Below the pieces are notes generated by a model. The model was not told the DNA's origin, ran no database searches, and saw only the letters and a program-made list of their open reading frames with translations. From contig JAFQOV010000003.1 in the NCBI GenBank assembly GCA_017402995.1, forward strand, positions 186,001-250,000: a stretch of DNA of 64,000 nt, read 5' to 3'. Of this stretch, positions 1 to 64,000 are shown piece by piece. Positions within the stretch are counted from its first letter, which is position 1. Each line of letters opens with the position of its first letter. The translations under genes and the position numbers were made by a program. Source of the stretch: Candidatus Gastranaerophilales bacterium (GTDB lineage Bacteria > Cyanobacteriota > Vampirovibrionia > Gastranaerophilales > Gastranaerophilaceae).

Positions 1-784
1 ATGCTAAAATTTCACCAGTTTTTGGGTCCATAACAATAGCTGCCGCACGCGGAGCATGGTATTTTTGAATTGTTTTTAAAAGGTGTTTTTCGCAAACATG
101 TTGAACTGCACTATCGATTGTTAGAGTCAAAGTTTTGCCTTTAACAGGAGCAGAAACATCAGCAGGATTAACGCTGATATTGTAGATAATATCACCGTTT
201 GGAGCTTTTTCAAAAGTAATTGTTTTATCAACATATTCTAAATAATCTTTTGCTTTATATTCAATACCACCAGCAGTATCGGCGTTTGGATTATAAAAAC
301 CTAGAATATGCGAAGCCAAAGATCCTTGCGGATAAACGCGTTTGTTTTTAACTTCATATGACAATTCTCTTAAGCCTTTTGCTTTAATTTGGCGAATTGT
401 TTTTCTATCAATATCTTTCTTAACTGTGATGATTTTTTTATTTGTTTGAGAAAGTTTTTTTGTTAATTCACCAACTGGGATTTTAACATATGGAGATAAA
501 ATTTCAGCCAATTTTTCAGGCGAATGATCGTAATAGTCAGGGTGTGCGTATAAAATAAATGTTGTTTTATCGGCAGCAAGCTTAAAACCATATCTGTCGA
601 CAATTTCTCCTCTTAAAACGTACATTTTAGAAGTTCTTTGTGTTTTTGCTTTTTTCTTGCAATGTCTAATATCGCAAACTTGCAAAAGAAAAAGATAAAC
701 AACAAGACACAAACAAACAATATAAAAAATCGACTGCAAGCAGCCAACCCTTCTTTCAAACTTGTTGTGAACCTTCTCTCTCAA
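1..784 (-). CDS. ftsI: Peptidoglycan transpeptidase FtsI/PBP2-like, N-terminal part (runs off window)
   Basis: About 261 residues are present; the C-terminal transpeptidase with SxxK lies outside the window. Reading on the minus strand there is a basic N-terminus, one membrane segment (around residues 24-41, IVCLCLVVYLFLL), then RGEIVDRYG near residues 57-65, the typical start of the PBP dimerisation domain, and finally AIVMDPKTGEILA at the window edge, which begins the transpeptidase domain of class B PBPs. The frame is open back to the ftsL stop codon. No ATG precedes the membrane helix, so I chose the TTG at 784 behind an AGGGAG; the ATG at 625 would remove the helix. It follows rsmH and ftsL, so it is the septal enzyme rather than an elongation PBP (inference from order). 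Confidence 0.85.
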   Translation of the reverse strand, partial: MREKVHNKFERRVGCLQSIFYIVCLCLVVYLFLLQVCDIRHCKKKAKTQRTSKMYVLRGEIVDRYGFKLAADKTTFILYAHPDYYDHSPEKLAEILSPYVKIPVGELTKKLSQTNKKIITVKKDIDRKTIRQIKAKGLRELSYEVKNKRVYPQGSLASHILGFYNPNADTAGGIEYKAKDYLEYVDKTITFEKAPNGDIIYNISVNPADVSAPVKGKTLTLTIDSAVQHVCEKHLLKTIQKYHAPRAAAIVMDPKTGEILA

Positions 785-802
785 AACTCCCTCAACCAAA
801 AA

Positions 803-1312
803 TTAATAGTTAATTACAAACGAGCGAACATTTTTTGGTGACTTCTTGTTAAAGTTTAAACTTGGCAGAGTGATTGCATCAACTTCAACAACTTTTTTAG
901 CACGCTCTAAAATATTTGATTTTGAAACCGCTTTATCAATATTGTAATATGATTGCAAACTATCAACCTTATATTGCAACTCATCATTTTCATAGTTTAA
1001 TTCCAATGTTTCACGTGAAATTTGGTTTAATTGAACCTCTTTACAAGAAACAAAATAATAGCAAACTAAACAAAAGAAAACCAAAACACCCAAAACAACA
1101 TACAAAAAGTTATTAACACGAGCAATAATCATTTCCTTGTATGATTTTTCGTTTAAAAAATAACCGCTGATAATTTGGTTGTTTTCAATTGGCATAGCGT
1201 CAATTGGGTCATGCATAGCATGTTTTTTGACACCTTGCTGTTTTTTTACTGCGGTTTTATTTTTATATTTAGTTTTATTATTTCTTGTATTTTTATTAAA
1301 AGATGGTTTCAA
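803..1312 (-). CDS. ftsL: Cell division protein FtsL-like
   Basis: 169 residues. A long basic cytoplasmic tail (1-60, many K/N) is followed by one transmembrane helix (about 69-88, FLYVVLGVLVFFCLVCYY) and a periplasmic part with a heptad-rich stretch around 95-125 that should form a coiled coil. This is the FtsL/DivIC topology; the family is poorly conserved in sequence, so the call rests on topology plus position between rsmH and ftsI. FtsL bridges the divisome and helps recruit and activate FtsI/FtsW. The gene starts 18 nt after rsmH ends, and its stop lies about 18 nt before the likely ftsI start, so all three are probably co-transcribed. The tail is longer than in E. coli FtsL (121 aa). 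Confidence 0.75.
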   Translation of the reverse strand: MKPSFNKNTRNNKTKYKNKTAVKKQQGVKKHAMHDPIDAMPIENNQIISGYFLNEKSYKEMIIARVNNFLYVVLGVLVFFCLVCYYFVSCKEVQLNQISRETLELNYENDELQYKVDSLQSYYNIDKAVSKSNILERAKKVVEVDAITLPSLNFNKKSPKNVRSFVINY

Positions 1313-1330
1313 AACAACCTCAAACTACTT

Positions 1331-2269
1331 TTAAACTCTTTTTGCGATTCTTAATTTTGCACTTCTAGACGGCGGATTAATTTTAAGTTCTTCATCACTT
1401 GCCACAATTGGTTTTTTATTGACAATTTCAACCAATTTTCCGCCACAAGTACAAACAGGCGCCAATGGCGCACATCTGCAAGTTGAATAGGCTTTCAATG
1501 TTCTTTTTGCTAATCTATCCTCTAGCGAGTGGAAAGATAACAGACTTATTATAGCACCAACAGAAGTTAAATTTATAACTTTTAATAATGTATTTTCAAA
1601 ATTTAACAATTCTTGATTGACTTCAATTCTAAGAGCCTGAAACACGCGTGTTGCAGGGTGAATAGCAGATTTTATGTTTGGTGTTGATTTTTTAATTAAA
1701 TCTGCCAATTCTAAAGTTGTGTTAATTGGACGAGATTTTACAATCGCAGCTGCAATGCGCTTAGAAAAATGTTCTTCGCCATATTCTGAAAAAATTCTAA
1801 CTAAATCATTTTCGCAATATTTATTCACAATATCCCATGCGCTAAAATCAGATTGTTGATTAAAACGCATGTCTAATGGTGCGTCGTGCATAAAAGAAAA
1901 ACCTCTTGGTGCACAAGTCAATTGATGATATGAAGCACCAAGGTCAAATATGACCCCGCCTGTGATTTTTTCTATACCAAGATTAGATAAATGTTTGTCT
2001 ATATCAGCATAAGAGCCTTTTACAATGGTGATATTTGAAAAATCTTTTAATCTTTCGCTCGCAGCCAAAATTGCGTCATCATCAACATCAAAAGAGATTA
2101 ATCTGCCGTTTTTTGAAATTCTTTTTAAAATTTCTTCGCTGTGTCCGCCACCGCCCAAGGTGCAATCTACAAAAATTTTGTCAGAACTCCAACAATCAAG
2201 CGAATCAACCACTTCTTGCTTCATGACCGTATAGTGTTTAAATTCAATTTTTTCTTTATTATCTGTCAT
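1331..2269 (-). CDS. rsmH: 16S rRNA (cytosine-1402 N4)-methyltransferase RsmH
   Basis: 312 residues, the usual length. The N-terminus reads HYTVMKQEVVD, followed by the SAM-binding block FVDCTLGGGGHSEEIL (near 34-49) and the C-terminal motif LLSFHSLEDRLAKR, both hallmarks of RsmH/MraW. It methylates N4 of C1402 in 16S rRNA with S-adenosylmethionine. Its position at the head of the ftsL-ftsI run is the conserved dcw order. MraZ, which normally precedes it, is absent; instead a 122-residue unknown gene ends 1 nt upstream and a BlaI-type regulator lies before that. Confidence 0.95.
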   Translation of the reverse strand: MTDNKEKIEFKHYTVMKQEVVDSLDCWSSDKIFVDCTLGGGGHSEEILKRISKNGRLISFDVDDDAILAASERLKDFSNITIVKGSYADIDKHLSNLGIEKITGGVIFDLGASYHQLTCAPRGFSFMHDAPLDMRFNQQSDFSAWDIVNKYCENDLVRIFSEYGEEHFSKRIAAAIVKSRPINTTLELADLIKKSTPNIKSAIHPATRVFQALRIEVNQELLNFENTLLKVINLTSVGAIISLLSFHSLEDRLAKRTLKAYSTCRCAPLAPVCTCGGKLVEIVNKKPIVASDEELKINPPSRSAKLRIAKRV

Positions 2270-2270
2270 T

Positions 2271-2639
2271 TTAAAAATTAATCATTCTTTTTACTTTTTT
2301 TAAAAACGATAAAAAATCAAATTTGTCATCTGAAATTAAATCATCTTCATGAAACTTATAATATTGCATTATGATATTTTTTGGCAAGGGCTGATTTTTC
2401 GACAAAATTACAGCCAAATCAGACAAAAAATCGTCTTGAATTTGGCTATAACCTTCGATATTTTTTCTCAAATCTTCATCAGCTTCTCTGTGCATTAAAG
2501 CATCAAAAGCACATTTAATGCTAATATCATCTTTTTCTTTTGGAAAAATCGAAACCGCTTCTAAGACAGTCATTTCATTTGATAAAACTTTTTTTATCAA
2601 CAAAGAAACAAATTCGCGATTTTTCTTAAGATTATCCAT
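2271..2639 (-). CDS. Unknown small protein between a BlaI-type regulator and rsmH
   Basis: 122 residues, mostly charged and predicted helical, with no signal peptide or membrane segment and no motif I recognise. It starts 1 nt after the regulator gene at 2641 ends and stops 1 nt before rsmH starts, so it is translated as part of that operon. The sequence has a basic first helix (NLKKNREFVSLLIKKVL) and an acidic C-terminal part (FHEDDLISDDKFDFL). The tight coupling suggests a partner or accessory of the regulator or of the division genes; this is inference from position only. Confidence 0.7.
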   Translation of the reverse strand: MDNLKKNREFVSLLIKKVLSNEMTVLEAVSIFPKEKDDISIKCAFDALMHREADEDLRKNIEGYSQIQDDFLSDLAVILSKNQPLPKNIIMQYYKFHEDDLISDDKFDFLSFLKKVKRMINF

Positions 2640-2640
2640 T

Positions 2641-3003
2641 TTAACCTACTGAAACGAGAGTTTTTTCAATTTCTTGATGTGAATTTATAATTTCAGATAA
2701 AGCTTCAAAATTGCCACCACAAAACCTTGTAGCAATTTCATTTAACGAATTCATGACCATTTCTTTTTGAGAATATACTGTACGATAAAAAAACTTCTTA
2801 GCAGGCTTATATCTATACAAAACTTTTTTTTCAAAAAGTCTATCCATGACTGTTTTAATTGTAGTATAGGCTCTTTTTTCACCATTAACTTCATTAAGAG
2901 CTTTACAAACATCTAAAACAGTATTTGAACAAATTCCTTTTGCTTCTAAATTCCATAGTACGCTTAAAATTGCACCTTCCAAACTGCCGTGCCTTGACTG
3001 CAT
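2641..3003 (-). CDS. BlaI/MecI/CopY-family winged-helix repressor
   Basis: 120 residues, typical for the family. SLEGAILSVLWNLEAKG forms the first helices, and RAYTTIKTVMDRLFEKKVL is the recognition helix region: the Y-T-T-I-x-T-x-x-x-R-L pattern is characteristic of BlaI/MecI. The C-terminal half (residues 85-115, FCGGNFEALSEII) fits the dimerisation helices. Known members repress beta-lactamase, PBP2a or copper genes and are inactivated by a membrane sensor protease. No BlaR1/MecR1 gene is visible here. Lying in one run with the unknown 122-aa gene, rsmH, ftsL and ftsI, it may control cell-wall and division genes (inference). Confidence 0.85.
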   Translation of the reverse strand: MQSRHGSLEGAILSVLWNLEAKGICSNTVLDVCKALNEVNGEKRAYTTIKTVMDRLFEKKVLYRYKPAKKFFYRTVYSQKEMVMNSLNEIATRFCGGNFEALSEIINSHQEIEKTLVSVG

Positions 3004-3033
3004 TTTTTATCCTTTCTATTCTGTTGTTGTTAA

Positions 3034-3309
3034 TTATTTAATACGAATGGGTAAATCAAAATTAATATCGCCAGGGCCAAAACCTTGACCTTTGTTATTA
3101 TTTTGATATGAAGTGTCTTTATAGATAAAGACACCTGATGACTTTTTAATTTGGTTTTTTGAGGCAAAGCCATCTTGCAAACCATTTAAAGCTTTAGATA
3201 CAGCGCTTTCGCGATAAAATTTAATTGTTTCTTTTTTACACCCATAAAATAGTAAACTACAAAGAACCAACAAAAACAATGTCAAAAGAGCAATATATCT
3301 TTTTTTCAT
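3034..3309 (-). CDS. Small lipoprotein of unknown function
   Basis: 91 residues. A lipoprotein signal is clear: basic start MKKRY, hydrophobic core LLTLFLLVLCSLLF, lipobox FYGC with the acceptor cysteine near residue 24, then KKE. The mature part (about 67 residues) has no family I recognise and ends in a G/N/Q-rich stretch (NNNKGQGFGPGD). It lies 9 nt after the MscS-like gene and 30 nt before the BlaI-type regulator on the same strand, so it probably belongs to that transcript. Confidence 0.75.
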   Translation of the reverse strand: MKKRYIALLTLFLLVLCSLLFYGCKKETIKFYRESAVSKALNGLQDGFASKNQIKKSSGVFIYKDTSYQNNNKGQGFGPGDINFDLPIRIK

Positions 3310-3318
3310 ACAATTTCC

Positions 3319-4182
3319 TTATGCGTTTGTATTTGTTACAACCAGCTGATTAAATGGAATTTCGATATTTTCTTTATCGAATTCTTCTTTTACTATTTTA
3401 TTAAATGCGCGCTTAATAATCCATTGTCCTTTTGGTTGAGTTTTTATGCGACATTTTACACAAACCGAACTTGCGCGAAATTCATCAAGTCCAAAAATTT
3501 CAATTTCGCCAAGCAAAATATGCGCCAAATTTGAATATTGTTTTAATTTTTCAAAAGCTCGTTTGATAACAGCAGCAACATGGTCGACATTTTCTTTATA
3601 TGCCACATCAAACTCAAAACATGCATATGAATAATTCATTGTTTGATTATTGATTGAGTTAATATATCCGCAACGAATGTAATATACAGAGCCATTTGTT
3701 GCTGAGCGAAGAGTAATTAAAGGTAAAGTAATTTTTTCAACAGTACCTTCCATGCCTTGAATTTCGACATAATCTCCAACACGGATTTGACCTTCTAAAA
3801 GAATGATAATGCCAGTGATGACATCTTCGACAAATCTTTTTGCACCAAAACCAATGGCAACCCCTAAAACCCCAGCGGTTGCTAAAAGCGGACGAACATC
3901 AACTCCAAAAAGATTTAACAAATTGCCGATATAAACAATAAAAAAGACTGTTTCAATAGCATGAGACAATATTGTTTTTAAAGTTAAAAACTGTGAAACT
4001 CTATCATTTGAATGGATTTTAGAAGTTAATTGAGTAAATATTCTGTTGGCAAACCATCTATATATTTTAACTGAAACGACAAGAATGATTGTACATTTAG
4101 CTACTTCCCAAATTGTATTAATCCATCTAGCATGTTCGGGTCTAATTGCCATATTGCCAGCTTCGAAAAATTCGTGCATCAA
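3319..4182 (-). CDS. MscS-family small-conductance mechanosensitive channel
   Basis: 287 residues, the size of E. coli MscS. Predicted membrane helices lie at about 22-42, 70-90 and 92-115; the last is the Gly/Ala-rich pore helix (ATAGVLGVAIGFGAKRFVED), followed by the beta domain GQIRVGDYVEIQGMEGTVEKI that defines the family. The channel opens on membrane tension to release solutes during hypo-osmotic shock. It is the first gene of the minus-strand run leading to rsmH-ftsL-ftsI. The upstream 132 bp to the divergent TPR gene must hold its promoter; I could not fix one by eye. Confidence 0.92.
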   Translation of the reverse strand: MMHEFFEAGNMAIRPEHARWINTIWEVAKCTIILVVSVKIYRWFANRIFTQLTSKIHSNDRVSQFLTLKTILSHAIETVFFIVYIGNLLNLFGVDVRPLLATAGVLGVAIGFGAKRFVEDVITGIIILLEGQIRVGDYVEIQGMEGTVEKITLPLITLRSATNGSVYYIRCGYINSINNQTMNYSYACFEFDVAYKENVDHVAAVIKRAFEKLKQYSNLAHILLGEIEIFGLDEFRASSVCVKCRIKTQPKGQWIIKRAFNKIVKEEFDKENIEIPFNQLVVTNTNA

Positions 4183-4314
4183 AAAACTCCTCTAAATATA
4201 TGAATAAATTATAGAAAAAATAAACCTAAAGGTCAAAGAAAAATTCATCTTTGGATTAATTAGTTTTAAATGATATCAAGCTAGACTTAAAAAAGATTAG
4301 AAAAGGGGTCTTTT

Positions 4315-5118
4315 TTGAGTTTTAAATACACAAATAACAACGAGGGAAGCTTTCAAGAACTCAACAAACACACAACCAATCCGCAAAAAAAAGATGAAAA
4401 TTTTTTCAGAGCGTTGGGTGACTCCTTCATGCTTAAAAATGAATATAGAAAAGCAATTAAAGAATATCTTGTCTCTTTAATGATTGATAAAAACAACGTT
4501 TTAGCCTATAAAGGCGCATCTAAAGCATATAAAAACTTAAAAGAATATGACAAAGCAATTAAACATCTAAAATCGGCAAGAAATGTTTATGGTTTTGATT
4601 CAGAAATATATTACGAACTTGGGTTAAATTATCTTTTAAATGCAGATAATTTAAATGCGCAAAAAAACTTTATTCGAACAATTAAACTTTCCCCAGAAAA
4701 TAAAAACGCACAGATTAAACTTGCACTGACACATGAATTATCTGGCGAAGAAGATATGGCCGTATTGGTTTATAATACGATTATTGAAAAAAATCCAACA
4801 TATATTCCTGCGCTATCAAACCTTGCAAGTTTATATATTGAACAAGAAAAATATCTTGAAGCGATATCATTATTTAAAGAAATATTAAAAATTAATGACG
4901 AATATTACAGAGCTCATTTAGGACTTGGGTTATGTTTTGATAAACTCGGGGAATATATTTATGCAATAAGACATTATAAAAAATATATATCCAAAAAACC
5001 ACATTCGCAAACGGCAAAATCGCTAGCGGGAAGGATTTTAGAGATTTATAAAAACAGAAGTAAAAAGGGAATTCAAAATCAAACCGAAATAAGAAACAAA
5101 TTTAAAGTTATTTCTTAA
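4315..5118 (+). CDS. TPR-repeat protein
   Basis: 267 residues starting at a TTG behind AGGGG. From about residue 35 the protein is built of tetratricopeptide repeats, seen as recurring blocks such as FRALGDSFMLKNEYRKAIKEY, GASKAYKNLKEYDKAIKHL, ALSNLASLYIEQEKYLEAI and LGLCFDKLGEYIYAI, roughly six units of 34 residues. The C-terminus is basic. No signal peptide. TPR proteins are scaffolds for protein complexes. The gene lies directly before the prepilin gene, which has its own strong promoter, so a link to pilus assembly is only a possibility. Confidence 0.85.
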   Translation: MSFKYTNNNEGSFQELNKHTTNPQKKDENFFRALGDSFMLKNEYRKAIKEYLVSLMIDKNNVLAYKGASKAYKNLKEYDKAIKHLKSARNVYGFDSEIYYELGLNYLLNADNLNAQKNFIRTIKLSPENKNAQIKLALTHELSGEEDMAVLVYNTIIEKNPTYIPALSNLASLYIEQEKYLEAISLFKEILKINDEYYRAHLGLGLCFDKLGEYIYAIRHYKKYISKKPHSQTAKSLAGRILEIYKNRSKKGIQNQTEIRNKFKVIS

Positions 5119-5158
5119 CTTTGTTAAATAATTATTCAAACAAAAGTATGATATTAAA

Positions 5159-5187
5159 TTGACATAAGTTAAGCAAACTTTTATAAT
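5159..5187 (+). promoter_or_regulatory. Consensus sigma-70 promoter of the prepilin gene
   Basis: TTGACA at 5159-5164, exactly 17 bp, then TATAAT at 5182-5187: a perfect match to the housekeeping consensus. The predicted start of transcription is near 5194, giving a leader of about 39 nt that contains the AAAGGAAG ribosome site before the ATG at 5233. This predicts very high expression of the prepilin. Confidence 0.85.
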
Positions 5188-5232
5188 ATTCACAGATAGA
5201 GTTTAGAAAATTAGTATAAAGGAAGTATTACT

Positions 5233-6006
5233 ATGAGACTTAAAAAAGGCTTTACACTTGCGGAAGTTTTAATCGTATTGATGGTTATCGGTGCGATTGC
5301 TACTTTAACTATCCCATCATTGATGACAGGGGTATCAGAAGCGCAACAAAAAACATCTTACAAAAAAGCGTTAAACAACGTTGTTAACATTTCAGCAATG
5401 GAAAAAGCAGCAGGTACAATGCCAGGCAATTCTGACAATTTAACAAACTTTTTTAACGTATTAAGAACAAACCTAGCTGTAACAGATTATGTATTATCAA
5501 CTCATACTGGTGCAGCTACAGCAACAGATTTAAAAACAGAATCAGAAATTGCAACAGGTTGTCCAGCAGGATATACCGTTCAAACTGATGGTACTTGTAA
5601 AGATAGTTCAGGCAACACAACCGCAAACATTGTTAATTACACAGGAGCTGAATCAGACTGGATTATCACAGAAGATGGTTTAGCATATAAAGTTGTTTAT
5701 GGTAACGGCTCAGTTGGTGCTGATGGTAAATATACACCTGGCGCTAGCACTGCTTGTAAATCAAAAACAACAATTAATGCTGCTTCAAATCCATATGCAG
5801 AATCTTGCTTAGTTGTTTTAGTTGATACAAACAAAATCAGCTCAGGTTCAACTACAGTAATGGATGTATTATTAGCAACTGCTGATGCACCTGTTCCAAA
5901 ATTTGACGGCAAAGACATCTTCCCAATCTTCATTGGTAACGATGGCGCAACTGCTGGTTCAAGAAAATTAACAGTTACTGGTCGTATCGCAGCAGACTTA
6001 AAATAA
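5233..6006 (+). CDS. Type IV prepilin / pseudopilin with N-terminal methylation motif
   Basis: 257 residues. The class III leader is short (MRLKKG) and is cut before F in FTLAEVLIVLMVIGAIATLT, with the conserved Glu at +5, followed by one hydrophobic helix that anchors and packs the pilin. The globular part is rich in T, A, G and has paired cysteines (CPAGYTVQTDGTCKD near 113-127 and further Cys near 174 and 196), so disulfides are likely. Prepilin peptidase would process and methylate it; whether it forms a pilus or a type II secretion pseudopilus cannot be told here. It is monocistronic, framed by a consensus promoter and a strong terminator. Confidence 0.9.
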   Translation: MRLKKGFTLAEVLIVLMVIGAIATLTIPSLMTGVSEAQQKTSYKKALNNVVNISAMEKAAGTMPGNSDNLTNFFNVLRTNLAVTDYVLSTHTGAATATDLKTESEIATGCPAGYTVQTDGTCKDSSGNTTANIVNYTGAESDWIITEDGLAYKVVYGNGSVGADGKYTPGASTACKSKTTINAASNPYAESCLVVLVDTNKISSGSTTVMDVLLATADAPVPKFDGKDIFPIFIGNDGATAGSRKLTVTGRIAADLK

Positions 6007-6030
6007 TTAAATTTAAGTTTTATAGTAATA

Positions 6031-6063
6031 AAAAACCACTTGTATAATGCAAGTGGTTTTTTT
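6031..6063 (+). terminator. Rho-independent terminator after the prepilin gene
   Basis: Inverted repeat AAACCACTTG / CAAGTGGTTT around TATAATG, followed by a T run. It ends the prepilin transcript just before the cysK promoter. Confidence 0.92.
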
Positions 6064-6073
6064 AAAAGGATTT

Positions 6074-6082
6074 TGATAAAAT
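6074..6082 (+). promoter_or_regulatory. Extended -10 promoter of cysK, predicting a leaderless mRNA
   Basis: TGATAAAAT is an extended -10 element (TG, one base, TAAAAT at 6077-6082). No ribosome-binding site lies before the cysK ATG at 6089, which is exactly where transcription should begin (7 nt after the -10). The -35 position overlaps the upstream terminator and is weak, as is usual with extended -10 promoters. Confidence 0.6.
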
Positions 6083-6088
6083 ACGATT

Positions 6089-7006
6089 ATGAAAATATAT
6101 AATAACATTTTAGAAATAATTGGTAATACACCTCTTGTTAAAATCAATAAACTAAATACAACCAATGCAAATATCTTTGCAAAAGTTGAATATTTTAACC
6201 CTGCAGGCTCAATTAAAGACAGAGTAGCGCTAGCTTTAATTGAAAATGCTGAAAAAAATAACTTAATTCAACCAAATATTTCAACAATAATTGAACCAAC
6301 AAGCGGAAATACGGGTATTGGTTTAGCACTAGTTTGTTTAATTAAAGGATACAGATTAATCCTTACAATGCCTGATACAATGAGCAAAGAACGCCAAAGC
6401 TATTTAAAAGCATATGGTGCAGAGCTTGTTTTGACAGATGGAAAACTAGGAATGCAAGGAGCAATAGAAAAAGCTCAAGAATTGAACAAAGAAATTGAAA
6501 ACTCCTATATCCCACAACAATTTGAAAATAATGCAAACCTAAATGCTCATTATAATTCAACTGCAATGGAACTGTTTATAAGTACAAAAGGGAAAATAGA
6601 TTTTCTTGTTGCAGGAATTGGCACCTCAGGAACAATTTGCGGAATTTCAAAAAAATTAAAAGAATTAATTCCGAGCATTAAAATTATCGGAATAGAACCC
6701 GAAAATTCACCTATGATTTCAAAAGGATATTCAAATCCGCACAAAATCCAAGGAATAGGTGCAAATTTTGTTCCAAAATTATATAATGAAAAATTAATTG
6801 ACGAAATTATTACAGTCAAAGATGAGGAAGCGATTGAATATACGAAGCTTTTAGCGCAAAAAGAAGGTATTTTTGCTGGAATTTCCTCTGGTGCTGCAAT
6901 TTGTGGGGCAATCAAAATAGCTCAAAGAGAAGAAAATAAAAACAAAAATATAATTGCAATATTTCCAGATGGCGGAGCAAAATATTTATCTAATATTGAA
7001 TATTGA
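6089..7006 (+). CDS. cysK: Cysteine synthase (O-acetylserine sulfhydrylase)
   Basis: 305 residues, normal length for CysK/CysM. IGNTPLVKIN at the start, the PLP lysine in NPAGSIKDRVAL (K near 43), the substrate loop EPTSGNTGIGLAL (near 70-82) and the phosphate-binding GIGTSGTICGI (near 175) are all present. It makes cysteine from O-acetylserine and sulfide in the cytosol. No cysE or sulfate-reduction gene is in the window, so the sulfur source is not shown. The gene seems to have its own promoter and to be translated from a leaderless message; a convergent terminator follows. Confidence 0.95.
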   Translation: MKIYNNILEIIGNTPLVKINKLNTTNANIFAKVEYFNPAGSIKDRVALALIENAEKNNLIQPNISTIIEPTSGNTGIGLALVCLIKGYRLILTMPDTMSKERQSYLKAYGAELVLTDGKLGMQGAIEKAQELNKEIENSYIPQQFENNANLNAHYNSTAMELFISTKGKIDFLVAGIGTSGTICGISKKLKELIPSIKIIGIEPENSPMISKGYSNPHKIQGIGANFVPKLYNEKLIDEIITVKDEEAIEYTKLLAQKEGIFAGISSGAAICGAIKIAQREENKNKNIIAIFPDGGAKYLSNIEY

Positions 7007-7007
7007 T

Positions 7008-7041
7008 AATTTAAAACCCTCATTTCTGAGGGTTTTAAATT
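7008..7041. terminator. Bidirectional terminator between cysK and the convergent unknown gene
   Basis: Inverted repeat AATTTAAAACCCTCA / TGAGGGTTTTAAATT with A and T runs on either side, so it can end transcripts from both cysK (plus) and the gene at 7040-7564 (minus), whose stop codon it overlaps. Confidence 0.85.
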
Positions 7042-7564
7042 ATTTTGAAAATATTTTATCTGTGACGATTGATAATCTTTCAGAAACCTTTGAAGCGTCG
7101 GCTTGAGTTTTAACAGTATCCAAAATCATTTTTCCTTCTTTTGCAGAAATCATTTCGTTTGAAATATTTCTATCAAAGAAACCAACAACTGAATCGATTA
7201 ATGCGTTTCCAACTTCTGTGTTTCCAGCGTCACCTGCTGCTTTTGATTGAGCTTTCAAGAAAGATTTAATTGCTCCTTGACCATTTCTTGTCAAAAGTTG
7301 TTTTTTTGCAAACATTTTATTTTGAAAAGAACTATCTGTCATACCAGCTTGGAAAACATCTCTGATTTCATCTGGTGAAACAGGAGATTTTTTGAATTTT
7401 CTAAGCATTTTAGCTAACACGTCTTTTTTTGTATAAATTACATCAGATTCAAAAGTTGGAACAGAACCAAGGGTTTTTGTAACAACTTCACGACCTTTTT
7501 CGGTTAATTTTGCCATTCCAAATGATGGGCTAGTAGCGCGATAAGAATTAAAATTTACTTGCAT
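7040..7564 (-). CDS. Unknown protein with N-terminal PSFGM patch
   Basis: 174 residues. The first 20 residues (MQVNFNSYRATSPSFGMAKL) carry the NSY...PSFG patch that I associate with many lineage-specific proteins of Gastranaerophilales-type genomes; the rest is helical and basic with no enzyme motif. There is no signal peptide or membrane helix. It has a clear ribosome site (GGAGC) and a conserved upstream element at 7586-7619 that also occurs before the phosphohexomutase and before the gene at 57015. Function unknown. Confidence 0.75.
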   Translation of the reverse strand: MQVNFNSYRATSPSFGMAKLTEKGREVVTKTLGSVPTFESDVIYTKKDVLAKMLRKFKKSPVSPDEIRDVFQAGMTDSSFQNKMFAKKQLLTRNGQGAIKSFLKAQSKAAGDAGNTEVGNALIDSVVGFFDRNISNEMISAKEGKMILDTVKTQADASKVSERLSIVTDKIFSK

Positions 7565-7585
7565 TTTTTTGCTCCAAATTATTTA

Positions 7586-7619
7586 CAAGTTTATAAAACA
7601 CGTGCATAAAAAAATTTGC
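7586..7619 (-). promoter_or_regulatory. 34-bp upstream element, copy 1 (before the PSFGM gene)
   Basis: On the minus strand it reads GCAAATTTTTTTATG, then CACGTG, then TTTTATAAACTTG. The same geometry recurs at 9421-9454 and 58429-58462: GCAAA, 16 further bases to a G, then a TTTTAtAAaC block ending in wTG. It ends 21 nt before the start codon. It could be a promoter (TATAAA as -10 with GCAAA as a non-standard -35, 18-19 bp apart) or an activator site. Confidence 0.5.
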
Positions 7620-7626
7620 GCATTAA

Positions 7627-7653
7627 AAAAGCCCCTGTTTAAAGGGGCTTAAA
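7627..7653 (-). terminator. Terminator of the phosphohexomutase gene
   Basis: Inverted repeat AAGCCCC / GGGGCTT around TGTTTAAA with T runs on the minus strand, directly after the stop codon at 7657. Confidence 0.88.
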
Positions 7654-7656
7654 AAA

Positions 7657-9345
7657 TTATATTGTAAAAATTTTATCTACTTCTGCTTTAAGTTTTTCTC
7701 TTTTTTCAGCAGCCTCAGTTAAATCTTTACCGTATGCTTCAACATAATTTTTAACTAAAGGTTCAGTACCAGATTTTCTAATCAAGATGTTTGAGCCATC
7801 TGTAAAGAAGAATTTAAAACCGTCGCCACCTTTTCTATATCTCAACATAGATTCAGAGTGTTTCATTGTTCTATCTGCATCAATTTCAAAACCGGCAAAT
7901 TCGGTCATTTCACCATCAATTACATCTTCAAACATATCTTTAACTCTGTTCATGATGATATCTTTATCTGCTTCAGAATTTAAACGTTTGCTTCTAACTT
8001 CAGCAACTTGAGAAATACCAAGCTCATCTTTAACATCTTTTAAAATTCTAGAAATTGGTTTTCCTTCTGTCGCAACTAAATCAAGGATTAATAAGTCAGC
8101 CAAAATACCGTCTTTTTCAGGAATATGACCATTAACTGTCATGCCGCCAGATTCTTCACCAGAAACCAAAGTATCTTTGCCTTCTTTTCTTAAATCCATA
8201 ATATCTTCTGCGATATATTTAAAACCAACAGGTGTTTCATAAATTGGTTGACCATATTTTTGACCAACAGCGTCTAGTTGTGAGCTTGTAGCTTGAGAAC
8301 GAATAATCGCACCATCAAGACCTTTGTTTTTAGCTAAGTGATATGCTGCCAATAATAATACATCATTTGCAGGCATGAATTCACCGTTTTCATCAACTAC
8401 GCCAAATCTATCAGCGTCACCGTCTGTTGCAAGACCAATTTTTAGCGCAGCTTGTGAATCTTTAACATTTGCAGAAAGTTCGCCAAAGTTTTTAGCAACA
8501 GGGTTTGGACCTTCATGTCCAGTTGATTTAACGTTTGTTGATGCAATACCATAGTCATTTAATAAATCAGGTAAAACATTTTCGCCTGTTCCATTTAATG
8601 CGTCATAATATACGTCAATATTAGCGTTTTGGATTTTATCCCAATTGATTAATTTATTAGCGTCTAATTCGTTTTTATACATTTCATATGGGAAAAATTT
8701 AACAACAGCAGGAGTTGCGGCTTTATTTGCTGTATATGAACCTTTTTGAGCTGTTTCAACAACTTTTTTTGCAACTTCTTGTGTTACTTCAGCTGGTGCA
8801 ATTGCGCCATTTTTTGTAACTAGGTTATATCCACCATCTGCCCAAGGGTTATGGCTTGCTGTCATTAAAATTGCTAAATCAACGTCATGTTCTCTTGCTG
8901 CAAGTGCCAAAAGAGGAGTTGGGACAGGTTTTTCAATGTATAATACATCAACGTTTTGCCCAAGAAGAACTTCTTTAATCAAAGGCAATGATTCTCTAGT
9001 TGCTTGACGAGTATCTCCACCAATCATAACAACAGGATTGCGATCTTGTCCCTTTGCTTGATCTTTTGCATATTTTGCAACACCAACAGTTAAAAGTTCA
9101 ACAATATCTTTATTAAATTTGTCGCTGCCATATACTGCTCTGTGTCCAGAAGTTGAAGTAGACAAGCTGTTTGCAACAAATTTTGCAGTTTCTAAATCTA
9201 CATTAACTGGTTTTTCAACGTATTGACCGCTGAAAGAAACAAAATCTGCCTTGTTAACAAGGTTTGGACGTGAAACATAAGAATTTGAATTCACTCTTTG
9301 AATTTTTTGAGCAGAATAAGCGCCCATAATTTGCGAAATTTTCAT
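7657..9345 (-). CDS. Alpha-D-phosphohexomutase (phosphoglucomutase/phosphomannomutase) with extra N-terminus
   Basis: 562 residues. All four family blocks are present: TSGHRAVYG near 65-73, the phosphoserine loop MTASHNPWADGGYN (Ser164), the metal loop DGDADRFGVVD, the sugar loop GEESGGM and the phosphate-binding RKSGTEP near the C-terminus. It moves phosphate between C1 and C6 of glucose or mannose, feeding UDP-glucose and dTDP-glucose synthesis; substrate choice cannot be read from sequence. In ordinary members the TSGHRG block lies near the start; here about 60 residues precede it, including FVSFSGQYV, similar to the PSFG patch of the neighbouring unknown protein. Ribosome site AAAGGAG precedes the ATG. 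Confidence 0.92.
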   Translation of the reverse strand: MKISQIMGAYSAQKIQRVNSNSYVSRPNLVNKADFVSFSGQYVEKPVNVDLETAKFVANSLSTSTSGHRAVYGSDKFNKDIVELLTVGVAKYAKDQAKGQDRNPVVMIGGDTRQATRESLPLIKEVLLGQNVDVLYIEKPVPTPLLALAAREHDVDLAILMTASHNPWADGGYNLVTKNGAIAPAEVTQEVAKKVVETAQKGSYTANKAATPAVVKFFPYEMYKNELDANKLINWDKIQNANIDVYYDALNGTGENVLPDLLNDYGIASTNVKSTGHEGPNPVAKNFGELSANVKDSQAALKIGLATDGDADRFGVVDENGEFMPANDVLLLAAYHLAKNKGLDGAIIRSQATSSQLDAVGQKYGQPIYETPVGFKYIAEDIMDLRKEGKDTLVSGEESGGMTVNGHIPEKDGILADLLILDLVATEGKPISRILKDVKDELGISQVAEVRSKRLNSEADKDIIMNRVKDMFEDVIDGEMTEFAGFEIDADRTMKHSESMLRYRKGGDGFKFFFTDGSNILIRKSGTEPLVKNYVEAYGKDLTEAAEKREKLKAEVDKIFTI

Positions 9346-9420
9346 TTTATCTCCTTTAACAACACTGTTTTTTAATCTTACAATAACAATATTATTTGTC
9401 TAGATATTTTCTCTCTTTGA

Positions 9421-9454
9421 CATGATTTTAAAACACGTGAAAAAAATTTTTTGC
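9421..9454 (-). promoter_or_regulatory. 34-bp upstream element, copy 2 (before the phosphohexomutase)
   Basis: Minus strand: GCAAAAAATTTTTTT, CACGTG, TTTTAAAATCATG. Same 34-bp length and spacing as the copies at 7586 and 58429. It lies 76 nt before the phosphohexomutase start, in the divergent region shared with gdhA. Confidence 0.5.
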
Positions 9455-9498
9455 TATTTTCTTTATAAATTCTTAATTAAAAAAAGTATGAAAAAAAA

Positions 9499-9527
9499 TT
9501 GTAATTTAAGCCAAATAGTGCTACAAT
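9499..9527 (+). promoter_or_regulatory. Promoter of gdhA
   Basis: TTGTAA at 9499-9504, 17 bp, TACAAT at 9522-9527. Transcription would start near 9534, just before the AAAAGGAG ribosome site at about 9538-9544. Confidence 0.65.
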
Positions 9528-9538
9528 TTTTCCGATAA

Positions 9539-10903
<1,365 letters not shown>

Positions 10904-10908
10904 AAATT

Positions 10909-10933
10909 AAAGCGGGTTAAAACCCGCTTTTTT
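10909..10933. terminator. Terminator between gdhA and nadA
   Basis: Perfect inverted repeat AAAGCGGGTT / AACCCGCTTT followed by T6. It lies between convergent genes and overlaps the nadA stop; an A run on the other side lets it work in both directions. Confidence 0.92.
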
Positions 10934-11849
10934 ATTTTGTTAATTCAAACATTTTATCAATACACTTTCTGCCTGTTTCAATAACTTCATCATCAAGCGT
11001 AATTTCGTTTTCTTCGGTTTCTAAGACTTGTAAAATATCTTGAAGTGTATTTTTTTTCATATCAGGACAAATAATATTTTCATTAATCAAAATAAATTCT
11101 TTATCCCAATTATTGTTTTTTGAATCTCTATTTAATCTATCTACAACGCCTTTTTCAGTCGCGATAACGTATTGTTTATAATCTGTATTTAAAACAAAAT
11201 CCATGATTTGTTTTGTTGAACCAACAAAATCGCTTGCTTTAACAACTTCTTGATTGCACTCAGGGTGGGCTAAAACAACCGCTTTTGGATAATCTATTCT
11301 TGCTTTTTTAATATCTTCAACAGTAATTTTTTGATGTATTGGGCAACAACCATCAAAAGTGATTATTTCTGTATTATCTAATTTTGATTCAACAAACTTT
11401 CCTAAATAATTATCTGGAACAAAAATAATTTTTTCTGCGTTTAAATTTTTAATGACGTCAACAGCATTTGATGAAGTGCAACAAACATCACAAAGCGCCT
11501 TAACTTCAGCAGTTGAGTTAATATAGCAAACAACAGGAAGATTTGGATATTTTTCTTTTAATTTTTTCAACTTTTCAACTGTTATCATATCCGCCATTTC
11601 GCAACCTGCGTTGATATTTGGCATTAAAACTTTTTTGTTTGGAGATAACAATTTTGCGCTTTGTGCCATGAAATATACACCAGCAAAAATAATGATGTCT
11701 GCATTAGTTTGAGCAGCCATTTTACTTAAATATAAAGAGTCGCCGACAAAATCAGAAACTTCATCTATTTCAATATTTTGATAACAATGAGTTAAAATAA
11801 TAGCGTTTTTAGCCTTTTTTAACTCTTTTATTTTATTAATAATATCCAT
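10932..11849 (-). CDS. nadA: Quinolinate synthase A
   Basis: 305 residues, usual for NadA. Three pseudo-repeat domains carry the expected blocks: ILTHCYQNIEIDEVSDFVGDSL, GVYFMAQSAKLLSP, NINAGCEMADM, DVCCTSSNAV, HPECNQEV and ENIICPDMKKNTL. Cysteines in the CCTSSNA, GCCP and CPDMKKNTL regions are candidates for the three ligands of the 4Fe-4S cluster. It condenses iminoaspartate with dihydroxyacetone phosphate to quinolinate in NAD synthesis. NadB and NadC are not in the window. Ribosome site AGGG lies before the ATG. Confidence 0.95.
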   Translation of the reverse strand: MDIINKIKELKKAKNAIILTHCYQNIEIDEVSDFVGDSLYLSKMAAQTNADIIIFAGVYFMAQSAKLLSPNKKVLMPNINAGCEMADMITVEKLKKLKEKYPNLPVVCYINSTAEVKALCDVCCTSSNAVDVIKNLNAEKIIFVPDNYLGKFVESKLDNTEIITFDGCCPIHQKITVEDIKKARIDYPKAVVLAHPECNQEVVKASDFVGSTKQIMDFVLNTDYKQYVIATEKGVVDRLNRDSKNNNWDKEFILINENIICPDMKKNTLQDILQVLETEENEITLDDEVIETGRKCIDKMFELTK

Positions 11850-11930
11850 TATTTTCCCTGTTTGTTAAGCTTCAAAATTGAGCGCTAAATATAATTAAAC
11901 TACAACGAAGGTAGTCAGTCAACAATTAAT

Positions 11931-12905
11931 TTAGAGCATTGTTTTTCTGATTTCTTCATTTGTTTTGTTAATTAAATATTTTGGAGCAATATCAAAAACA
12001 GTTTTTGCGCCGAATTGTTTTTCTTGAGCTAATTTATGCGCAGCACGTGCATATGCGACTAAGACGCTTGAAGTAAACTCAGGGTTTGAATCAAGTTTTA
12101 AACTATATTCAATAACATGGTTTGTATTGTCACTTGTTTTTCCGCTTCTAAAAACAAAACCACCATGTGCAATTGCGCTATGGTTTTTGTTTAATTCCTC
12201 TTGAGAAATAAAATGAACAATTGTAGTATAATCTGCAAAATAGTTTGGCATTGTTTTGATTTGTTGTTCAATTTTTTCTTTATCTGCGCCTTCTTTTAAA
12301 ACCACAAAACATTCTCTAATGTGTTTATCTTTAGTTGATAAAGAAGGATTTTTACCGCTTCTAACAAGCTCTAGCGCGCTTTCAACAGGGATTGTATATT
12401 GTTTTGCGTCTTGCACCCCTTCAATTCTTCTAATCGCGTCAGAATGTCCTTGGCTGACTCCTTTTCCCCAAAAAGTGTAATCAGAGCCTTCTGGCAAAAT
12501 TGCATTTGCATACAAACGATTTAAAGAGAACATTCCAGGGTCCCAACCAACAGAGATAATTGCAACTTTATTGTTTTCTTTTGCCGATTTATCGACATTT
12601 TCAAAATGTTCTGGGATTTTTGCATGAGTATCAAAACTATCTATAACATTGAAAATTTGTGCATATTTGGGAGTTTGAACAGGTAAATCTGAAGCTGAAC
12701 CGCCGCAAATTATCAAAACATCAATTACATCTTTCCATTGTTCAATTTCATCAATTGAAACAACTTTTGCATTAGAATTAATTTTTAAATCTTGAGGATT
12801 TCTTCTGGTAAATATTGCAACAAGCTCCATATCGGAATTTTGTTTAATCGAATTTTCAACTCCGCGACCCAAGTTTCCATAACCTAAAATCCCAATTTTT
12901 GTCAT
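11931..12905 (-). CDS. ddh: meso-Diaminopimelate dehydrogenase
   Basis: 324 residues. The Rossmann start TKIGILGYGNLGRGVE, the block IICGGSASDLP, NVIDSFDTHAKIPEHF, SVGWDPGMFSLNR and WGKGVSQGHSDAIRR match Ddh closely. It makes meso-2,6-diaminopimelate from tetrahydrodipicolinate, ammonia and NADPH in one step, giving the cross-linking amino acid of peptidoglycan and the lysine precursor. Its ammonia use fits the neighbouring GDH. It lies 62 nt downstream of the M16 peptidase on the same strand, with its own AGGAG site; no terminator is visible between them. Confidence 0.93.
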   Translation of the reverse strand: MTKIGILGYGNLGRGVENSIKQNSDMELVAIFTRRNPQDLKINSNAKVVSIDEIEQWKDVIDVLIICGGSASDLPVQTPKYAQIFNVIDSFDTHAKIPEHFENVDKSAKENNKVAIISVGWDPGMFSLNRLYANAILPEGSDYTFWGKGVSQGHSDAIRRIEGVQDAKQYTIPVESALELVRSGKNPSLSTKDKHIRECFVVLKEGADKEKIEQQIKTMPNYFADYTTIVHFISQEELNKNHSAIAHGGFVFRSGKTSDNTNHVIEYSLKLDSNPEFTSSVLVAYARAAHKLAQEKQFGAKTVFDIAPKYLINKTNEEIRKTML

Positions 12906-12967
12906 AATGCTTCTCCTTATTTTTCAAAAAAATAATAGCACCATTTAAAAAATTAGTAAATAAAAAA

Positions 12968-15868
12968 TTACGCGTTAGTAACCGTGCCCAAAGTTTGCAA
13001 ATAAGGCATTTGAGAGTTGATTGTGTCTGGGCTTGCAAGAATAGATGTTGTAGATTTGTTAGAGAAAATAAAGTTTGCAGCCGCTTTGATATCATCTTTA
13101 GTTACAGCGTCGATTGCGTCGACATATTTATCAATTCTTTGAATACCAAATGGCTCAAGCATATTCATGGACAACAAATCTGTTTCAGATAACGGATGTT
13201 GCATTTGCCCAACAATAGCTTGTTTTAATTTCATTTTTGCAGCTTTAAGTTCATCATCTGTAACGTATTCATTGCATAATTTATCTGCGTGGTTTTTAAA
13301 ACCGTCTAGCGATTTTTGAACGTTTTCATATGATTTAATTCCAGCTTGTGGATTATCTGTTGTTGTTTGAATTTTAAAAGTTAAAATACCTGTATTTTCA
13401 AATGATTGAATATTTGAAGAAACGCTATATGCAAGATTTTGTTTTTCTCTTAAATCAGAAAATAATCTTGAATTTGGAGAGCCACCCAAAATCATATTTA
13501 CGAGTTCAAATTTAGCTTCGTCGTGGATATTTCTTGAAAATGGGAATTTATATGACTTATAGATTTGCGCTTGGTTTAAATCATCTGTATCAACAATTAC
13601 TTTATTTTCAGTCTGTGCTTCAAACATTGGAGCAAGTCTTGGGGTATAATCTTTAAATTTAATTCCATTTGAATTGTTTTGCGCGTCAATTATACTTTGA
13701 GAAATGCTTGGATAGTTATTAATTGGTGCGGTTGCAACAAAGTTTGATGATGCAGAATTTAAAAGTTGAGAATAAAATTCTTTAACATCTTCAATTTTTA
13801 GCTCGTCAATTGTTTGCAATTTTTGAGCAATTGTTGGGAAATAACCAGGATACATTTTATCTAATAAGTTTGAATTTGCGTCTTTTTGACTTGCTTTAAG
13901 AGCATTTTTAACGTATTTTTTTGCATCTTCAAAGTCTGATTGAGTAATTTTTGGGTTATACATTAATTCGTTCATTAACGCTAAAGTTTTATCAACCCCG
14001 TCAACCATACAATTTGCATTGATTTCAATTCTTCTGCCATTAACTGCAACATTTGCGTCAATTCCGTTTAGCTCCATAAAGCGCTCAAGTTCGTTTTGAT
14101 TTAAATATTGAGAGCCTTTTTGGAAAATATAAGCCAATACTGCTGGAATATTTGGATTTTTTGGTTTAATTGGAGGGGTGCTCATTGTCCAATTAAACGC
14201 ACAAATATTAGATTTTGAATTATTTAATGCTAAATGAGTGTTGTTTTTTAATTCATATTCTCTAATATTTTGAGTATTAACATTAAAAGCGCCAGTAAAT
14301 GGAACTTGTTGAGTTTTGTTTTGAGCAGTTAGAGAATATTTAGATTTATCGTAATTTTGATTAATTTCTTCCTCAGAAACGCTTGTTGGGTGAACAACAA
14401 CGATTGAAACCTTATTTAAGTCATAATATTTTCTTGCAAAATTCATAATATCTTGCTTTGTGATGTTTTGAGCGATTTGTTTGTAATTTGAAATTAAATC
14501 CATTGAATTATCCAAAAAACATGAACCAAGCATATCGCAGATAGATTCAGAATCTGACATCATATATTCAGCGTCTTTTTTTGCAAAATTAATCATTGCT
14601 TGCATGTCATCATCACTCAAAGGTTTGTTTTGAAGTTGATAAATTGCGTCATAGAAAATATCCAAGCCTTTTTGCTCATCAGATGGATTTAAGCCCATAA
14701 CAGAAATCATTGCATATGGGTCATTGCTTCCTAAGCCAACTTTTTGCATGCTTGAAGCATAGTCACCGTCGATTTTTTCAAGATTATTTTTCAAATATGA
14801 AGTTGAACATTGGCTCATATAAAAATCAAGCATTTTTGAAATTACAAAATCTTTGCTATCTTGAGGTTTTGGGCCAGAAAAAGCAAGATATGTAGTTGTA
14901 TAGTTTGTTTTTGAGCTTCTAATATCTTCACGTTTAGCGTTTGTTATAGGTGTTAATGTTTCGCTATGATATTGCTTATTGTATTGAACATTATTTACGG
15001 ATTTAAAGTTTTTTGAAATTTCATCAATTGTTGAATTAACATCAACATCACCCACAACAACAGTATACATGTTGTTTGGTGAATAATAATTTTGGTGGTA
15101 ATCAAAGAAATCTTGTTGTTTTAAATTTTGGACAGTATCAATCGAACCTGCTACAAGATTTTGAGAATTTGAATTAATTTGGAACAAGTTTCTAACAACT
15201 TTATCAAATGCAACTGTTGAAATGTCGTCATTAATCATTGAAATTTCAGAGCAAATAGGACCTTTTTCGGACTCAATTGCATTTTGCTCAAATTTTGGAT
15301 TATAAACCATATCGCCTTGAATTTGGATAGTTTTATCAAGATTGTTTTTATCCATGTATGGCGCTGTAATATAATAATCTACTTTTGCATAATCAGTTGA
15401 CGCGTTAGTTGAAGCGCCCATTTGAGCGGTATAGTTAAAAACGTCTCCATCTTTTAATTTACTAGAACCTTTAAACAACGAATGTTCTATCGCATGCATT
15501 ACACCGCGTTTTGGGTCGGTTTCATTGATTGAACCAGCGTCTACAAAGGTTTTAACAATTGTCGCCTTGTCTTTTGTTGGCAAAATTGCAACTTTATGTC
15601 CATTTTTTAATTGGAACATATAAACATTTTCGCCATTCATGGTTCTAATTTGCCCTAATGAAGAATATTCATTTGAAATTTTAGGGGCATAAATTGGATT
15701 ATTGTAAGGGAATTGAACACTTTGATTATAAAAACTTGCACTGTAAGGATTTTGTAAATAAGGGTTTTGCATATACGAATTTTGCGCCATTTGCGGTTGC
15801 ATTTGAACATATGGCACAAAAGTTTGATTATTTTGCAAATAAATCGGATTTATATATTGAAAAGACAT
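12968..15868 (-). CDS. M16-family zinc metallopeptidase, double-length
   Basis: 966 residues, four M16 lobes in one chain. The inverted zinc motif HxxEH is at 125-129 (MHAIEHSLFKG) and the third ligand is probably Glu208 (ICSEIS), the usual spacing. The second half has the inactive M16 partner with the substrate-binding GSPNSRLFSDLREKQNLAYSV block. Such clamshell enzymes degrade peptides. The first 65 residues are low-complexity (Q, N, Y, P, M repeats such as YMQNPYLQNPY) and carry no signal peptide, so cytoplasmic or unusual export is possible. Ribosome site AAGGG precedes the ATG. A following 62-nt gap leads to ddh. Confidence 0.92.
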   Translation of the reverse strand: MSFQYINPIYLQNNQTFVPYVQMQPQMAQNSYMQNPYLQNPYSASFYNQSVQFPYNNPIYAPKISNEYSSLGQIRTMNGENVYMFQLKNGHKVAILPTKDKATIVKTFVDAGSINETDPKRGVMHAIEHSLFKGSSKLKDGDVFNYTAQMGASTNASTDYAKVDYYITAPYMDKNNLDKTIQIQGDMVYNPKFEQNAIESEKGPICSEISMINDDISTVAFDKVVRNLFQINSNSQNLVAGSIDTVQNLKQQDFFDYHQNYYSPNNMYTVVVGDVDVNSTIDEISKNFKSVNNVQYNKQYHSETLTPITNAKREDIRSSKTNYTTTYLAFSGPKPQDSKDFVISKMLDFYMSQCSTSYLKNNLEKIDGDYASSMQKVGLGSNDPYAMISVMGLNPSDEQKGLDIFYDAIYQLQNKPLSDDDMQAMINFAKKDAEYMMSDSESICDMLGSCFLDNSMDLISNYKQIAQNITKQDIMNFARKYYDLNKVSIVVVHPTSVSEEEINQNYDKSKYSLTAQNKTQQVPFTGAFNVNTQNIREYELKNNTHLALNNSKSNICAFNWTMSTPPIKPKNPNIPAVLAYIFQKGSQYLNQNELERFMELNGIDANVAVNGRRIEINANCMVDGVDKTLALMNELMYNPKITQSDFEDAKKYVKNALKASQKDANSNLLDKMYPGYFPTIAQKLQTIDELKIEDVKEFYSQLLNSASSNFVATAPINNYPSISQSIIDAQNNSNGIKFKDYTPRLAPMFEAQTENKVIVDTDDLNQAQIYKSYKFPFSRNIHDEAKFELVNMILGGSPNSRLFSDLREKQNLAYSVSSNIQSFENTGILTFKIQTTTDNPQAGIKSYENVQKSLDGFKNHADKLCNEYVTDDELKAAKMKLKQAIVGQMQHPLSETDLLSMNMLEPFGIQRIDKYVDAIDAVTKDDIKAAANFIFSNKSTTSILASPDTINSQMPYLQTLGTVTNA

Positions 15869-15937
15869 GTTTTTCCCTTACAGATATTATAAATAAAACG
15901 CAAATAATTGAAAATTTGATAAATTAAAAGATATTTT

Positions 15938-15966
15938 TTAACAAATTTAAATATTTGATGTATTAT
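15938..15966 (+). promoter_or_regulatory. Promoter of the DUF2229 gene, predicting a leaderless mRNA
   Basis: TTAACA at 15938-15943, 17 bp, TATTAT at 15961-15966. Transcription should begin near 15973, which is the A of the ATG that opens the conserved MEKTIGIPQAM start. There is no ribosome-binding site for any candidate start. Confidence 0.65.
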
Positions 15967-15972
15967 AAAATT

Positions 15973-17004
15973 ATGGAAAAAACAATCGGAATACCGCAAG
16001 CAATGTCATATTACACCTATTACCCTTTTTGGTATGGGTTTTTTACCTCTTTAGGAATTAAAGTGGTTTTATCTGACAAAACAACCAAAAAAACGGTTGC
16101 GCAAGGTGCTTCGCTAGTTGTTACAGAAACATGTTTGCCCATTAAAATCTATGTTGGACACGTTTTAAATTTAATTGATAAAGGTGTTAAAAATATTTTT
16201 GTGCCTTCAATTCAATCAATTGCCCCAAAAATTTATAATTGCTCAAAAATTAGAGGCTTGCCAGATTTAATCAGAAACGTGGTTAAAGGTGATTATAATT
16301 TAATTGAAGCAACACTAGATAAATCAGAAAAAAATGCTGATTTAGAAGATTTTTTGGCAGAAATTGGAAAATATTATAATATTACAAATCATGATATCTT
16401 AGAAAAAGCAAAAAAAGCAGGAAATATCGTTCAAAATAATTTCAATGTAATGGCGCAAAATGGCGTTCCATATGAAATTGCGCTTAAAAACGCGACAAGC
16501 GGAACGGTTATTATACCGCCAAAAGAAGACTTAAAACCTATCAACGTTGCTCTAATTGGGCATGGGTATAATATTTACGACAAATGCGCTTGCATGGATA
16601 TTGCAAAAAAACTTAAGCAAATGGACGTTGGCGTTTTAGATTCAAGCATGTTAACAAAAGAGCAAATGCAAAACGGGCTAAATGCACTTGGAGTTTCGCT
16701 ATATTGGGCTAATCAATACGAAATGTCTGGTTGTGCAGGTCACTACCTTCAAGATGAAAAAATTGACGGAATAGTTACAGTCACGGCTTTTGGTTGCGGC
16801 CCTGACAGCTTAATGTTAGAAGAAATTAGAAGAAAATCCAAAATTTTTAACAAGCCATTATTAAACTTAACAATTGACGAACACACAGGCGAAGCTGGTT
16901 TCATCACACGTTTAGAAGCCTTTTGCGATATGTTATTTAGAAGCAAACGCGCAAAAATAATTAAAAAAAGAAAAGAAGAAGAAAAACTTTTAAATAGAGT
17001 TTAA
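15973..17004 (+). CDS. DUF2229 / 2-hydroxyacyl-CoA dehydratase-related protein
   Basis: 343 residues from the ATG at 15973; earlier TTG and ATG codons at 15955 and 15958 overlap the predicted -10 box and have no ribosome site. The start IGIPQAMSYYTYYPFWYGFF and GIKVVLSDKTTKK are typical of DUF2229 (COG3580), a family related to the activase and dehydratase of 2-hydroxyglutaryl-CoA dehydratase. Conserved-looking cysteines occur in TETCLP, IYNCSKIRG, DKCACMD, SGCAGHYL and FGCGPDS, which could hold an Fe-S cluster. Large fused members exist; here the domain stands alone with no dehydratase subunit nearby. Cellular role unknown. Confidence 0.8.
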   Translation: MEKTIGIPQAMSYYTYYPFWYGFFTSLGIKVVLSDKTTKKTVAQGASLVVTETCLPIKIYVGHVLNLIDKGVKNIFVPSIQSIAPKIYNCSKIRGLPDLIRNVVKGDYNLIEATLDKSEKNADLEDFLAEIGKYYNITNHDILEKAKKAGNIVQNNFNVMAQNGVPYEIALKNATSGTVIIPPKEDLKPINVALIGHGYNIYDKCACMDIAKKLKQMDVGVLDSSMLTKEQMQNGLNALGVSLYWANQYEMSGCAGHYLQDEKIDGIVTVTAFGCGPDSLMLEEIRRKSKIFNKPLLNLTIDEHTGEAGFITRLEAFCDMLFRSKRAKIIKKRKEEEKLLNRV

Positions 17005-17030
17005 AAAAAGCCTCGGACGAGGCTTTTTTT
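17003..17030. terminator. Bidirectional terminator
   Basis: Inverted repeat AAAAAAAGCCTCG / CGAGGCTTTTTTT around GA, between the convergent DUF2229 and DUF1292 genes. Confidence 0.93.
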
Positions 17031-17032
17031 AG

Positions 17033-17317
17033 TTATTCTTCATCATCTTCTGAATCTGCAATTGCTTGAGCAACAAAGTTAAATTCTTCGTCACTTTCAA
17101 TAATTTCAAAAGTGCACTCATCATCTGTTTTAAACATTTTCATGATGATAAGTTCATCACTTTCGTCATTTCCGCCAGTTGGCAAAGTATCTTCTTCGAC
17201 AATTGATAAGATTGCGTAATCTTGATTTTCAATGTTTACAACTTCTTGAAGCTTCATGTAAATTTCTTCGCCTTGTTCACCAATGGTTTTAATGATTTGC
17301 GGATTTGTGTTTTCCAT
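17033..17317 (-). CDS. DUF1292 small acidic protein
   Basis: 94 residues, strongly acidic with C-terminal DSEDDEE. The central pattern QDYAILSIVEEDT...DELIIMKMF is typical of DUF1292 (YrzB). In Firmicutes the yrzB gene sits next to yqgF/ruvX, and the same order is kept here: ruvX ends 10 nt upstream. Function of the family is unknown. Confidence 0.8.
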   Translation of the reverse strand: MENTNPQIIKTIGEQGEEIYMKLQEVVNIENQDYAILSIVEEDTLPTGGNDESDELIIMKMFKTDDECTFEIIESDEEFNFVAQAIADSEDDEE

Positions 17318-17327
17318 AGTTTTTTCC

Positions 17328-17744
17328 TTATCTATTATTTTCTAAATAATCTTGTAATATCACACATGCTGCGACTTTATCAACAAGTCCTTTATTTTTT
17401 GTATATTTTTTATTTTTTTGTTTAAGATAATCTTCAGCAGCCTGAGAAGAAAGTCTTTCGTCTTGCTTTAAGATGGTATATTCATTTTCTAATGGTTTAA
17501 TAAAATCCAGACAATTTTTTGCTTGGAAACCAAGCGAACCATCCATATTATATGGAACGCCAATCAAAATTAAATCTGTCAAATATTCGTTTGCAAATTT
17601 TTTGATTTCTTCAAGCGCTTTTTTGTCATCTTTTCTCTCAATTGTGCACAAAGGCGTTGCCCCAAGCCACATAGCGTCGCTCACAGCGACCCCAATTCTT
17701 TTTGTACCGATATCAAGAGCTAAAATTCTTTTTCTTATGACCAT
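17328..17744 (-). CDS. ruvX: Putative pre-16S rRNA nuclease / Holliday junction resolvase-like YqgF
   Basis: 138 residues, usual length. The RNase H-like fold shows ILALDIGTKRIGVAVSD with the first catalytic Asp, GVPYNMDGSLGFQA and the late DERLSSQAAEDYL block. YqgF processes the 5' end of 16S rRNA in E. coli. The ATG lies inside the last codons of the gene upstream (overlap 17735-17744), implying translational coupling with the 541-residue unknown, and DUF1292 follows. Confidence 0.9.
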   Translation of the reverse strand: MVIRKRILALDIGTKRIGVAVSDAMWLGATPLCTIERKDDKKALEEIKKFANEYLTDLILIGVPYNMDGSLGFQAKNCLDFIKPLENEYTILKQDERLSSQAAEDYLKQKNKKYTKNKGLVDKVAACVILQDYLENNR

Positions 17745-19360
17745 TTGTCCTCTAAATCTGCCATTAAATTTTCAAGCTCTTCAATGGTAAAAGTTGATTG
17801 ATATTTGTTGCCAAAAATATTTTTAGCTTTGCCTTCTTTTTCAAATAGTCTTGTGCTGAAGTAGTAATATAGACTTTTATCAACAATTGAAGTAATCAAA
17901 AGCTTTCTGAATGGATTTTTAAAACACAGGCTATAAGAGCAACTTGAAGTAATATTAAAACCAGCAAGTTTTGCAATATAAGCTTGTAAAAGAAGTCGCG
18001 TTTGCAATTCTGATAAAATTCCTTTATCGGTTAAAACTTGAGTATCTATGGTATCTAGGACTAATTCATTAATTTTTTCAATTGTATTTACATGTCTTTT
18101 TTCAATTTTTTCAATTAACTCATCAATTATTGGGTGCTGACCATGTGAAAAATACCAAGTTTCAACCATTTTGCAACTTGCAAATTTTTTAACTTTTAAT
18201 TCATCTAATTCAATCACTTTTAATTGAGAATTTAGATAATCTGAAATATCAACTTCAAGCACAGAGATGTCTTCTAAGAGTTTTTTCCAAACAATATACT
18301 CATATGGCAGAGTTGTATTTGTTGATTTATTTTTATCACAATAATAATTAACCAAAGATTTAACAACATTTGGCGCGATTTCAACAGGCACAGAATCTGT
18401 GAATAATCTTTTTAAAATTGAATCAAAATTTGCCAAAGAAATTGAGTTAAAACCCATGCAAGAAGTAATGCCCTTTTGGGTGTTAACAGCCAATAAAATG
18501 GCGTCTAGGTCTTTATTTTTTCTTTGGCGAGAAACAATCAAAGAAAAATTCGAATAGCCATCAACAAAGCTTACGTAACATCTAAAAACAGATGAGTTTT
18601 TAATTAAAGAGTTATTTATAAATCTTGAATTTGCAAAACGAATTTCTTTTAAACCGCGCGAAACAAAACTTTTTGTTTTATCTTTAAGCTCGTAATGGTT
18701 TAAGATATAATCAAGTCCTTCAATAGCATATGGTGATTTTGTATTTAGGAGGGCTTCAATAATTATTTCAATTTCATCATTATCAACATCTAATTGCGAA
18801 ATGATTGAAAAAGCATTTGCTAAATCATCTCCATCATATTCTTCTGCAAGATTATTTAAAAAATATAATTTTTCTTCTTTTGGAATATTTAAATAAAAAT
18901 CCAAAAGGTCAATTTGCGCATCAGCCTCGTCAATTGCATTTAACAAAAAGTTTTTTACACCATTTTTTGCAATTTTATCTAGCTGTTGAATATATCCAGA
19001 CATTTGCGAATATTCAATTGGAATACCTCTTTGGCGCATAATTGAAATAATAAAAAATTTGTTATCATCTGGAATGTTTTTATCTTTCAAATATTCTATT
19101 GCTTGTTTTTCAAGAGTGTTTTCATCAACAACTTCAAGCAAAATCAACGCGCAAAAATTGGCATATGCGCTATCTACTTCTTTAATTTCCCTTAAAAGAG
19201 TTTTGCAGATATGGTTTTTGTCGGGAATTTGCGCCAAAAGCTCCATATCAACATTGACTTCTTCGGGATTTATTTCTTTTGCATTAGAATATTTGTTTAA
19301 AATCGAAATCAGAAGCGCACGTTGTTGCATTTTGTCGTTTATAATTTGATTGTTGCTCAT
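17735..19360 (-). CDS. Unknown 541-residue cytoplasmic protein coupled to ruvX
   Basis: 541 residues, no signal peptide or membrane helix. The first 250 residues look like an all-helical repeat fold with many acidic patches; the middle (about 265-330) contains FRCYVSFVDGYSNFSLIVSRQR and a beta-rich portion; the C-terminal third is helical with several Cys. I recognise no family. It overlaps the ruvX start by 10 nt, so the three-gene run unknown-ruvX-DUF1292 is one transcript. An AAGGAG lies 16 nt before the ATG, which is far; the exact start is uncertain. Confidence 0.75.
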   Translation of the reverse strand: MSNNQIINDKMQQRALLISILNKYSNAKEINPEEVNVDMELLAQIPDKNHICKTLLREIKEVDSAYANFCALILLEVVDENTLEKQAIEYLKDKNIPDDNKFFIISIMRQRGIPIEYSQMSGYIQQLDKIAKNGVKNFLLNAIDEADAQIDLLDFYLNIPKEEKLYFLNNLAEEYDGDDLANAFSIISQLDVDNDEIEIIIEALLNTKSPYAIEGLDYILNHYELKDKTKSFVSRGLKEIRFANSRFINNSLIKNSSVFRCYVSFVDGYSNFSLIVSRQRKNKDLDAILLAVNTQKGITSCMGFNSISLANFDSILKRLFTDSVPVEIAPNVVKSLVNYYCDKNKSTNTTLPYEYIVWKKLLEDISVLEVDISDYLNSQLKVIELDELKVKKFASCKMVETWYFSHGQHPIIDELIEKIEKRHVNTIEKINELVLDTIDTQVLTDKGILSELQTRLLLQAYIAKLAGFNITSSCSYSLCFKNPFRKLLITSIVDKSLYYYFSTRLFEKEGKAKNIFGNKYQSTFTIEELENLMADLEDKWS

Positions 19361-19549
19361 TGTACTTTTCAGAAATCTCCTTGGCGCTTGATATTAATAT
19401 ATTAGTTCATTTTTGCTTTTGATACAAGTTTTATTCCCTTTTTTAACCTTTATTAATATTAAGAAATGTTAACAAAATATTAAACAAAAAATCAATTTTT
19501 AAAGATAAAAATACTTTATTAAAATATAGAGGGAAAATAGAGGAATAAA

Positions 19550-19900
19550 ATGGCTATCGGAGCAAATGACAAGCTCGACAAGGCATTGGTTCGCAAGTAT
19601 CAAAGCTTGAAAGTTGATAATGCGATAATCCAAAGTTCAATAGTCGACCCAAATAAAATGTTAGAGGCAATGAATGACTACGCAAATGCCCATATGGAAG
19701 CATTTCGAATTCAGCAGTCACTGAGTGATATTTGCAAAAAAGCAATGACAATGAACATTCAGTATCTGAAAATGAAAACGCCAAAAACGAAAAAAGAGCG
19801 AATGCAGGAGGCTGCAAGAAAAATTGTTGCTGCCCAGATGGCAAAGAAAAACGCTCTGGCTCAAAAGCTCGCAAAAGAGCCACGTCCAGAATTTGCGTAA
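19550..19900 (+). CDS. Small basic protein of unknown function, GC-richer than its surroundings
   Basis: 116 residues after a GAGG site. The sequence is helical and Lys/Ala/Gln/Met-rich, ending in a strongly basic repeat-like tail (KERMQEAARKIVAAQMAKKNALAQKLAKEP). No membrane helix or signal. Base composition of the gene is near 43% GC by eye against about 30% in the neighbours, which also opens long overlapping frames on both strands. This may reflect high expression with different codon use or recent acquisition. A nucleic-acid-binding role is possible given the charge, but unproved. A strong terminator follows. Confidence 0.65.
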   Translation: MAIGANDKLDKALVRKYQSLKVDNAIIQSSIVDPNKMLEAMNDYANAHMEAFRIQQSLSDICKKAMTMNIQYLKMKTPKTKKERMQEAARKIVAAQMAKKNALAQKLAKEPRPEFA

Positions 19901-19935
19901 AAAAAGATATAAAAATGGTTTTGTGTGTGTGTTAA

Positions 19936-19968
19936 AGAACCTCTTTCTAAGAAAAGAGGTTTCTTTTT
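19936..19968 (+). terminator. Terminator after the small basic protein gene
   Basis: Inverted repeat ACCTCTTT / AAAGAGGT extended by AGA/TCT, followed by TTTTT. Confidence 0.88.
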
Positions 19969-20032
19969 ATATTTACATATTTAAATTTGTGTAGTTTAAT
20001 ATAATTAACCCCAGAAAAACGAGTGTAAAATC

Positions 20033-20983
20033 ATGATTGAAATCTTAAAAACAACAGATAATAAACTTATCGAGCTCGGAATTAATGAGGCGCAAAGCGG
20101 TTCTTGGTTTAATTTAATCGAGCCTACTTATGATGAAATTCAAAAAGTTTCCCTAATTTTAAATTTAGATGAAAGCTTTTTAAGAAATTCACTCGACGTT
20201 GACGAACGTTCACGTATTGAAATAGAAGATGATTGTTTATTAATAATCACAAATATTCCAACTATGGAAGATGAAGGAACCTATGACACTTTACCTTTAG
20301 GTATTATTTTCACAGACAGGGGCTTTATTACAGTTTGTTCAAAGAAAAACAAAGTCATTGGTTCATTCAATAAAGATACTTCAGGTTCATTTGACACAAG
20401 AAACAAAACAAAATTCTTGTTAGACATCTTGTTCCGTTCAACAAAATATTACTTAAGATATTTAAATTACATCTATAAACAATCTGAAGAAATCGAAGAA
20501 GAATTAAGAAAAACAATGAAAAACAAAGCGCTTTTCCAATTGTTCGAGGTTCAAAAATCTTTGGTTTACTTCACAACAGCACTTCGCGACAACTACATGG
20601 TTTTACAAAAAATCATGAGAATTAGCCAAAGTGCAAAACAAAGCACTCTGTTAAAATTCAGCGAAGATGACATTGACTTACTTGAAGATGTAATCATTGA
20701 AAACAAACAAGCGCTTGAAATGGTAGAAATGCACAGAAACATCTTAGAAAACATGATGGACGCCTTTGCTTCAATCATTTCAAACAATTTAAACATTGTG
20801 ATGAAATTTTTAACATCAATTGCAATCATTTTCGCAATACCAACAATGTTTTCAAGCTTCTGGGGTATGAACGTTGCTGTTCCGTTTGCAAATAACGAAT
20901 TTGGATTTTTAATCGTCAGCATAATTTCGCTTATTGCGGCAATCAGTGCAGCAGTCTTTTTTGCAAAAAAAGGTATGTTTTAA
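20033..20983 (+). CDS. corA: CorA-family divalent cation transporter
   Basis: 316 residues, the family length. Cytoplasmic N-terminal domain followed by a long helix and two C-terminal membrane helices (about 253-275 and 288-309). The signature Gly-Met-Asn at 278-280 (FWGMNVAVPF) lies at the end of the first helix; here it is followed by a short loop with NNEFG instead of the usual MPE. It forms a pentameric Mg2+ (or Co2+) channel in the inner membrane. TATAAT at 20000-20005 is a likely -10. The next gene starts 17 nt downstream and may be co-transcribed. Confidence 0.93.
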   Translation: MIEILKTTDNKLIELGINEAQSGSWFNLIEPTYDEIQKVSLILNLDESFLRNSLDVDERSRIEIEDDCLLIITNIPTMEDEGTYDTLPLGIIFTDRGFITVCSKKNKVIGSFNKDTSGSFDTRNKTKFLLDILFRSTKYYLRYLNYIYKQSEEIEEELRKTMKNKALFQLFEVQKSLVYFTTALRDNYMVLQKIMRISQSAKQSTLLKFSEDDIDLLEDVIIENKQALEMVEMHRNILENMMDAFASIISNNLNIVMKFLTSIAIIFAIPTMFSSFWGMNVAVPFANNEFGFLIVSIISLIAAISAAVFFAKKGMF

Positions 20984-20999
20984 TTAACTGCGGAGAAAA

Positions 21000-21689
21000 A
21001 TGAAAAAGATATTAATATCAACACTTGTGCTACTTGCATTAGCTGCAATAGCTAATCAAGACATAAAATTAAACGAGGACAAAAAAATTCAAGCCGAAAT
21101 CAATGAAATTGGTTTTAAAATATTAAATGCCAATAGAATTGAAAAAAGGGTTGTTTTTGCATATGACGATACAGATAAAAGAAATATTTTAAAAAACAAT
21201 AAACCTTTAACAAAAAGACAAGTTGTTGTTTTTAGCGACATATACAAAAACATTGAAACAGAAGATGAACTTGCAGCCTATATTGCAAGGGAAATTCCAA
21301 GAGCAACAAGGTCTTATGATGGGCTAGGAAATGGATTTTTAGCTGCCGTTAAATTAAAAGCGGCACCTAAAAAATATGAACTTGTTTTTGACAAATTAGC
21401 TGTTGATTACATGGTTAAAGCGGGATATAACCCTCTTGGTCTAATAATCCACATCTCAAAAACATATCCGCAAACAAGACAAGACAAAATTTCGGCACAC
21501 AATTTAACCTCAAGACGTCTTGCATATATCTACGAAAGGATATATTTTAACTATCCAAGCTATTTAATTAATAATGAGTATATTGATAATGTTTACTATC
21601 AAAATTATTTGTTAACTTCGCGCGAAAACAGGAAGATTACAGCCCAAAAGGCAAAAAATCGCTTTGGACAATGGCAAGATTATGAATAA
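21000..21689 (+). CDS. Secreted M48-like pseudo-protease (zinc ligands lost)
   Basis: 229 residues with a signal peptide (1-18, MKKILISTLVLLALAAIA). The body follows M48 peptidases: a VVVFSDIYKNIETEDELAAYIA helix that normally leads into HExxH, and FDKLAVDYMVKAGYNPLGL which normally reads EADRLGVEYMVRAGYDP. Here the helix reads R97-E-I-P-R101, so both zinc histidines are arginine, and the third ligand Glu is replaced by Val129. The fold is kept but catalysis should be lost. It overlaps the next secreted protein by 8 nt, so the two are made together in the periplasm. Good GGAG site. Confidence 0.75.
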   Translation: MKKILISTLVLLALAAIANQDIKLNEDKKIQAEINEIGFKILNANRIEKRVVFAYDDTDKRNILKNNKPLTKRQVVVFSDIYKNIETEDELAAYIAREIPRATRSYDGLGNGFLAAVKLKAAPKKYELVFDKLAVDYMVKAGYNPLGLIIHISKTYPQTRQDKISAHNLTSRRLAYIYERIYFNYPSYLINNEYIDNVYYQNYLLTSRENRKITAQKAKNRFGQWQDYE

Positions 21690-22230
21690 AATTTTTATTA
21701 TATTTTCAATTTTGTTTTTTAATTTAGCATTTGCAAATTCACAAATTGTTGAAGATGAATTTGTTAAAGATTTAATTCCAGAAGAAAAAATTGAAAACAA
21801 ATATAATTTTGAAAATACACAAAAAACTTTTATAAATATCAGATTTTTAGAACCAATTAAATCAGAAAAAGAGCTTTATGAAGGGCAAATCATTGATTTA
21901 ATTGTCGATAACAATGTGTTTATAAAAAAAGAATTGCTTGTTAAAAGAAACACAAAAATTAAAGCAAAGGTCAATACAATAATTACATCAGGAATGAATG
22001 GAATTCCTGCAAGCATAATTTTAAGCGATTTTGAAATTCCAAATATTAAAAAAGAAAACCTAAGCCCAGCGCTTGAAATTTTTGGTCAAGACAGAAGCTT
22101 GTTTGTTTTTCCTCTCAAATGGGCACTAACTCCACTTCCGCCGACTGGCTCGTTAACCAATTTTATTAAAGGCGGAAAAGTTAAAATCAAAACAAATAAA
22201 ATATATACAATTTATTATTATCCAGATTAA
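21682..22230 (+). CDS. Secreted protein of unknown function coupled to the M48-like pseudo-protease
   Basis: 182 residues from the ATG at 21682, which opens a clear signal peptide (MNKIFIIFSILFFNLAFANS); an earlier in-frame TTG at 21664 would spoil it. The start codon overlaps the end of the preceding gene. The mature part is beta-rich: ELLVKRNTKIKAKVNTIITSGMNGIPASIILSDFEI resembles the domain of outer-membrane or pilus-associated proteins that hold long strands, but I recognise no family. A partner role with the dead protease is inferred from the overlap only. Its stop faces the end of the glycan operon 2 nt away. Confidence 0.7.
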   Translation: MNKIFIIFSILFFNLAFANSQIVEDEFVKDLIPEEKIENKYNFENTQKTFINIRFLEPIKSEKELYEGQIIDLIVDNNVFIKKELLVKRNTKIKAKVNTIITSGMNGIPASIILSDFEIPNIKKENLSPALEIFGQDRSLFVFPLKWALTPLPPTGSLTNFIKGGKVKIKTNKIYTIYYYPD

Positions 22231-22231
22231 T

Positions 22232-23173
22232 TTATTTCAATATTTTTTTAATATTTTCAATAAATTCAACCTTCTTTTTATAATAATCTTTCTTTTTGTT
22301 TAATGAAAAAATGGATAAAAATTTATATTTAAAATATTTTTTGCATAGTTTAGCAATATCAAAATGGGCACATTTGTAAGATTTAATCAATGAATTTTTA
22401 ATATCTTTTTTAATTAAATTCAACTCTTGATTTGCCCTGTGACAAATTGTTTTACCAAGGAGCAAATGTCTTGATGGATTGTCTTTTAATGCTTCATCAA
22501 TAATATATTCAACTGCAATTTTTAAATCATTATCATCTACTTCAAAATTAATATCTTTAGTCTCAAGCCATTTTAAATTTTGATATTCTTTAATATTAGA
22601 CACACCTTTTGGTTTGTTTGCGCCAATTTCGGTACCGTTAAACTTATCTAATTCAACAGAAATTACTTTGCAAAAGTCTTTAGTTTCCCACCTTAAAACA
22701 TTTGTTAAACCTTCAAGAGCATATTTTGAAGAACAATATGCTGCACCATATGCGCGAGGATATAACCCCATTTCAGATGAAATATTTATTATGACACCTT
22801 TTTTATTTTCTCTAAAATACGGAAGAATAGCTTTAATTGAGTTATATGAACCCCAAAAGTTAACCTCCATTACTTCGCGCATAACATCTATATTTTCTTC
22901 TTCAAACGTTCCATAGCTTGATATCCCAGCGCTATTTAGCAAAAAATCAATTGTACCAAAACGTTCTAGTCCTTTTTGAATGGTTTGATTTATTGTCTCT
23001 GGCTTTGTTATATCAGTGCTTAGTGCCAAAAGATTATCGTGGTTATAATCTAAAATTCTTCTTGCAACAGCAATAACGTTATAACCACGGTTTAAAAGCT
23101 GAAGAGTTGTTACCTTGCCAATTCCAGAAGATGCCCCAAAAACAAGCCAAGTCTTATTTAAATTATTTTTCAT
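22232..23173 (-). CDS. Short-chain dehydrogenase/reductase (last gene of the glycan operon)
   Basis: 313 residues. NAD(P)-binding GASSGIG at 13-19, NSAG at 80-83, and the catalytic Tyr146-x-x-x-Lys150 (YCSSK) with Ser132/133 show an active classical SDR. The C-terminal 60 residues are an extra basic tail (YKCAHFDIAKLCKKYFKYKF) beyond the usual 250-residue fold. The start codon lies inside the end of the TPP-enzyme gene (11-nt overlap), implying they act in one pathway, for instance reducing the keto product of the TPP enzyme (inference). Confidence 0.85.
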   Translation of the reverse strand: MKNNLNKTWLVFGASSGIGKVTTLQLLNRGYNVIAVARRILDYNHDNLLALSTDITKPETINQTIQKGLERFGTIDFLLNSAGISSYGTFEEENIDVMREVMEVNFWGSYNSIKAILPYFRENKKGVIINISSEMGLYPRAYGAAYCSSKYALEGLTNVLRWETKDFCKVISVELDKFNGTEIGANKPKGVSNIKEYQNLKWLETKDINFEVDDNDLKIAVEYIIDEALKDNPSRHLLLGKTICHRANQELNLIKKDIKNSLIKSYKCAHFDIAKLCKKYFKYKFLSIFSLNKKKDYYKKKVEFIENIKKILK

Positions 23174-24806
23174 TTTCTAAAACCTTTATAGCCTCATTTT
23201 CATCTTCGACATTTGTAAAACATTCAAATAAAACAGGTTTTTCAAATTCTTTTAAACAAAAATCTTTAATTAAATTATCAAATTCATTTTTGTCGTTTGC
23301 ACAAAAATATTCAAAACCACAAGCTTCTGCCCAAGCTTTAGCGCCGTTTGAAAAATGTCCAGCGGCAGAGACAATCTTGTTTAATCTTTCTATTTTATTT
23401 TCGATTTTCGAAATAGAGTTTGTTTTCAAATGGAACTCAGCACCTTTATTGTTGTTTACAAGCAAAAATCTTAAATTGTTTTTAAGGTGCCTGTTACCTA
23501 AAATATTCATATCGTAAAAAAACGCTAAGTCTCCAACTAAACCAAAACACTTTTTGTTCTCATCAACCAAAGATTGACCAACCAAAGTCGAACAAGCACC
23601 ATCAATCCCAAAACCGCCAACATTAGCTTTGACGTTAATATTTTGAGCTAAATCAAAATAATTCATTGAGCGCAAAGAGTTTAAAATTGCAAGATGCAAT
23701 GTTGAATTTATTGGAAGATTATAGCTTAAACCCCTTGCAATATAGGGCAAACTAAACGGCAAATCAATTGAATTAAATTTGACAATATTTTTAGAAACTT
23801 CATCAAAATAAGCTGTTTTTTTAAGGTTTTTAAACGAATTAAAAAACACTTCTTCTTCGCAACAAAAAAGCTTTTCAATTGGTTTATTGTACCTTGTATG
23901 AAACTTATTATCTGGTGAAATTCGCCAAATTTTTGCATTTGAAAATAAAGCAAAAGATGAATATTCACCGCAAACTTCGCCAATATCAATGATGATATCA
24001 GGAGTTAAGTCATTTTTAAATTTATTATTCAATTGCGAAATTAAAATTTTATTATGGCCATAATAATTTGAATTGCTATCGCAAAAAACAGGAATATTTA
24101 ATTTTTTCGCAAATTCACTTATCGCATTTTCACATGATAAAGAAAATCTTGAATGTGCGCCAATAAAAATTGCTACTTTTTGATTATCTAATTCATGAGA
24201 AAAATCTGGGAAATTGGCTTTATATACTTCGGTTGAATAGATATCTTTTGGCAATGATTTAATATTATTTATTTGCTCAACATCTAAAAAAGCAGGACAA
24301 TTGATATGAACAGGGGTTTTAAAGTTTTTTGCGGTTGATAATGCAGCGTTTAAAACAGTTAAAGCTTTGTTTTTTTCTTTTTCATTTGTGATTTTAGGCA
24401 ATTCAACAGACATTTCCTTGATATCGTTTTGAGAAACACTTCTATCGACGAATTGTTGAGAAAAAGAAAACTTATTTAAATCGCTGTTAAAAAAAGAGCA
24501 AGCAATAATTGGGAGCTTTGAATAATAGGCTTCAGTCAACCCAGAAAGCCAGTTTCTGCTTGCAGTTGCTTCTGTGCATGTAATTACAACAGGCTCGTTT
24601 GTTTCAATTGCAATTCCATTGGCAACATAAACAGCGCTTCTTTCATCAACAACAGAATAAACATTGAAAAAATCGTCATCTTGAACAAATAAATTAAAAG
24701 CAGCATTTTGTGTGCCAGGAGAGGCAACAATGTTTTTAATTCCATATTCTTTTAAAAGCGCAATCAGATAATGAAACGAGCTATATTTTATGTCATTTGA
24801 TATCAT
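23163..24806 (-). CDS. MenD-like thiamine-pyrophosphate enzyme of the glycan operon
   Basis: 547 residues with the three-domain layout of TPP enzymes. The N-terminal PYR domain has IVASPGTQNAAFN, like the SPGSRS of MenD, and VDERSAVYVANGIA with the activating Glu. The C-terminal PP domain has GDLAFFYDMNILGNRHLKNN, the GDG/GDL...N cofactor motif. No menaquinone gene is nearby, and it is embedded between an SDR and a glycosyltransferase-pyruvyltransferase, overlapping both. It probably adds a two-carbon or acyl unit from a 2-oxo acid to a sugar or lipid intermediate; the substrate is unknown. Housekeeping MenD is the alternative and fits the context poorly. Confidence 0.8.
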   Translation of the reverse strand: MISNDIKYSSFHYLIALLKEYGIKNIVASPGTQNAAFNLFVQDDDFFNVYSVVDERSAVYVANGIAIETNEPVVITCTEATASRNWLSGLTEAYYSKLPIIACSFFNSDLNKFSFSQQFVDRSVSQNDIKEMSVELPKITNEKEKNKALTVLNAALSTAKNFKTPVHINCPAFLDVEQINNIKSLPKDIYSTEVYKANFPDFSHELDNQKVAIFIGAHSRFSLSCENAISEFAKKLNIPVFCDSNSNYYGHNKILISQLNNKFKNDLTPDIIIDIGEVCGEYSSFALFSNAKIWRISPDNKFHTRYNKPIEKLFCCEEEVFFNSFKNLKKTAYFDEVSKNIVKFNSIDLPFSLPYIARGLSYNLPINSTLHLAILNSLRSMNYFDLAQNINVKANVGGFGIDGACSTLVGQSLVDENKKCFGLVGDLAFFYDMNILGNRHLKNNLRFLLVNNNKGAEFHLKTNSISKIENKIERLNKIVSAAGHFSNGAKAWAEACGFEYFCANDKNEFDNLIKDFCLKEFEKPVLFECFTNVEDENEAIKVLENEK

Positions 24807-27075
24807 TTTTACCTAGCCTTTTTTTGTATACTTCAAGCATTTCAAACAATGTTTTTATTTTAATTTCAATTTTAATTTTTTCCGTATTGGTTATTTTTTT
24901 TGTCGCACCTTTTGAAAAAGTATATTTTAAACATAAATAAAGATAGCTAATCATTAATTTTGACAAATTTAAATAAAAAGAAAAATCCCTCTTATTGCAG
25001 ATTATTGCTGTTTTAAACTCTGGCAAATATTGCTCAAAAATAATATTTCTAGCATAATCTCTAAAATATATTATATCGTTTTTTGTGATTTTGGCATTTT
25101 TTTCTTTTTTCATTGCATTAGCTAACCACTCTTGAGCGCGCAAAATTTCACTTTCAAGCTTTAAATTAATCAAGTTCCAATCAAAGCTTTGAATTATTTC
25201 ATTTAGGTCAATTTTTGACAAATCATCTGTTGAAAAATTCTTTATCTCAAGAGTTTTAAACAATCCTTCAAAACGACTTTGCGTATTTTGCGCATTTGAA
25301 ATTTGAACAAAAGGAACATTAAAGATTATCGAAAAAACAATCGCATGAAACGAATCTGAAATTACAAATTTGGCGTTTTTGATATATGAAAGCCATTTTT
25401 GAACAGGTATTTTTTTATCAAAATAAAGTTTTTTAATTGGAATATTAATTTTTTTAGAAATCTCGTTTAAATCATTTTCATATTTATCGAGTTTTTCGTA
25501 ATATGGCAAACAAAAAGCTAAAATATAATCTTTTTTAAATTCGTCATCATATTCTTTTGTAAACTCTTCTAATTTTTCTTTAGGAATATGAAAAGCGCCA
25601 TCAATCAACTGTTCAGAATTGACGTTAAAATTATCTTTTAGCATTTTACAGGCAGTTTCTTCGCGCACCGAAATATTATCAAAATGTTTTAAGAAAAATT
25701 TCATATTATTTAAATGAGATTGCTCAACACCCTCAAACCCGACATGTCCAAAACTTGCCGCATAAGATATTCTTTTAGCATTTGCTTTTGGAAAATTTAA
25801 AAAATAATAGAATGGAGAAAGCCCAAAAGAATGACTCTTTGAAATTTTACAAGACCAAATCTGATCAGATCCCGCAACAAATGTGTTGCAATAATCGTTC
25901 AATTTGTGCAATTGTTCATATGTCTCACAAAAAGTTGTCAAATTGAGATATTTTTTTGAAAAATTAACAGCAAAGCTATCTTTAAACCAATTACGTTTCG
26001 CTGGATCGATAAAATTAACAACTTTTGTTTTATAACCCAATTTTTCTAACAAACATTTTACGCCGTAACAAGTCAAAATTGCACCATAATTTACAGCAAA
26101 CCAAAGGTTTACAACCATACAATCGCAATTATTTTGATAGGTTTTTTCAACCTCTTTTTTAACATAATCTAAAAGGTTTGCTGGCTCAAATAGCTTTTTA
26201 TCTATATTTTTTTCAAGATATAAAAACAATTCGCAAAGCTTTTTATAGTTATCTTTAAAATATTGTCCCTGTTGCTTTTGACATCTAAACCAATATTTTA
26301 ATGAATTAAGATACTTATTAATTATTAAACGCTTTAAAAAAATATCGGCATTTTTAAACAAGCTTGATTTTAAAATATGATAAAAAGTATCAACAGAATG
26401 ACCAGTCCAATTTAATAAAGAAGTTGACGAACTTTCGTTATCAATATATGAATGCAAAATTTCATTAACAACTGTAATTTTTGGCTTATTTGCAAGGCAA
26501 TTAAGCATAAAATAACCATCTTCTGAAACTAATATTTCATTAGAAAATAAAATATTGTTTTTTAAAAGAAAAGATTTTTTAAATAATTTATCCCAAACAT
26601 AGTGTGTAAAAGGAATAATAGAAGATATTTTTTTATTATCCTTTAAATATCTTTCTATTTTATCTAAATTATCATATTCAACTATTCCATCTACAATTCT
26701 TCTGTGCCCAAAAAGAGTGATATCAGCATTTGTTAAAATAGCTTTATTATAAACTTGTTCAAAAGCATTTTTATCTAATGTGTCATCAGAATCTAAAAAC
26801 TGAATATAATCTGCCTTTGCAACAGAAAGCCCCTTGTTTCTAGCGCTTGAAACCTTTAAATTTTTTTGAGATAAAACAACAATTCGCGAATCATTTTTTG
26901 AATATTCATTTAAAATCTTTAAGCTATCATCAGTTGAACCGTCATCAATGCAGATGATTTCAAAATCTTTAAAAGTTTGATTGATTAAAGAATTTAGACA
27001 ATTTTTAATGGTTTCTTGCGCGTTATACACAGGAACAATTACAGAAATTTTAATTCTATCCATACAGTTTTTCAA
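24793..27075 (-). CDS. Fusion: GT2 glycosyltransferase plus polysaccharide pyruvyl transferase
   Basis: 760 residues. Domain 1 (about 5-330) is a GT-A fold family 2 glycosyltransferase: ISVIVPVYNAQETIKNCLNS, IICIDDGSTDDSL and the acceptor-site DSDDT. Domain 2 (about 335-680) is a polysaccharide pyruvyl transferase of the CsaB/WcaK family: NLWFAVNYGAILTCYGVKCLL, FVAGSDQIWS, SYAASFG, DNISVREETA and FVISDSFHAIVFSI. It could add a sugar and then a pyruvate ketal from phosphoenolpyruvate. The TTG at 27075 has a well-placed AGGA; an ATG at 27063 is an alternative. The end overlaps the TPP gene by 14 nt. Confidence 0.9.
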   Translation of the reverse strand: MKNCMDRIKISVIVPVYNAQETIKNCLNSLINQTFKDFEIICIDDGSTDDSLKILNEYSKNDSRIVVLSQKNLKVSSARNKGLSVAKADYIQFLDSDDTLDKNAFEQVYNKAILTNADITLFGHRRIVDGIVEYDNLDKIERYLKDNKKISSIIPFTHYVWDKLFKKSFLLKNNILFSNEILVSEDGYFMLNCLANKPKITVVNEILHSYIDNESSSTSLLNWTGHSVDTFYHILKSSLFKNADIFLKRLIINKYLNSLKYWFRCQKQQGQYFKDNYKKLCELFLYLEKNIDKKLFEPANLLDYVKKEVEKTYQNNCDCMVVNLWFAVNYGAILTCYGVKCLLEKLGYKTKVVNFIDPAKRNWFKDSFAVNFSKKYLNLTTFCETYEQLHKLNDYCNTFVAGSDQIWSCKISKSHSFGLSPFYYFLNFPKANAKRISYAASFGHVGFEGVEQSHLNNMKFFLKHFDNISVREETACKMLKDNFNVNSEQLIDGAFHIPKEKLEEFTKEYDDEFKKDYILAFCLPYYEKLDKYENDLNEISKKINIPIKKLYFDKKIPVQKWLSYIKNAKFVISDSFHAIVFSIIFNVPFVQISNAQNTQSRFEGLFKTLEIKNFSTDDLSKIDLNEIIQSFDWNLINLKLESEILRAQEWLANAMKKEKNAKITKNDIIYFRDYARNIIFEQYLPEFKTAIICNKRDFSFYLNLSKLMISYLYLCLKYTFSKGATKKITNTEKIKIEIKIKTLFEMLEVYKKRLGKNDIK

Positions 27076-27077
27076 AG

Positions 27078-28394
27078 CTATTTTCCTATGTTATAAGTTT
27101 TTCCAACGCAAGTGTAGTCAAAGCCTTTTTCAATCAAGCGTTTTGCGTTATATTGATTTCTGCCATCAAAAATAATAGGTTTTTTCATCAAATTTTTCAT
27201 TCTATCAAAATCTGGGTGTCTAAATTCGTTCCATTCTGTTAATAATAACATTGCATCAGCGCCAGATAACGCACTATACGCAGATTTTGAATATGTGATT
27301 TTGTCTTCAAAATAGAATTTCGCTAAATCAAAAGCCTTAGGGTCAAAAGCTTGAATTTTAGCACCCTTATCCAACAAAGCATTTATTATTGTGATTGAAG
27401 GTGCTTCTCTTAGGTCATTTGTTTGTGGTTTAAAAGCCAAGCCCCAAACTGCAAAAGTTTTATCTTTAACATCATTATTGAATTTTTTAAGAATTTTATC
27501 GATAAAAATCTGTCTTTGCGCTTTGTTGATATCATCAGCTGCTTTTAACAAGCTATAATCGCAATTGTTGTCAATTGCAGTTTTTGTTAAAGCCTTAATG
27601 TCTTTTGGGAAGCAACTTCCGCCGAAACCAAGCCCAGCGAAGAAAAATTGCGACCCAATGCGCTTATCTGCGCACATTCCAATTCGAACCATGTCAATAT
27701 CCGCACCAACGCGCTCGCAGATATTAGCTATTTGATTGGCATATGAAATTTTAACGGCTAAAAATGAATTTGCAGCATATTTTGTCATCTCAGCAGACTT
27801 AACGTCCATCATAATTACAGGATTTCCTGTTCTGACAAATGGGGCATATAATTCTTTCATAATTTCAGAAGCTTTTTGTGAATTTGAGCCAATTATAACC
27901 CTATCTGGTTTTAAAAAGTCATCTACCGCAGCGCCTTGTTTTAAAAACTCAGGATTGGAAACAACGTCAAATTCAACATCAGTTTGAGATTTAATGATTT
28001 GTGTAACTTTGTCTGCCGTTCCAACAGGCACAGTTGATTTATCGACAATTACAGTATATTTTTCTATTGATTGACCAATCGATTTTGCCACTTGTTCAAC
28101 ATATTTTAAATCTGCAGAGCCATCTTCACCTTGTGGAGTACCAACGGCGATAAAACAAACCAGAGACTTTGCAACAGCAGATTTAATATCTGAGCTAAAA
28201 GTTAATCTTTCTTCAGCTACATTAACCTTAATCAACTCTTCAAGCCCTGGTTCATAAATAGGGATAATTCCTTTTCTTAATTGAGTCAATTTTTCTTCAT
28301 TGTTATCAACGCAAATTACGTCGTTACCCATCTCTGCAAGGCATGTACCAACAACTAATCCAACATATCCAACCCCAATGACACATACTTTCAT
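27078..28394 (-). CDS. ugd: UDP-glucose 6-dehydrogenase
   Basis: 438 residues, the normal length. KVCVIGVGYVGLVVGTCLAE is the NAD-binding start, VDKSTVPVGT and NPEFLKQGAAVDDF follow, and the catalytic cysteine lies in GFGGSCFPKDIKAL. It oxidises UDP-glucose twice to UDP-glucuronate. The next gene upstream, separated by no bases, encodes UDP-xylose synthase, so the pair makes UDP-xylose through UDP-glucuronate. Confidence 0.96.
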   Translation of the reverse strand: MKVCVIGVGYVGLVVGTCLAEMGNDVICVDNNEEKLTQLRKGIIPIYEPGLEELIKVNVAEERLTFSSDIKSAVAKSLVCFIAVGTPQGEDGSADLKYVEQVAKSIGQSIEKYTVIVDKSTVPVGTADKVTQIIKSQTDVEFDVVSNPEFLKQGAAVDDFLKPDRVIIGSNSQKASEIMKELYAPFVRTGNPVIMMDVKSAEMTKYAANSFLAVKISYANQIANICERVGADIDMVRIGMCADKRIGSQFFFAGLGFGGSCFPKDIKALTKTAIDNNCDYSLLKAADDINKAQRQIFIDKILKKFNNDVKDKTFAVWGLAFKPQTNDLREAPSITIINALLDKGAKIQAFDPKAFDLAKFYFEDKITYSKSAYSALSGADAMLLLTEWNEFRHPDFDRMKNLMKKPIIFDGRNQYNAKRLIEKGFDYTCVGKTYNIGK

Positions 28395-29360
28395 TTATTT
28401 GTTCTCCTTTGGATTAATTTTTTTAGCAAAATATTCAATTGTTCTGTCCAACCCTTGCGACAATTTAACTTTTGGCTCCCAATTTAATATTTTTTTAGCT
28501 AAAGTAATGTCTGGCTTTCTTTGAGTTGGGTCATCTGCTGGAAGGGGGTTGTATGTAATATTTAAGTTGTTATTAATTTTTTCTTTTACAAGTTGTGCAA
28601 GCTCATTAATGGTAAATTCATCAGGATTTCCCAAGTTAATCGGACCCAAAAAATCGTCATTTGTTGCCATTGTTTTAATTATTGCGTCAATTAAATCATC
28701 AACATAGCAAAAACTGCGCGTTTGAGACCCATTTCCATAAATTGTTAAATCTTCATTTTTTAAAGCCTGACAAATAAAATTAGAAACAACTCTTCCGTCT
28801 TTTGAATCCATCATTGGCCCATAGGTGTTAAAAATTCGAATAACTTTAATTTTGACACCAAAAATTCTATTGTAATCAAAAAACAGGCTTTCTGCGCACC
28901 TTTTTCCTTCGTCATAACAAGCTCTAATGCCAATTGGATTGACATTTCCGCGATAGTTTTCATTTTGCGGGTGAACTAATGGCTCTCCATAAACCTCGCT
29001 TGTAGAAGCCTGTAAAATCTTTGCATTGTTCTTTTTTGCAAGTTCAAGCATATTAATTGCGCCCAAAACACAGGTTTTAGTTGTGAAAATAGCTTTATCA
29101 CCTTGATACCAAACAGGAGACGCAGGACAAGCTAAATTATAAATTTCATCTATTTTTTCGTTAATTTCTAAAGGGTAAATTACGTCGTGCTCGATAAATT
29201 TAAATCTTGGGTTATTTGACAAATCAGAGACATTTTCAAAAGAGCCAGAATAGTTATTATCCACGCAAATGATTTTAATGTTTTCATCTTGGATTAATTT
29301 TTTACACAAATTTGACCCAAGAAAACCAGACCCCCCTGTAATTAAAATTGTTTTACTCAT
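28395..29360 (-). CDS. uxs: UDP-glucuronate decarboxylase (UDP-xylose synthase)
   Basis: 321 residues from the ATG at 29360, 10 nt after a GGAG; a TTG one codon earlier is less likely. TGGSGFLGSNLCKKL binds NAD, and the catalytic Tyr-x-x-x-Lys is in GIRACYDEGKR, a signature of this subgroup, followed by RIFNTYGPMM and GSQTRSFCYVDD. It converts UDP-glucuronate to UDP-xylose. A 96-bp gap upstream (29361-29459) is the longest break in the first half of the operon and may hold an internal promoter. Confidence 0.93.
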   Translation of the reverse strand: MSKTILITGGSGFLGSNLCKKLIQDENIKIICVDNNYSGSFENVSDLSNNPRFKFIEHDVIYPLEINEKIDEIYNLACPASPVWYQGDKAIFTTKTCVLGAINMLELAKKNNAKILQASTSEVYGEPLVHPQNENYRGNVNPIGIRACYDEGKRCAESLFFDYNRIFGVKIKVIRIFNTYGPMMDSKDGRVVSNFICQALKNEDLTIYGNGSQTRSFCYVDDLIDAIIKTMATNDDFLGPINLGNPDEFTINELAQLVKEKINNNLNITYNPLPADDPTQRKPDITLAKKILNWEPKVKLSQGLDRTIEYFAKKINPKENK

Positions 29361-29459
29361 CAATAAACATCTCCGATAGGCAAAAGCCTTGACCCCATAA
29401 AATAATTTTAACCTAAAGAAGTGCTCTTGTGTAGTATATTTAGAAATATGACAAATTAA

Positions 29460-31235
29460 TTAAACACTTACTTCTTGTTTTTTAAATTGCATTTCATAAA
29501 GCGTTTTATATTGCCCTTTTTCAATATTTAACAACTCTTGGTGATTGCCCAATTCAACAAGTTTCCCTTCGTTAATTACGGCAATTTTATTTGCATTTTG
29601 AATTGTTGAAAGCCTGTGTGCAATTACAAAAACAGTCTTGTCTTTCATTAAGTTATCAATTGCTTTTTGCACAATTGCTTCAGCCTTGTTGTCTAGTGCT
29701 GATGTTGCTTCATCTAGGATAATTATTGGTGCGTCTTTTAAAAATGCGCGAGCAATTGCAACGCGTTGCTTTTGACCACCAGATAACAACATTCCTCTTT
29801 CGCCAATTTGCGTATTTAAACCATCTTTTAAACTTGCAATAAATTCACCTAAATATGCCATATTAATTGCTTTTTGTATTTGTTCATCTGTTGCTTTTGG
29901 ATTGCCTAATAAGATATTTTCTTTAATAGTTCCAGAAAACAAGAAATTATCTTGGAAAACAACGGCAATATTTTGTCTTAAACTTTCAAGGGTATAGTCT
30001 TTGATATCAATTCCATCAATTTTAATCGCACCTGATTGAATATCATAAAAACGAGGAATTAAGCTCACAATTGTAGATTTTCCGCCACCAGAATTACCAA
30101 CAAACGCAACCGTTTCGCCCTTTTTAACTTCAAGTGAAATATTTTTCAAAACAGGTTTTCCTTTGATATATTCAAAACAAACATTTTCAAATAAAATATT
30201 ATTTTGAATTGTTTCAAGATTTTTAGCGCTATCTTTATCCTTAATTGCTGGTTTTGTTTCTAAAACTTTAAAAACGCGCTCAATCGCTAAAAAAGACATT
30301 TGAACAGCGTTAAAATTGTTTCCAAGGCTCTTAACAGGAGTATAGAGCATAATTAAAGCAGTGATAAAGGATACAAAGTTACCGCTTGTAATTTGTCCTG
30401 TTAAAATCAAATGCGAACCATAACCAATAGCAAGACCTATGCCAACAGAAACAATAACGTGCATCATTGGAGAAAGCCAAGATGTTCTTTGAATCATTTT
30501 TATTTTTAGCGAAAATATGTTAGATAAAATATTTTTAAATTTATTTTCTTGTAATTTAGCAAGATTGTATGAAATTATTGTTTTATTTCCCGCAAAAGAT
30601 TCATTATAGGCCGTAATTACAGCAGAACCAGCGGTCACAGCCTTATCCATTACGGTTTTAATTCTTTTTCTAATGTTTGCAAGCGGTAAAAACGCACCGC
30701 CCAAAACTACAACTGCGACAAGCGCAAGTTGCCAAGAATTATAAAACAAAACAGCTACTAACGATAAAGATGAAAAAAGTCTTGATGTGAAAGTTTTAAG
30801 ATTTTCTAACAACCCGTTGCAAGCAGTGTCTGCGTCGTTATTAAATCTCCAAACAACATCACCTGATTTTTTTCTATCGAAATAGCCTGTTTCAAGGGTT
30901 AACATTTTTTTATAAAGAGTAAATTTTAAATCATTGGTTATTTTCCCACCAACCCAAGTATTTAAATAAGTTGCAAGGTAATTCAAAAACCCTTGCAGGC
31001 AAGTAAATGCAACAATTCCAAAAGGAATATACCAAGGCGATTCCACCGTTTTTTCAACCATAACTAAATCCATGTATGGTTTTAAGGCAAGCGCAATAAC
31101 GGCATCAAGTGCACCGATTGGAATGCAAATCAAAACTGCAAGCATTGCCCTGAACCAATAGGGTTTGACGTACGGAAGTATTTTTGAATAATTTTTATAT
31201 GCTTGCGATTGTTGGAGTTTGTCGATTAATTGCAT
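29460..31235 (-). CDS. MsbA-like ABC exporter (lipid/glycolipid flippase)
   Basis: 591 residues: an N-terminal six-helix membrane domain (about 25-310) fused to a nucleotide-binding domain. Walker A GNSGGGKST, signature LSGGQKQRVAIARA, Walker B IIILDEATSALD and the switch His in VIAHRLST are intact. Half-transporters of this kind form homodimers that flip lipid A, lipid-linked oligosaccharides or peptides across the inner membrane. Placed among glycan genes, it most likely exports the lipid-linked product of this locus; the housekeeping lipid A flippase is the alternative. Confidence 0.9.
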   Translation of the reverse strand: MQLIDKLQQSQAYKNYSKILPYVKPYWFRAMLAVLICIPIGALDAVIALALKPYMDLVMVEKTVESPWYIPFGIVAFTCLQGFLNYLATYLNTWVGGKITNDLKFTLYKKMLTLETGYFDRKKSGDVVWRFNNDADTACNGLLENLKTFTSRLFSSLSLVAVLFYNSWQLALVAVVVLGGAFLPLANIRKRIKTVMDKAVTAGSAVITAYNESFAGNKTIISYNLAKLQENKFKNILSNIFSLKIKMIQRTSWLSPMMHVIVSVGIGLAIGYGSHLILTGQITSGNFVSFITALIMLYTPVKSLGNNFNAVQMSFLAIERVFKVLETKPAIKDKDSAKNLETIQNNILFENVCFEYIKGKPVLKNISLEVKKGETVAFVGNSGGGKSTIVSLIPRFYDIQSGAIKIDGIDIKDYTLESLRQNIAVVFQDNFLFSGTIKENILLGNPKATDEQIQKAINMAYLGEFIASLKDGLNTQIGERGMLLSGGQKQRVAIARAFLKDAPIIILDEATSALDNKAEAIVQKAIDNLMKDKTVFVIAHRLSTIQNANKIAVINEGKLVELGNHQELLNIEKGQYKTLYEMQFKKQEVSV

Positions 31236-31250
31236 ATTACACCTGCATTA

Positions 31251-32129
31251 TTATAAATTACCTAATTTTAAATCAATTAAATTGTTTATTGTGTCCTTTA
31301 AAGAATATTTTGGCTTCCAATTAAATTCAGTCATAAATCTAGTAGAATTCAATTGCGCATTTAATATTTTATCATCATTTCCAATTTTTATTTTAACATC
31401 AATATTTCGCTCGGCTAAACAATCTTGGACTTCTTGTGCTATTTCAAGAATGTTATATTGCTGATTGTTCCCTAAATTATACGTGTTAAATTTTGGCTCT
31501 AAATTTAAATCAAATAAAATCAAAAATGCATCTATTGCATCTCTAAAATCCATAAAAGCAAAGTTTAAATTTTTGCTGCCTGCAACAATAATTCTATCTT
31601 CAATTGCGCGATTAACAATTTTTGACAAAATATGTGCAGGATAATAAGAACCAGAAAGAGCTGTTAATCTGATATTTAAATAAGATTGTTTATCGAGAAT
31701 ATTTTCAAGAATTTTTTCAGTTGATAATTTTAGAGTGCCATACAAATCAAAAGGTCTTAATGGAGCGTCTTCTGTTGGCGCCAAATCAGAAATCCCATCA
31801 TATACAGCTTGAGATGAAATGTTTATAAATCTTTTACAATTTACTTTTTTTGCTAGCTCAAATATTACAACAGATAATTTTTGCGCTTCAAGAAGTTTTG
31901 CTTCATCATTACTTCTTTCAAAAGCGCAATGCAAAACAATATCAATTTGTTCTGAAAAATTATGAATTTCCTTGTAATCGTAGAAACTAGCGTTATTTAG
32001 ATAAGTATAATTGTTAATTAATTTTTGCTTATCCCTTGAAAATAAAAATAATTTATTGTTTTTTTCTACTTTATCAATTATTGCAGATGCAATTTTTCCG
32101 TTTGCCCCAGTTATCAAAATACTTGCCAT
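31251..32129 (-). CDS. NAD-dependent sugar epimerase/dehydratase-like protein
   Basis: 292 residues. [17 protein letters not shown] is the dinucleotide fold, INISSQAVYDG supplies the catalytic Ser/Thr region, and Tyr-x-x-x-Lys is present in DLYGTLKLSTEKIL. The extended-SDR family includes 4-epimerases, reductases and 4,6-dehydratases; the substrate cannot be read off. It lies 5 nt after the ATP-grasp gene and 15 nt before the ABC exporter. Confidence 0.85.
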   Translation of the reverse strand: MASILITGANGKIASAIIDKVEKNNKLFLFSRDKQKLINNYTYLNNASFYDYKEIHNFSEQIDIVLHCAFERSNDEAKLLEAQKLSVVIFELAKKVNCKRFINISSQAVYDGISDLAPTEDAPLRPFDLYGTLKLSTEKILENILDKQSYLNIRLTALSGSYYPAHILSKIVNRAIEDRIIVAGSKNLNFAFMDFRDAIDAFLILFDLNLEPKFNTYNLGNNQQYNILEIAQEVQDCLAERNIDVKIKIGNDDKILNAQLNSTRFMTEFNWKPKYSLKDTINNLIDLKLGNL

Positions 32130-32134
32130 ATCAA

Positions 32135-33373
32135 TTATATTCCTATTTCAATATTTGTATTTGAATAAATTTTAACTTTTTTTCTTATGCTTTCAATTAA
32201 ATCTTGTAAATTCTTTTGATTATCAGATTTTACAAAAACCCTAAGCGCCACTTGATTTAACGTGCCAAGAGCACTATCTGGGATTAACTCGCCTTCTTGT
32301 TTGTTTTTTATTATCCTAATAACGTTATTATTTTTTTGAATTTCATCCAATCCCTCAAAACGTCCAACAACTGAAGGTTTAGCTAAAAATGTAATTTGCG
32401 CCGCAGCGCCTTTGAAATGTGGATTAATCAACGAAACAAAATCGTCATTATTAAATTTGCCATAAAGAGCAAAATCAACCATTAATTTCAGTGGATTATA
32501 TCCACACATTGCTTCAATGATATTTTGTTCTTGGGTCCCAGAAAGCCTAAAACCTATATCATATGGCATTATTTGATTATCTTTCACAATTGATTGAATA
32601 AACAACATTCCATTTTTTAAGCCCATAAATTGAATTGCTTTTTTCATTTTTTCATCAATTGTTTTTTCATACAAATCTAAATATTTTGAATTCCAAACAT
32701 AAGCAATTGGCAAAGGAATAACGGCATTATCAAAATGCTTTACAATTCTGTCAGCAACGCTTGCAAGATACGGAACCCCGTCTACTATAAAATAAACTGT
32801 TGTAATTTCTTCTTTTTCTTTAATATATTGCTCAATTAAAACTTCTTTTTTAGATGAAAACTCTAATGCTTTTGGCAAATTTTCTTGAAATTCTTGTTCG
32901 GAATTGCAAATCTTTAAACCATAGGCACCCGAACCATCAACAGGTTTTAAAAGAACAGGATATATTTTTTTATCTTCTATTTTGTATTCAGCAATCAAAG
33001 GAATTTGAAATTGAGCAAAAAGTTTTTTGTAAAAACTTTTATTTGCGGCATTTGTCATAGTTGGCTTGTCAACGTAGAACGGCAAGTTTAGTTTTTCGCA
33101 AACTTCTTGGCAACGAGCAATGTTAAACTCATGAACACCAGTGAAAACAGCGTTCACCCCCTCTTTTTGCGCTCTTTGAACTATTGAATCAACATCAGCA
33201 GTTGAATATTCCCAAACTTCGTCTGCAAATTGTTTTGCCGGCGATTGCTCTTTTGGTAAATAATCACAAACAATAACATAACAACCCAAAGACTTTGCAT
33301 ATCTAGCAATGTCTACGGAGCCAATCGGTTTGCCACCCAATAATAATAGTTTTATATTTTTGTACAAATTCAT
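32135..33373 (-). CDS. ATP-grasp ligase of the glycan operon
   Basis: 412 residues in the order preATP-grasp (KLLLLGGKPIGSVDIARYAK, PurK/CarB-like), ATP-grasp (YPVLLKPVDGSGAYGLKI, then EQYIKEKEEITTVYFIVDG) and a C-terminal lid domain. Such enzymes activate a carboxylate as acyl phosphate and join it to an amine or thiol. In a glycan locus with an aminotransferase and WbqC it may attach an amino acid or other carboxylate to an amino sugar (inference). The metal-binding end of the active site (MPYDIGFRLSGTQEQNII) looks intact. Confidence 0.82.
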   Translation of the reverse strand: MNLYKNIKLLLLGGKPIGSVDIARYAKSLGCYVIVCDYLPKEQSPAKQFADEVWEYSTADVDSIVQRAQKEGVNAVFTGVHEFNIARCQEVCEKLNLPFYVDKPTMTNAANKSFYKKLFAQFQIPLIAEYKIEDKKIYPVLLKPVDGSGAYGLKICNSEQEFQENLPKALEFSSKKEVLIEQYIKEKEEITTVYFIVDGVPYLASVADRIVKHFDNAVIPLPIAYVWNSKYLDLYEKTIDEKMKKAIQFMGLKNGMLFIQSIVKDNQIMPYDIGFRLSGTQEQNIIEAMCGYNPLKLMVDFALYGKFNNDDFVSLINPHFKGAAAQITFLAKPSVVGRFEGLDEIQKNNNVIRIIKNKQEGELIPDSALGTLNQVALRVFVKSDNQKNLQDLIESIRKKVKIYSNTNIEIGI

Positions 33374-33434
33374 ATTTATTTATAGTCCCTTATGTTTGGA
33401 TAGGCTGAATTACTAATAAATTAAAAAATTAACT

Positions 33435-34628
33435 TTAAACAAGTTCTTCTCTTACTCTTTCAATAATTGGGATTTCATGTTTTTGGAAGTCACCAGTTAA
33501 TCTGTCGATGTTTTTATAATTATACTTAACTCCGTCAATACTTCCTTTAATACATTTAAAAGCATAAAGGTAAATATCGACATATCTTATCCAAAAAGCA
33601 TACATCTCCCAACCGATTTTTTTTCCAAAAAATTTCTTAAATCTGAATAGTCTTTTATCAAAAGTGTGCTCAGAAAAGAGTTTATCATGTCTATAATTTA
33701 ATCTCTTATTTATTTTATACAAAATTAAACATTGGCTTAATCTTTGGTATTTTAGATTTTTATTTGCATATGCGCTTTTAGGACCAATTGTATAAGAAGA
33801 TGTAATCTTGTCATCATAATATGCTCTTCCTGCATCTAAAAGCAAATAATAAAGAATTCTGTCGCGTTTTCTTGTATTTTTAAACTCATTTTTAAAATCT
33901 AAAACATTTCTATGAATTCTTGCAGAAACATGTACATAGAAAAAATTATCATATGAAATTTCATTTGTTACATTTTTATTTCTTTCAATGTCATGAATAT
34001 TTGAAAGTTTTTTACCTGTATACAAATTTTCCATGTAATTATCGGTTGCATATGTAACAAAATCATCATGTTTTTCTAAAAAGTCTAGTGCATCTTGAAT
34101 TTTATTTTCGTCACACCAATAATCATCACCATCTAAACGGCAGAAATATTTTGTTTGAATATCTTCATAAGCAACAGTTAAGACTTTTCCAACGCTATTG
34201 TGACAAACTGTATTAAGCTCAATTTTTTCAGGATATTTTTTAGCATATTCCAAGCAAATATTAAACGTTTCGTCAGTAGAACCGTCATCTAATATTTTAA
34301 TCAAATATGGATACTGGGTTTTTTGTTCTAATATGCTATCGATTGCTTTTTTAATAAGCTCTTCCTGATTATAGGTATCAATATAACATGTTAATAAATA
34401 TTTTTTTCCTTCTCTATATTTTTTTAAAAGTTCGAGTTCAGATTTTCTTCTGCAATATTCGTCAAAGTGGCGTTCTTGTATTTTTTGTTTGTAAAAAGCA
34501 ATCTTTTCTTTATTTTGACAAACAAATTTAACGCCTAATATTTTGTAAATTCTTTTATACCTGTTTTTATAAGAATCATTTTTATTGGAAACAGAAAAAA
34601 ACTTGTTCTTTCCTCGATATAATTTCAT
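33435..34628 (-). CDS. GT2-family glycosyltransferase with N-terminal LGVK tag
   Basis: 397 residues. The catalytic domain starts near residue 78: LTCYIDTYNQEELIKKAIDS, IKILDDGSTDETFNI and FCRLDGDDYW (nucleotide-sugar/metal site). The first 75 residues are a basic helix region that contains IYKILGVKFVCQNK (28-40), a short hydrophobic patch also present in other proteins of the locus. Its first codon overlaps the radical SAM stop by 1 nt. Sugar and acceptor unknown. Confidence 0.88.
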   Translation of the reverse strand: MKLYRGKNKFFSVSNKNDSYKNRYKRIYKILGVKFVCQNKEKIAFYKQKIQERHFDEYCRRKSELELLKKYREGKKYLLTCYIDTYNQEELIKKAIDSILEQKTQYPYLIKILDDGSTDETFNICLEYAKKYPEKIELNTVCHNSVGKVLTVAYEDIQTKYFCRLDGDDYWCDENKIQDALDFLEKHDDFVTYATDNYMENLYTGKKLSNIHDIERNKNVTNEISYDNFFYVHVSARIHRNVLDFKNEFKNTRKRDRILYYLLLDAGRAYYDDKITSSYTIGPKSAYANKNLKYQRLSQCLILYKINKRLNYRHDKLFSEHTFDKRLFRFKKFFGKKIGWEMYAFWIRYVDIYLYAFKCIKGSIDGVKYNYKNIDRLTGDFQKHEIPIIERVREELV

Positions 34629-36010
34629 TATTCAACCTCTCTATCAAAACCATATTTATGAACAGGAGTTATTGGTCTAACAGCAGAATTCATTGGACAA
34701 ATTGCTTGACAGCCAGAAAAATCGTTGTTGAAGTGTTTTTTTCTGTATTGTATATATGGTTTGGTATTTAAAGTTGAAACCCAATCAATATTTCCGTTTT
34801 TATCATAAACATATTTCAAACCGGTTGTACCTCTAGCCCAAGAACAAAAAGATAATTTACCGTTTGCCATAATATCAATCAATCTCCAAGGGGCAAAACA
34901 AACTTTTTTATCTCCAATTTGAGTTAATCTTAAAGTTGCATTAAAGTCTTCGTCAAAAGTCAACTCCTTTTTGCCTTGTTTTCTTCTAATTCTATTTCTT
35001 TCATTATGTTCTTTTAGCATGTCTCTATCTTTTGCAAGCTCTAATAATTCGGCATATTTTTCTCGAAGTTGTTGAATTGGAATTGAATCAACTTCGTTTT
35101 GCATTTCTGTTATTCCTTCTTCTGGCAACCAAAGTCTAAAATATACACAGATTTTTTTTGCAAGAACGCGTTCAATTTCCATCATTGTTCTTAACGCAGG
35201 AAGAGATTTTTCAGGATATTTGAAATTTTTTGTTGTTCTGCAGCTTGAAAGATCAGATTCTTGATTATCAAAGTAATATGTTATTCTTCTAGCGCCGATT
35301 GTTAGTGCATATTTTGCAAAAGCATATATGTCATCTGCAGAATCTTTATTTACAACCATTGAAACCCCTGGGGCAAAAACTCCATGTCCGCACTCTTTTA
35401 AAGATTTAATATAATTTAAAATATTTTCTTGAGTTTTTTGATATGGCACGTGATAATCTTCTTCTCTCCAGCAACTTTTATGGTAAACTTCTTCATTTGA
35501 ACCGTTTACAGAAAAATTAACGCTCCAAAGTCCTTCGCGGGCATTTTTTTGCCATTTTTCATTCCAATTAATTCCATTTGACTCTGTAACTACAGTAATG
35601 TGTGGATAATTTTTATTAATAAACTCGCCAAACTCTATGCCATGTTTATAGATAGTTACTTCGCCGCCACAAAGGCTTAACATTTTAATTTTAGAATACA
35701 GAGGCTTGCATTGGTCGAAAATAAATTCATGGGACAATTCTTGTTTTAATTTATCTTCACTCCATTTCCAATGAGGACAAAAATCACACTTAGCGTTACA
35801 TCTATGAGTTAACAAAAGTCGTAAATATCCGTCTTTAATTTGAGCTTTATACAAAGGATTATTTTTGTCTATAAAATATGTTAAGTTTTCCTTGAAATTT
35901 TTAACTCCACCTTTTCTAACTTTCACCTTCACACCAGCAATATTTACAATTTTATGAGTTCCTCTGCAATCATTCTTTACAGAAAAAACTTTTTCTAAAA
36001 TTTTAGTCAT
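34628..36010 (-). CDS. Radical SAM/SPASM-type enzyme in the glycan operon
   Basis: 460 residues. The Fe-S motif CxxxCxxC is at 71-78 (RCNAKCDFC), followed by LSLCGGEVTIY (glycine-rich SAM-binding step). C-terminal cysteines in KVCFAPWR, LSFCSWARG and GCQAICPMN resemble a SPASM-type auxiliary cluster. The first 40 residues carry IVNIAGVKVKVRKG, similar to the tag of the neighbouring glycosyltransferase. Known relatives act on peptides or sugars; here it may modify a sugar nucleotide or lipid-linked glycan. Start at 36010 follows a GGAGAAAAAG site. Confidence 0.87.
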   Translation of the reverse strand: MTKILEKVFSVKNDCRGTHKIVNIAGVKVKVRKGGVKNFKENLTYFIDKNNPLYKAQIKDGYLRLLLTHRCNAKCDFCPHWKWSEDKLKQELSHEFIFDQCKPLYSKIKMLSLCGGEVTIYKHGIEFGEFINKNYPHITVVTESNGINWNEKWQKNAREGLWSVNFSVNGSNEEVYHKSCWREEDYHVPYQKTQENILNYIKSLKECGHGVFAPGVSMVVNKDSADDIYAFAKYALTIGARRITYYFDNQESDLSSCRTTKNFKYPEKSLPALRTMMEIERVLAKKICVYFRLWLPEEGITEMQNEVDSIPIQQLREKYAELLELAKDRDMLKEHNERNRIRRKQGKKELTFDEDFNATLRLTQIGDKKVCFAPWRLIDIMANGKLSFCSWARGTTGLKYVYDKNGNIDWVSTLNTKPYIQYRKKHFNNDFSGCQAICPMNSAVRPITPVHKYGFDREVE

Positions 36011-36021
36011 CTTTTTCTCCT

Positions 36022-36741
36022 TTATATCAATTCGTAATTATTTAACATTTCATTAATTTGTTCTTTTGAATTAAACATCATTACATCAATTATGGATAAT
36101 CCATTTTCAAAATTCTCAACCCCTCTTCTTTGAGAGTAAAAAGGCAGATTATGCTTTAAAAATTTAATTTCAATATTAGATTGTCTATATTTCTCGACAT
36201 CAAAAAATTCAATTCCACCTTGCGGGTTCCAATATTCTTTATATCCTAGTGCATTGCAAATATTTAAAGCCCATTCGTCAGGTGCGTTTACAGGATCAAT
36301 TGTTAGATTCATTTCTGAAAATATTTCACAATCAAAAGTTATTTCCAAATATTCGCAAACTGCTTTTAAAGTCGAATAATTTAATTTTACAATACTATCG
36401 GTATTAATATCTAATCCTTTTTGAACAACTTCAATCGCTTGTTTATAAAATGGAGATTTTTTCTTGTAATGCTGAAGTTGTGCAAATATTTTTTCTTTCC
36501 AATTTTCATTATTATTAATTAAAATATCTTTAATTAAGGTTTCACGCTCATGTTTAACCAAAGGAACACTAATATATTGCCAACCAAGCTCTGGTTTAAG
36601 CATTCTGTTTCGCTCTATCCAACCATGACGAATAAACTGAACAGGGTCAAATAAAATAAATTTATCAGTATGCTTAATTAAACTAAAATATCCAATATAT
36701 GGGAAAAAATAAGGTTGCATTATTGCCACTTTTTTAGTCAT
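36022..36741 (-). CDS. WbqC-family protein
   Basis: 239 residues. VAIMQPYFFPYIGYFSLIKHTDKFILFDPVQF with RHGWIERNRML is the WbqC start. The family sits in O-antigen and exopolysaccharide loci, frequently with aminotransferases that make 4-amino-4,6-dideoxy sugars, and is thought to take part in attaching groups to the amino sugar. The gene overlaps the aminotransferase by 8 nt, supporting a joint step. Confidence 0.9.
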   Translation of the reverse strand: MTKKVAIMQPYFFPYIGYFSLIKHTDKFILFDPVQFIRHGWIERNRMLKPELGWQYISVPLVKHERETLIKDILINNNENWKEKIFAQLQHYKKKSPFYKQAIEVVQKGLDINTDSIVKLNYSTLKAVCEYLEITFDCEIFSEMNLTIDPVNAPDEWALNICNALGYKEYWNPQGGIEFFDVEKYRQSNIEIKFLKHNLPFYSQRRGVENFENGLSIIDVMMFNSKEQINEMLNNYELI

Positions 36742-37828
36742 ATAACGCTCCTTTGATTATTTTACAAATTTTCAAAACAATACCTTCATCTAAATCTGGA
36801 TACAATGGCAAACAAGCAATTCTTGAGCAAATATCTTCTGAAACTGGACAAGAAGTGCTTGTTTTTAAATATGGCAAAGTATTCAAACTTGGATAGAAAT
36901 ATCTTCTTGGATAGATTTCTTCTTTGTTTAATTCTTCAAACACTCTTAAAAGCTCTGTTTCTGATTTAAAAACAACAGGAAAATAAGCATAATTATAATC
37001 TAAATTTGCTTGTTTTTTTGGTCTTTGAACAAAGCCATTTAATTCATTTTCATATATTTCTGAAATCGTTTTTCTTTTTTCAATAATTTCTGAAATAAAT
37101 CTAAGATTTGCTAAACCCATTGCTGCGTTAAATTCTGATTGTTTAGCATTAATCCCCAAACAATAATGATTGTCTCCATTGTGTCCAAAACGTTTTATTA
37201 AATCTAGTTTTTTAGATATTTCATCACTTTTTACAATGCAAGCTCCACCTTCAATTGTATGAAAAAGTTTTGTCGCGTGGAAACTGCAAGTTGAAATGTC
37301 GCCATAATCGAATAATGACTTACCATTATATTTTGAAGCAAATGCATGTGCTGCATCATAAATTACTTTTAGATTATATTTTTTCGCAATTTGTTGAATT
37401 TTATCCACTTCGCAAGCATAGCCAAAAACATGCACAGGCATTATTGCTTTTGTTTTTGGAGTTATTGCTTGCTCAATTTTATCCACATCAATTGTAAAAT
37501 TATTTGGCTCAATATCTACAAAAACAGGGGTTAATTTTTCCCATAAAATTGAAGAAGTTGTTGCAACATATGAAAATGGAGTTGTTATTATTTCACCTTC
37601 TTCAATATCAAGCGCTTTTAATGCGATTTGAAGGGCAACTGTGCCATTTGTGACATAATGAAAATTTTGAACGTTTAAATATGTGCTCAACTTTTCTTCG
37701 AGCTCATGTACCAATGGACCTTGATTAGTCAATTGCTGATTTTCATATATTTTATCGATATAACTTTTATAGAGCTCTTTTGGAGGCATAAAAGACTTTG
37801 TTACATATATTTTTTGTTGTTTGCTCAT
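36734..37828 (-). CDS. DegT/DnrJ/EryC1-family sugar aminotransferase
   Basis: 364 residues. The PLP lysine is Lys187 in [15 protein letters not shown]; other family blocks are [38 protein letters not shown] and IYDAAHAF. It resembles enzymes that aminate dTDP-4-keto-6-deoxyglucose, and the rmlB gene that makes this keto sugar is in the same operon, so the likely product is a dTDP-4-amino-4,6-dideoxyhexose (inference; a C3 aminotransferase is possible). It overlaps rmlA upstream and WbqC downstream by 4 and 8 nt. Confidence 0.9.
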
Positions 37829-38697
37829 TCGACCAGCTTTCTGACATAATCATAATATTCATTATTTTTAAAATTGCTTATATTTGATAAAATCTTTGCT
37901 TTTGAAAGAAATTTCATTCTAAATGCAACTTCTTCTAAACACGCAATTTTAATCCCTTGGTTTTCTTCGATTGTTTGAACGTATTGACTTGCTTGTAAAA
38001 GCGAATGATGAGTTCCTGTATCAAGCCAAGCAAAACCTCTGCCCAATTTTTCCATTTTTAAATTGCCATTTTTTAAATAAATATTGTTAATATCCGTTAT
38101 TTCAAGCTCATTTCTTTTTGAAGGTTTTAAATTTTTAGCATATTCAACAACCTTGTTGTCGTAGAAATAGAGACCTGTTACAGCATGATTAGATTTTGGA
38201 TTATTTGGTTTTTCTTCAATTGAAAGAATTTTATTATTTTTATCAAATTCGACAATCCCAAACCTTTGAGCCTCTCGGACAGGATAGGCAAAAATGCACG
38301 CACCGCCTTCTTTTTCAATTGTTTTAGAGATATATTTTAATGTTCCAGAAAATCTTGGACCAAAGAAAATGTTGTCGCCTAAAATCAAAGCAACGCTATC
38401 TTTTCCAATAAATTCTTCACCCAAAATGAATGCTTCTGCAAGCCCATTTGGCGCAAGTTGTTCTTTGTATGAAAGTTTAATGCCAAATTGAGAACCATCT
38501 CCAAGCAAATGCTTAAAGCTAAGTTTATCCTCTGGTGTTGTAATAATTAAAATTTCTTTGATACCTGCAAGCATAAGTACAGACAATGGATAATATATCA
38601 TTGGCTTATCAAATACAGGCAACAATTGCTTTGAAGTCGCCAAAGTTGTTGGATATAATCTTGTTCCAGAGCCTCCTGCTAATATTATTCCTTTCAT
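37825..38697 (-). CDS. rfbA: Glucose-1-phosphate thymidylyltransferase
   Basis: 290 residues from the ATG at 38697, which lies 7 nt after AAGGAG and overlaps the rfbD stop as ATGA; earlier in-frame codons precede or overlap that site. [52 protein letters not shown] and [20 protein letters not shown] are the RmlA blocks. It makes dTDP-glucose from dTTP and glucose-1-phosphate, the first step of dTDP-rhamnose and of dTDP-amino sugars. Confidence 0.96.
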
Positions 38698-39548
38698 TGA
38701 CATACTCCTTTTTTCTCGCAATTTTCAAGTTCAAAAATGCACTTTTTAAGACTGTCTTTCCAATATGAAATTTCAAGATTGAAAGTTTCTTTAATTTTTG
38801 TTTTATCCAAAATGCTATAAAATGGACGTTTTGCTTTTGTTGGATATTCAGAAGCTGATATTGGAAAAATAGAACAATTAAGCTCTGATAAATCAACGAT
38901 TTCTTTTGCAAAATCATACCAAGAACAAACACCTTCATTTGTAAAATGATAGATTCCACCGTTATTTCGCATTTGAGGCAAAATTTTAACAATCGCACAA
39001 GCTAAATCAAAAGCAGATGTTGGCGAACCAACTTGGTCATAAACAACATTTAAAAAAGCTTTTTCTTTTGCCAATTTTCTGATTGTTTTCACAAAATTGT
39101 TGCCATTTGTTGAATATAACCAAGAAGTTCTGATTATGATTGCATTTTTATTATTTTCTAAAACAGCAATTTCGCTATCACGCTTCGTTTTGCCATACAC
39201 AGATATTGGATTTGTGGCGTCATTAGATAAATAAGGTTTATGATTTTCACCATCAAAAACATAGTCTGTTGAAATATGGATTAAATCACAATTTGTTTTA
39301 GCCAAATTTTTCGCGCCAATTACATTAACTTTATGTGCAAGTTCAAACTCATCTTCTGCATTATCAACAGCATTATATGCAGCTGCATTAATAATTGTTT
39401 TAATGTTATTTTTTTTAATAAAATCCATAACTGCATCATAATTACAAATGTCTAATTCGTTAATATCGGTACTAATTGCGTCTGGAAGAAGCTTTGAAAG
39501 CTCGGTACCCAATTGACCATTAGCTCCTGTAATTAAAATTTTATTCAT
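38694..39548 (-). CDS. rfbD: dTDP-4-dehydrorhamnose reductase
   Basis: 284 residues. [18 protein letters not shown] binds [19 protein letters not shown] is characteristic of RmlD, and [10 protein letters not shown] supplies the Tyr-x-x-x-Lys pair. It performs the last step to dTDP-L-rhamnose. Overlaps rfbC by 8 nt and rfbA by 4 nt. Confidence 0.95.
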
Positions 39549-40086
39549 TTGGATAATCCTCCAAATTTAGAGCATTTGCATCTTTTTCAGAAAGTATAAC
39601 CTTGTTTTCAGGAATTTTCCAATCTATATTAAGCGCTTTATCGTTGTATTTAACGCCAAATTCAGCCTCTTTACAATAAAAATTGTCACATTTATATGAA
39701 AAAATAGCAGATTCACTCAGCACAGAAAAACCATGTAAAAAACCTCTAGGAATAAACATTTGGCGCATATTTTCGCTTGATAGCTCAATTGCAACATATT
39801 GACCAAAAGTTTTTGATTTTTTTCTGACATCAACTGCAACAGCTAAAACTTTACCATCTAAAACAGAAACCAATTTGGCTTGCGCTTTTTCTCCAAGCTG
39901 ACAATGAAGCCCTCTAATCACTCCATATGAAGATTTAGATTTATTATCTTGAACAAAATTGCAATCTATGCCATTTTCCTTAAAGACTTTTTCATTGTAG
40001 CTTTCATAAAAATATCCCCTAGAATCTTCAAAAATCTTAGGTTCAATTATAATAACGTCTTTGATATCTGTTTCAATAAAATTCAT
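39541..40086 (-). CDS. rfbC: dTDP-4-dehydrorhamnose 3,5-epimerase
   Basis: 181 residues from the ATG at 40086, which overlaps the rfbB stop as TAATG; an upstream in-frame start at 40104 lies inside rfbB. IIEPKIFEDSRGYFYESYN, the catalytic His in VIRGLHCQ, and RGFLHGFSVLSE are the cupin-fold RmlC motifs. It epimerises C3 and C5 of the keto sugar. Confidence 0.95.
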   Translation of the reverse strand: MNFIETDIKDVIIIEPKIFEDSRGYFYESYNEKVFKENGIDCNFVQDNKSKSSYGVIRGLHCQLGEKAQAKLVSVLDGKVLAVAVDVRKKSKTFGQYVAIELSSENMRQMFIPRGFLHGFSVLSESAIFSYKCDNFYCKEAEFGVKYNDKALNIDWKIPENKVILSEKDANALNLEDYPNE

Positions 40087-41066
40087 TAAACAAACACCTC
40101 GCATTTGGCTTCAATGCTTTTTATCCAATCTTGATTGTTTAAATACCAATTGATTGTGTGTTTAATTCCTTCTTCAAAAGTAACAGATGGCGCCCAAGAA
40201 AGTTCAGACGTTATTTTATCATTAGAAATTGCATAGCGCCTATCATGACCAAGTCTATCTTCAACATATTCAATTGAAGTTTCATCTTTTCCCATTTCTT
40301 TTAAAATCAAATGAGTTATTTCAAGATTGGTTTTTTCGTTGTGTCCACCAATATTATAAACTTCGCCAATTTTACCTTTGTTTAATACAATATCTATTGC
40401 CTCGCAATGATCATAAACATATAACCAATCGCGAACATTTAATCCATCTCCATATACTGGAACTTTTTCACCTTTTAAAAGTTTAGAAATAAAGAAAGGA
40501 ATAAGTTTTTCAGGATATTGATAAGGTCCATAATTATTTGAACAACGAGTGTTTAAAACAGGCAATTTATAAGTTTCAAAATAGGCTCTAACTAACAAAT
40601 CAGCGCTTGCTTTTGAAGCAGAATATGGGCTATTTGGAGCAAGCGGAGTTGTTTCGTAAAAATATCCTGTTTTACCTAATGAGCCATAAACCTCATCAGT
40701 TGAAACTTGCAAAAATCTTTCAATCCCGATTTCTTTACATGCCTGCAAAAGATTTAAAGTTCCTTGGACATTTGTTTCAACAAATATTTCTGGTCTTTTG
40801 ATTGAATTATCTACATGGGATTCTGCAGCAAAGTTAACAACACAATCAACGTTTGAAACAAGTTCTCGAACAAGCTTTTTATCGCAAATATTTCCATGGA
40901 TAAATTCATAATTTGAATTGTTTTCAATATCTTTTAAATTTTCAATATTTCCACAATACGTTAGCGCATCAAGATTAAAAATTTTATAATCAGAATGTTT
41001 ATTTAATGCGTGCCTTATAAAACAGCTTCCGATAAAGCCAGCACCACCTGTAACTAATAGTCTCAT
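40086..41066 (-). CDS. rfbB: dTDP-glucose 4,6-dehydratase
   Basis: 326 residues. LVTGGAGFIGSCFIRHAL, AAESHVDNSIKRP, STDEVYGSLG and YSASKASADLLVRAY (Tyr-x-x-x-Lys) are the RmlB signatures. It makes dTDP-4-keto-6-deoxyglucose, the branch point between rhamnose (rfbCD) and the aminotransferase of this operon. Overlaps the upstream glycosyltransferase by 4 nt. Gene order is B-C-D-A. Confidence 0.96.
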   Translation of the reverse strand: MRLLVTGGAGFIGSCFIRHALNKHSDYKIFNLDALTYCGNIENLKDIENNSNYEFIHGNICDKKLVRELVSNVDCVVNFAAESHVDNSIKRPEIFVETNVQGTLNLLQACKEIGIERFLQVSTDEVYGSLGKTGYFYETTPLAPNSPYSASKASADLLVRAYFETYKLPVLNTRCSNNYGPYQYPEKLIPFFISKLLKGEKVPVYGDGLNVRDWLYVYDHCEAIDIVLNKGKIGEVYNIGGHNEKTNLEITHLILKEMGKDETSIEYVEDRLGHDRRYAISNDKITSELSWAPSVTFEEGIKHTINWYLNNQDWIKSIEAKCEVFV

Positions 41067-42028
41067 ACCCTATTTTTCTCCCTTCTTAATTCAAAAACAA
41101 CACGTTTTTTTGAGCCAAAAGGAACACTTATCTTCATGATTGGTTTTTGCTCCCAATCGCAAAGATAATTTCTTTCATATGTTTTTAAAATCTTATCATA
41201 AAAACTACTTAAAAACTCCTTATTTGTAGAATATTTAAGAAGCAAATATGAAAAGAAATTTAAGTTTAATCTGGTTGAAAAAAATCTTGAAAGTAAGTTG
41301 TTATATTTATAATCAAATTCTTCATTAATTTGTTTAATTACACTTGCACTTTTAAAACGTTGAAGGTATGAAGAAGCACTTGAATATACGCCTTTATTTG
41401 TATAATTATATACAGACATTATTTTATCTATGTAATACAAATTACCTTTAGTTAAATAATAAAAATTAATCGCAATATCATAAGTTGCAATTAATGGATT
41501 TTTTATTTCATCTAATTTCAAACATTCGCTACGATACAATCTTGAAGAAGTGTGCGGCTCAATAAAATAGCGTTTTGTTAATTTTTTAGGGAATTTAAAT
41601 ATTTTTGTTGGACATCTTAAATATTCTTTTTCTGTTTTTAAATTTGGATAATTGACTAAGGTATTGTGCGCACAAAAAGAACAATCAGGATTGTTTTCAA
41701 GGATATCTACTTGTGTTTGCAATTTGTTTTCATCACACCAGTAATCATCTGCTTCTAAAACAGTGAAATACTTAGTATTAATTTCACTTAAAGTTAAGTA
41801 CGTATTTTTGCCGCAAGAATTTTCTTTTCTTATAATAACTTTTACATTTGGAATATCTTTATATTTTTTTACAATTTCTGATGTACCATCTGTTGAAGCA
41901 TCATCTGAAATTACAATTTGAAAAGGGAAATTTGTTTTCTGAGCTAACACACTCTGTATTGCTTTTTCAAAATAATCAACATGGTTGTATGTAATTAATA
42001 AAACGGTGACCAATGGAGCGTTATTCAC
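41063..42028 (-). CDS. GT2-family glycosyltransferase
   Basis: 321 residues. VTVLLITYNHVDYFEKAIQS, IVISDDASTDGTSEI and FTVLEADDYWCDENKLQ form the GT-A nucleotide and metal sites; CSFCAHNTLVNY follows. The C-terminal 50 residues are basic with PIMKISVPFGSKKRVVFELRR. Similar in layout to the enzyme at 33435. Acceptor and donor unknown; the nearby pathways offer rhamnose, xylose, glucuronate and an amino sugar. Confidence 0.88.
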   Translation of the reverse strand: MNNAPLVTVLLITYNHVDYFEKAIQSVLAQKTNFPFQIVISDDASTDGTSEIVKKYKDIPNVKVIIRKENSCGKNTYLTLSEINTKYFTVLEADDYWCDENKLQTQVDILENNPDCSFCAHNTLVNYPNLKTEKEYLRCPTKIFKFPKKLTKRYFIEPHTSSRLYRSECLKLDEIKNPLIATYDIAINFYYLTKGNLYYIDKIMSVYNYTNKGVYSSASSYLQRFKSASVIKQINEEFDYKYNNLLSRFFSTRLNLNFFSYLLLKYSTNKEFLSSFYDKILKTYERNYLCDWEQKPIMKISVPFGSKKRVVFELRREKNRV

Positions 42029-42971
42029 AAGCAGCCTCCTTGGATTTGTATTTTAAAATTTTAAACCCTAAAATTGAAACTCTTGTAGTCTGAAGGCTTT
42101 CTTCTATTCTAAAAATCGTAACCCCAAAAATTCTGATTTCTATTTTTGTTGCCCAAAAATCGCAATCTCTAATTTGAACATTTTTTTCTTTTAAAAAGTT
42201 TAAAACGGCACGTTTTGCATTGTTTTTATCTTTAGATAATCTTTTTGCCTTGCTGTTTACAGTCGAATTTGGTCTTCTGAAGTAATAATAAGAAACATCA
42301 GGCACGCAAACAAGACCATTTGCATAATAAATTGCTTGCATTGTAAAAAGTTTGTCTTCGCAATATACCCCTTCACTCCAAAAAAGATTATTATCGATTA
42401 AGGATTTTCTTGAATAGATTTTATTTGTCGGACAAGGATTGTTTGCTTGTTGTGAAATATCAATTTTTTCTTGCAAGGTTTGGACAAACTCTTCTTTTTG
42501 AATGCAAAGTCGTTTTTTTGTTTTTCCATTTCCAATTCGAACATTTGTCGCTAGAGCAATATCTGAATTATATTTTTTTGCAGCAAGATATAGTTTTTCA
42601 AAATAATCTAAATCAACCCAATCGTCAGAATCAACAAAACCAATATATTCTCCAGTTGCAATTTCCATGCCCCTATTTCTTGCAGCACCTTGCTTTTGGT
42701 TTTCTTGGTTAATAACTTTTATTCTAGCGTCAAGTGATGAAAGCTTTTCAATTACAGATAAAGTACCATCAGTTGAACCGTCGTTTACAACAATAATTTC
42801 GATTTCTTTTAAAGTTTGTTTGATTAACGACAAAAGACATTTTAAAATGTATTTTTCAGTATTAAAAGCCGGCACAATAATTGAAACTTTAGGTTCCATA
42901 AAAGGCTCTTTAAAGCAGTACTCCTCTAGCTGTAAGTCATCTTTAAGTTTGTTGTTTAAAGACTGTTCCAT
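42021..42971 (-). CDS. GT2-family glycosyltransferase, first gene of the glycan operon
   Basis: 316 residues from the ATG at 42971; the open frame continues to 42998 but the AGAGGG ribosome site lies inside that part. VSIIVPAFNTEKYILKCLLS, IIVVNDGSTDGTLSV, YIGFVDSDDWVDLDYFE are the GT2 sites. The C-terminus holds two copies of the short patch seen elsewhere in the locus (IEIRIFGVTIFRIEE and VSILGFKILKYKSK). The 60 bp between this gene and tRNA-His show no terminator. Confidence 0.88.
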   Translation of the reverse strand: MEQSLNNKLKDDLQLEEYCFKEPFMEPKVSIIVPAFNTEKYILKCLLSLIKQTLKEIEIIVVNDGSTDGTLSVIEKLSSLDARIKVINQENQKQGAARNRGMEIATGEYIGFVDSDDWVDLDYFEKLYLAAKKYNSDIALATNVRIGNGKTKKRLCIQKEEFVQTLQEKIDISQQANNPCPTNKIYSRKSLIDNNLFWSEGVYCEDKLFTMQAIYYANGLVCVPDVSYYYFRRPNSTVNSKAKRLSKDKNNAKRAVLNFLKEKNVQIRDCDFWATKIEIRIFGVTIFRIEESLQTTRVSILGFKILKYKSKEAACE

Positions 42972-43031
42972 TAGAAATATATACACCCTCTTAAACAAAT
43001 TTTAAATAGAAGAAAACTTTATTGGTTTAAA

Positions 43032-43108
43032 TGGGGCGCCTGATGGGATTCGAACCCATGCATATCGGAACCACAATCCGAGGTCTTGACCACTTGACGA
43101 CAGGCGCC
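43032..43108 (-). tRNA. tRNA-His (anticodon GTG)
   Basis: The minus strand folds into a full cloverleaf: 8-bp acceptor GGCGCCTG / CAGGCGCC that includes the G-1 base typical of bacterial tRNA-His paired to C73, anticodon loop TTGTGGT in a TCGGA/TCCGA stem, and GGTTCGAATCC in the T arm. CCA is encoded at 43032-43034. Confidence 0.95.
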
Positions 43109-43125
43109 ACAAGTTACGCCATTTG

Positions 43126-43154
43126 ATTATAAAACAAACAATTTTTTTTGACAA
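43126..43154 (-). promoter_or_regulatory. Promoter of tRNA-His
   Basis: On the minus strand: TTGTCA (43154-43149), 17 bp, TATAAT (43131-43126), 17 bp before the tRNA 5' end. Since no terminator follows the tRNA, this may also drive the glycan operon. Confidence 0.8.
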
Positions 43155-43165
43155 GGAAAAAGCAA

Positions 43166-43191
43166 AAAAGTTGTAAGAGTTTACAACTTTT
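43166..43191 (-). terminator. Perfect 11-bp inverted repeat before the tRNA promoter
   Basis: AAAAGTTGTAA / TTACAACTTTT around GAGT. On the minus strand it is followed by T6 and could stop transcription coming from the phage side; no minus-strand gene lies there, so an operator role is also possible. Confidence 0.5.
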
Positions 43192-43293
43192 GAGCAAAAA
43201 TGGTACAAAAATTGAAAAACAGTGTTATAGTGAAAATAGATTTTCGGACAATTCAAATTTGTATCACCAGAATTATCACGCGAAAAATGATGG

Positions 43294-43535
43294 CTAAATT
43301 CGCTTGATTGGAGGGTACGGTTACGTGCTCGGCACCAGCTCTTCGCGGCTGCCGTCGCACTCACACACCTTATGCCCCAATCGGCGCTCATTAAGTCAAG
43401 TCTGACTAAATTCGCTTGATTGGAGGGTACGGTTACGTGCTCGGCACCAGCTCTTCGCGGCTGCCGTCGCACTCACACACCTTATGCCCCAATCGGCGCT
43501 CATTAAGTCAAGTCTGACTAAATTCGCTTGATTGG
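43294..43535. repeat. 112-bp GC-rich tandem repeat, two full copies and an 18-nt third start
   Basis: Copies at 43294-43405 and 43406-43517 appear identical; a third begins at 43518 and stops matching after CTAAATTCGCTTGATTGG (43535). GC is clearly above the surroundings. Each unit can fold: GATTGG pairs with CCAATC at its ends, and a nested stem GTGC-CGGC-AGC / GCT-GCCG-GCAC spans 43325-43360 in copy 1. The period is not a multiple of three, and no frame stays the same between copies, so it is not coding. It fills most of the gene-free stretch 43192-43604; the rest of that stretch shows nothing else clear except the AGGAGG site of the next gene. Confidence 0.93.
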
Positions 43536-43604
43536 GGTTGAGAAACGAGGCTGACGAAATAAAACTAGAGTAATCATGCCCTTTTAAAATAGAGGAGGAA
43601 TACT

Positions 43605-43985
43605 ATGCGTCATTGCAATAGCGTATTTTGTGCTGAAGATATTTGGTTCTTAATTGATACACAAACAGCAACCAAAAGAAAACTCTACCTTGCGTCTTGT
43701 CCAATTTGCGCAAAAGAAATGGCATTATATAGCGAACAAAACCCAGAAACACTTGAAACATATGAAAAATATTACTACTCAGGCGGTGCAAGAAAAATCA
43801 AAGAAAAATTCAAAAAAGAAATATCATCAACATTACAAGGCTTCAAAACAAAATATAGAGCACCATACGGGTTTAAATATGGAAAAAACATTGAAATCAA
43901 AAAAGAAGGCAAATGTATCGGAATAAAACAATATGCCTGTGATTTCTGGGGAAACAAAGTTCTTGTAAAAACAATTTATGAATAG
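43605..43985 (+). CDS. First gene of the phage cassette, unknown, Cys-rich start
   Basis: 126 residues behind a strong AGGAGG site. Four cysteines near the start (Cys4, Cys9, and CPIC at 32-35) could bind zinc; the remainder is basic with many Lys and Tyr. I recognise no family. Position just before the terminase genes suggests a DNA-binding or packaging accessory role (inference). The stop overlaps the next gene by 8 nt. Confidence 0.7.
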   Translation: MRHCNSVFCAEDIWFLIDTQTATKRKLYLASCPICAKEMALYSEQNPETLETYEKYYYSGGARKIKEKFKKEISSTLQGFKTKYRAPYGFKYGKNIEIKKEGKCIGIKQYACDFWGNKVLVKTIYE

Positions 43986-44271
43986 AGAGGAAAGTTTAAT
44001 ATCATCTCAAAAGCAAAATTTAAAACAAAAGCAATACACTCTTGAAAATGCAATTCAAGAATTTGAAGAATTAAAAAACATTGCCCTTTCTTGTCTGGAT
44101 AAAAATGGAAACCCAAATATTTCTGCAGCAATGCGCGCTGTTGAAAACAAGGCAAAAATAGCAGGCTTATACCAAAAAGCGCCACCACAGGTAGCAAATG
44201 TTGTTCAAATGGGCGAAATTAAGGTTGATGGCGAACAGCTAAAATTAAAAATAGGAGAAGAAATCGATTAA
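43978..44271 (+). CDS. Terminase small subunit-like phage protein
   Basis: 97 residues. The segment NPNISAAMRAVENKAKIAGLYQ looks like the helical DNA-recognition part of small terminase or related packaging proteins, and the gene lies directly before the large subunit. The C-terminus (QMGEIKVDGEQLKLKIGEEID) may contact the large subunit. The assignment rests on position and size more than sequence. Confidence 0.55.
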   Translation: MNREESLISSQKQNLKQKQYTLENAIQEFEELKNIALSCLDKNGNPNISAAMRAVENKAKIAGLYQKAPPQVANVVQMGEIKVDGEQLKLKIGEEID

Positions 44272-44284
44272 CAAGGACTATACC

Positions 44285-45592
44285 TTGCCTGAAATATTAA
44301 AAATTCCACCTAAAATATACCCATTTATTTTTGAATTTAATAAATATGATTATTTTTTATTAGAGGGCGGAAGAGCTTCTGGCAAAACACAAAGCGTCGC
44401 AAGATTTTTATTATATGTATCACAAAATAGACAGGTCAGAATTTGTTGCGGGAGAGAAATTCAAAATTCTATCGAAGAATCTGTAAAGACAGTATTTTTG
44501 GATTTAATTGAAAAATATAATCTCGATTACATAATCAAAAAAGATTGCTTGATAAATAAAAAAACAAATTCAAAAATATTTTTCAAAGGCTTTAGAGAGC
44601 GCGGAAACGTTAACATCAAAGGGCTTGAAGGCGTAGATATTTTATGGATTGATGAAGCACAATCGATAACAAAACCGACGCTCGATATCATTATCCCGAC
44701 GATTAGAAAGAAAAACTCTGTAATTATTTTCACAATGAATAGATATACGCGATTTGACGCCGTATATGAGTTTTGTGCTAATCGAGAAGACTGTTTAAAC
44801 ATTAAAGCAAATTATTTTGACAACCCATTTGTTGATGAAAAAATCATCAAAGAAGCAAATTTTTGCAAAGAAAAAAACTTGCAAGATTACAACCATATCT
44901 GGCTAGGATATCCAATGAGTAATACAAATGAATTTCTTTTAACAACAGAGATGATTGATAATTCAATTAATTTAACTTTTGAAAAAGATAGTTCATATTT
45001 TAACAATTCCGTTATGTCAGTTGATTTATCTGCAAGTGGAGCAGATTTATGCGTTGCGAAATTATTTGTCCAACAAAATTCAACCACTTGGGAAGAAAAA
45101 GAAACAATAAGTTGGCAAGAAGCAGACACAGACATCACAAAAGGCAAAATAATTAGCCTATATTCAACTTGGCTTCCAAAAAAATTAATCATTGATGCAG
45201 ACGGGCTTGGATATCCGATATGGGTGAGCATTGAAAAGATAATTAATGGCGCAATAGGGTTTAGAGGAGCTAAAAAAGCAAATTCAAAATATTCTCTAAA
45301 CGCAAGAGCAGATGGATATTTGGCTTTAAGAGATTATCTAGAAAAAGGATATTTAAAATTAAAAGACAAAAACACAATTAGACAGCTGGAATTTATCAAA
45401 AAAATATATAAACCCAATGGATTAATTGCAATTCAAGACAAAAAAGAAATTAGAAAAGAACATGCACAAAGCCCTGATTACGCAGATTGCGCAATGATGG
45501 CGCTTTACGCAATAAATTATTGTCTATGCGAAAAAACAAATTCATATCAATATGAAAGCTATATAAATAGCGATTTTGAACCATTTGAGTAA
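44285..45592 (+). CDS. Phage terminase large subunit
   Basis: 435 residues from a TTG behind AAGGAC. The ATPase has Walker A GGRASGKT (28-35), Walker B ILWIDEAQ (119-126) and the coupling block TMNRYTRFDAV. The nuclease part starts near 240 (VMSVDLSASGADLC) and ends with SPDYADCAMMALYA, supplying the acidic metal ligands. It cuts concatemeric DNA and powers packaging through the connector. All motifs are intact. Confidence 0.93.
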   Translation: MPEILKIPPKIYPFIFEFNKYDYFLLEGGRASGKTQSVARFLLYVSQNRQVRICCGREIQNSIEESVKTVFLDLIEKYNLDYIIKKDCLINKKTNSKIFFKGFRERGNVNIKGLEGVDILWIDEAQSITKPTLDIIIPTIRKKNSVIIFTMNRYTRFDAVYEFCANREDCLNIKANYFDNPFVDEKIIKEANFCKEKNLQDYNHIWLGYPMSNTNEFLLTTEMIDNSINLTFEKDSSYFNNSVMSVDLSASGADLCVAKLFVQQNSTTWEEKETISWQEADTDITKGKIISLYSTWLPKKLIIDADGLGYPIWVSIEKIINGAIGFRGAKKANSKYSLNARADGYLALRDYLEKGYLKLKDKNTIRQLEFIKKIYKPNGLIAIQDKKEIRKEHAQSPDYADCAMMALYAINYCLCEKTNSYQYESYINSDFEPFE

Positions 45593-45606
45593 AGAAAGGA
45601 GAATTT

Positions 45607-45801
45607 ATGTGTTTTACAAAAACACCTTCATTTAGCACGCAAGAAGAAGAAAAAGTTGTGAGAAAAGAGGCGAACGCGAGTTTAACAAAAAACTCGCAAA
45701 ACAAAGAAAACGCGAGTTCATATGCAAACAACTTCAAAACAACACCAATAGGCTTGACAGATAATGCGCTAACACAGAAAAAAACACTATTAGGAGAATA
45801 A
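45607..45801 (+). CDS. Small phage protein, unknown
   Basis: 64 residues behind AAAGGAG, with an ATG immediately following. Composition is K/N/S/T/E-rich with an MCFTKTPSFST start, reminiscent of the MCTTLSTL start of the internal protein at 49923. Likely disordered. Tight spacing to the connector gene (1 nt) suggests a structural accessory. Confidence 0.6.
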   Translation: MCFTKTPSFSTQEEEKVVRKEANASLTKNSQNKENASSYANNFKTTPIGLTDNALTQKKTLLGE

Positions 45802-45802
45802 A

Positions 45803-47437
45803 ATGCAATTTTATACTGTTGAATATTTCAAAAAAAGAAAACAACAAATGGAAGAGGTTTTTAACACCATAAAACCAGACCTGCAAGAACTTGCAGATTA
45901 TTTTTCACCGCGAAGTGTACAATTTATTGCAAGAAACACAAGAAAACCAATTGTTAAAAACAAAAAAATCATAGATTCAACTCCATTAATTGCTCTTCGC
46001 AATTTTTCATCTGGAATGATGACAGGGGCAACAAGCCCGACTAACCGCTGGTTTAAAACGAGCCTTTCAAGCAATGACTTGTCAAATAACCATTACTTAA
46101 AAACTTGGTGCTCAAAACAAGAGGAGCTCACAAGAAAGATATTATACAGTTCAAATTTTTATCAATGCTTGCCAGAAACATACAAGCAACTTGGGGTTTT
46201 TGGGTTCAGTGCAATGAGTTTGCAACGTGATTTTGATAATGTTGTGAACTTCAAAGTTTTGCCAATCGGTTCATATTACTATTCTAAAAACCCGCAAAAC
46301 AAAGTTGACGCTTTTTGTCGAGTTTATATGGATAGTGCTAAAAATATTTTTGAAATGTATCCAAATACATGCCCAGATGAAATCAAAGAAGCAGCAAAAG
46401 AAAGCCCCTTGAAGCTTTTCGAATTAATTCATTTTGTCGAATTAAATAAATTTTATAAAGAAAAACATTTCAGCTCAAAATTTGCAAAATATGCTTCTGT
46501 TGTGATTGCAAGCGCACAAAACCAGTTTTTATCTCAAAAAGGTTTTAATAAATTCCCTTATGTTGTTTTTGAATCATCTTTCTCATCAGACGTAGATTAC
46601 CCTCAAGATTCCCCAGGTATTAATGCTCTAGCAGACGTCAAACAATTAATGACCATGGTGAAAGAATATGCAAAAGCTGTTAAAAAAATTGTTTGTCCGA
46701 CATATAAAGGTCCTGCTAGTTTAAAAAACAAAAAATTAGCAGATATCCCAGGAGCATATATCGAAGAAGATGAATCTGGCAGAGGGATTTCACCGGTTTA
46801 TGAGGTAAACCCAAAAGTTCTAGAATTAAAACAAGAAAAAGATGAACTTAAGCAAGCGATAAAAGAACATTTTTACAATGATTTATTTGCAATGATTTTA
46901 TCGACCGCTCAAAGAGGCAGAACAGCAACCGAAGTTAATGAATTAAAAGAAGAAAAAATGGTTTTATTGTCACCATTACTTGAACAAATACATTGCGGAT
47001 TAAAAGAGATTTTAAACTGGATTTTAGATGAAGAAATTAGAGTTGGAATCATTGAACCGTTAGAAGAAAAGTATTCAACTTGTAAATATCAAATAGAATT
47101 TACTTCAAGCCTTGCGCAAGCACAAAAAGTTTCAAATATCTCAAGTATGGAGCGCTTTACAACATTTGTTGCAAATATTGCAAACGCAATTGACCCAATT
47201 TTAAAAGCAAAACTAAACGGCGAAAAAATAATCGAAGACTATGCAAACTTTGCAAACATTGACCCAACGCAAATTGTCTCATCAGACGAATTAAAAGAAA
47301 TCAGAAAACAAACAGTACTATCTCAAAACCAACGCGAAGAGCTTGAAAAACTTAGCCAAGGAAGCCAAATAATTCAAAACATGGGTGGAGTTGACTCCTT
47401 TGGTCCAGATTTATTAGCACGTTTTGGTATTGTTTAA
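45803..47437 (+). CDS. Head-to-tail connecting (portal) protein, podovirus type
   Basis: 544 residues. The start TVEYFKKRKQQMEEVFNTIKPDLQELADYFSP, the Gly-rich NFSSGMMTGATSPTNRWFK, and the Gln-rich C-terminal third with the EVNELKEEKMVLLSPLLEQI helix match the bacteriophage head-to-tail connecting protein family of T7- and epsilon15-like phages. It forms the dodecameric vertex through which DNA is packaged and ejected. Confidence 0.92.
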   Translation: MQFYTVEYFKKRKQQMEEVFNTIKPDLQELADYFSPRSVQFIARNTRKPIVKNKKIIDSTPLIALRNFSSGMMTGATSPTNRWFKTSLSSNDLSNNHYLKTWCSKQEELTRKILYSSNFYQCLPETYKQLGVFGFSAMSLQRDFDNVVNFKVLPIGSYYYSKNPQNKVDAFCRVYMDSAKNIFEMYPNTCPDEIKEAAKESPLKLFELIHFVELNKFYKEKHFSSKFAKYASVVIASAQNQFLSQKGFNKFPYVVFESSFSSDVDYPQDSPGINALADVKQLMTMVKEYAKAVKKIVCPTYKGPASLKNKKLADIPGAYIEEDESGRGISPVYEVNPKVLELKQEKDELKQAIKEHFYNDLFAMILSTAQRGRTATEVNELKEEKMVLLSPLLEQIHCGLKEILNWILDEEIRVGIIEPLEEKYSTCKYQIEFTSSLAQAQKVSNISSMERFTTFVANIANAIDPILKAKLNGEKIIEDYANFANIDPTQIVSSDELKEIRKQTVLSQNQREELEKLSQGSQIIQNMGGVDSFGPDLLARFGIV

Positions 47438-47438
47438 T

Positions 47439-47864
47439 TTATTCAAAAAGTTTTGACTTTTTAGAATAAGTTATTTCGCAATATTTTGGATTTGCCAAAA
47501 ATGCTTGGAAAACTTCACCATTTGTGGTCATTTTTGCACCAAAAATTGGATTTTTATCAATTTGTTTTTTAAATACTCTGTTAAATTCTTCCATTGAAGA
47601 AGAAATTGCAGGCAAATCAGCCTGAGAAAAAGTGCAATTTAGTTGTTGATAACTTTTTCCTTGAAAAATGCGCTCCTTGTAAAGACATTCACCTTTTTTA
47701 TTTTTTTCAAGAGTAACTAAAACATTAAAAACCTCGTTTTGATAAGGAATTGAACCTTCGCGAGAAAAGTTCTCGCAAGTTTTTAATGCACTGGAAAATT
47801 CATCAATAGCAAAAGCGCTAGTTGTAAAAAATATTGCAAATAACAAAAATAAAATCTTTTTCAT
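47439..47864 (-). CDS. Antisense secreted protein inside the phage cassette (moron candidate)
   Basis: 141 residues, on the opposite strand to every other gene of the cassette. A signal peptide is clear (MKKILFLLFAIFFTTSAFA, cut before IDEF). The mature part of about 122 residues has four Cys (near 30, 59, 76 and 133) that could form two disulfides, and a conserved-looking GKSYQQLNCTFSQADLPAI. It has its own ribosome site (AGGAG before the ATG) and sits exactly between connector and scaffold genes. Its stop is 2 nt from the connector stop. Function unknown; a lysogenic conversion factor is the best guess. Confidence 0.8.
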   Translation of the reverse strand: MKKILFLLFAIFFTTSAFAIDEFSSALKTCENFSREGSIPYQNEVFNVLVTLEKNKKGECLYKERIFQGKSYQQLNCTFSQADLPAISSSMEEFNRVFKKQIDKNPIFGAKMTTNGEVFQAFLANPKYCEITYSKKSKLFE

Positions 47865-47907
47865 AATAACTCCTCAATCAAAATTATAACACATAGAAAG
47901 GATAAAT

Positions 47908-48462
47908 ATGCAACAAGAAACAAAAAACACTATTTCACTTGGAGAAAACCAAGAAGAAAAGCTATTTGGGAAACCAGAAAAATATGACTATTCAAAATAT
48001 TCAGAGATTGATGGCTTTGGATTAGACGAGGAATTGGTTGAAAAATTTGCACAAATTGCACAAAAATTAGACCTCTCACAATATTCCGCACAAATGCTGT
48101 TAGAGCTTGCTGTTGAAATGTCGCAAAAACAAGCACAAAAGAGAGAAAATGACGAAAAAAACACGCAAGAAGAAACTCTTTTAGCTTATCAAAAAATGTT
48201 TAAAGAAGATTCGGAATTACCTGATCAAAATTCAAGCCAAATCAAAGAATACATGCGAATTGCAGATAGCGCATATAACGAATTTGCAAGTCCAACATTA
48301 AAAGAAATTTTTAAAGAAAAAGGGCTAATTTATCACCCTGAGTTAATCAAAATGTTTTATAAATTGGGCGAAGCAATGGAGTGTGATGATTTGAATTTTG
48401 GCGGAAAACCCGCGCAAAACGAATTGACACCTGCGCAAATACTTTACGGGCCACGAGAATAA
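47908..48462 (+). CDS. Scaffold-like phage head protein
   Basis: 184 residues, acidic and helical with Gln/Glu-rich stretches (KLDLSQYSAQMLLELAVEMSQKQAQK), no membrane segment. Position between connector and major capsid and the helical, charged character fit a scaffolding protein; sequence alone would not show it. AGAAAGGAT precedes the ATG. Confidence 0.65.
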   Translation: MQQETKNTISLGENQEEKLFGKPEKYDYSKYSEIDGFGLDEELVEKFAQIAQKLDLSQYSAQMLLELAVEMSQKQAQKRENDEKNTQEETLLAYQKMFKEDSELPDQNSSQIKEYMRIADSAYNEFASPTLKEIFKEKGLIYHPELIKMFYKLGEAMECDDLNFGGKPAQNELTPAQILYGPRE

Positions 48463-48476
48463 ATTAAGGAGGAAAT

Positions 48477-49472
48477 ATGGCACTGGTTGGAAACACTTAT
48501 TTAACTTTAAAAGACAAATTTGCACAAAAAGAAAATGGCAAAATTGCAACAACGATTGTTGACCTTTTAGCACAATCAAACGCATTATTAGAAGACGCCG
48601 TTGTAAGAGAATGTAACGAAGGTTCTACGCATAAAACAACTGTCAGAAATGGCTTGCCCGAAGTAGAATTCAGAAAATTTTACCAAGGCGTGAACGCTTC
48701 AAAAGGCGAATATACACAAATTACAGACACAACAGGAATGCTTGAAGTTTATTCACAAGTCGATAAAGCCCTAGCAGACTTAGAAGGCGACACTCAACAA
48801 TTCAGAATGAACGAAGCGCAAGCGTTTTTAGAATCCATGAACAATACAGTTCAAGACAACATTTTTTATGGCTCAAAAGCTACAAATCCTGCAGGTTTTG
48901 ATGGCTTGGCAATTAGATACAACAAACTATCAGCAGATAAAAATTCAATCGGTTCAAGAGTAATTGACGCTGGCGGAAAAGGCGCAAACAACACATCAAT
49001 CTGGTTTATTACTTGGGGCGATTTACATACACATCTACTATATCCAAAAGGCTCTCAAATGGGCTTAGTGCATACCGATAAAGGCGCTCAAACAGCAACA
49101 GATTCAAACGGAAACATGTATGAAGTTTATAGAGACCACTTCAAATGGGATGTCGGAATGACAGTCAGAGACTTCCGCTCAACTTGTCGTATTGCCAACA
49201 TTGATACAGAAAAACTAGGCACAGAAGAAGAGCCAGATTTAATCAAATTAATGGTTGAAGCATATCACAAAGTAAATCGCTACGCGAAAACCGGCAAAAC
49301 CGTAATCTATTGTAATGACACAATTCAAACACATTTACATTTCCAAGCAATGAACAAAACAAATGTAAAATTATCAATCCAAGAATACGAAGGCAGACCA
49401 ATCGTATCTTTCCTTGGTATTCCAATTAAATGTGCTGATCAAATCAGAAACAACGAAAAAGCTGTTTCATAA
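48477..49472 (+). CDS. Phage major capsid protein
   Basis: 331 residues behind AAGGAGG. The layout with ALVGNTYLTLKDKFAQ, DIFYGS-like loop NIFYGSKATNPAGFDGLAIRY, WFITWGDLHTHLLYPKGSQMGL and the C-terminal GRPIVSFLGIPIKCADQI corresponds to the capsid family of BPP-1/epsilon15-type podoviruses, which has the HK97 fold. Directly followed by a cement-protein gene, as in BPP-1. Confidence 0.88.
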   Translation: MALVGNTYLTLKDKFAQKENGKIATTIVDLLAQSNALLEDAVVRECNEGSTHKTTVRNGLPEVEFRKFYQGVNASKGEYTQITDTTGMLEVYSQVDKALADLEGDTQQFRMNEAQAFLESMNNTVQDNIFYGSKATNPAGFDGLAIRYNKLSADKNSIGSRVIDAGGKGANNTSIWFITWGDLHTHLLYPKGSQMGLVHTDKGAQTATDSNGNMYEVYRDHFKWDVGMTVRDFRSTCRIANIDTEKLGTEEEPDLIKLMVEAYHKVNRYAKTGKTVIYCNDTIQTHLHFQAMNKTNVKLSIQEYEGRPIVSFLGIPIKCADQIRNNEKAVS

Positions 49473-49489
49473 AAGAAAGGAAAAATTAA

Positions 49490-49882
49490 ATGTTACTAGA
49501 TACTCAAAGCTTATTTTCAGAAAACCAAGCAATTACAACAGGAACAATTTTAAGCGAAAATGTTGTTAAATTTGGAGCAGGAGATGTTTCTTTTGTTCCG
49601 ATTTTAATTCAAGCAACACAAGATTTCTCAGATTTAACTAATCTAAAAGTAAAAGTTGAAACATCAGCAGATGAAACATTTGAAGACGTCAAAGTTTTAT
49701 CGGAATCAACCTTAAATAAAGATTCCCTAAAAGCTGGTGCAACATATCCAATTGCTTATCTTCCAAAAGGAAACAAAGGGTATATTCGTCTTTCATATAC
49801 TGTTGAAGGCACAGCTGAAACAACAGGAAAAGTTACATCAGGCACAGTAGCAGCAAACGAGCTATCTTGGCATGAAGTTTAA
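49490..49882 (+). CDS. Bbp16-like capsid cement protein
   Basis: 130 residues behind AAAGGA. Beta-rich with LLDTQSLFSENQAITTGTILSENVVKFGAGD at the start and PKGNKGYIRLSYTVEGTAE near the end, a pattern like the Bordetella phage Bbp16 cement/decoration protein that stabilises the capsid surface. Position directly after the capsid gene agrees. Confidence 0.72.
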   Translation: MLLDTQSLFSENQAITTGTILSENVVKFGAGDVSFVPILIQATQDFSDLTNLKVKVETSADETFEDVKVLSESTLNKDSLKAGATYPIAYLPKGNKGYIRLSYTVEGTAETTGKVTSGTVAANELSWHEV

Positions 49883-49922
49883 TTTATGTGGGCATTTTGC
49901 CCACTTTTTTTAAGGAGAAAAA

Positions 49923-50423
49923 ATGTGTACAACTCTATCAACGCTTAATACAATAGCATCTGTTGCAAATTCAGGTGCAGAAATATATAACAAAGTACAA
50001 AATTATAATAACGACAGAAAAATCTCAAAATTTCGCGAACAAACAGCGCTCGACAACGCAAAACTAATGCAAGAAGAGGCTAAAAATCAAAAACAAATTG
50101 GAATTGAAGAAGCGAGATTAAAAAAAATCGAAGGAATAAAAGAAGCAAATAGGCAAAAAGCAATTAATTCCGCAGGAAATATTGACGCAAATTCGCAAAC
50201 AAGCGCTTTTAACCTAGAAGACATTTTAAATTTATCGCAATCGCAAGCGCAAGAAATCCAAGAAAAATATAATGAACAAGCACAAGAATATCAAAACAGG
50301 GCAAATTCATACGTCGAAAATGCAAACCTAGAAAAAATGAACAGAAAAAATAACCTGTTCAAGTTCGGCATGAAAGGGCTTGGTTCAAGCGACGAAATTG
50401 CAAGTCACTGGTACGGAATTTGA
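49923..50423 (+). CDS. Probable internal virion (core) protein
   Basis: 166 residues. MCTTLSTLNTIASVANSGAEI then a long Gln/Lys/Glu-rich coiled coil (KLMQEEAKNQKQIGIEEARLKK) and a glycine-containing end. Podovirus genes at this place encode T7 gp14-like internal proteins that leave the head to help DNA cross the envelope; that is inferred from place and composition. Confidence 0.6.
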   Translation: MCTTLSTLNTIASVANSGAEIYNKVQNYNNDRKISKFREQTALDNAKLMQEEAKNQKQIGIEEARLKKIEGIKEANRQKAINSAGNIDANSQTSAFNLEDILNLSQSQAQEIQEKYNEQAQEYQNRANSYVENANLEKMNRKNNLFKFGMKGLGSSDEIASHWYGI

Positions 50424-50432
50424 GGAGAAAAA

Positions 50433-51020
50433 ATGTCAAAAGTACAAATTTTTAATATTGTTTTAAATATTCTTGGAGTCTCAAATCCAATCGAAAACTC
50501 TTTAAGCAATGACAATCGAGCAATTTTGTTAAACAATTATTATTCGCTTGCAAGAGATTATGTTTTAAAAGATTTTGATTGGAATTTTGCATCAGCGCAC
50601 AGAAAACTATCTATAATTAACAATCAAAATGAATTAAATAAATTTAAATATTGCTACGATTACCCCAATGACTGTGTTTGCGCAAGAGATATTTACAACA
50701 GCACAAATTATAACCTAGAAAAGTTCGAAATAGGAACAGATGAAAAAGGAAACAAAATCATCTATTCAGATTGCGAAAGTGCGATTTTAAGATATACAAA
50801 ACGAATAGAACATGAAATTTTATTTACATGCGAATTTTCAATGGCGCTTTCATATTACCTTGCGTCATTAACTTCAAGCGTCATCACAGGAAGCTTGCAA
50901 AAGGGTGAGATTGCGTATGAAAAATATATGCAAATTTTAAAACATGCAAAAGTAATCAATGCCCAAGAAGGCGCGAGCGCATTATACGAAGAAACAACAT
51001 ATTTAGATACAAGAGGATAA
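50433..51020 (+). CDS. Tail tubular protein A-like adaptor
   Basis: 195 residues behind GGAG. VQIFNIVLNILGVSNPIEN, ARDYVLKDFDWNFASAHRKL and FSMALSYYLASLTSSVITGS match the gp11-like tail tube A family, which forms the ring between connector and nozzle. The next gene follows after 1 nt. Confidence 0.85.
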   Translation: MSKVQIFNIVLNILGVSNPIENSLSNDNRAILLNNYYSLARDYVLKDFDWNFASAHRKLSIINNQNELNKFKYCYDYPNDCVCARDIYNSTNYNLEKFEIGTDEKGNKIIYSDCESAILRYTKRIEHEILFTCEFSMALSYYLASLTSSVITGSLQKGEIAYEKYMQILKHAKVINAQEGASALYEETTYLDTRG

Positions 51021-51021
51021 A

Positions 51022-53082
51022 ATGAGCATAAGAATTAGTCAAAACTCTTTTTCAAAAGGCATATTATCTCCATCATTACAAGGAAGAATAGATTTAGAAC
51101 AGTACAATCTTGGATTAAAAAATCTTGAAAATGGAATAATTTTGCAAGAAGGCTGTGTCATGAATCGCTCTGGGCTTGAATTTATCGCAGAAGCAAAATT
51201 CAGCAATAAAAATACAAGATTAATTCCTTTTGTGTTTAATTCATCTCAAAGCTATATCATTGAACTTGGCGAAAAATATATGCGTTTTTTAAAAGATGAC
51301 GGATATATTTTAGATGAAAACAAAAATATTTATGAAATTGAAACAAAATATTTAAGCGAAGATATTTTTGAAATCGACTACGTTCAACAGGCTGACGTGA
51401 TGACGCTTGTACATAAAAATTATAAGCCGATTAATTTGATAAGAAAAAATCACAACGATTGGCAAATTGAAGAAATTAATTTTTGCGCAAAAATTGAACC
51501 GCCAAAAAACCCAAAAGCTACATATACAGGCTCAACAAACTCAAACACGACAACGTATGAATATATTGTATGTTCTGTTGATAAAACAACAAAAGAAGAA
51601 AGCGCGCGAAGCGAAATTGCAAGTGTAGTTGGGCATTTAGAAGCATATTGGACAACATCAGAATACATTACAATATCTTGGGAAGAAGTTGAAAACGCGC
51701 TTGAATATAATGTTTATAGGAGTGTAAATGGAATATTCGGCTATGTTGGCACAAGCACAAAAAATAGCTTTAAGGATAATAACATTGAACCGGATTTAAC
51801 TTCTTGCGCACCAATTTACAACAATCCTTTTCAAGAAGAAAACCCAAGTTGTGTATGTTATTTTCAACAAAGAAAGGTCTATGCCTCGTCAGAAAAAAAT
51901 CCACAAACCCTTTGGGCAAGCCAAAGTACAAGTTCGGAAAATTTCAACATTTCAAGACCATTAAACGCAACTGACGCAATTACAATTTCAATATATGACA
52001 ATATAGCAAACAATATTCAACATCTAATTCCGTTTGATGATTTAATTGTAATTACATCAAATTCTGAGTGGTGTGTTAATGGAAAAGACGGAGTTTTTAG
52101 CGCAACTCCGACACCATGTGCAAATATGCAATCTTATTACGGTGCAAATAAAGTTAAACCCGTGATTTCAGGGACTATGGTCTTGTTTGTCCAATCAGGC
52201 GGAAATATTGTCAGAGATTTAGGTTATAATTATCTTTCAGATTCATATGATGGCGAAGAATTGACCCTTTTTGCAAGTCATTTATTTGAAGGCAAAAAAA
52301 TTGTTGATATGGCATATTGCAAAGAGCCATATAGAATTTTATGGTGCGTTATGAACGACGGAACATTAAACGGTTTGACATATAATCCAAAACAAAAAAT
52401 TTCCGCATGGCACACCCATAATACAAAAGGCAATTTTAAAAGCATTGCAACAATCAGGGAAAACAATGAAGATATAGCATATTTTGTTGTCGAAAGATTA
52501 ATTAATGGCGAAAAGAAAAAATATATTGAAAAATTTAAAACAAGAAACATCAAAACACTTGAAGACGGCTTCTTTTTGGACTGTGCGCTTTGTGCAAAGT
52601 TTGATGAGAAAAAAGAAAAAATATCTGGATTAAATCATCTTAAAAACGAGACAGTTAACGCACTATTAGATTTTGGTGTTGTTGAAGGTTTAATTGTTGA
52701 TGAAAATGGCGAATTAAAACTTCCATATCCTGCACAAAATGTTTTAATCGGATTGCCGTATACATTCAAATTGGAAACTTTAAACCTTGAAGGCGAAGGC
52801 TCACTTGGCATTAAAAAGGTTTTAAATAAAATTGAAGTAAAAATTCTTAATTCAAGGGAAGATTTCTTTATTGAAAACGACAATAATACACATAGTCAAA
52901 ATTCAAGAAGTCGAGAAAGCATTAACTTTCCAAGTAAATTATTTGAAAAAGATGTTGAATTTTCACCTTTAAGCAATACCAAAATCGAAACCTCGGTTAA
53001 AATTTTACAAAAATATCCGCTCCCATTAAAAATTTTGTCAATTTGCTCAACAATTTCACTAGAAGAAGTTGAAACAAGATGA
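51022..53082 (+). CDS. Tail tubular protein B / tail nozzle with fibronectin-like insert
   Basis: 686 residues. SQNSFSKGILSPSLQGRIDLEQYNLGLKNLENGII and LEQG-like LQEGCVMNRSGLEFI are the family start, ARLIPFVF-like NTRLIPFVFNSSQSYIIELG follows. A segment near 165-260 (TYEYIVCSVDKTTKEES, ISWEEVENALEYNVYRS) looks like a fibronectin type III domain inserted in the nozzle. The beta-propeller body follows. It overlaps the next gene by 4 nt. Confidence 0.88.
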   Translation: MSIRISQNSFSKGILSPSLQGRIDLEQYNLGLKNLENGIILQEGCVMNRSGLEFIAEAKFSNKNTRLIPFVFNSSQSYIIELGEKYMRFLKDDGYILDENKNIYEIETKYLSEDIFEIDYVQQADVMTLVHKNYKPINLIRKNHNDWQIEEINFCAKIEPPKNPKATYTGSTNSNTTTYEYIVCSVDKTTKEESARSEIASVVGHLEAYWTTSEYITISWEEVENALEYNVYRSVNGIFGYVGTSTKNSFKDNNIEPDLTSCAPIYNNPFQEENPSCVCYFQQRKVYASSEKNPQTLWASQSTSSENFNISRPLNATDAITISIYDNIANNIQHLIPFDDLIVITSNSEWCVNGKDGVFSATPTPCANMQSYYGANKVKPVISGTMVLFVQSGGNIVRDLGYNYLSDSYDGEELTLFASHLFEGKKIVDMAYCKEPYRILWCVMNDGTLNGLTYNPKQKISAWHTHNTKGNFKSIATIRENNEDIAYFVVERLINGEKKKYIEKFKTRNIKTLEDGFFLDCALCAKFDEKKEKISGLNHLKNETVNALLDFGVVEGLIVDENGELKLPYPAQNVLIGLPYTFKLETLNLEGEGSLGIKKVLNKIEVKILNSREDFFIENDNNTHSQNSRSRESINFPSKLFEKDVEFSPLSNTKIETSVKILQKYPLPLKILSICSTISLEEVETR

Positions 53083-53552
53083 AGGAAATAAAAGCAACAA
53101 GAAAAAATATTAAAAAATTCATAAAAAACCTAAGAAAAGAAGATTATGAAGAATTAAAATATTTTTTAAAGAAAAAAATTACAAAAAAATTTCAAAAAGA
53201 ACTTGAAAATTTATCTGACTTTTATTTTCTTTCTGATAAAAATCACCCAATCGCACTTGGCGGAGTTCAACAAGATAAAAAACATAAATACATAGGCAAG
53301 GCTTGGCTTTTATGTGCAGATATGAGCAAACACAGCAAAATGAAATTGTATAAGTTTATCAAAGAAAAAATTTTAGACTATCAAAAACAATATGATATTA
53401 TTTACAATTTTATTTTTAAAAGCAACTTTAAAGCGCAAAAATGGCTTGAAAAATTTGGGTTTATTTTTTTAAATACACAAAACCCCGATTTTAAATTATT
53501 TTACTATTCGAACGGAGAACAAAAAATTGATATACGAAACATTGCCAACTAA
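53079..53552 (+). CDS. GNAT-like phage protein (T7 gp13 / DUF2833 type)
   Basis: 157 residues. A short acetyltransferase-like fold: ATRKNIKKFIKNLRKEDYEEL, PIALGGVQQDKKHKYIGKAWLL and AQKWLEKFGFIFL. T7 gp13 and relatives of this shape lie next to the tail genes and are needed for virion assembly rather than for acetylation. Overlaps both neighbours, by 4 and 26 nt. Confidence 0.72.
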   Translation: MKEIKATRKNIKKFIKNLRKEDYEELKYFLKKKITKKFQKELENLSDFYFLSDKNHPIALGGVQQDKKHKYIGKAWLLCADMSKHSKMKLYKFIKEKILDYQKQYDIIYNFIFKSNFKAQKWLEKFGFIFLNTQNPDFKLFYYSNGEQKIDIRNIAN

Positions 53553-54483
53553 CAGCTATTGCGGAAATTCAAGCTGCAAAACATTTGATTTTGATTTTTA
53601 TATTGAAAATGAAAATCAATTAAAAGTCTATTTGATAGATGAAAACGAAATCAAAAAAGAATTAAAATATAAAGAAGATTACTCAATTAATGAATTTAAA
53701 AATAAATCTGGAAGCTATATTATCTTCCCAATTGAAAATTCAAGTTATGAAACATTGAACGAAAACCAAAGAATTTCACTTGAATTAAACCTAGAAATTA
53801 GCCAAGAGGTTCAGTATAATAATAGTTCATTATTAAATTTAGAAACTCTTGAATATTCACTTGATTATTTAACAAGGTTGATACAAATTTTAAATAGAAA
53901 AATTTCGCTTTGTTTAAAAGTAGAAGAGGGGCTGAAGGCAACGCCCGAAGAACTCTTAAATTCAATAAAAGAAAGCAAAAACACTTGTATTGAAAATAAA
54001 ACTTTGGCACAAAAATATACAGACGAAGCAAAAAAAAGCTCGCAAGAAGCACAAGAAAAATTAACACAAATAGAAAAATATACTGAAGAAATTACACCCG
54101 AAAAATATACGTTAAACGATTTAACAAATTTATCAACAGAAGGTAGAACAACAGGGGCGAGCCTTGCTATGCCATCAAGTAACTTTATTGTTCTTGAATG
54201 GGGTGCAAGTGGTTCAGCTTATATCGCTCCTGCAAACGGGTATATTAATGCACAATATGCGATAACAGGAACAACAGGGAATTTTTCATTACAGCTAAAC
54301 ATAAACGAAAGAATGTTCGACAAAAAATGGGCATATTTGCCAAGCACGACTTCATCATCTATATTATGCACAACAATCCCTGTTAAAAAAGGGGATACTG
54401 TAAGTTTAATTTATCAATATCCACAAAATACAACAATAACAACGACATTAATAAGATTTTTCTATGCAGAAGGTGAGGTTTAA
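53527..54483 (+). CDS. Tail fibre with T7-type N-terminus and small C-terminal receptor-binding domain
   Basis: 318 residues from a TTG behind GGAG, inside the end of the previous gene. Residues 1-115 (YETLPTNSYCGNSSCKTFDFDFYI, LDYLTRLIQILNRKIS) match the T7 fibre N-terminal domain that docks on the tail. A coiled-coil linker (145-190) follows, then a beta-sandwich-like C-terminus (GASGSAYIAPANGYINAQYA, KGDTVSLIYQYP) similar to C1q/TNF-like tips. No polysaccharide lyase domain or C-type lectin variable region is seen. Confidence 0.82.
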   Translation: MIYETLPTNSYCGNSSCKTFDFDFYIENENQLKVYLIDENEIKKELKYKEDYSINEFKNKSGSYIIFPIENSSYETLNENQRISLELNLEISQEVQYNNSSLLNLETLEYSLDYLTRLIQILNRKISLCLKVEEGLKATPEELLNSIKESKNTCIENKTLAQKYTDEAKKSSQEAQEKLTQIEKYTEEITPEKYTLNDLTNLSTEGRTTGASLAMPSSNFIVLEWGASGSAYIAPANGYINAQYAITGTTGNFSLQLNINERMFDKKWAYLPSTTSSSILCTTIPVKKGDTVSLIYQYPQNTTITTTLIRFFYAEGEV

Positions 54484-54485
54484 AT

Positions 54486-54935
54486 ATGTTTTTAGGATAT
54501 CAGGAAGGAAAAATTAAGTTTTATACAGAACAAGAACTTGATGCAGTTATATACAATCTTGAAAAATCAATTGAAACGCAAGACGAATATGTTTATGACG
54601 CAGAAGGGGAAGAATATGTCTTGAATGATGGAGCATATAAAGAGCGTCAAAAACAGAAAGAACGCGAAAGAATTGGCAATTTATATTTAACAAGGGCTGA
54701 TGTTGAAAGGGGAATTTATCAAGCCAAAGGTATGGATTTTGATGATATTTTAGCACATGTATCACAACTTCAACCACAAGGACTTGATTTAAAAGCTTTA
54801 AAAATTGAATTAAAAGCAAATCACTTCTATCGCGGAAATCCATACGTAAGCGCAATTGGCGAATTATTAGGATTCAGCGAAAAACAACTAGACGATTTTT
54901 TTGAAACAAATGATTGGCATACATTAGCAACTTAA
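54486..54935 (+). CDS. Tail fibre-associated protein, unknown
   Basis: 149 residues, acidic. FLGYQEGKIKFYTEQELDAV then a helical part (AYKERQKQKERERIGNLYLTRADVERGI). The ERERIGNLYLTRADVERG block resembles phage fibre-assembly or tail-associated proteins. Its gene ends the structural run: a terminator follows 6 nt after the stop. Confidence 0.6.
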   Translation: MFLGYQEGKIKFYTEQELDAVIYNLEKSIETQDEYVYDAEGEEYVLNDGAYKERQKQKERERIGNLYLTRADVERGIYQAKGMDFDDILAHVSQLQPQGLDLKALKIELKANHFYRGNPYVSAIGELLGFSEKQLDDFFETNDWHTLAT

Positions 54936-54941
54936 ACCTCT

Positions 54942-54970
54942 GGCAGAGATTTATTCTCTGCCGTTTTTTT
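54942..54970 (+). terminator. Terminator between phage tail and lysis genes
   Basis: GGCAGAGA / TCTCTGCC with a short loop and T7, directly followed by the AGGAG site of the DUF1353 gene. It should lower expression of the lysis module relative to the structural genes. Confidence 0.9.
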
Positions 54971-54980
54971 AGGAGAAAAA

Positions 54981-55445
54981 ATGATTAAATGGTATCAAGA
55001 TAAAGAAATTAAAATATATTTTAGTATAATTCCAAACGTAAAAGCGCGTTTTTTAACGCCATATTGCAATAAAAACGAGATTAAAGAATATAAAGAAAAG
55101 CCCTTTATAAACCTTGAAAAATTAGACGTTGAACTATTTGATTGTAAGAAAAATAAAAAATATTTTTTTGAAATCAAAAAAGATTACACTTGGGATGGCG
55201 CAAGCATTCCAAGAATATTTTGGCGCTTAATTGGTTCAAAAACAGAACCTGAGTTTTTAATTCCGTCGTTAATCCATGATGTATTATGCGAAAATCATAG
55301 TTATGTCGATAACGACAGATATTTTTCAACAAAAGTTTTTGAAAAACTTTTAAAAATTTCAAAAGTAAACCCGTTTAAAAGGTGGCTAATGTTTCACAGT
55401 GTAGATAATTATCAGAAATTTAAAAGGTGGAAAAATGAACTATGA
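54981..55445 (+). CDS. DUF1353 phage protein
   Basis: 154 residues. KDYTWDGASIPRIFWRLIG and PSLIHDVLCEN with the HD pair are the DUF1353 signature, common in phage lysis regions; function unknown. It overlaps the small membrane protein by 11 nt. Confidence 0.82.
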   Translation: MIKWYQDKEIKIYFSIIPNVKARFLTPYCNKNEIKEYKEKPFINLEKLDVELFDCKKNKKYFFEIKKDYTWDGASIPRIFWRLIGSKTEPEFLIPSLIHDVLCENHSYVDNDRYFSTKVFEKLLKISKVNPFKRWLMFHSVDNYQKFKRWKNEL

Positions 55446-55650
55446 ACTTATTGGAATTTTAATCACAATTATTTTTCAAGGGTTATATATAGCCTTTAAA
55501 ATTGGACATTTTGAAGAAAAATTGAATAATTTAGAAAAAAAGCAAGATAAACACAACTCAATCATAGAAAGAGTTTTTTACCTAGAAGAAAGCACAAAAA
55601 CAGCACACAAAAGAATTGACGAGATTAAAAAATATGAAATTGAATTTTAA
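55435..55650 (+). CDS. Small membrane protein of the lysis module (holin or spanin-like)
   Basis: 71 residues. One N-terminal membrane helix (5-25, LIGILITIIFQGLYIAFKI) and a charged coiled coil (26-65) in the manner of XhlA-like or spanin-like proteins. Overlaps both neighbours. A role in releasing or helping the endolysin is inferred. Confidence 0.68.
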   Translation: MNYELIGILITIIFQGLYIAFKIGHFEEKLNNLEKKQDKHNSIIERVFYLEESTKTAHKRIDEIKKYEIEF

Positions 55651-56041
55651 AATGTCAGAATTAATATATTCAAAAACTGCACTTAAAAACCAGATTTATA
55701 ATATGCCAAGATTAGATGAATTAGATAATTTGCTAGAGCTAATCATAAACGTGTTGCAACCAATTAGAGACCAATTCAAATCAGAAGTTATAATTAACAG
55801 CGGATATAGAAACCAAAAATTAAATACACTTGTAAAAGGTGCAAAAAATTCGCAACATCTAAAAGGGCAAGCCGCTGATTTTACAGTCAAAAACCACACA
55901 ATTGAAGAAGTAATTGATTGGATTAAAGAAAATCTTGTTTTTGACCAATTGATAAACGAATACGACAAATGGATTCATGTTTCATATAATTCAAGAGGAA
56001 TAAACAGAAAAGAAGTTTTATATTTAAAAACAAAAAAATAA
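55634..56041 (+). CDS. M15-family peptidoglycan endopeptidase (endolysin)
   Basis: 135 residues from the ATG at 55634, which overlaps the preceding gene; the ATG at 55652 is an alternative and a longer frame begins at 55616. The M15 zinc motifs are INSGYRN, SQHLKGQAADF (His and Asp ligands) and WIHVSYN (third His). The enzyme would cut peptidoglycan cross-links to release virions. No signal peptide, so it needs a holin or the small membrane protein. Confidence 0.88.
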   Translation: MKLNFKMSELIYSKTALKNQIYNMPRLDELDNLLELIINVLQPIRDQFKSEVIINSGYRNQKLNTLVKGAKNSQHLKGQAADFTVKNHTIEEVIDWIKENLVFDQLINEYDKWIHVSYNSRGINRKEVLYLKTKK

Positions 56042-56065
56042 ATGTTGCACAAAGGGTACAACATT
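56041..56065 (+). other. Hairpin at the right end of the phage cassette
   Basis: AATGTTGCAC / GTACAACATT pair with one mismatch around AAAGG. There is no T run, so termination is uncertain. It loosely resembles the inverted repeat at 43166-43191 (GTTGTA...TACAAC). Confidence 0.45.
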
Positions 56066-56099
56066 AGGATTAGTTATAGTTAGGTTAAATTATAGTTGA

Positions 56100-56942
56100 T
56101 TAGAGTTTTATACAGTTAATAAATCTTGTATCGAGCTTGTTGTTTACGCCCATATCGTACAAAATCGCCTTTGCGCCAAGGTCGCTGATTGGCTTTTTAT
56201 ATGGTCTTTTTTCTCTTAGCGCGCAATAAACATCAGCAATTGTTAAGGCTTGGTTTTCGTGCGTTTTAACCAATTTGCCATCATAGTTATGATGTTCATA
56301 TGCGAGTTGTGCGACTTTTAGATTTAAGCCTGTTGTTTTTAAAACTTCATAGCTTAATCTGTTATGTAATTCAATAATTTTTCTTTCACTTGGTGTTAAT
56401 AGTCCGCGTTTGTTTAAAATTTCCGCTGGAATAAATGCTTTACCAATATCATGCAAAAGTGCAGCTTGTGTTAAATATACGAAATTTTGAGAATCTTTTT
56501 TATGACCCATATTGACATAAATATTTTGAGCGACTTTTGCGCAAGGCGCCAAATGGGCAGTTTTAAGTGAATTTAAATTTTCTAAATTATAAGTTAATGG
56601 CAATTTGTTTTCTGCAAGAATTTGTCTTATTGCTGGATTAATTCTAATTGCATTATTTAAAACTTCACTTGTGCAATATTTTTCAATGAATTTAATTGGC
56701 TCTTCAAGTGCTAGTCTATCATCTGAAGTTACAATAGGTGTAGCAATGCCATAAGTTTGAGGCGTTAAAGCTTGTGCTTGAACAACTGCGGCTGGCTGAT
56801 ATGTATCTATTGGCAAATAAGTACGTTTTAGCGCATTACTTGAAAAACCAGCGCCAAAATATGGTTTTTTTATGCCAATTTGCTTATTAGTTTTTGTATT
56901 TGAAACAACGCCTTTAATGCGTTCCAAAAAACCCATATTCAC
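56100..56942 (-). CDS. HD-domain phosphohydrolase-like protein
   Basis: 280 residues. The HD core is LLHDIGKAFIPAEIL (His-Asp), followed by ELHNRLSYEVL and AYEHHNYDGKLV. In HD-GYP phosphodiesterases the last block would be HHExxDGSGYP; here the GYP is missing, so cyclic di-GMP hydrolysis is unsure. The first 90 residues are unlike HD proteins and include KPYFGAGF, an FG-type patch. No membrane helix. Monocistronic; a partial match to the 34-bp element lies upstream. Confidence 0.75.
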   Translation of the reverse strand: MNMGFLERIKGVVSNTKTNKQIGIKKPYFGAGFSSNALKRTYLPIDTYQPAAVVQAQALTPQTYGIATPIVTSDDRLALEEPIKFIEKYCTSEVLNNAIRINPAIRQILAENKLPLTYNLENLNSLKTAHLAPCAKVAQNIYVNMGHKKDSQNFVYLTQAALLHDIGKAFIPAEILNKRGLLTPSERKIIELHNRLSYEVLKTTGLNLKVAQLAYEHHNYDGKLVKTHENQALTIADVYCALREKRPYKKPISDLGAKAILYDMGVNNKLDTRFINCIKL

Positions 56943-57014
56943 CCACTATTATACTAACCTTATGTTTATTTAAAGTATTTTTTTATGGGCAAATTGCGCA
57001 ATATAAACTTTTTG

Positions 57015-58403
57015 TTAAGATTTGTTACTTTTGTTTTCAGATGAATAATCCGCAATTCCGGTAAATTCATCTCTACCAGTTATTTTTTTGGTAATCCAAA
57101 AGGTTGTTTTTGGAACAATAAACGACAAGCCGATAATACTTAACAATAAGCCGCTTGCAAGATAGGTTGCATTTGAAGCGTTAATTTTTTTCAAAGTTTT
57201 ATTCAATGCGTTTTTGTTAATTTTTCCATCAACCAATAAGCTTTCGCCAGATTTTGCAACAGTTTCTTTAATATAGGTTAAAAATTTAGCAACAGAAGAA
57301 TCAACATCTTTTAAATCTTGATTTTTAACAAAAGCGTTAATTTTGCCAAATTTACCATGGGTTGCTTCTTTATAGACTTCTTTTGCAACATCAGAATTAA
57401 ACATTTCTTTTATAGAGGTTTTGTTTTGTTCAAGCTGAGAAAAAGCACCTTTTAAAAGGCTTTCATCTTGACCTGCAATAAATTCAGCAATTTTTGGGTC
57501 AATATTTGGAATTTTACTAGCTTTTCTTAAAAGATTTTGAACATTGTTTGCGCAGAAATTATAGAAATAAATACTTCCACCATCAATTAAAAGGTTTTCT
57601 AGTCCTTCATATTTATTTCTTGATGTCGCAACACGCCCTGCAATCATAGGGAAGTCTGTTGCAACAAGCCTAAAGGTATTATTATTGTTAATGTTATAAA
57701 CTACATTTGATAACAAGTTACCAAATGTGATATTATTGTTTGCTTTTGGGGCGATTGCACCTCTTGCAAATTCAGAAAAAGATGGGAACTTTGGCTCCAT
57801 TTCGATTGGAACATTTTGTTCTTTTAATTTTTTTCTTGTAATTGCTTGGTTAATTTTGGGCAAAATAACACCCATCATTGCGCAATTTAAAACCAAAGCT
57901 GCAATTGATGTGACTTTTTTTGCAGCGCCAACTTTTTTGACAAGGCTTTCAACATTAGCGCCTTTAAACTTGTCACCATATTTTTTCACAAGTTCAGAAA
58001 AATCAACGCCTTTAAACCTATCGCCAAAAACCAAAGGTGCTTTTTCAAGCGCTTCTTTTTGGTCTTTAAAACCAGCAGATAAAAATTCAACAGAATCTTT
58101 AATGCAATTATTTCCCTCGTCAGATTTGCAAAAATCAATCATGGTTGGGATATTTAAAACTTTTTCGCAAAAAACATTTCCAAGTTTATTGAAAGCTGGA
58201 ATGCCAAACAGCCAAACAGCAGCCGACATTGACTCTTTGCGGAATTTTTCCGCCCCTTCAATAACTCCTCCGCGTTTATAGCCAGCATAAGAGCGCCCAA
58301 GGGTGCAAGGAATTTCCTCTATCAGCGTTCCTGTTTGATAGTTTGGGTTATTAATATGTGAAACAACTCGAGCAAGAGTTGAATATGAATTTGAAATTGA
58401 CAA
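57015..58403 (-). CDS. Unknown membrane protein of lineage-specific type
   Basis: 462 residues from a TTG at 58403 with AAGG 7 nt before. Two membrane helices are clear, near 170-188 (VTSIAALVLNCAMMGVILP) and 402-420 (TYLASGLLLSIIGLSFIVP); the middle is helical with Asn-rich NNNNTF. The C-terminus is basic. No family recognised; this kind of large unknown is common near SFG-type genes. The upstream region carries copy 3 of the 34-bp element, starting 26 nt before the start codon. Confidence 0.72.
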   Translation of the reverse strand: MSISNSYSTLARVVSHINNPNYQTGTLIEEIPCTLGRSYAGYKRGGVIEGAEKFRKESMSAAVWLFGIPAFNKLGNVFCEKVLNIPTMIDFCKSDEGNNCIKDSVEFLSAGFKDQKEALEKAPLVFGDRFKGVDFSELVKKYGDKFKGANVESLVKKVGAAKKVTSIAALVLNCAMMGVILPKINQAITRKKLKEQNVPIEMEPKFPSFSEFARGAIAPKANNNITFGNLLSNVVYNINNNNTFRLVATDFPMIAGRVATSRNKYEGLENLLIDGGSIYFYNFCANNVQNLLRKASKIPNIDPKIAEFIAGQDESLLKGAFSQLEQNKTSIKEMFNSDVAKEVYKEATHGKFGKINAFVKNQDLKDVDSSVAKFLTYIKETVAKSGESLLVDGKINKNALNKTLKKINASNATYLASGLLLSIIGLSFIVPKTTFWITKKITGRDEFTGIADYSSENKSNKS

Positions 58404-58428
58404 AATAATACCTTGGAATTGATTTTTG

Positions 58429-58462
58429 CATGTTTATAAAACTTGTAAAGGATATATTTTGC
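58429..58462 (-). promoter_or_regulatory. 34-bp upstream element, copy 3 (before the gene at 57015)
   Basis: Minus strand: GCAAAATATATCCTTT, ACAAG, TTTTATAAACATG. Same length and spacing as copies at 7586 and 9421, with ACAAG in place of CACGTG. The element begins within the stop codon of the acyltransferase gene at 58462. Confidence 0.5.
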
Positions 58463-59136
58463 TAACAGTTTTTGTTTTCATATCCAGACATTTCGCAAAT
58501 TTGCTTGCACCATTCGTCAACAATTTCTTTTTCATCTAGCTCGTATGAAATTGGCGTGCCAAGTTTAAGAGCAGCGTCTTTTTTCTTGATAAATGGAACC
58601 CAATTATATTCTTCAAAACCAACAATTGCCATAGGAACAATGTCAATTTTGTTTGTTTTTGCAAAATAAACAAATCCGCCGTTAATGTTTTCTATTGTGC
58701 GATTTTTTCTGATTCCACCTTGTGGAAAAATACAAAGATTAAAGTTCGCCTTAAATACTTCTTTTACTGTTTTGATTGTTGAAAGCCCAACCTTTTCACG
58801 ATTTAGCGCAAAAGCACCAAGACGCCAGATGTTTTTTGTGACGTATCTTTGCCCCCAAGTTTCTGTTTGGAAAAGCTCCTGTTTTGCAATATACGCTAAG
58901 CGTCTTCCAAAAGCCATGTTTACAAAAAACACGTCTAAATATGAGATATGGTTTGGAGCAACGATATATAGTTTATTTTTGTCTAATTTAGCTTTTTTTT
59001 CAATTTTAATATTATAAAAAGGAAACTCGATAAAAGGTTTTAATAAAATATACAAAGTATAATATTGATATAAACGAGTCCAAATATTAAAATCGGCTGC
59101 TTTTTTTTGAAAGAAGTTAATTTTCTTGAGGTTCAT
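58462..59136 (-). CDS. plsC: 1-Acylglycerol-3-phosphate acyltransferase-like (PlsC family), second of a pair
   Basis: 224 residues. The catalytic NHISYLD (HxxxxD) near residue 61 and FPQGGIRKN (motif III, normally FPEGTRS, with Gln for Glu and Gly for Thr) show a PlsC-type fold. It overlaps the preceding paralogue by 20 nt. It would acylate lysophosphatidate; the altered motif III may shift substrate or activity. Confidence 0.85.
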   Translation of the reverse strand: MNLKKINFFQKKAADFNIWTRLYQYYTLYILLKPFIEFPFYNIKIEKKAKLDKNKLYIVAPNHISYLDVFFVNMAFGRRLAYIAKQELFQTETWGQRYVTKNIWRLGAFALNREKVGLSTIKTVKEVFKANFNLCIFPQGGIRKNRTIENINGGFVYFAKTNKIDIVPMAIVGFEEYNWVPFIKKKDAALKLGTPISYELDEKEIVDEWCKQICEMSGYENKNC

Positions 59137-59770
59137 TTTCTTCTTCTCCTTTTAACATTTTTGAAATAGCTTCACTCCATGATTTAATCATTTCGTTAAC
59201 GTCATTATTATATTTAATCGGAGGCGCAATTTTGATTGTCATGCATCTTCTAAACCAGCGTCTTTTTTCGCGAGCCATGCCTATTAAAGCAATCGGAATA
59301 ATATCGCATTTTAGTGTTTTTGCAAAACTTGCAAAACCTTTATTAATATTTTCCATGTTGTCTTCTCTTTCACGCGTACCTTGAGGAAAAATTCCAAAAA
59401 GCCAATTTGTTTTTTTAATTTCATGAACAGTTTTAATTGTTGATTTTGCAAGCTTTTCTCTATCAACAGCAAAAGCGCCCAATAAATCTAAGAAAAAGCG
59501 CATGATTTTCTTTTCGAACAGTTCAATTTTTGCCATGTAAGCAACTGGCCTTTTAACAGCGCATGCTACTAAAAATGGGTCAATTGCGCTGACATGGTTT
59601 GAAGCGACAATATAAAAACCTTTTTTTGGAAGGTTTTCATGTCCGACGATTCTTAAGCCAAAAAATGTCTTGTAGAAAAAGCCATATGTGAATGTGCAAG
59701 TGAGCCATTGAAAGAAGGCTCTAAATCCATTATATTCTTTTGCAAATCTTTGTTGATAATCTTTTCTCAT
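59117..59770 (-). CDS. 1-Acylglycerol-3-phosphate acyltransferase-like (PlsC family), first of a pair
   Basis: 217 residues. ASNHVSAIDPF carries the HxxxxD site and FPQGTRERE is motif III with Gln in place of Glu. It has an early hydrophobic stretch. With the next gene it is a tandem pair from duplication; one may be the general PlsC, the other a special acyltransferase. Confidence 0.85.
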   Translation of the reverse strand: MRKDYQQRFAKEYNGFRAFFQWLTCTFTYGFFYKTFFGLRIVGHENLPKKGFYIVASNHVSAIDPFLVACAVKRPVAYMAKIELFEKKIMRFFLDLLGAFAVDREKLAKSTIKTVHEIKKTNWLFGIFPQGTREREDNMENINKGFASFAKTLKCDIIPIALIGMAREKRRWFRRCMTIKIAPPIKYNNDVNEMIKSWSEAISKMLKGEEENEPQEN

Positions 59771-59812
59771 AAAATCTCCTTATTTTAAAATTATACTAAA
59801 TAATTTAAAATA

Positions 59813-59821
59813 TGGTATAAT
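59813..59821 (+). promoter_or_regulatory. Extended -10 promoter of the Skp-like gene
   Basis: TGGTATAAT (TG, one base, TATAAT at 59816-59821). Transcription would start near 59828, leaving room for the GAGGGAG ribosome site before the ATG at 59846. Confidence 0.6.
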
Positions 59822-59845
59822 TTTTAAAAAAAGAGGGAGAACAAA

Positions 59846-60298
59846 ATGAAAAAGATTTTATTTTTAACTGCAATGTTTGCAATGTTTGCTTTTAATGGTG
59901 CAAATGCTGAGGTTATTGGAATAATCGATTTTGATAAAATCGTTGATAATTATACAAAAGTTAAAACTGTTAGTGATGAAATCGCAGATAAATATGCTGA
60001 AATTCAAAGATATACTCTAGATAAAGAAAGAGAATATAAAAAACTTTCAACTCCACTAGAACGCAAAAATTTTGAAGAAGCAACAGCAAAAGAATTATCT
60101 AAAAAACAAGAAGCATATTTAAAACTAAAAGAGAAAAAAGAAGCCGAAATTGATAACGCAATTAAAAACGCAATCAAACAAACAGCAATAAATTCAAAAG
60201 TTGACACTGTAATTGAAAAATCAGTTGTTTTCTTCGGTGGAATTGATTTAACAGATCAGGTTGTTAAATTATTAAATTCAGGTTCACTAAAAAAATAA
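59846..60298 (+). CDS. Skp/OmpH-like periplasmic chaperone
   Basis: 150 residues with a signal peptide (1-21, ending NGANA). The mature part starts EVIGIIDFDKIVDNY, typical for the Skp/OmpH family, followed by a long Lys/Glu-rich coiled coil that forms the tentacles. It would bind unfolded outer-membrane proteins, which supports a diderm envelope. Bam genes usually beside skp are absent here. Confidence 0.85.
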   Translation: MKKILFLTAMFAMFAFNGANAEVIGIIDFDKIVDNYTKVKTVSDEIADKYAEIQRYTLDKEREYKKLSTPLERKNFEEATAKELSKKQEAYLKLKEKKEAEIDNAIKNAIKQTAINSKVDTVIEKSVVFFGGIDLTDQVVKLLNSGSLKK

Positions 60299-60308
60299 TC
60301 TATAAAAA

Positions 60309-60350
60309 GTACTTTACTTATAATTTTTTTAAGTTATTATAATAAAGTAC
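60309..60350 (+). other. Long imperfect palindrome between the Skp-like gene and tRNA-Ser
   Basis: GTACTTTA / TAAAGTAC with inner TTATAAT / ATTATAA forms a stem of about 15 pairs around a T-rich loop. It overlaps the TATAAT at 60338-60343 that is the likely -10 box of the tRNA gene. It may act as a terminator of the upstream gene or change tRNA expression. Confidence 0.6.
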
Positions 60351-60355
60351 CGTTT

Positions 60356-60442
60356 GGAGGATTGCCGGAGTGGTTGATCGGAGCGGTCTTGAAAACCGTC
60401 GGGCATGCGAGTGTCCCCTGGGTTCGAATCCCAGATCCTCCT
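60356..60442 (+). tRNA. tRNA-Ser (anticodon TGA)
   Basis: Acceptor GGAGGAT / ATCCTCC, D arm GCCGGAGTGGTTGATCGG, anticodon loop CTTGAAA in a GCGGT/ACCGT stem, a long variable arm (GGGCATGCGAGTGTCCCC) as in class II tRNAs, and GGTTCGAATCC in the T arm. CCA is not encoded. The base after the acceptor stem is T rather than the usual G73 of tRNA-Ser. Confidence 0.93.
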
Positions 60443-60449
60443 AATTTTA

Positions 60450-60475
60450 AAGCTCTTCATCTGAAGAGCTTTTTT
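60450..60475 (+). terminator. Terminator after tRNA-Ser
   Basis: AAGCTCTTC / GAAGAGCTT around ATCT, followed by T run. Confidence 0.9.
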
Positions 60476-60496
60476 AATGCAATTTTTTTTCTTCTT

Positions 60497-60505
60497 TGTT
60501 ATAAT
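60497..60505 (+). promoter_or_regulatory. Extended -10 promoter of galE, predicting a leaderless mRNA
   Basis: TGTTATAAT (TG, one base, TATAAT at 60500-60505). The galE ATG at 60512 lies 7 nt after the box, at the predicted first transcribed base, and no ribosome site precedes it. Confidence 0.65.
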
Positions 60506-60511
60506 AAAACC

Positions 60512-61510
60512 ATGATTTTAATTACAGGATTAGCGGGATATATAGGAAGTCATTGCGCGTTAAATTTATTAGAAAATAACGCAGATATCGTTGGCTTTGA
60601 CAATCTTTCAACAGGACATATTGAAACAATTGATGAACTAAAAAAATATGGAAATTTGACTTTTATCCAAGGCGATTTGCTTGATAAAACAGCAATTGAT
60701 AACGTATTTAAAAACTATAAAATAAATTCTGTAATTCACTTTGCGGCTTTTTCGCAAGTTGGCGAATCGGTTATTAATCCAAAAAAATATTATAATAACA
60801 ACGTCATTGGAACATTAAATCTTTTAAATTCCATGGTTGAATATGATGTTAAAAAAATTGTTTTTTCATCAACTGCAGCAACATATGGCGAACCAAAATA
60901 TTTACCAATTGATGAAAACCACCCGCAAAACCCAATTAATCCATATGGACAAACAAAATTAATTATAGAAAAAATTATGGACGATTACGATAAAGCTTAT
61001 GGCTTAAAATCTGTCCGTTTAAGATATTTCAACGTTATCGGCGCTGATTTAAAAGCAAGAGTTGGCGAATGGCACGAACCAGAAACCCATCTTGTTCCTA
61101 ATATTTTAAAATCTACTTTTGCAAATGGTAAAACTTTTGAAATGTATGGAGATGACTACCAAACAAAAGACGGAACTTGTGTGCGCGATTATATAAATAT
61201 CGAAGATTTAATAGATGCACATATTTTAGCTTTAAATTATCTAAAAAATGGCGGAAAAACAGACTATTTCAACTTAGGCACAAATGATGGTAATACTGTT
61301 AAAGAGATTTTTAGTGCTTGTGAAAAAGTAACAAATAAAACTATTGCAGTTAAGCAAATGCCAAGGCGCGAAGGCGATCCTGCCGTTTTAATTGCAGATA
61401 ACAAAAAAGCAAAAAATATTTTGGGTTGGAAACCAACAAAAACCTTAGAAAATAGCATTAAAACAGCATATACCTACGAAAAATCAAGACAAAAAGCGAC
61501 AGAGGTTTAA
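60512..61510 (+). CDS. galE: UDP-glucose 4-epimerase
   Basis: 332 residues from the ATG at 60512; the open frame runs back through tRNA-Ser but that part is not coding. MILITGLAGYIGSHCALNLL binds NAD, FSSTAATYGEPKY and the Tyr-x-x-x-Lys in NPYGQTKLIIEK are catalytic, and the C-terminal GWKPTKTLENSIKTAY is typical. It interconverts UDP-glucose and UDP-galactose, feeding glycan synthesis. It heads a plus-strand run with two glycosyltransferases that follow at 0 nt spacing. Confidence 0.95.
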   Translation: MILITGLAGYIGSHCALNLLENNADIVGFDNLSTGHIETIDELKKYGNLTFIQGDLLDKTAIDNVFKNYKINSVIHFAAFSQVGESVINPKKYYNNNVIGTLNLLNSMVEYDVKKIVFSSTAATYGEPKYLPIDENHPQNPINPYGQTKLIIEKIMDDYDKAYGLKSVRLRYFNVIGADLKARVGEWHEPETHLVPNILKSTFANGKTFEMYGDDYQTKDGTCVRDYINIEDLIDAHILALNYLKNGGKTDYFNLGTNDGNTVKEIFSACEKVTNKTIAVKQMPRREGDPAVLIADNKKAKNILGWKPTKTLENSIKTAYTYEKSRQKATEV

Positions 61511-62425
61511 ATGTATAAACACATTCGTAGCATATTTTTTAAAACAATCAATTCTATTTTTAAAGTATTTATAGAATTATTTATTTTTGATAAACAAATT
61601 AGAAGAATTATAAAAGGAAAATCAGCAAAATTATATTTAAAAAAATATGTCAAAAAAGCTTGTAAAATCACTTTGAAACCAACAGAAGAAAAAGAAAAAC
61701 CAAGAATTATTTGGCAATTTTGGGAACAAGGCTGGGAAAACGCGCCAGAAATCATTAAAACTTGCTCTGCAAGCGTTGAAAAACACAAAAACAATTGTGA
61801 ACATATCTATTTAGATATGAATAATTTAAAAGAATATGTTGATATTCCTGATTATATCTATGATTTAAAAGAAAAAGGCATTATAAAATCCGCACATTTT
61901 TCAGACATCATAAGAACATATTTGCTCTGTAAACATGGCGGAACATGGGTTGATGCAACGGTTTTATTTACAGATGAATTACCAGAATATATTATTAAAT
62001 CTGATTTATTTGTTTTTCAAAACAGCCTAAAAGAAGATTTAGACGGATTAAACATGGCAAGCTATTTTATGTCTGCCAAGCCAAATAATTTTATAATGTT
62101 ATGTTGTAAAACATTGTTTGAGCTCTATTGGAAAGAAAATTTGTTTTTAAATAACTATTTCATGTTTTTACATGGTTTCACAATGATTACTCAAGCTACA
62201 AAAGAAAATAAAGAGGCTTTTTCAAAAGTTCCATTTTACAGTTTTCTTCCTGTGCAACGTTTTCAAAGCGAACTAGTCGACAAATATTGCCCAGAAAGAT
62301 TTGAACAAATTAAAAAAATGTCATTTGCGCATAAATTATCTTTTAAATCACGAGTTTTAAACAAAAAAAATAAAGATATAGAAAATACTTTTTTAGAAAA
62401 AGTAATCAATGGAGAGTTATCTTAA
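61511..62425 (+). CDS. Capsular-type glycosyltransferase with DXD (GT32-like)
   Basis: 304 residues. A basic helix precedes KPRIIWQFWEQGWENAPEII, and the sugar site is SDIIRTYLLCKHGGTWVDATVLF (with the D-x-[TW]VD-type DXD) as in capsule synthesis proteins of the GT32/OCH1 superfamily. It probably transfers galactose or a related sugar made with GalE. Starts directly after galE and ends directly before the next gene. Confidence 0.88.
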   Translation: MYKHIRSIFFKTINSIFKVFIELFIFDKQIRRIIKGKSAKLYLKKYVKKACKITLKPTEEKEKPRIIWQFWEQGWENAPEIIKTCSASVEKHKNNCEHIYLDMNNLKEYVDIPDYIYDLKEKGIIKSAHFSDIIRTYLLCKHGGTWVDATVLFTDELPEYIIKSDLFVFQNSLKEDLDGLNMASYFMSAKPNNFIMLCCKTLFELYWKENLFLNNYFMFLHGFTMITQATKENKEAFSKVPFYSFLPVQRFQSELVDKYCPERFEQIKKMSFAHKLSFKSRVLNKKNKDIENTFLEKVINGELS

Positions 62426-63463
62426 ATGAATGAAAATATTAGATTTTCAATAATATTGCCTGTTTATAATGTTGAAAAATATATGGAAAAATCCCTAAAT
62501 AGCATTATTAATCAAACATATAAAAATTTAGAAATCATTTGTGTTAACGATAATTCAACAGATAAATCCTTAGAAATTTTAAAAGAATACTCTTCAAAAG
62601 ATTCTCGTTTTGTAATAATTGACCAAAAAGAAAATAAAGGTCCAGGATACGCAAGAAACATTGCAATCGATAAGGCAACAGGTGATTATATCTCGTTTTT
62701 AGATCCAGATGATTGGCTTGAGCTAGATAACTTTGAGCAAATAGTAAATGTTTTAGAAAAAAATAATTACCCAAAAATTGTACAGTTTGATTTTAGAGAA
62801 GTTTTTGAAAACTCTGATATAATCAGAAACTACGATTTTTGTAGAAAAATCAAAAAAAGAGCTGGTTTTGATATTCAAAAAAATGGTTATTACAATTGGA
62901 AAAAAGTTAAAAACAAATTTTTTGAAGTGATTATTCCAGCAATTTGGAATAGGGTATATTCTAGAAAATTCATCATAGATAACGATATTAAATTTACAAA
63001 TGATGAACTTGGGGAAGATTCTGCTTTCACATATAGAGCACTTTTGCAAGACGTAAACGTCTATTATTTGCACAAATATCTTCTTAACTATCTTAAAAAA
63101 AACACAACAGAAAGAGTCTATTCAAAAGAGCGTCTAGCTTCGCTTGATTATATCAATGCAATCGGTTCTCATATTGAAAAAAACAACTTAAAAGGCGTTG
63201 AAAAAAGTTTTAAAAAATACAAATTAAATACAATTAAAAAACGCTCTAAACAAATTTCAAATCAAAATATTTCACCAGAAAGCGCACTAGAGCTATACAA
63301 AAGCTATTTAACCCAAAAAGAATATGAAAAATTGTTAAAAGAAATCAAATTTTCTTCTTTTTGGAATAAAATATATTCAATAAAAAAAGAAAAAGTGAAC
63401 GGAAAAAGAATTTATATTGTTAATGTTTTTGGTAAAACGTTTACTTTTGGAAAGATAAAATAA
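62426..63463 (+). CDS. GT2-family glycosyltransferase with C-terminal tag
   Basis: 345 residues. FSIILPVYNVEKYMEKSLNS, ICVNDNSTDKSLEIL and YISFLDPDDWLELDNFE (DPDD in place of DSDD) define the GT2 domain; the last residues RIYIVNVFGKTFTFGKIK resemble the short hydrophobic patch of the other glycan locus. Donor and acceptor unknown. Confidence 0.88.
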   Translation: MNENIRFSIILPVYNVEKYMEKSLNSIINQTYKNLEIICVNDNSTDKSLEILKEYSSKDSRFVIIDQKENKGPGYARNIAIDKATGDYISFLDPDDWLELDNFEQIVNVLEKNNYPKIVQFDFREVFENSDIIRNYDFCRKIKKRAGFDIQKNGYYNWKKVKNKFFEVIIPAIWNRVYSRKFIIDNDIKFTNDELGEDSAFTYRALLQDVNVYYLHKYLLNYLKKNTTERVYSKERLASLDYINAIGSHIEKNNLKGVEKSFKKYKLNTIKKRSKQISNQNISPESALELYKSYLTQKEYEKLLKEIKFSSFWNKIYSIKKEKVNGKRIYIVNVFGKTFTFGKIK

Positions 63464-63466
63464 TCA

Positions 63467-64000
63467 ATGAAAATAAGTTTTATTCAAAAATTAATAGATA
63501 AAATCCGCAAAAAATCAAGTTTTGATATGATATTAATGGATAAGTGGGTGGGCTATCAAAACCAAAACGATATTAAAACTTTGGTTTTGGGTTCTTCGCA
63601 TTTGCAAAATGGTTTTTATGCCATTGAAGGTGAATATAATTTTGCAATTTCATCTCAAGATTTATATTATGGCTATAACTTATATAAAACGCTAAACAGA
63701 CCAACAATTAAAAATATTATCGTTTCGTTTTCTGTTTTCACCCCAGGGCTTTCAATCATCAAAACAAAACAAGCTGATTTTTGTTTGCCCTATAAAACCA
63801 TAATGAATATTGAATATCAAAACAAAGAAGATGCGGAAACTAAAAATCTTTTTAAGCTAGAAAAGTCAGTTAAAAAAGAACTTGAAAAATATCAACAAAA
63901 GCTATCTTTAAAAAAAGATTACAGAGGCAATTTGGCTTGGTATCCACATAAAAAATTCTTCTTAAAAAAAGCACAAGAAAGAGCTTTAAAGCACTATAAA
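63467..64000 (+). CDS. Glycan-locus protein of unknown type, N-terminal part (runs off window)
   Basis: 178 residues to the edge, in an open frame from the ATG at 63467, 3 nt after the GT2 gene. TLVLGSSHLQNGFYAI resembles the first block of SGNH-like esterase/acyltransferase-associated proteins (G-S-S-H), but the family cannot be fixed from the part seen. No signal peptide. Probably modifies or handles the glycan made by the upstream transferases. Confidence 0.65.
   Translation, partial: MKISFIQKLIDKIRKKSSFDMILMDKWVGYQNQNDIKTLVLGSSHLQNGFYAIEGEYNFAISSQDLYYGYNLYKTLNRPTIKNIIVSFSVFTPGLSIIKTKQADFCLPYKTIMNIEYQNKEDAETKNLFKLEKSVKKELEKYQQKLSLKKDYRGNLAWYPHKKFFLKKAQERALKHYK

Follow-up and report, generated by a model that had tools for sequence, protein, structure and literature searches.

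A domesticated epsilon15/BPP-1-type particle cassette, probably a gene transfer agent, fixed in a genus of Gastranaerophilaceae

Introduction

To our knowledge, gene-transfer-agent-like particles with known genes have been firmly described in few lineages only: Alphaproteobacteria, Brachyspira and, since 2026, Faecalibacterium. Gene transfer agents (GTAs) are defined by particle proteins derived from Caudoviricetes, encapsidation of mostly random host DNA, and full endogenisation of their genome, and further by incomplete packaging of that genome (limited head size), vertical inheritance with host co-diversification, and delivery of DNA to other cells (PMC9662315). The GTA of Rhodobacter capsulatus (RcGTA; Rhodogtaviriformidae) is encoded by a fixed late cluster that co-diversifies with its host (PMC6854486, PMC9662315). 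Its small terminase subunit (TerS) lacks the N-terminal DNA-binding domain, which has been proposed as the defining feature of GTA-type TerS (PMC6854486). The Faecalibacterium agent FpGTA forms particles with about 9 kb of DNA, in which Faecalibacterium DNA is evenly packaged (PMC12946183, 2026). PBSX of Bacillus subtilis, a domesticated phage-like particle listed as GTA-like, packages DNA that is not injected and acts as a tailocin (PMC12946183).

The host genus of the locus described here, in the Gastranaerophilaceae, consists of gut bacteria that are non-photosynthetic kin of cyanobacteria. A literature search on prophages or GTAs of Gastranaerophilales found nothing relevant. The locus lies in a 64,000-nt window, the whole stretch of DNA analysed, from Candidatus Gastranaerophilales bacterium (GCA_017402995.1, contig JAFQOV010000003.1, 186,001-250,000, forward strand). 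It was compared across 28 genomes of its genus, 41 genomes of a second Gastranaerophilaceae genus, and 9 other genera with capsid matches.

Results

The window contains an intact epsilon15/BPP-1-type podovirus late cassette of 12.4 kb (43605-56041) as a single contiguous unit, with gene families assigned by PHROG and Pfam matches. The cassette and its flanks comprise the following features.

43032-43107, minus strand: tRNA-His adjoining the cassette (Rfam match)
43241-43266, plus strand: conserved non-coding box TTTTCGGACAATTCAAATTTGTATCA, 26 bp, candidate promoter/operator
43291-43535, unstranded: G+C-rich insertion separating the box from orfA, made of 2.2 copies of a 112-bp direct repeat
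43605-43985, plus strand: orfA, 126 aa, function unassigned
43978-44271, plus strand: TerS, 97 aa, without the N-terminal DNA-binding domain
44285-45592, plus strand: large terminase subunit, TerL (PF04466)
45607-45801, plus strand: small conserved protein, 64 aa (phrog_831)
45803-47437, plus strand: portal, the head-to-tail connector (PF12236)
47439-47864, minus strand: antisense protein, 141 aa, with signal-peptide-like N-terminus and four invariant cysteines
47908-48462, plus strand: scaffold/protease-like protein (phrog_458)
48477-49472, plus strand: major capsid protein (MCP), GP7 family (PF20911, E 5e-125)
49490-49882, plus strand: Bbp16-type cementing protein (PF21190)
49888-49904, plus strand: terminator-like hairpin at the head/tail gene boundary
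49923-50423, plus strand: gp14-type internal virion protein (weak match, phrog_418, E 0.025; resembles prophage gp14-type proteins)
50433-51020, plus strand: tail protein, gp11/tail tubular A type (phrog_394)
51022-53082, plus strand: tail protein, gp12 type (phrog_376, E 1e-187)
53079-53552, plus strand: gp13-type internal virion protein (phrog_308)
53527-54483, plus strand: tail fibre; N-terminus conserved, the rest 14-22% identical between species
54486-54935, plus strand: 149-aa protein, function unassigned, fibre-associated by position
54941-54963, plus strand: terminator-like hairpin 5' of the lysis genes
54981-55445, plus strand: DUF1353 protein (phrog_1158)
55435-55650, plus strand: holin candidate by position, 71 aa, hydrophobic N-terminus
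55616-56041, plus strand: M15 peptidase endolysin (phrog_894, PF08291)
56041-56065, unstranded: hairpin closing the cassette; the endolysin and HD genes converge on it
56100-60442, unstranded: host block HD, D462, two acyltransferases, OmpH-like gene and tRNA-Ser; conserved as the right flank in most species

The order and families of TerL, portal, protease/scaffold, GP7 capsid, Bbp16 and the gp11-, gp12-, gp13- and gp14-type proteins are those of Bordetella phage BPP-1 and Salmonella phage epsilon15, and the MCP is 46% identical to that of epsilon15. However, epsilon15, as a full temperate phage, also has integrase, repressor and replication genes, a full-length TerS and gp15-gp17, all of which are missing or truncated in the cassette. 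No match to integrase, repressor or replication families was found in the cassette or the scanned flanking genes, and the three integrase-domain open reading frames of the genome all lie on two other contigs (C1 and C17). A preliminary description had reported intact late genes in phage order and the absence of these early functions; both observations, and the coordinates given, were borne out. Relatives confirm these as real genes, the same gene order being found in 28/28 genus genomes. OrfA is 126-129 aa long in 22 genus genomes and precedes TerS in prophages too. The 141-aa antisense protein was present in all genus cassettes covering that stretch and missing from the three other-genus cassettes tested; a PDB sequence search with this family gave no match, and a fold search of its model gave no significant match.

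The capsid gene was present in exactly one copy in all 28 genus genomes, at a constant chromosomal place by tRNA-His, and TerL was present in 27. The cassette lies on long chromosomal contigs of up to 415 kb. The tRNA adjoins orfA in 20 genomes, including those with the cassette inverted with respect to the HD-D462 block. Of the 22 genus genomes having that stretch, 21 carry the core of TTTTCGGACAATTCAAATTTGTATCA upstream of orfA; the window has no second copy of the box, and copies related to the 112-bp repeat were found in few relatives only. A promoter scan returned no more sites than in shuffled sequences, and an Rfam scan returned two tRNAs and nothing else. In the second genus, the capsid gene was present in 41/41 genomes, again at a fixed place but one differing from that of the first genus; across both genera, nearly all genomes carry one copy. 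Capsid matches in the 9 other genera of the family were patchy.

Selection on the cassette resembled that on housekeeping genes, with dN/dS values of 0.023 for MCP, 0.027 for TerL and 0.035 for portal versus 0.020 for rpoB and 0.031 for gyrA. The dS of the cassette was close to that of the host, about 1, and truncation of cassette genes among the 28 genomes occurred only at contig edges. Cassette and host distances were correlated (r 0.62, reached by 0/2000 permutations). Trees were built with FastTree from rpoB and gyrA as host markers, with uvrA and alaS then added, the rpoB/gyrA tree alone being poorly resolved. Cassette and host trees had 6 of 25 splits in common, equal to the number common to two halves of the host markers; agreement was limited to shallow nodes, deep nodes being poorly resolved or conflicting. 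Collectively, these sequence comparisons indicate that inheritance of the cassette is mostly vertical and under strong purifying selection. The conserved position and purifying selection that the preliminary description had named as checks were both found. Within the genus there was no patchiness, no frame-breaking decay, and no convincing tRNA-His fragment or duplication at the opposite end of the cassette, all of which would have spoken against its proposal.

The nearest relatives of the cassette were prophages of sister genera, with TerL 50-60% and MCP 56-73% identical and the same late gene order. The prophages read in six genomes were all long-form, with an ejection protein of 2,400-3,060 residues. 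Unlike the cassette, the sister-genus prophages encode a full-length TerS where read, a gp15 of about 705 aa and the giant ejection protein, as well as early genes where the upstream region was read; an integrase/recombinase was confirmed in three. In contrast to the genus-wide cassette, they are patchy across genera. A search of IMG/VR found no free phage of this cassette. Two contigs near this genus resemble the same cassette, and contigs that are 51% identical are PfDIW6-like.

Two losses distinguish the fixed cassettes from these prophages. TerS of the fixed cassettes is 93-106 aa long versus 160-170 aa in prophages and is homologous solely to the C-terminal part of the prophage protein. 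The N-terminal domain was missing from all 22 sequences of the genus and all four of the second genus, and was retained in all five prophages in the alignment, two of which were tested against Pfam and matched PF03592. Since the part that recognizes its own DNA has been lost, the cassette probably packages host genes and may pass them to other cells.

The other loss concerns the ejection module, as judged against epsilon15, PfDIW6, Nsp-JY18 and the sister-genus long-form prophages. The giant gp16-type protein was absent, and not relocated, in 25 of the 28 genus genomes; one of the remaining three had a substantial fragment and two had weak matches. In relatives, gp15 is shrunken to about 307 aa versus about 705 aa, is encoded 3' of portal and is kept in 24 of the 25 testable genomes. 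This 307-aa family had no PDB sequence match, and a fold search of its model returned nothing significant, although the hits below significance included T7 gp15 and an ejection protein of a Pseudomonas phage. The gp15 remnant has been deleted from the window's own genome, so the particle of this strain could be impaired. The gp15-gp17 proteins expected of a temperate epsilon15/BPP-1-like prophage are absent from the window. Because the ejection module is lost, the locus is not the complete podovirus virion originally described, although its late genes are intact.

Discussion

The cassette is likely to be a domesticated epsilon15/BPP-1-type short-tailed particle, known from its genes alone, that acts as a gene transfer agent. 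Of the defining properties of GTAs, it has particle proteins derived from Caudoviricetes, full endogenisation, and mostly vertical inheritance with host co-diversification. With respect to head size, a head as large as that of epsilon15 (39.7-kb genome), if unmodified, would have room for the 12.4-kb cassette. The GTA reading had been put forward in the preliminary description and withstands the tests of position, selection, decay and patchiness, but its claim that a podoviral GTA would be new is superseded by FpGTA, published in January 2026. Like the cassette, FpGTA has a podovirus-like late operon, a TerS without an obvious DNA-binding domain, no replication genes, its own holin and endolysin, a gut anaerobe as host, and presence in all examined genomes of the genus (PMC12946183). 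It differs in belonging to Bacillota, in being split, in one strain, into two operons separated by about 125 kb rather than forming a contiguous head-tail-fibre-lysis cassette, and in being backed by particle evidence. RcGTA, which shares the fixed late cluster, host co-diversification and shortened TerS, is siphovirus-like, whereas the cassette has an epsilon15-type podoviral GP7 capsid.

As a gene transfer agent, the operon would be turned on in a subset of cells, possibly via the box at 43241-43266. TerL would fill heads without recognition of a pac site, and packaged DNA would then be mostly chromosomal. The M15 endolysin and the holin candidate would lyse the cell and free the particles, and the variable fibres would attach to related cells. 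In the least certain step, a particle without gp15/gp16 may bring DNA only to the periplasm, from which ComEC of the recipient would import it. ComEC is common in general; its presence in 28/28 genus genomes lends weak support to this step.

Podoviruses normally need ejection proteins, and their loss equally fits a particle that does not inject. A PBSX-like domesticated killing particle, packaging random host DNA that is not injected and killing fibre-bound related cells, is an unlikely alternative. It would leave the same genomic signature of fixed place, purifying selection and absent early genes, and the fibres, with hypervariable tips and conserved N-termini, are as expected of a competition weapon; the same alternative has been raised for FpGTA (PMC12946183). 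However, the packaging machinery of TerS, TerL and portal is retained and strongly constrained (capsid and TerL as much as housekeeping genes), which would be unneeded were the DNA irrelevant. Moreover, no obvious immunity gene was seen, and retention of the gp15 core (24/25) points to a role in delivery. A tailocin, contractile or flexible and with tail genes only, does not match the presence and constraint of capsid, portal and terminase.

Tenancy by a very prevalent prophage or remnant, integrating at tRNA-His in each species with its early genes lost or elsewhere, is strongly disfavoured and improbable. Its tRNA adjacency is typical of prophages, true prophages with the same late genes are known in sister genera, and integrase-domain genes occur elsewhere in the genome. 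Yet remnants decay, and the cassette is undecayed in 28 species; presence in 28/28 and 41/41 genomes, nearly always as a single copy without lesions and with host-like dS, argues against this reading, as do the lack of a convincing att-type duplication and of an integrase, repressor or replication module in the cassette and neighbouring genes. A capsid-forming, cf-PICI-like satellite, packaging its own small genome with functions supplied by a helper phage, would account for capsid and terminase genes unaccompanied by a full early module, but is very improbable. Tail and lysis genes are part of the cassette itself, and integrase, replication and repressor genes are lacking both within it and next to it. 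Its presence is mostly vertical and universal in the genus, and a TerS without its specific DNA-binding domain makes self-selection unlikely. The satellite and early-genes-elsewhere readings of the preliminary description thus fit poorly with mostly vertical presence in 28/28 genomes.

Reduction to a fixed late cassette probably occurred twice: once in this genus and once in the lineage including genus g70. We tentatively propose, as a possibility that we would not yet favour, that in Gastranaerophilaceae epsilon15/BPP-1-type podoviruses turned at least two times independently into gene transfer agents present throughout a genus, each time along the same path: TerS lost its DNA-binding domain, gp15 shrank, and the giant ejection protein and the early module disappeared. 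In this proposal, delivery would be finished by the competence machinery of the recipient, because the particle no longer builds a trans-envelope channel.

A podoviral cassette fixed in two Melainabacteria genera, together with full-length sister prophages, offers a before-and-after view of the conversion of a virus into a transfer device, and the same comparison shows which domains and genes go and whether the losses recur. Further elements of this kind could be sought in sequence data by the combination of a TerS that lacks its DNA-binding domain, a lost ejection module and genus-wide fixation. Under the gene transfer agent reading, these gut bacteria, which are largely uncultured, are expected to exchange genes by this route.

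Results

The genome that holds the window is 1.7 Mb in size and belongs to Candidatus Gastranaerophilales, an order within Candidatus Melainabacteria. The window carries a late gene cassette of the podovirus epsilon15/BPP-1 type, arranged as follows.

43605-56041, plus strand: podovirus late cassette
plus strand, head genes: TerS, TerL, portal, scaffold/protease, GP7 capsid, Bbp16 cement
plus strand, tail and internal proteins: gp14-type, gp11-, gp12- and gp13-type, fibre
plus strand, end of cassette: DUF1353, small hydrophobic protein, M15 endolysin
47439-47864, minus strand: sole antisense gene

As the preliminary description had proposed, a family scan of the cassette and flanking genes detected no integrase, repressor or replication family. 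The three integrase-domain ORFs of the genome are all on contigs other than that of the window. The antisense gene encodes a probably exported 141-aa product with four invariant cysteines, is found in every cassette of the genus spanning this stretch (dN/dS ~0.11) and is absent from three cassettes tested from other genera; its confidently predicted model (pLDDT 86) had no significant fold match.

The capsid gene was present as a single copy in 28/28 genomes of the window's genus, and TerL in 27/28; the patchy presence that had been named as evidence against a domesticated particle did not occur in the genus. Among 383 family genomes, 82 carried the capsid gene: these 28, all 41 of a second genus (g70), a few with more than one match, and the rest scattered over nine genera. 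Several scattered matches scored nearly equally across genera (genomes G033, G176 and G224, all with E about 5e-138), which is the pattern expected if the phages move. Some of the two or three matches in g70 genomes G243, G403, G332 and G397 were contig-edge fragments; others may be additional prophages.

The position of the cassette was likewise conserved. tRNA-His lies directly upstream of orfA, the unassigned first cassette gene, in 20 genomes of the genus that have enough sequence, and in most an HD-D462-two acyltransferases-OmpH-tRNA-Ser block follows the cassette. In G001 (locus L078) and G004 (L073) the HD-D462-acyltransferase-OmpH block is on the tRNA-His side, and therefore the cassette and its tRNA are flipped relative to the block; G002, G013, G020 and G023 group with these two in the tree. 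Insertions of ~0.7 to 9.5 kb separate TerL from the late genes after it in G009 (L104), G010 (L096) and G185 (L253), with cassette genes intact. The g70 cassette has its own conserved flanks, unlike those of the window's genus.

A 26-bp box at 43241-43266 precedes orfA, in full or as a 24-bp core in which one position is free, in 21/22 genus genomes with this stretch, although the rest of the sequence diverges strongly. The window has a single copy, and the fetched prophage and g70 loci have none; the box is a candidate operator. The leader also contains a G+C-rich direct 112-bp repeat (43291-43535, 2.2 copies); a few relatives (G005, G011, G017) carry related copies close to the cassette.

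Consistent with the reported intactness of the genes, no genus cassette gene was truncated away from contig ends. One IMG/VR contig of the cassette (L119, IMGVR_UViG_3300011008_002753) has a short gp12-type tail gene and no recognisable TerL, reflecting either assembly error or decay. Median Nei-Gojobori dN/dS for close pairs, approximate because many pairs are near saturation, indicated purifying selection on capsid (0.023), TerL (0.027) and portal (0.035), compared with 0.020 for rpoB and 0.031 for gyrA; dS of cassette and host genes was alike, near 1. Capsid, TerL and portal of g70 were likewise under purifying selection. Cassette and host distances were correlated (r 0.62, reached by 0/2000 permutations). 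The cassette tree and the four-marker host tree had 6/25 splits in common, a limited congruence; dividing the host markers into two halves gave 6 shared splits as well. Shallow species groups were concordant and deep nodes were not. These data support mostly vertical descent, with exchange within the genus possible.

Cassette families correspond to those of annotated epsilon15, UFJF_PfDIW6 and Nsp-JY18 as far as gp13/gp14, and the large ejection proteins that come next in these phages are not in the cassette. A search of the 28 genus genomes for the giant ejection protein elsewhere gave no match in 25, one substantial fragment in G006 and weak hits in two others. Between portal and the antisense gene, 24 genus genomes encode a 300-314 aa protein whose profile matches gp15 of prophages and g70 (E 1e-25 to G033); all matches above the inclusion threshold were gp15-type, except two contigs of the same cassette. 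The window's genome has lost this gene, and no copy was detected elsewhere in that genome. Because of these absences, the earlier term "complete" virion was overstated.

Six long-form cassettes, full-length relatives in sister genera, were read (G033, G097, G182, G321, G199, G305). All six retain gp15 (702-740 aa) together with a giant protein of ~2400-3060 aa, and an early module is present wherever the upstream region was read. By Pfam, G033 and G182 have a tyrosine integrase, and G199 has a serine recombinase.

TerS is 93-106 aa in the genus (n=22), 98-100 aa in g70 (n=4) and 96 aa in G039; in prophage TerS (160-170 aa, n=5), only the C-terminal part aligns to it. The prophage N-terminal region is PF03592 Terminase_2 in the two tested. 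That this domain was merely split off as a separate gene was rejected, since orfA precedes TerS in both forms. The short cassette of G029, from another genus, keeps the domain and is therefore not counted as the same state. The RcGTA small terminase lacks the same region as the cassette TerS and binds DNA weakly and non-specifically, and this absence has been proposed as the defining GTA-type feature (PMC6854486). Similarly, FpGTA TerS has no obvious DNA-binding domain (PMC12946183).

In a tree built from TerL, portal, capsid and the gp12-type tail protein, one clade (support 1.0) united g70, G039 and G029, and the window's genus clustered with the long-form prophages except G305 (support 0.999). 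Given these separate clades and the different chromosomal places in the genus and g70, two separate reductions are the simplest reading; a single ancestral reduction, with prophages later regaining the lost parts, is less economical.

Discussion

At the sequence level, the cassette is fixed and constrained, is without self-propagation genes, and has lost the TerS DNA-binding domain and ejection proteins. A gene-transfer-agent-like particle of this kind would package DNA at random, be released by host lysis through its own endolysin, and deliver DNA through variable fibres (53-65% identity over the first 150 residues, 14-22% over the remainder). The recipient would then import the DNA through ComEC, encoded in 28/28 genus genomes; this step is the least certain. 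The main rival is a PBSX-like killer particle, which would not inject.

The preliminary description held that a podovirus-type agent would be new. That general idea is not, because FpGTA, from Faecalibacterium, was described in January 2026 as the first podovirus-like GTA-like element (PMC12946183). The novelty lies in the host's phylum, in a capsid whose assignment to the epsilon15-type lineage was tested, in having one contiguous cassette, and in a comparison with the long-form prophages of sister genera, which reveals the parts that were lost.
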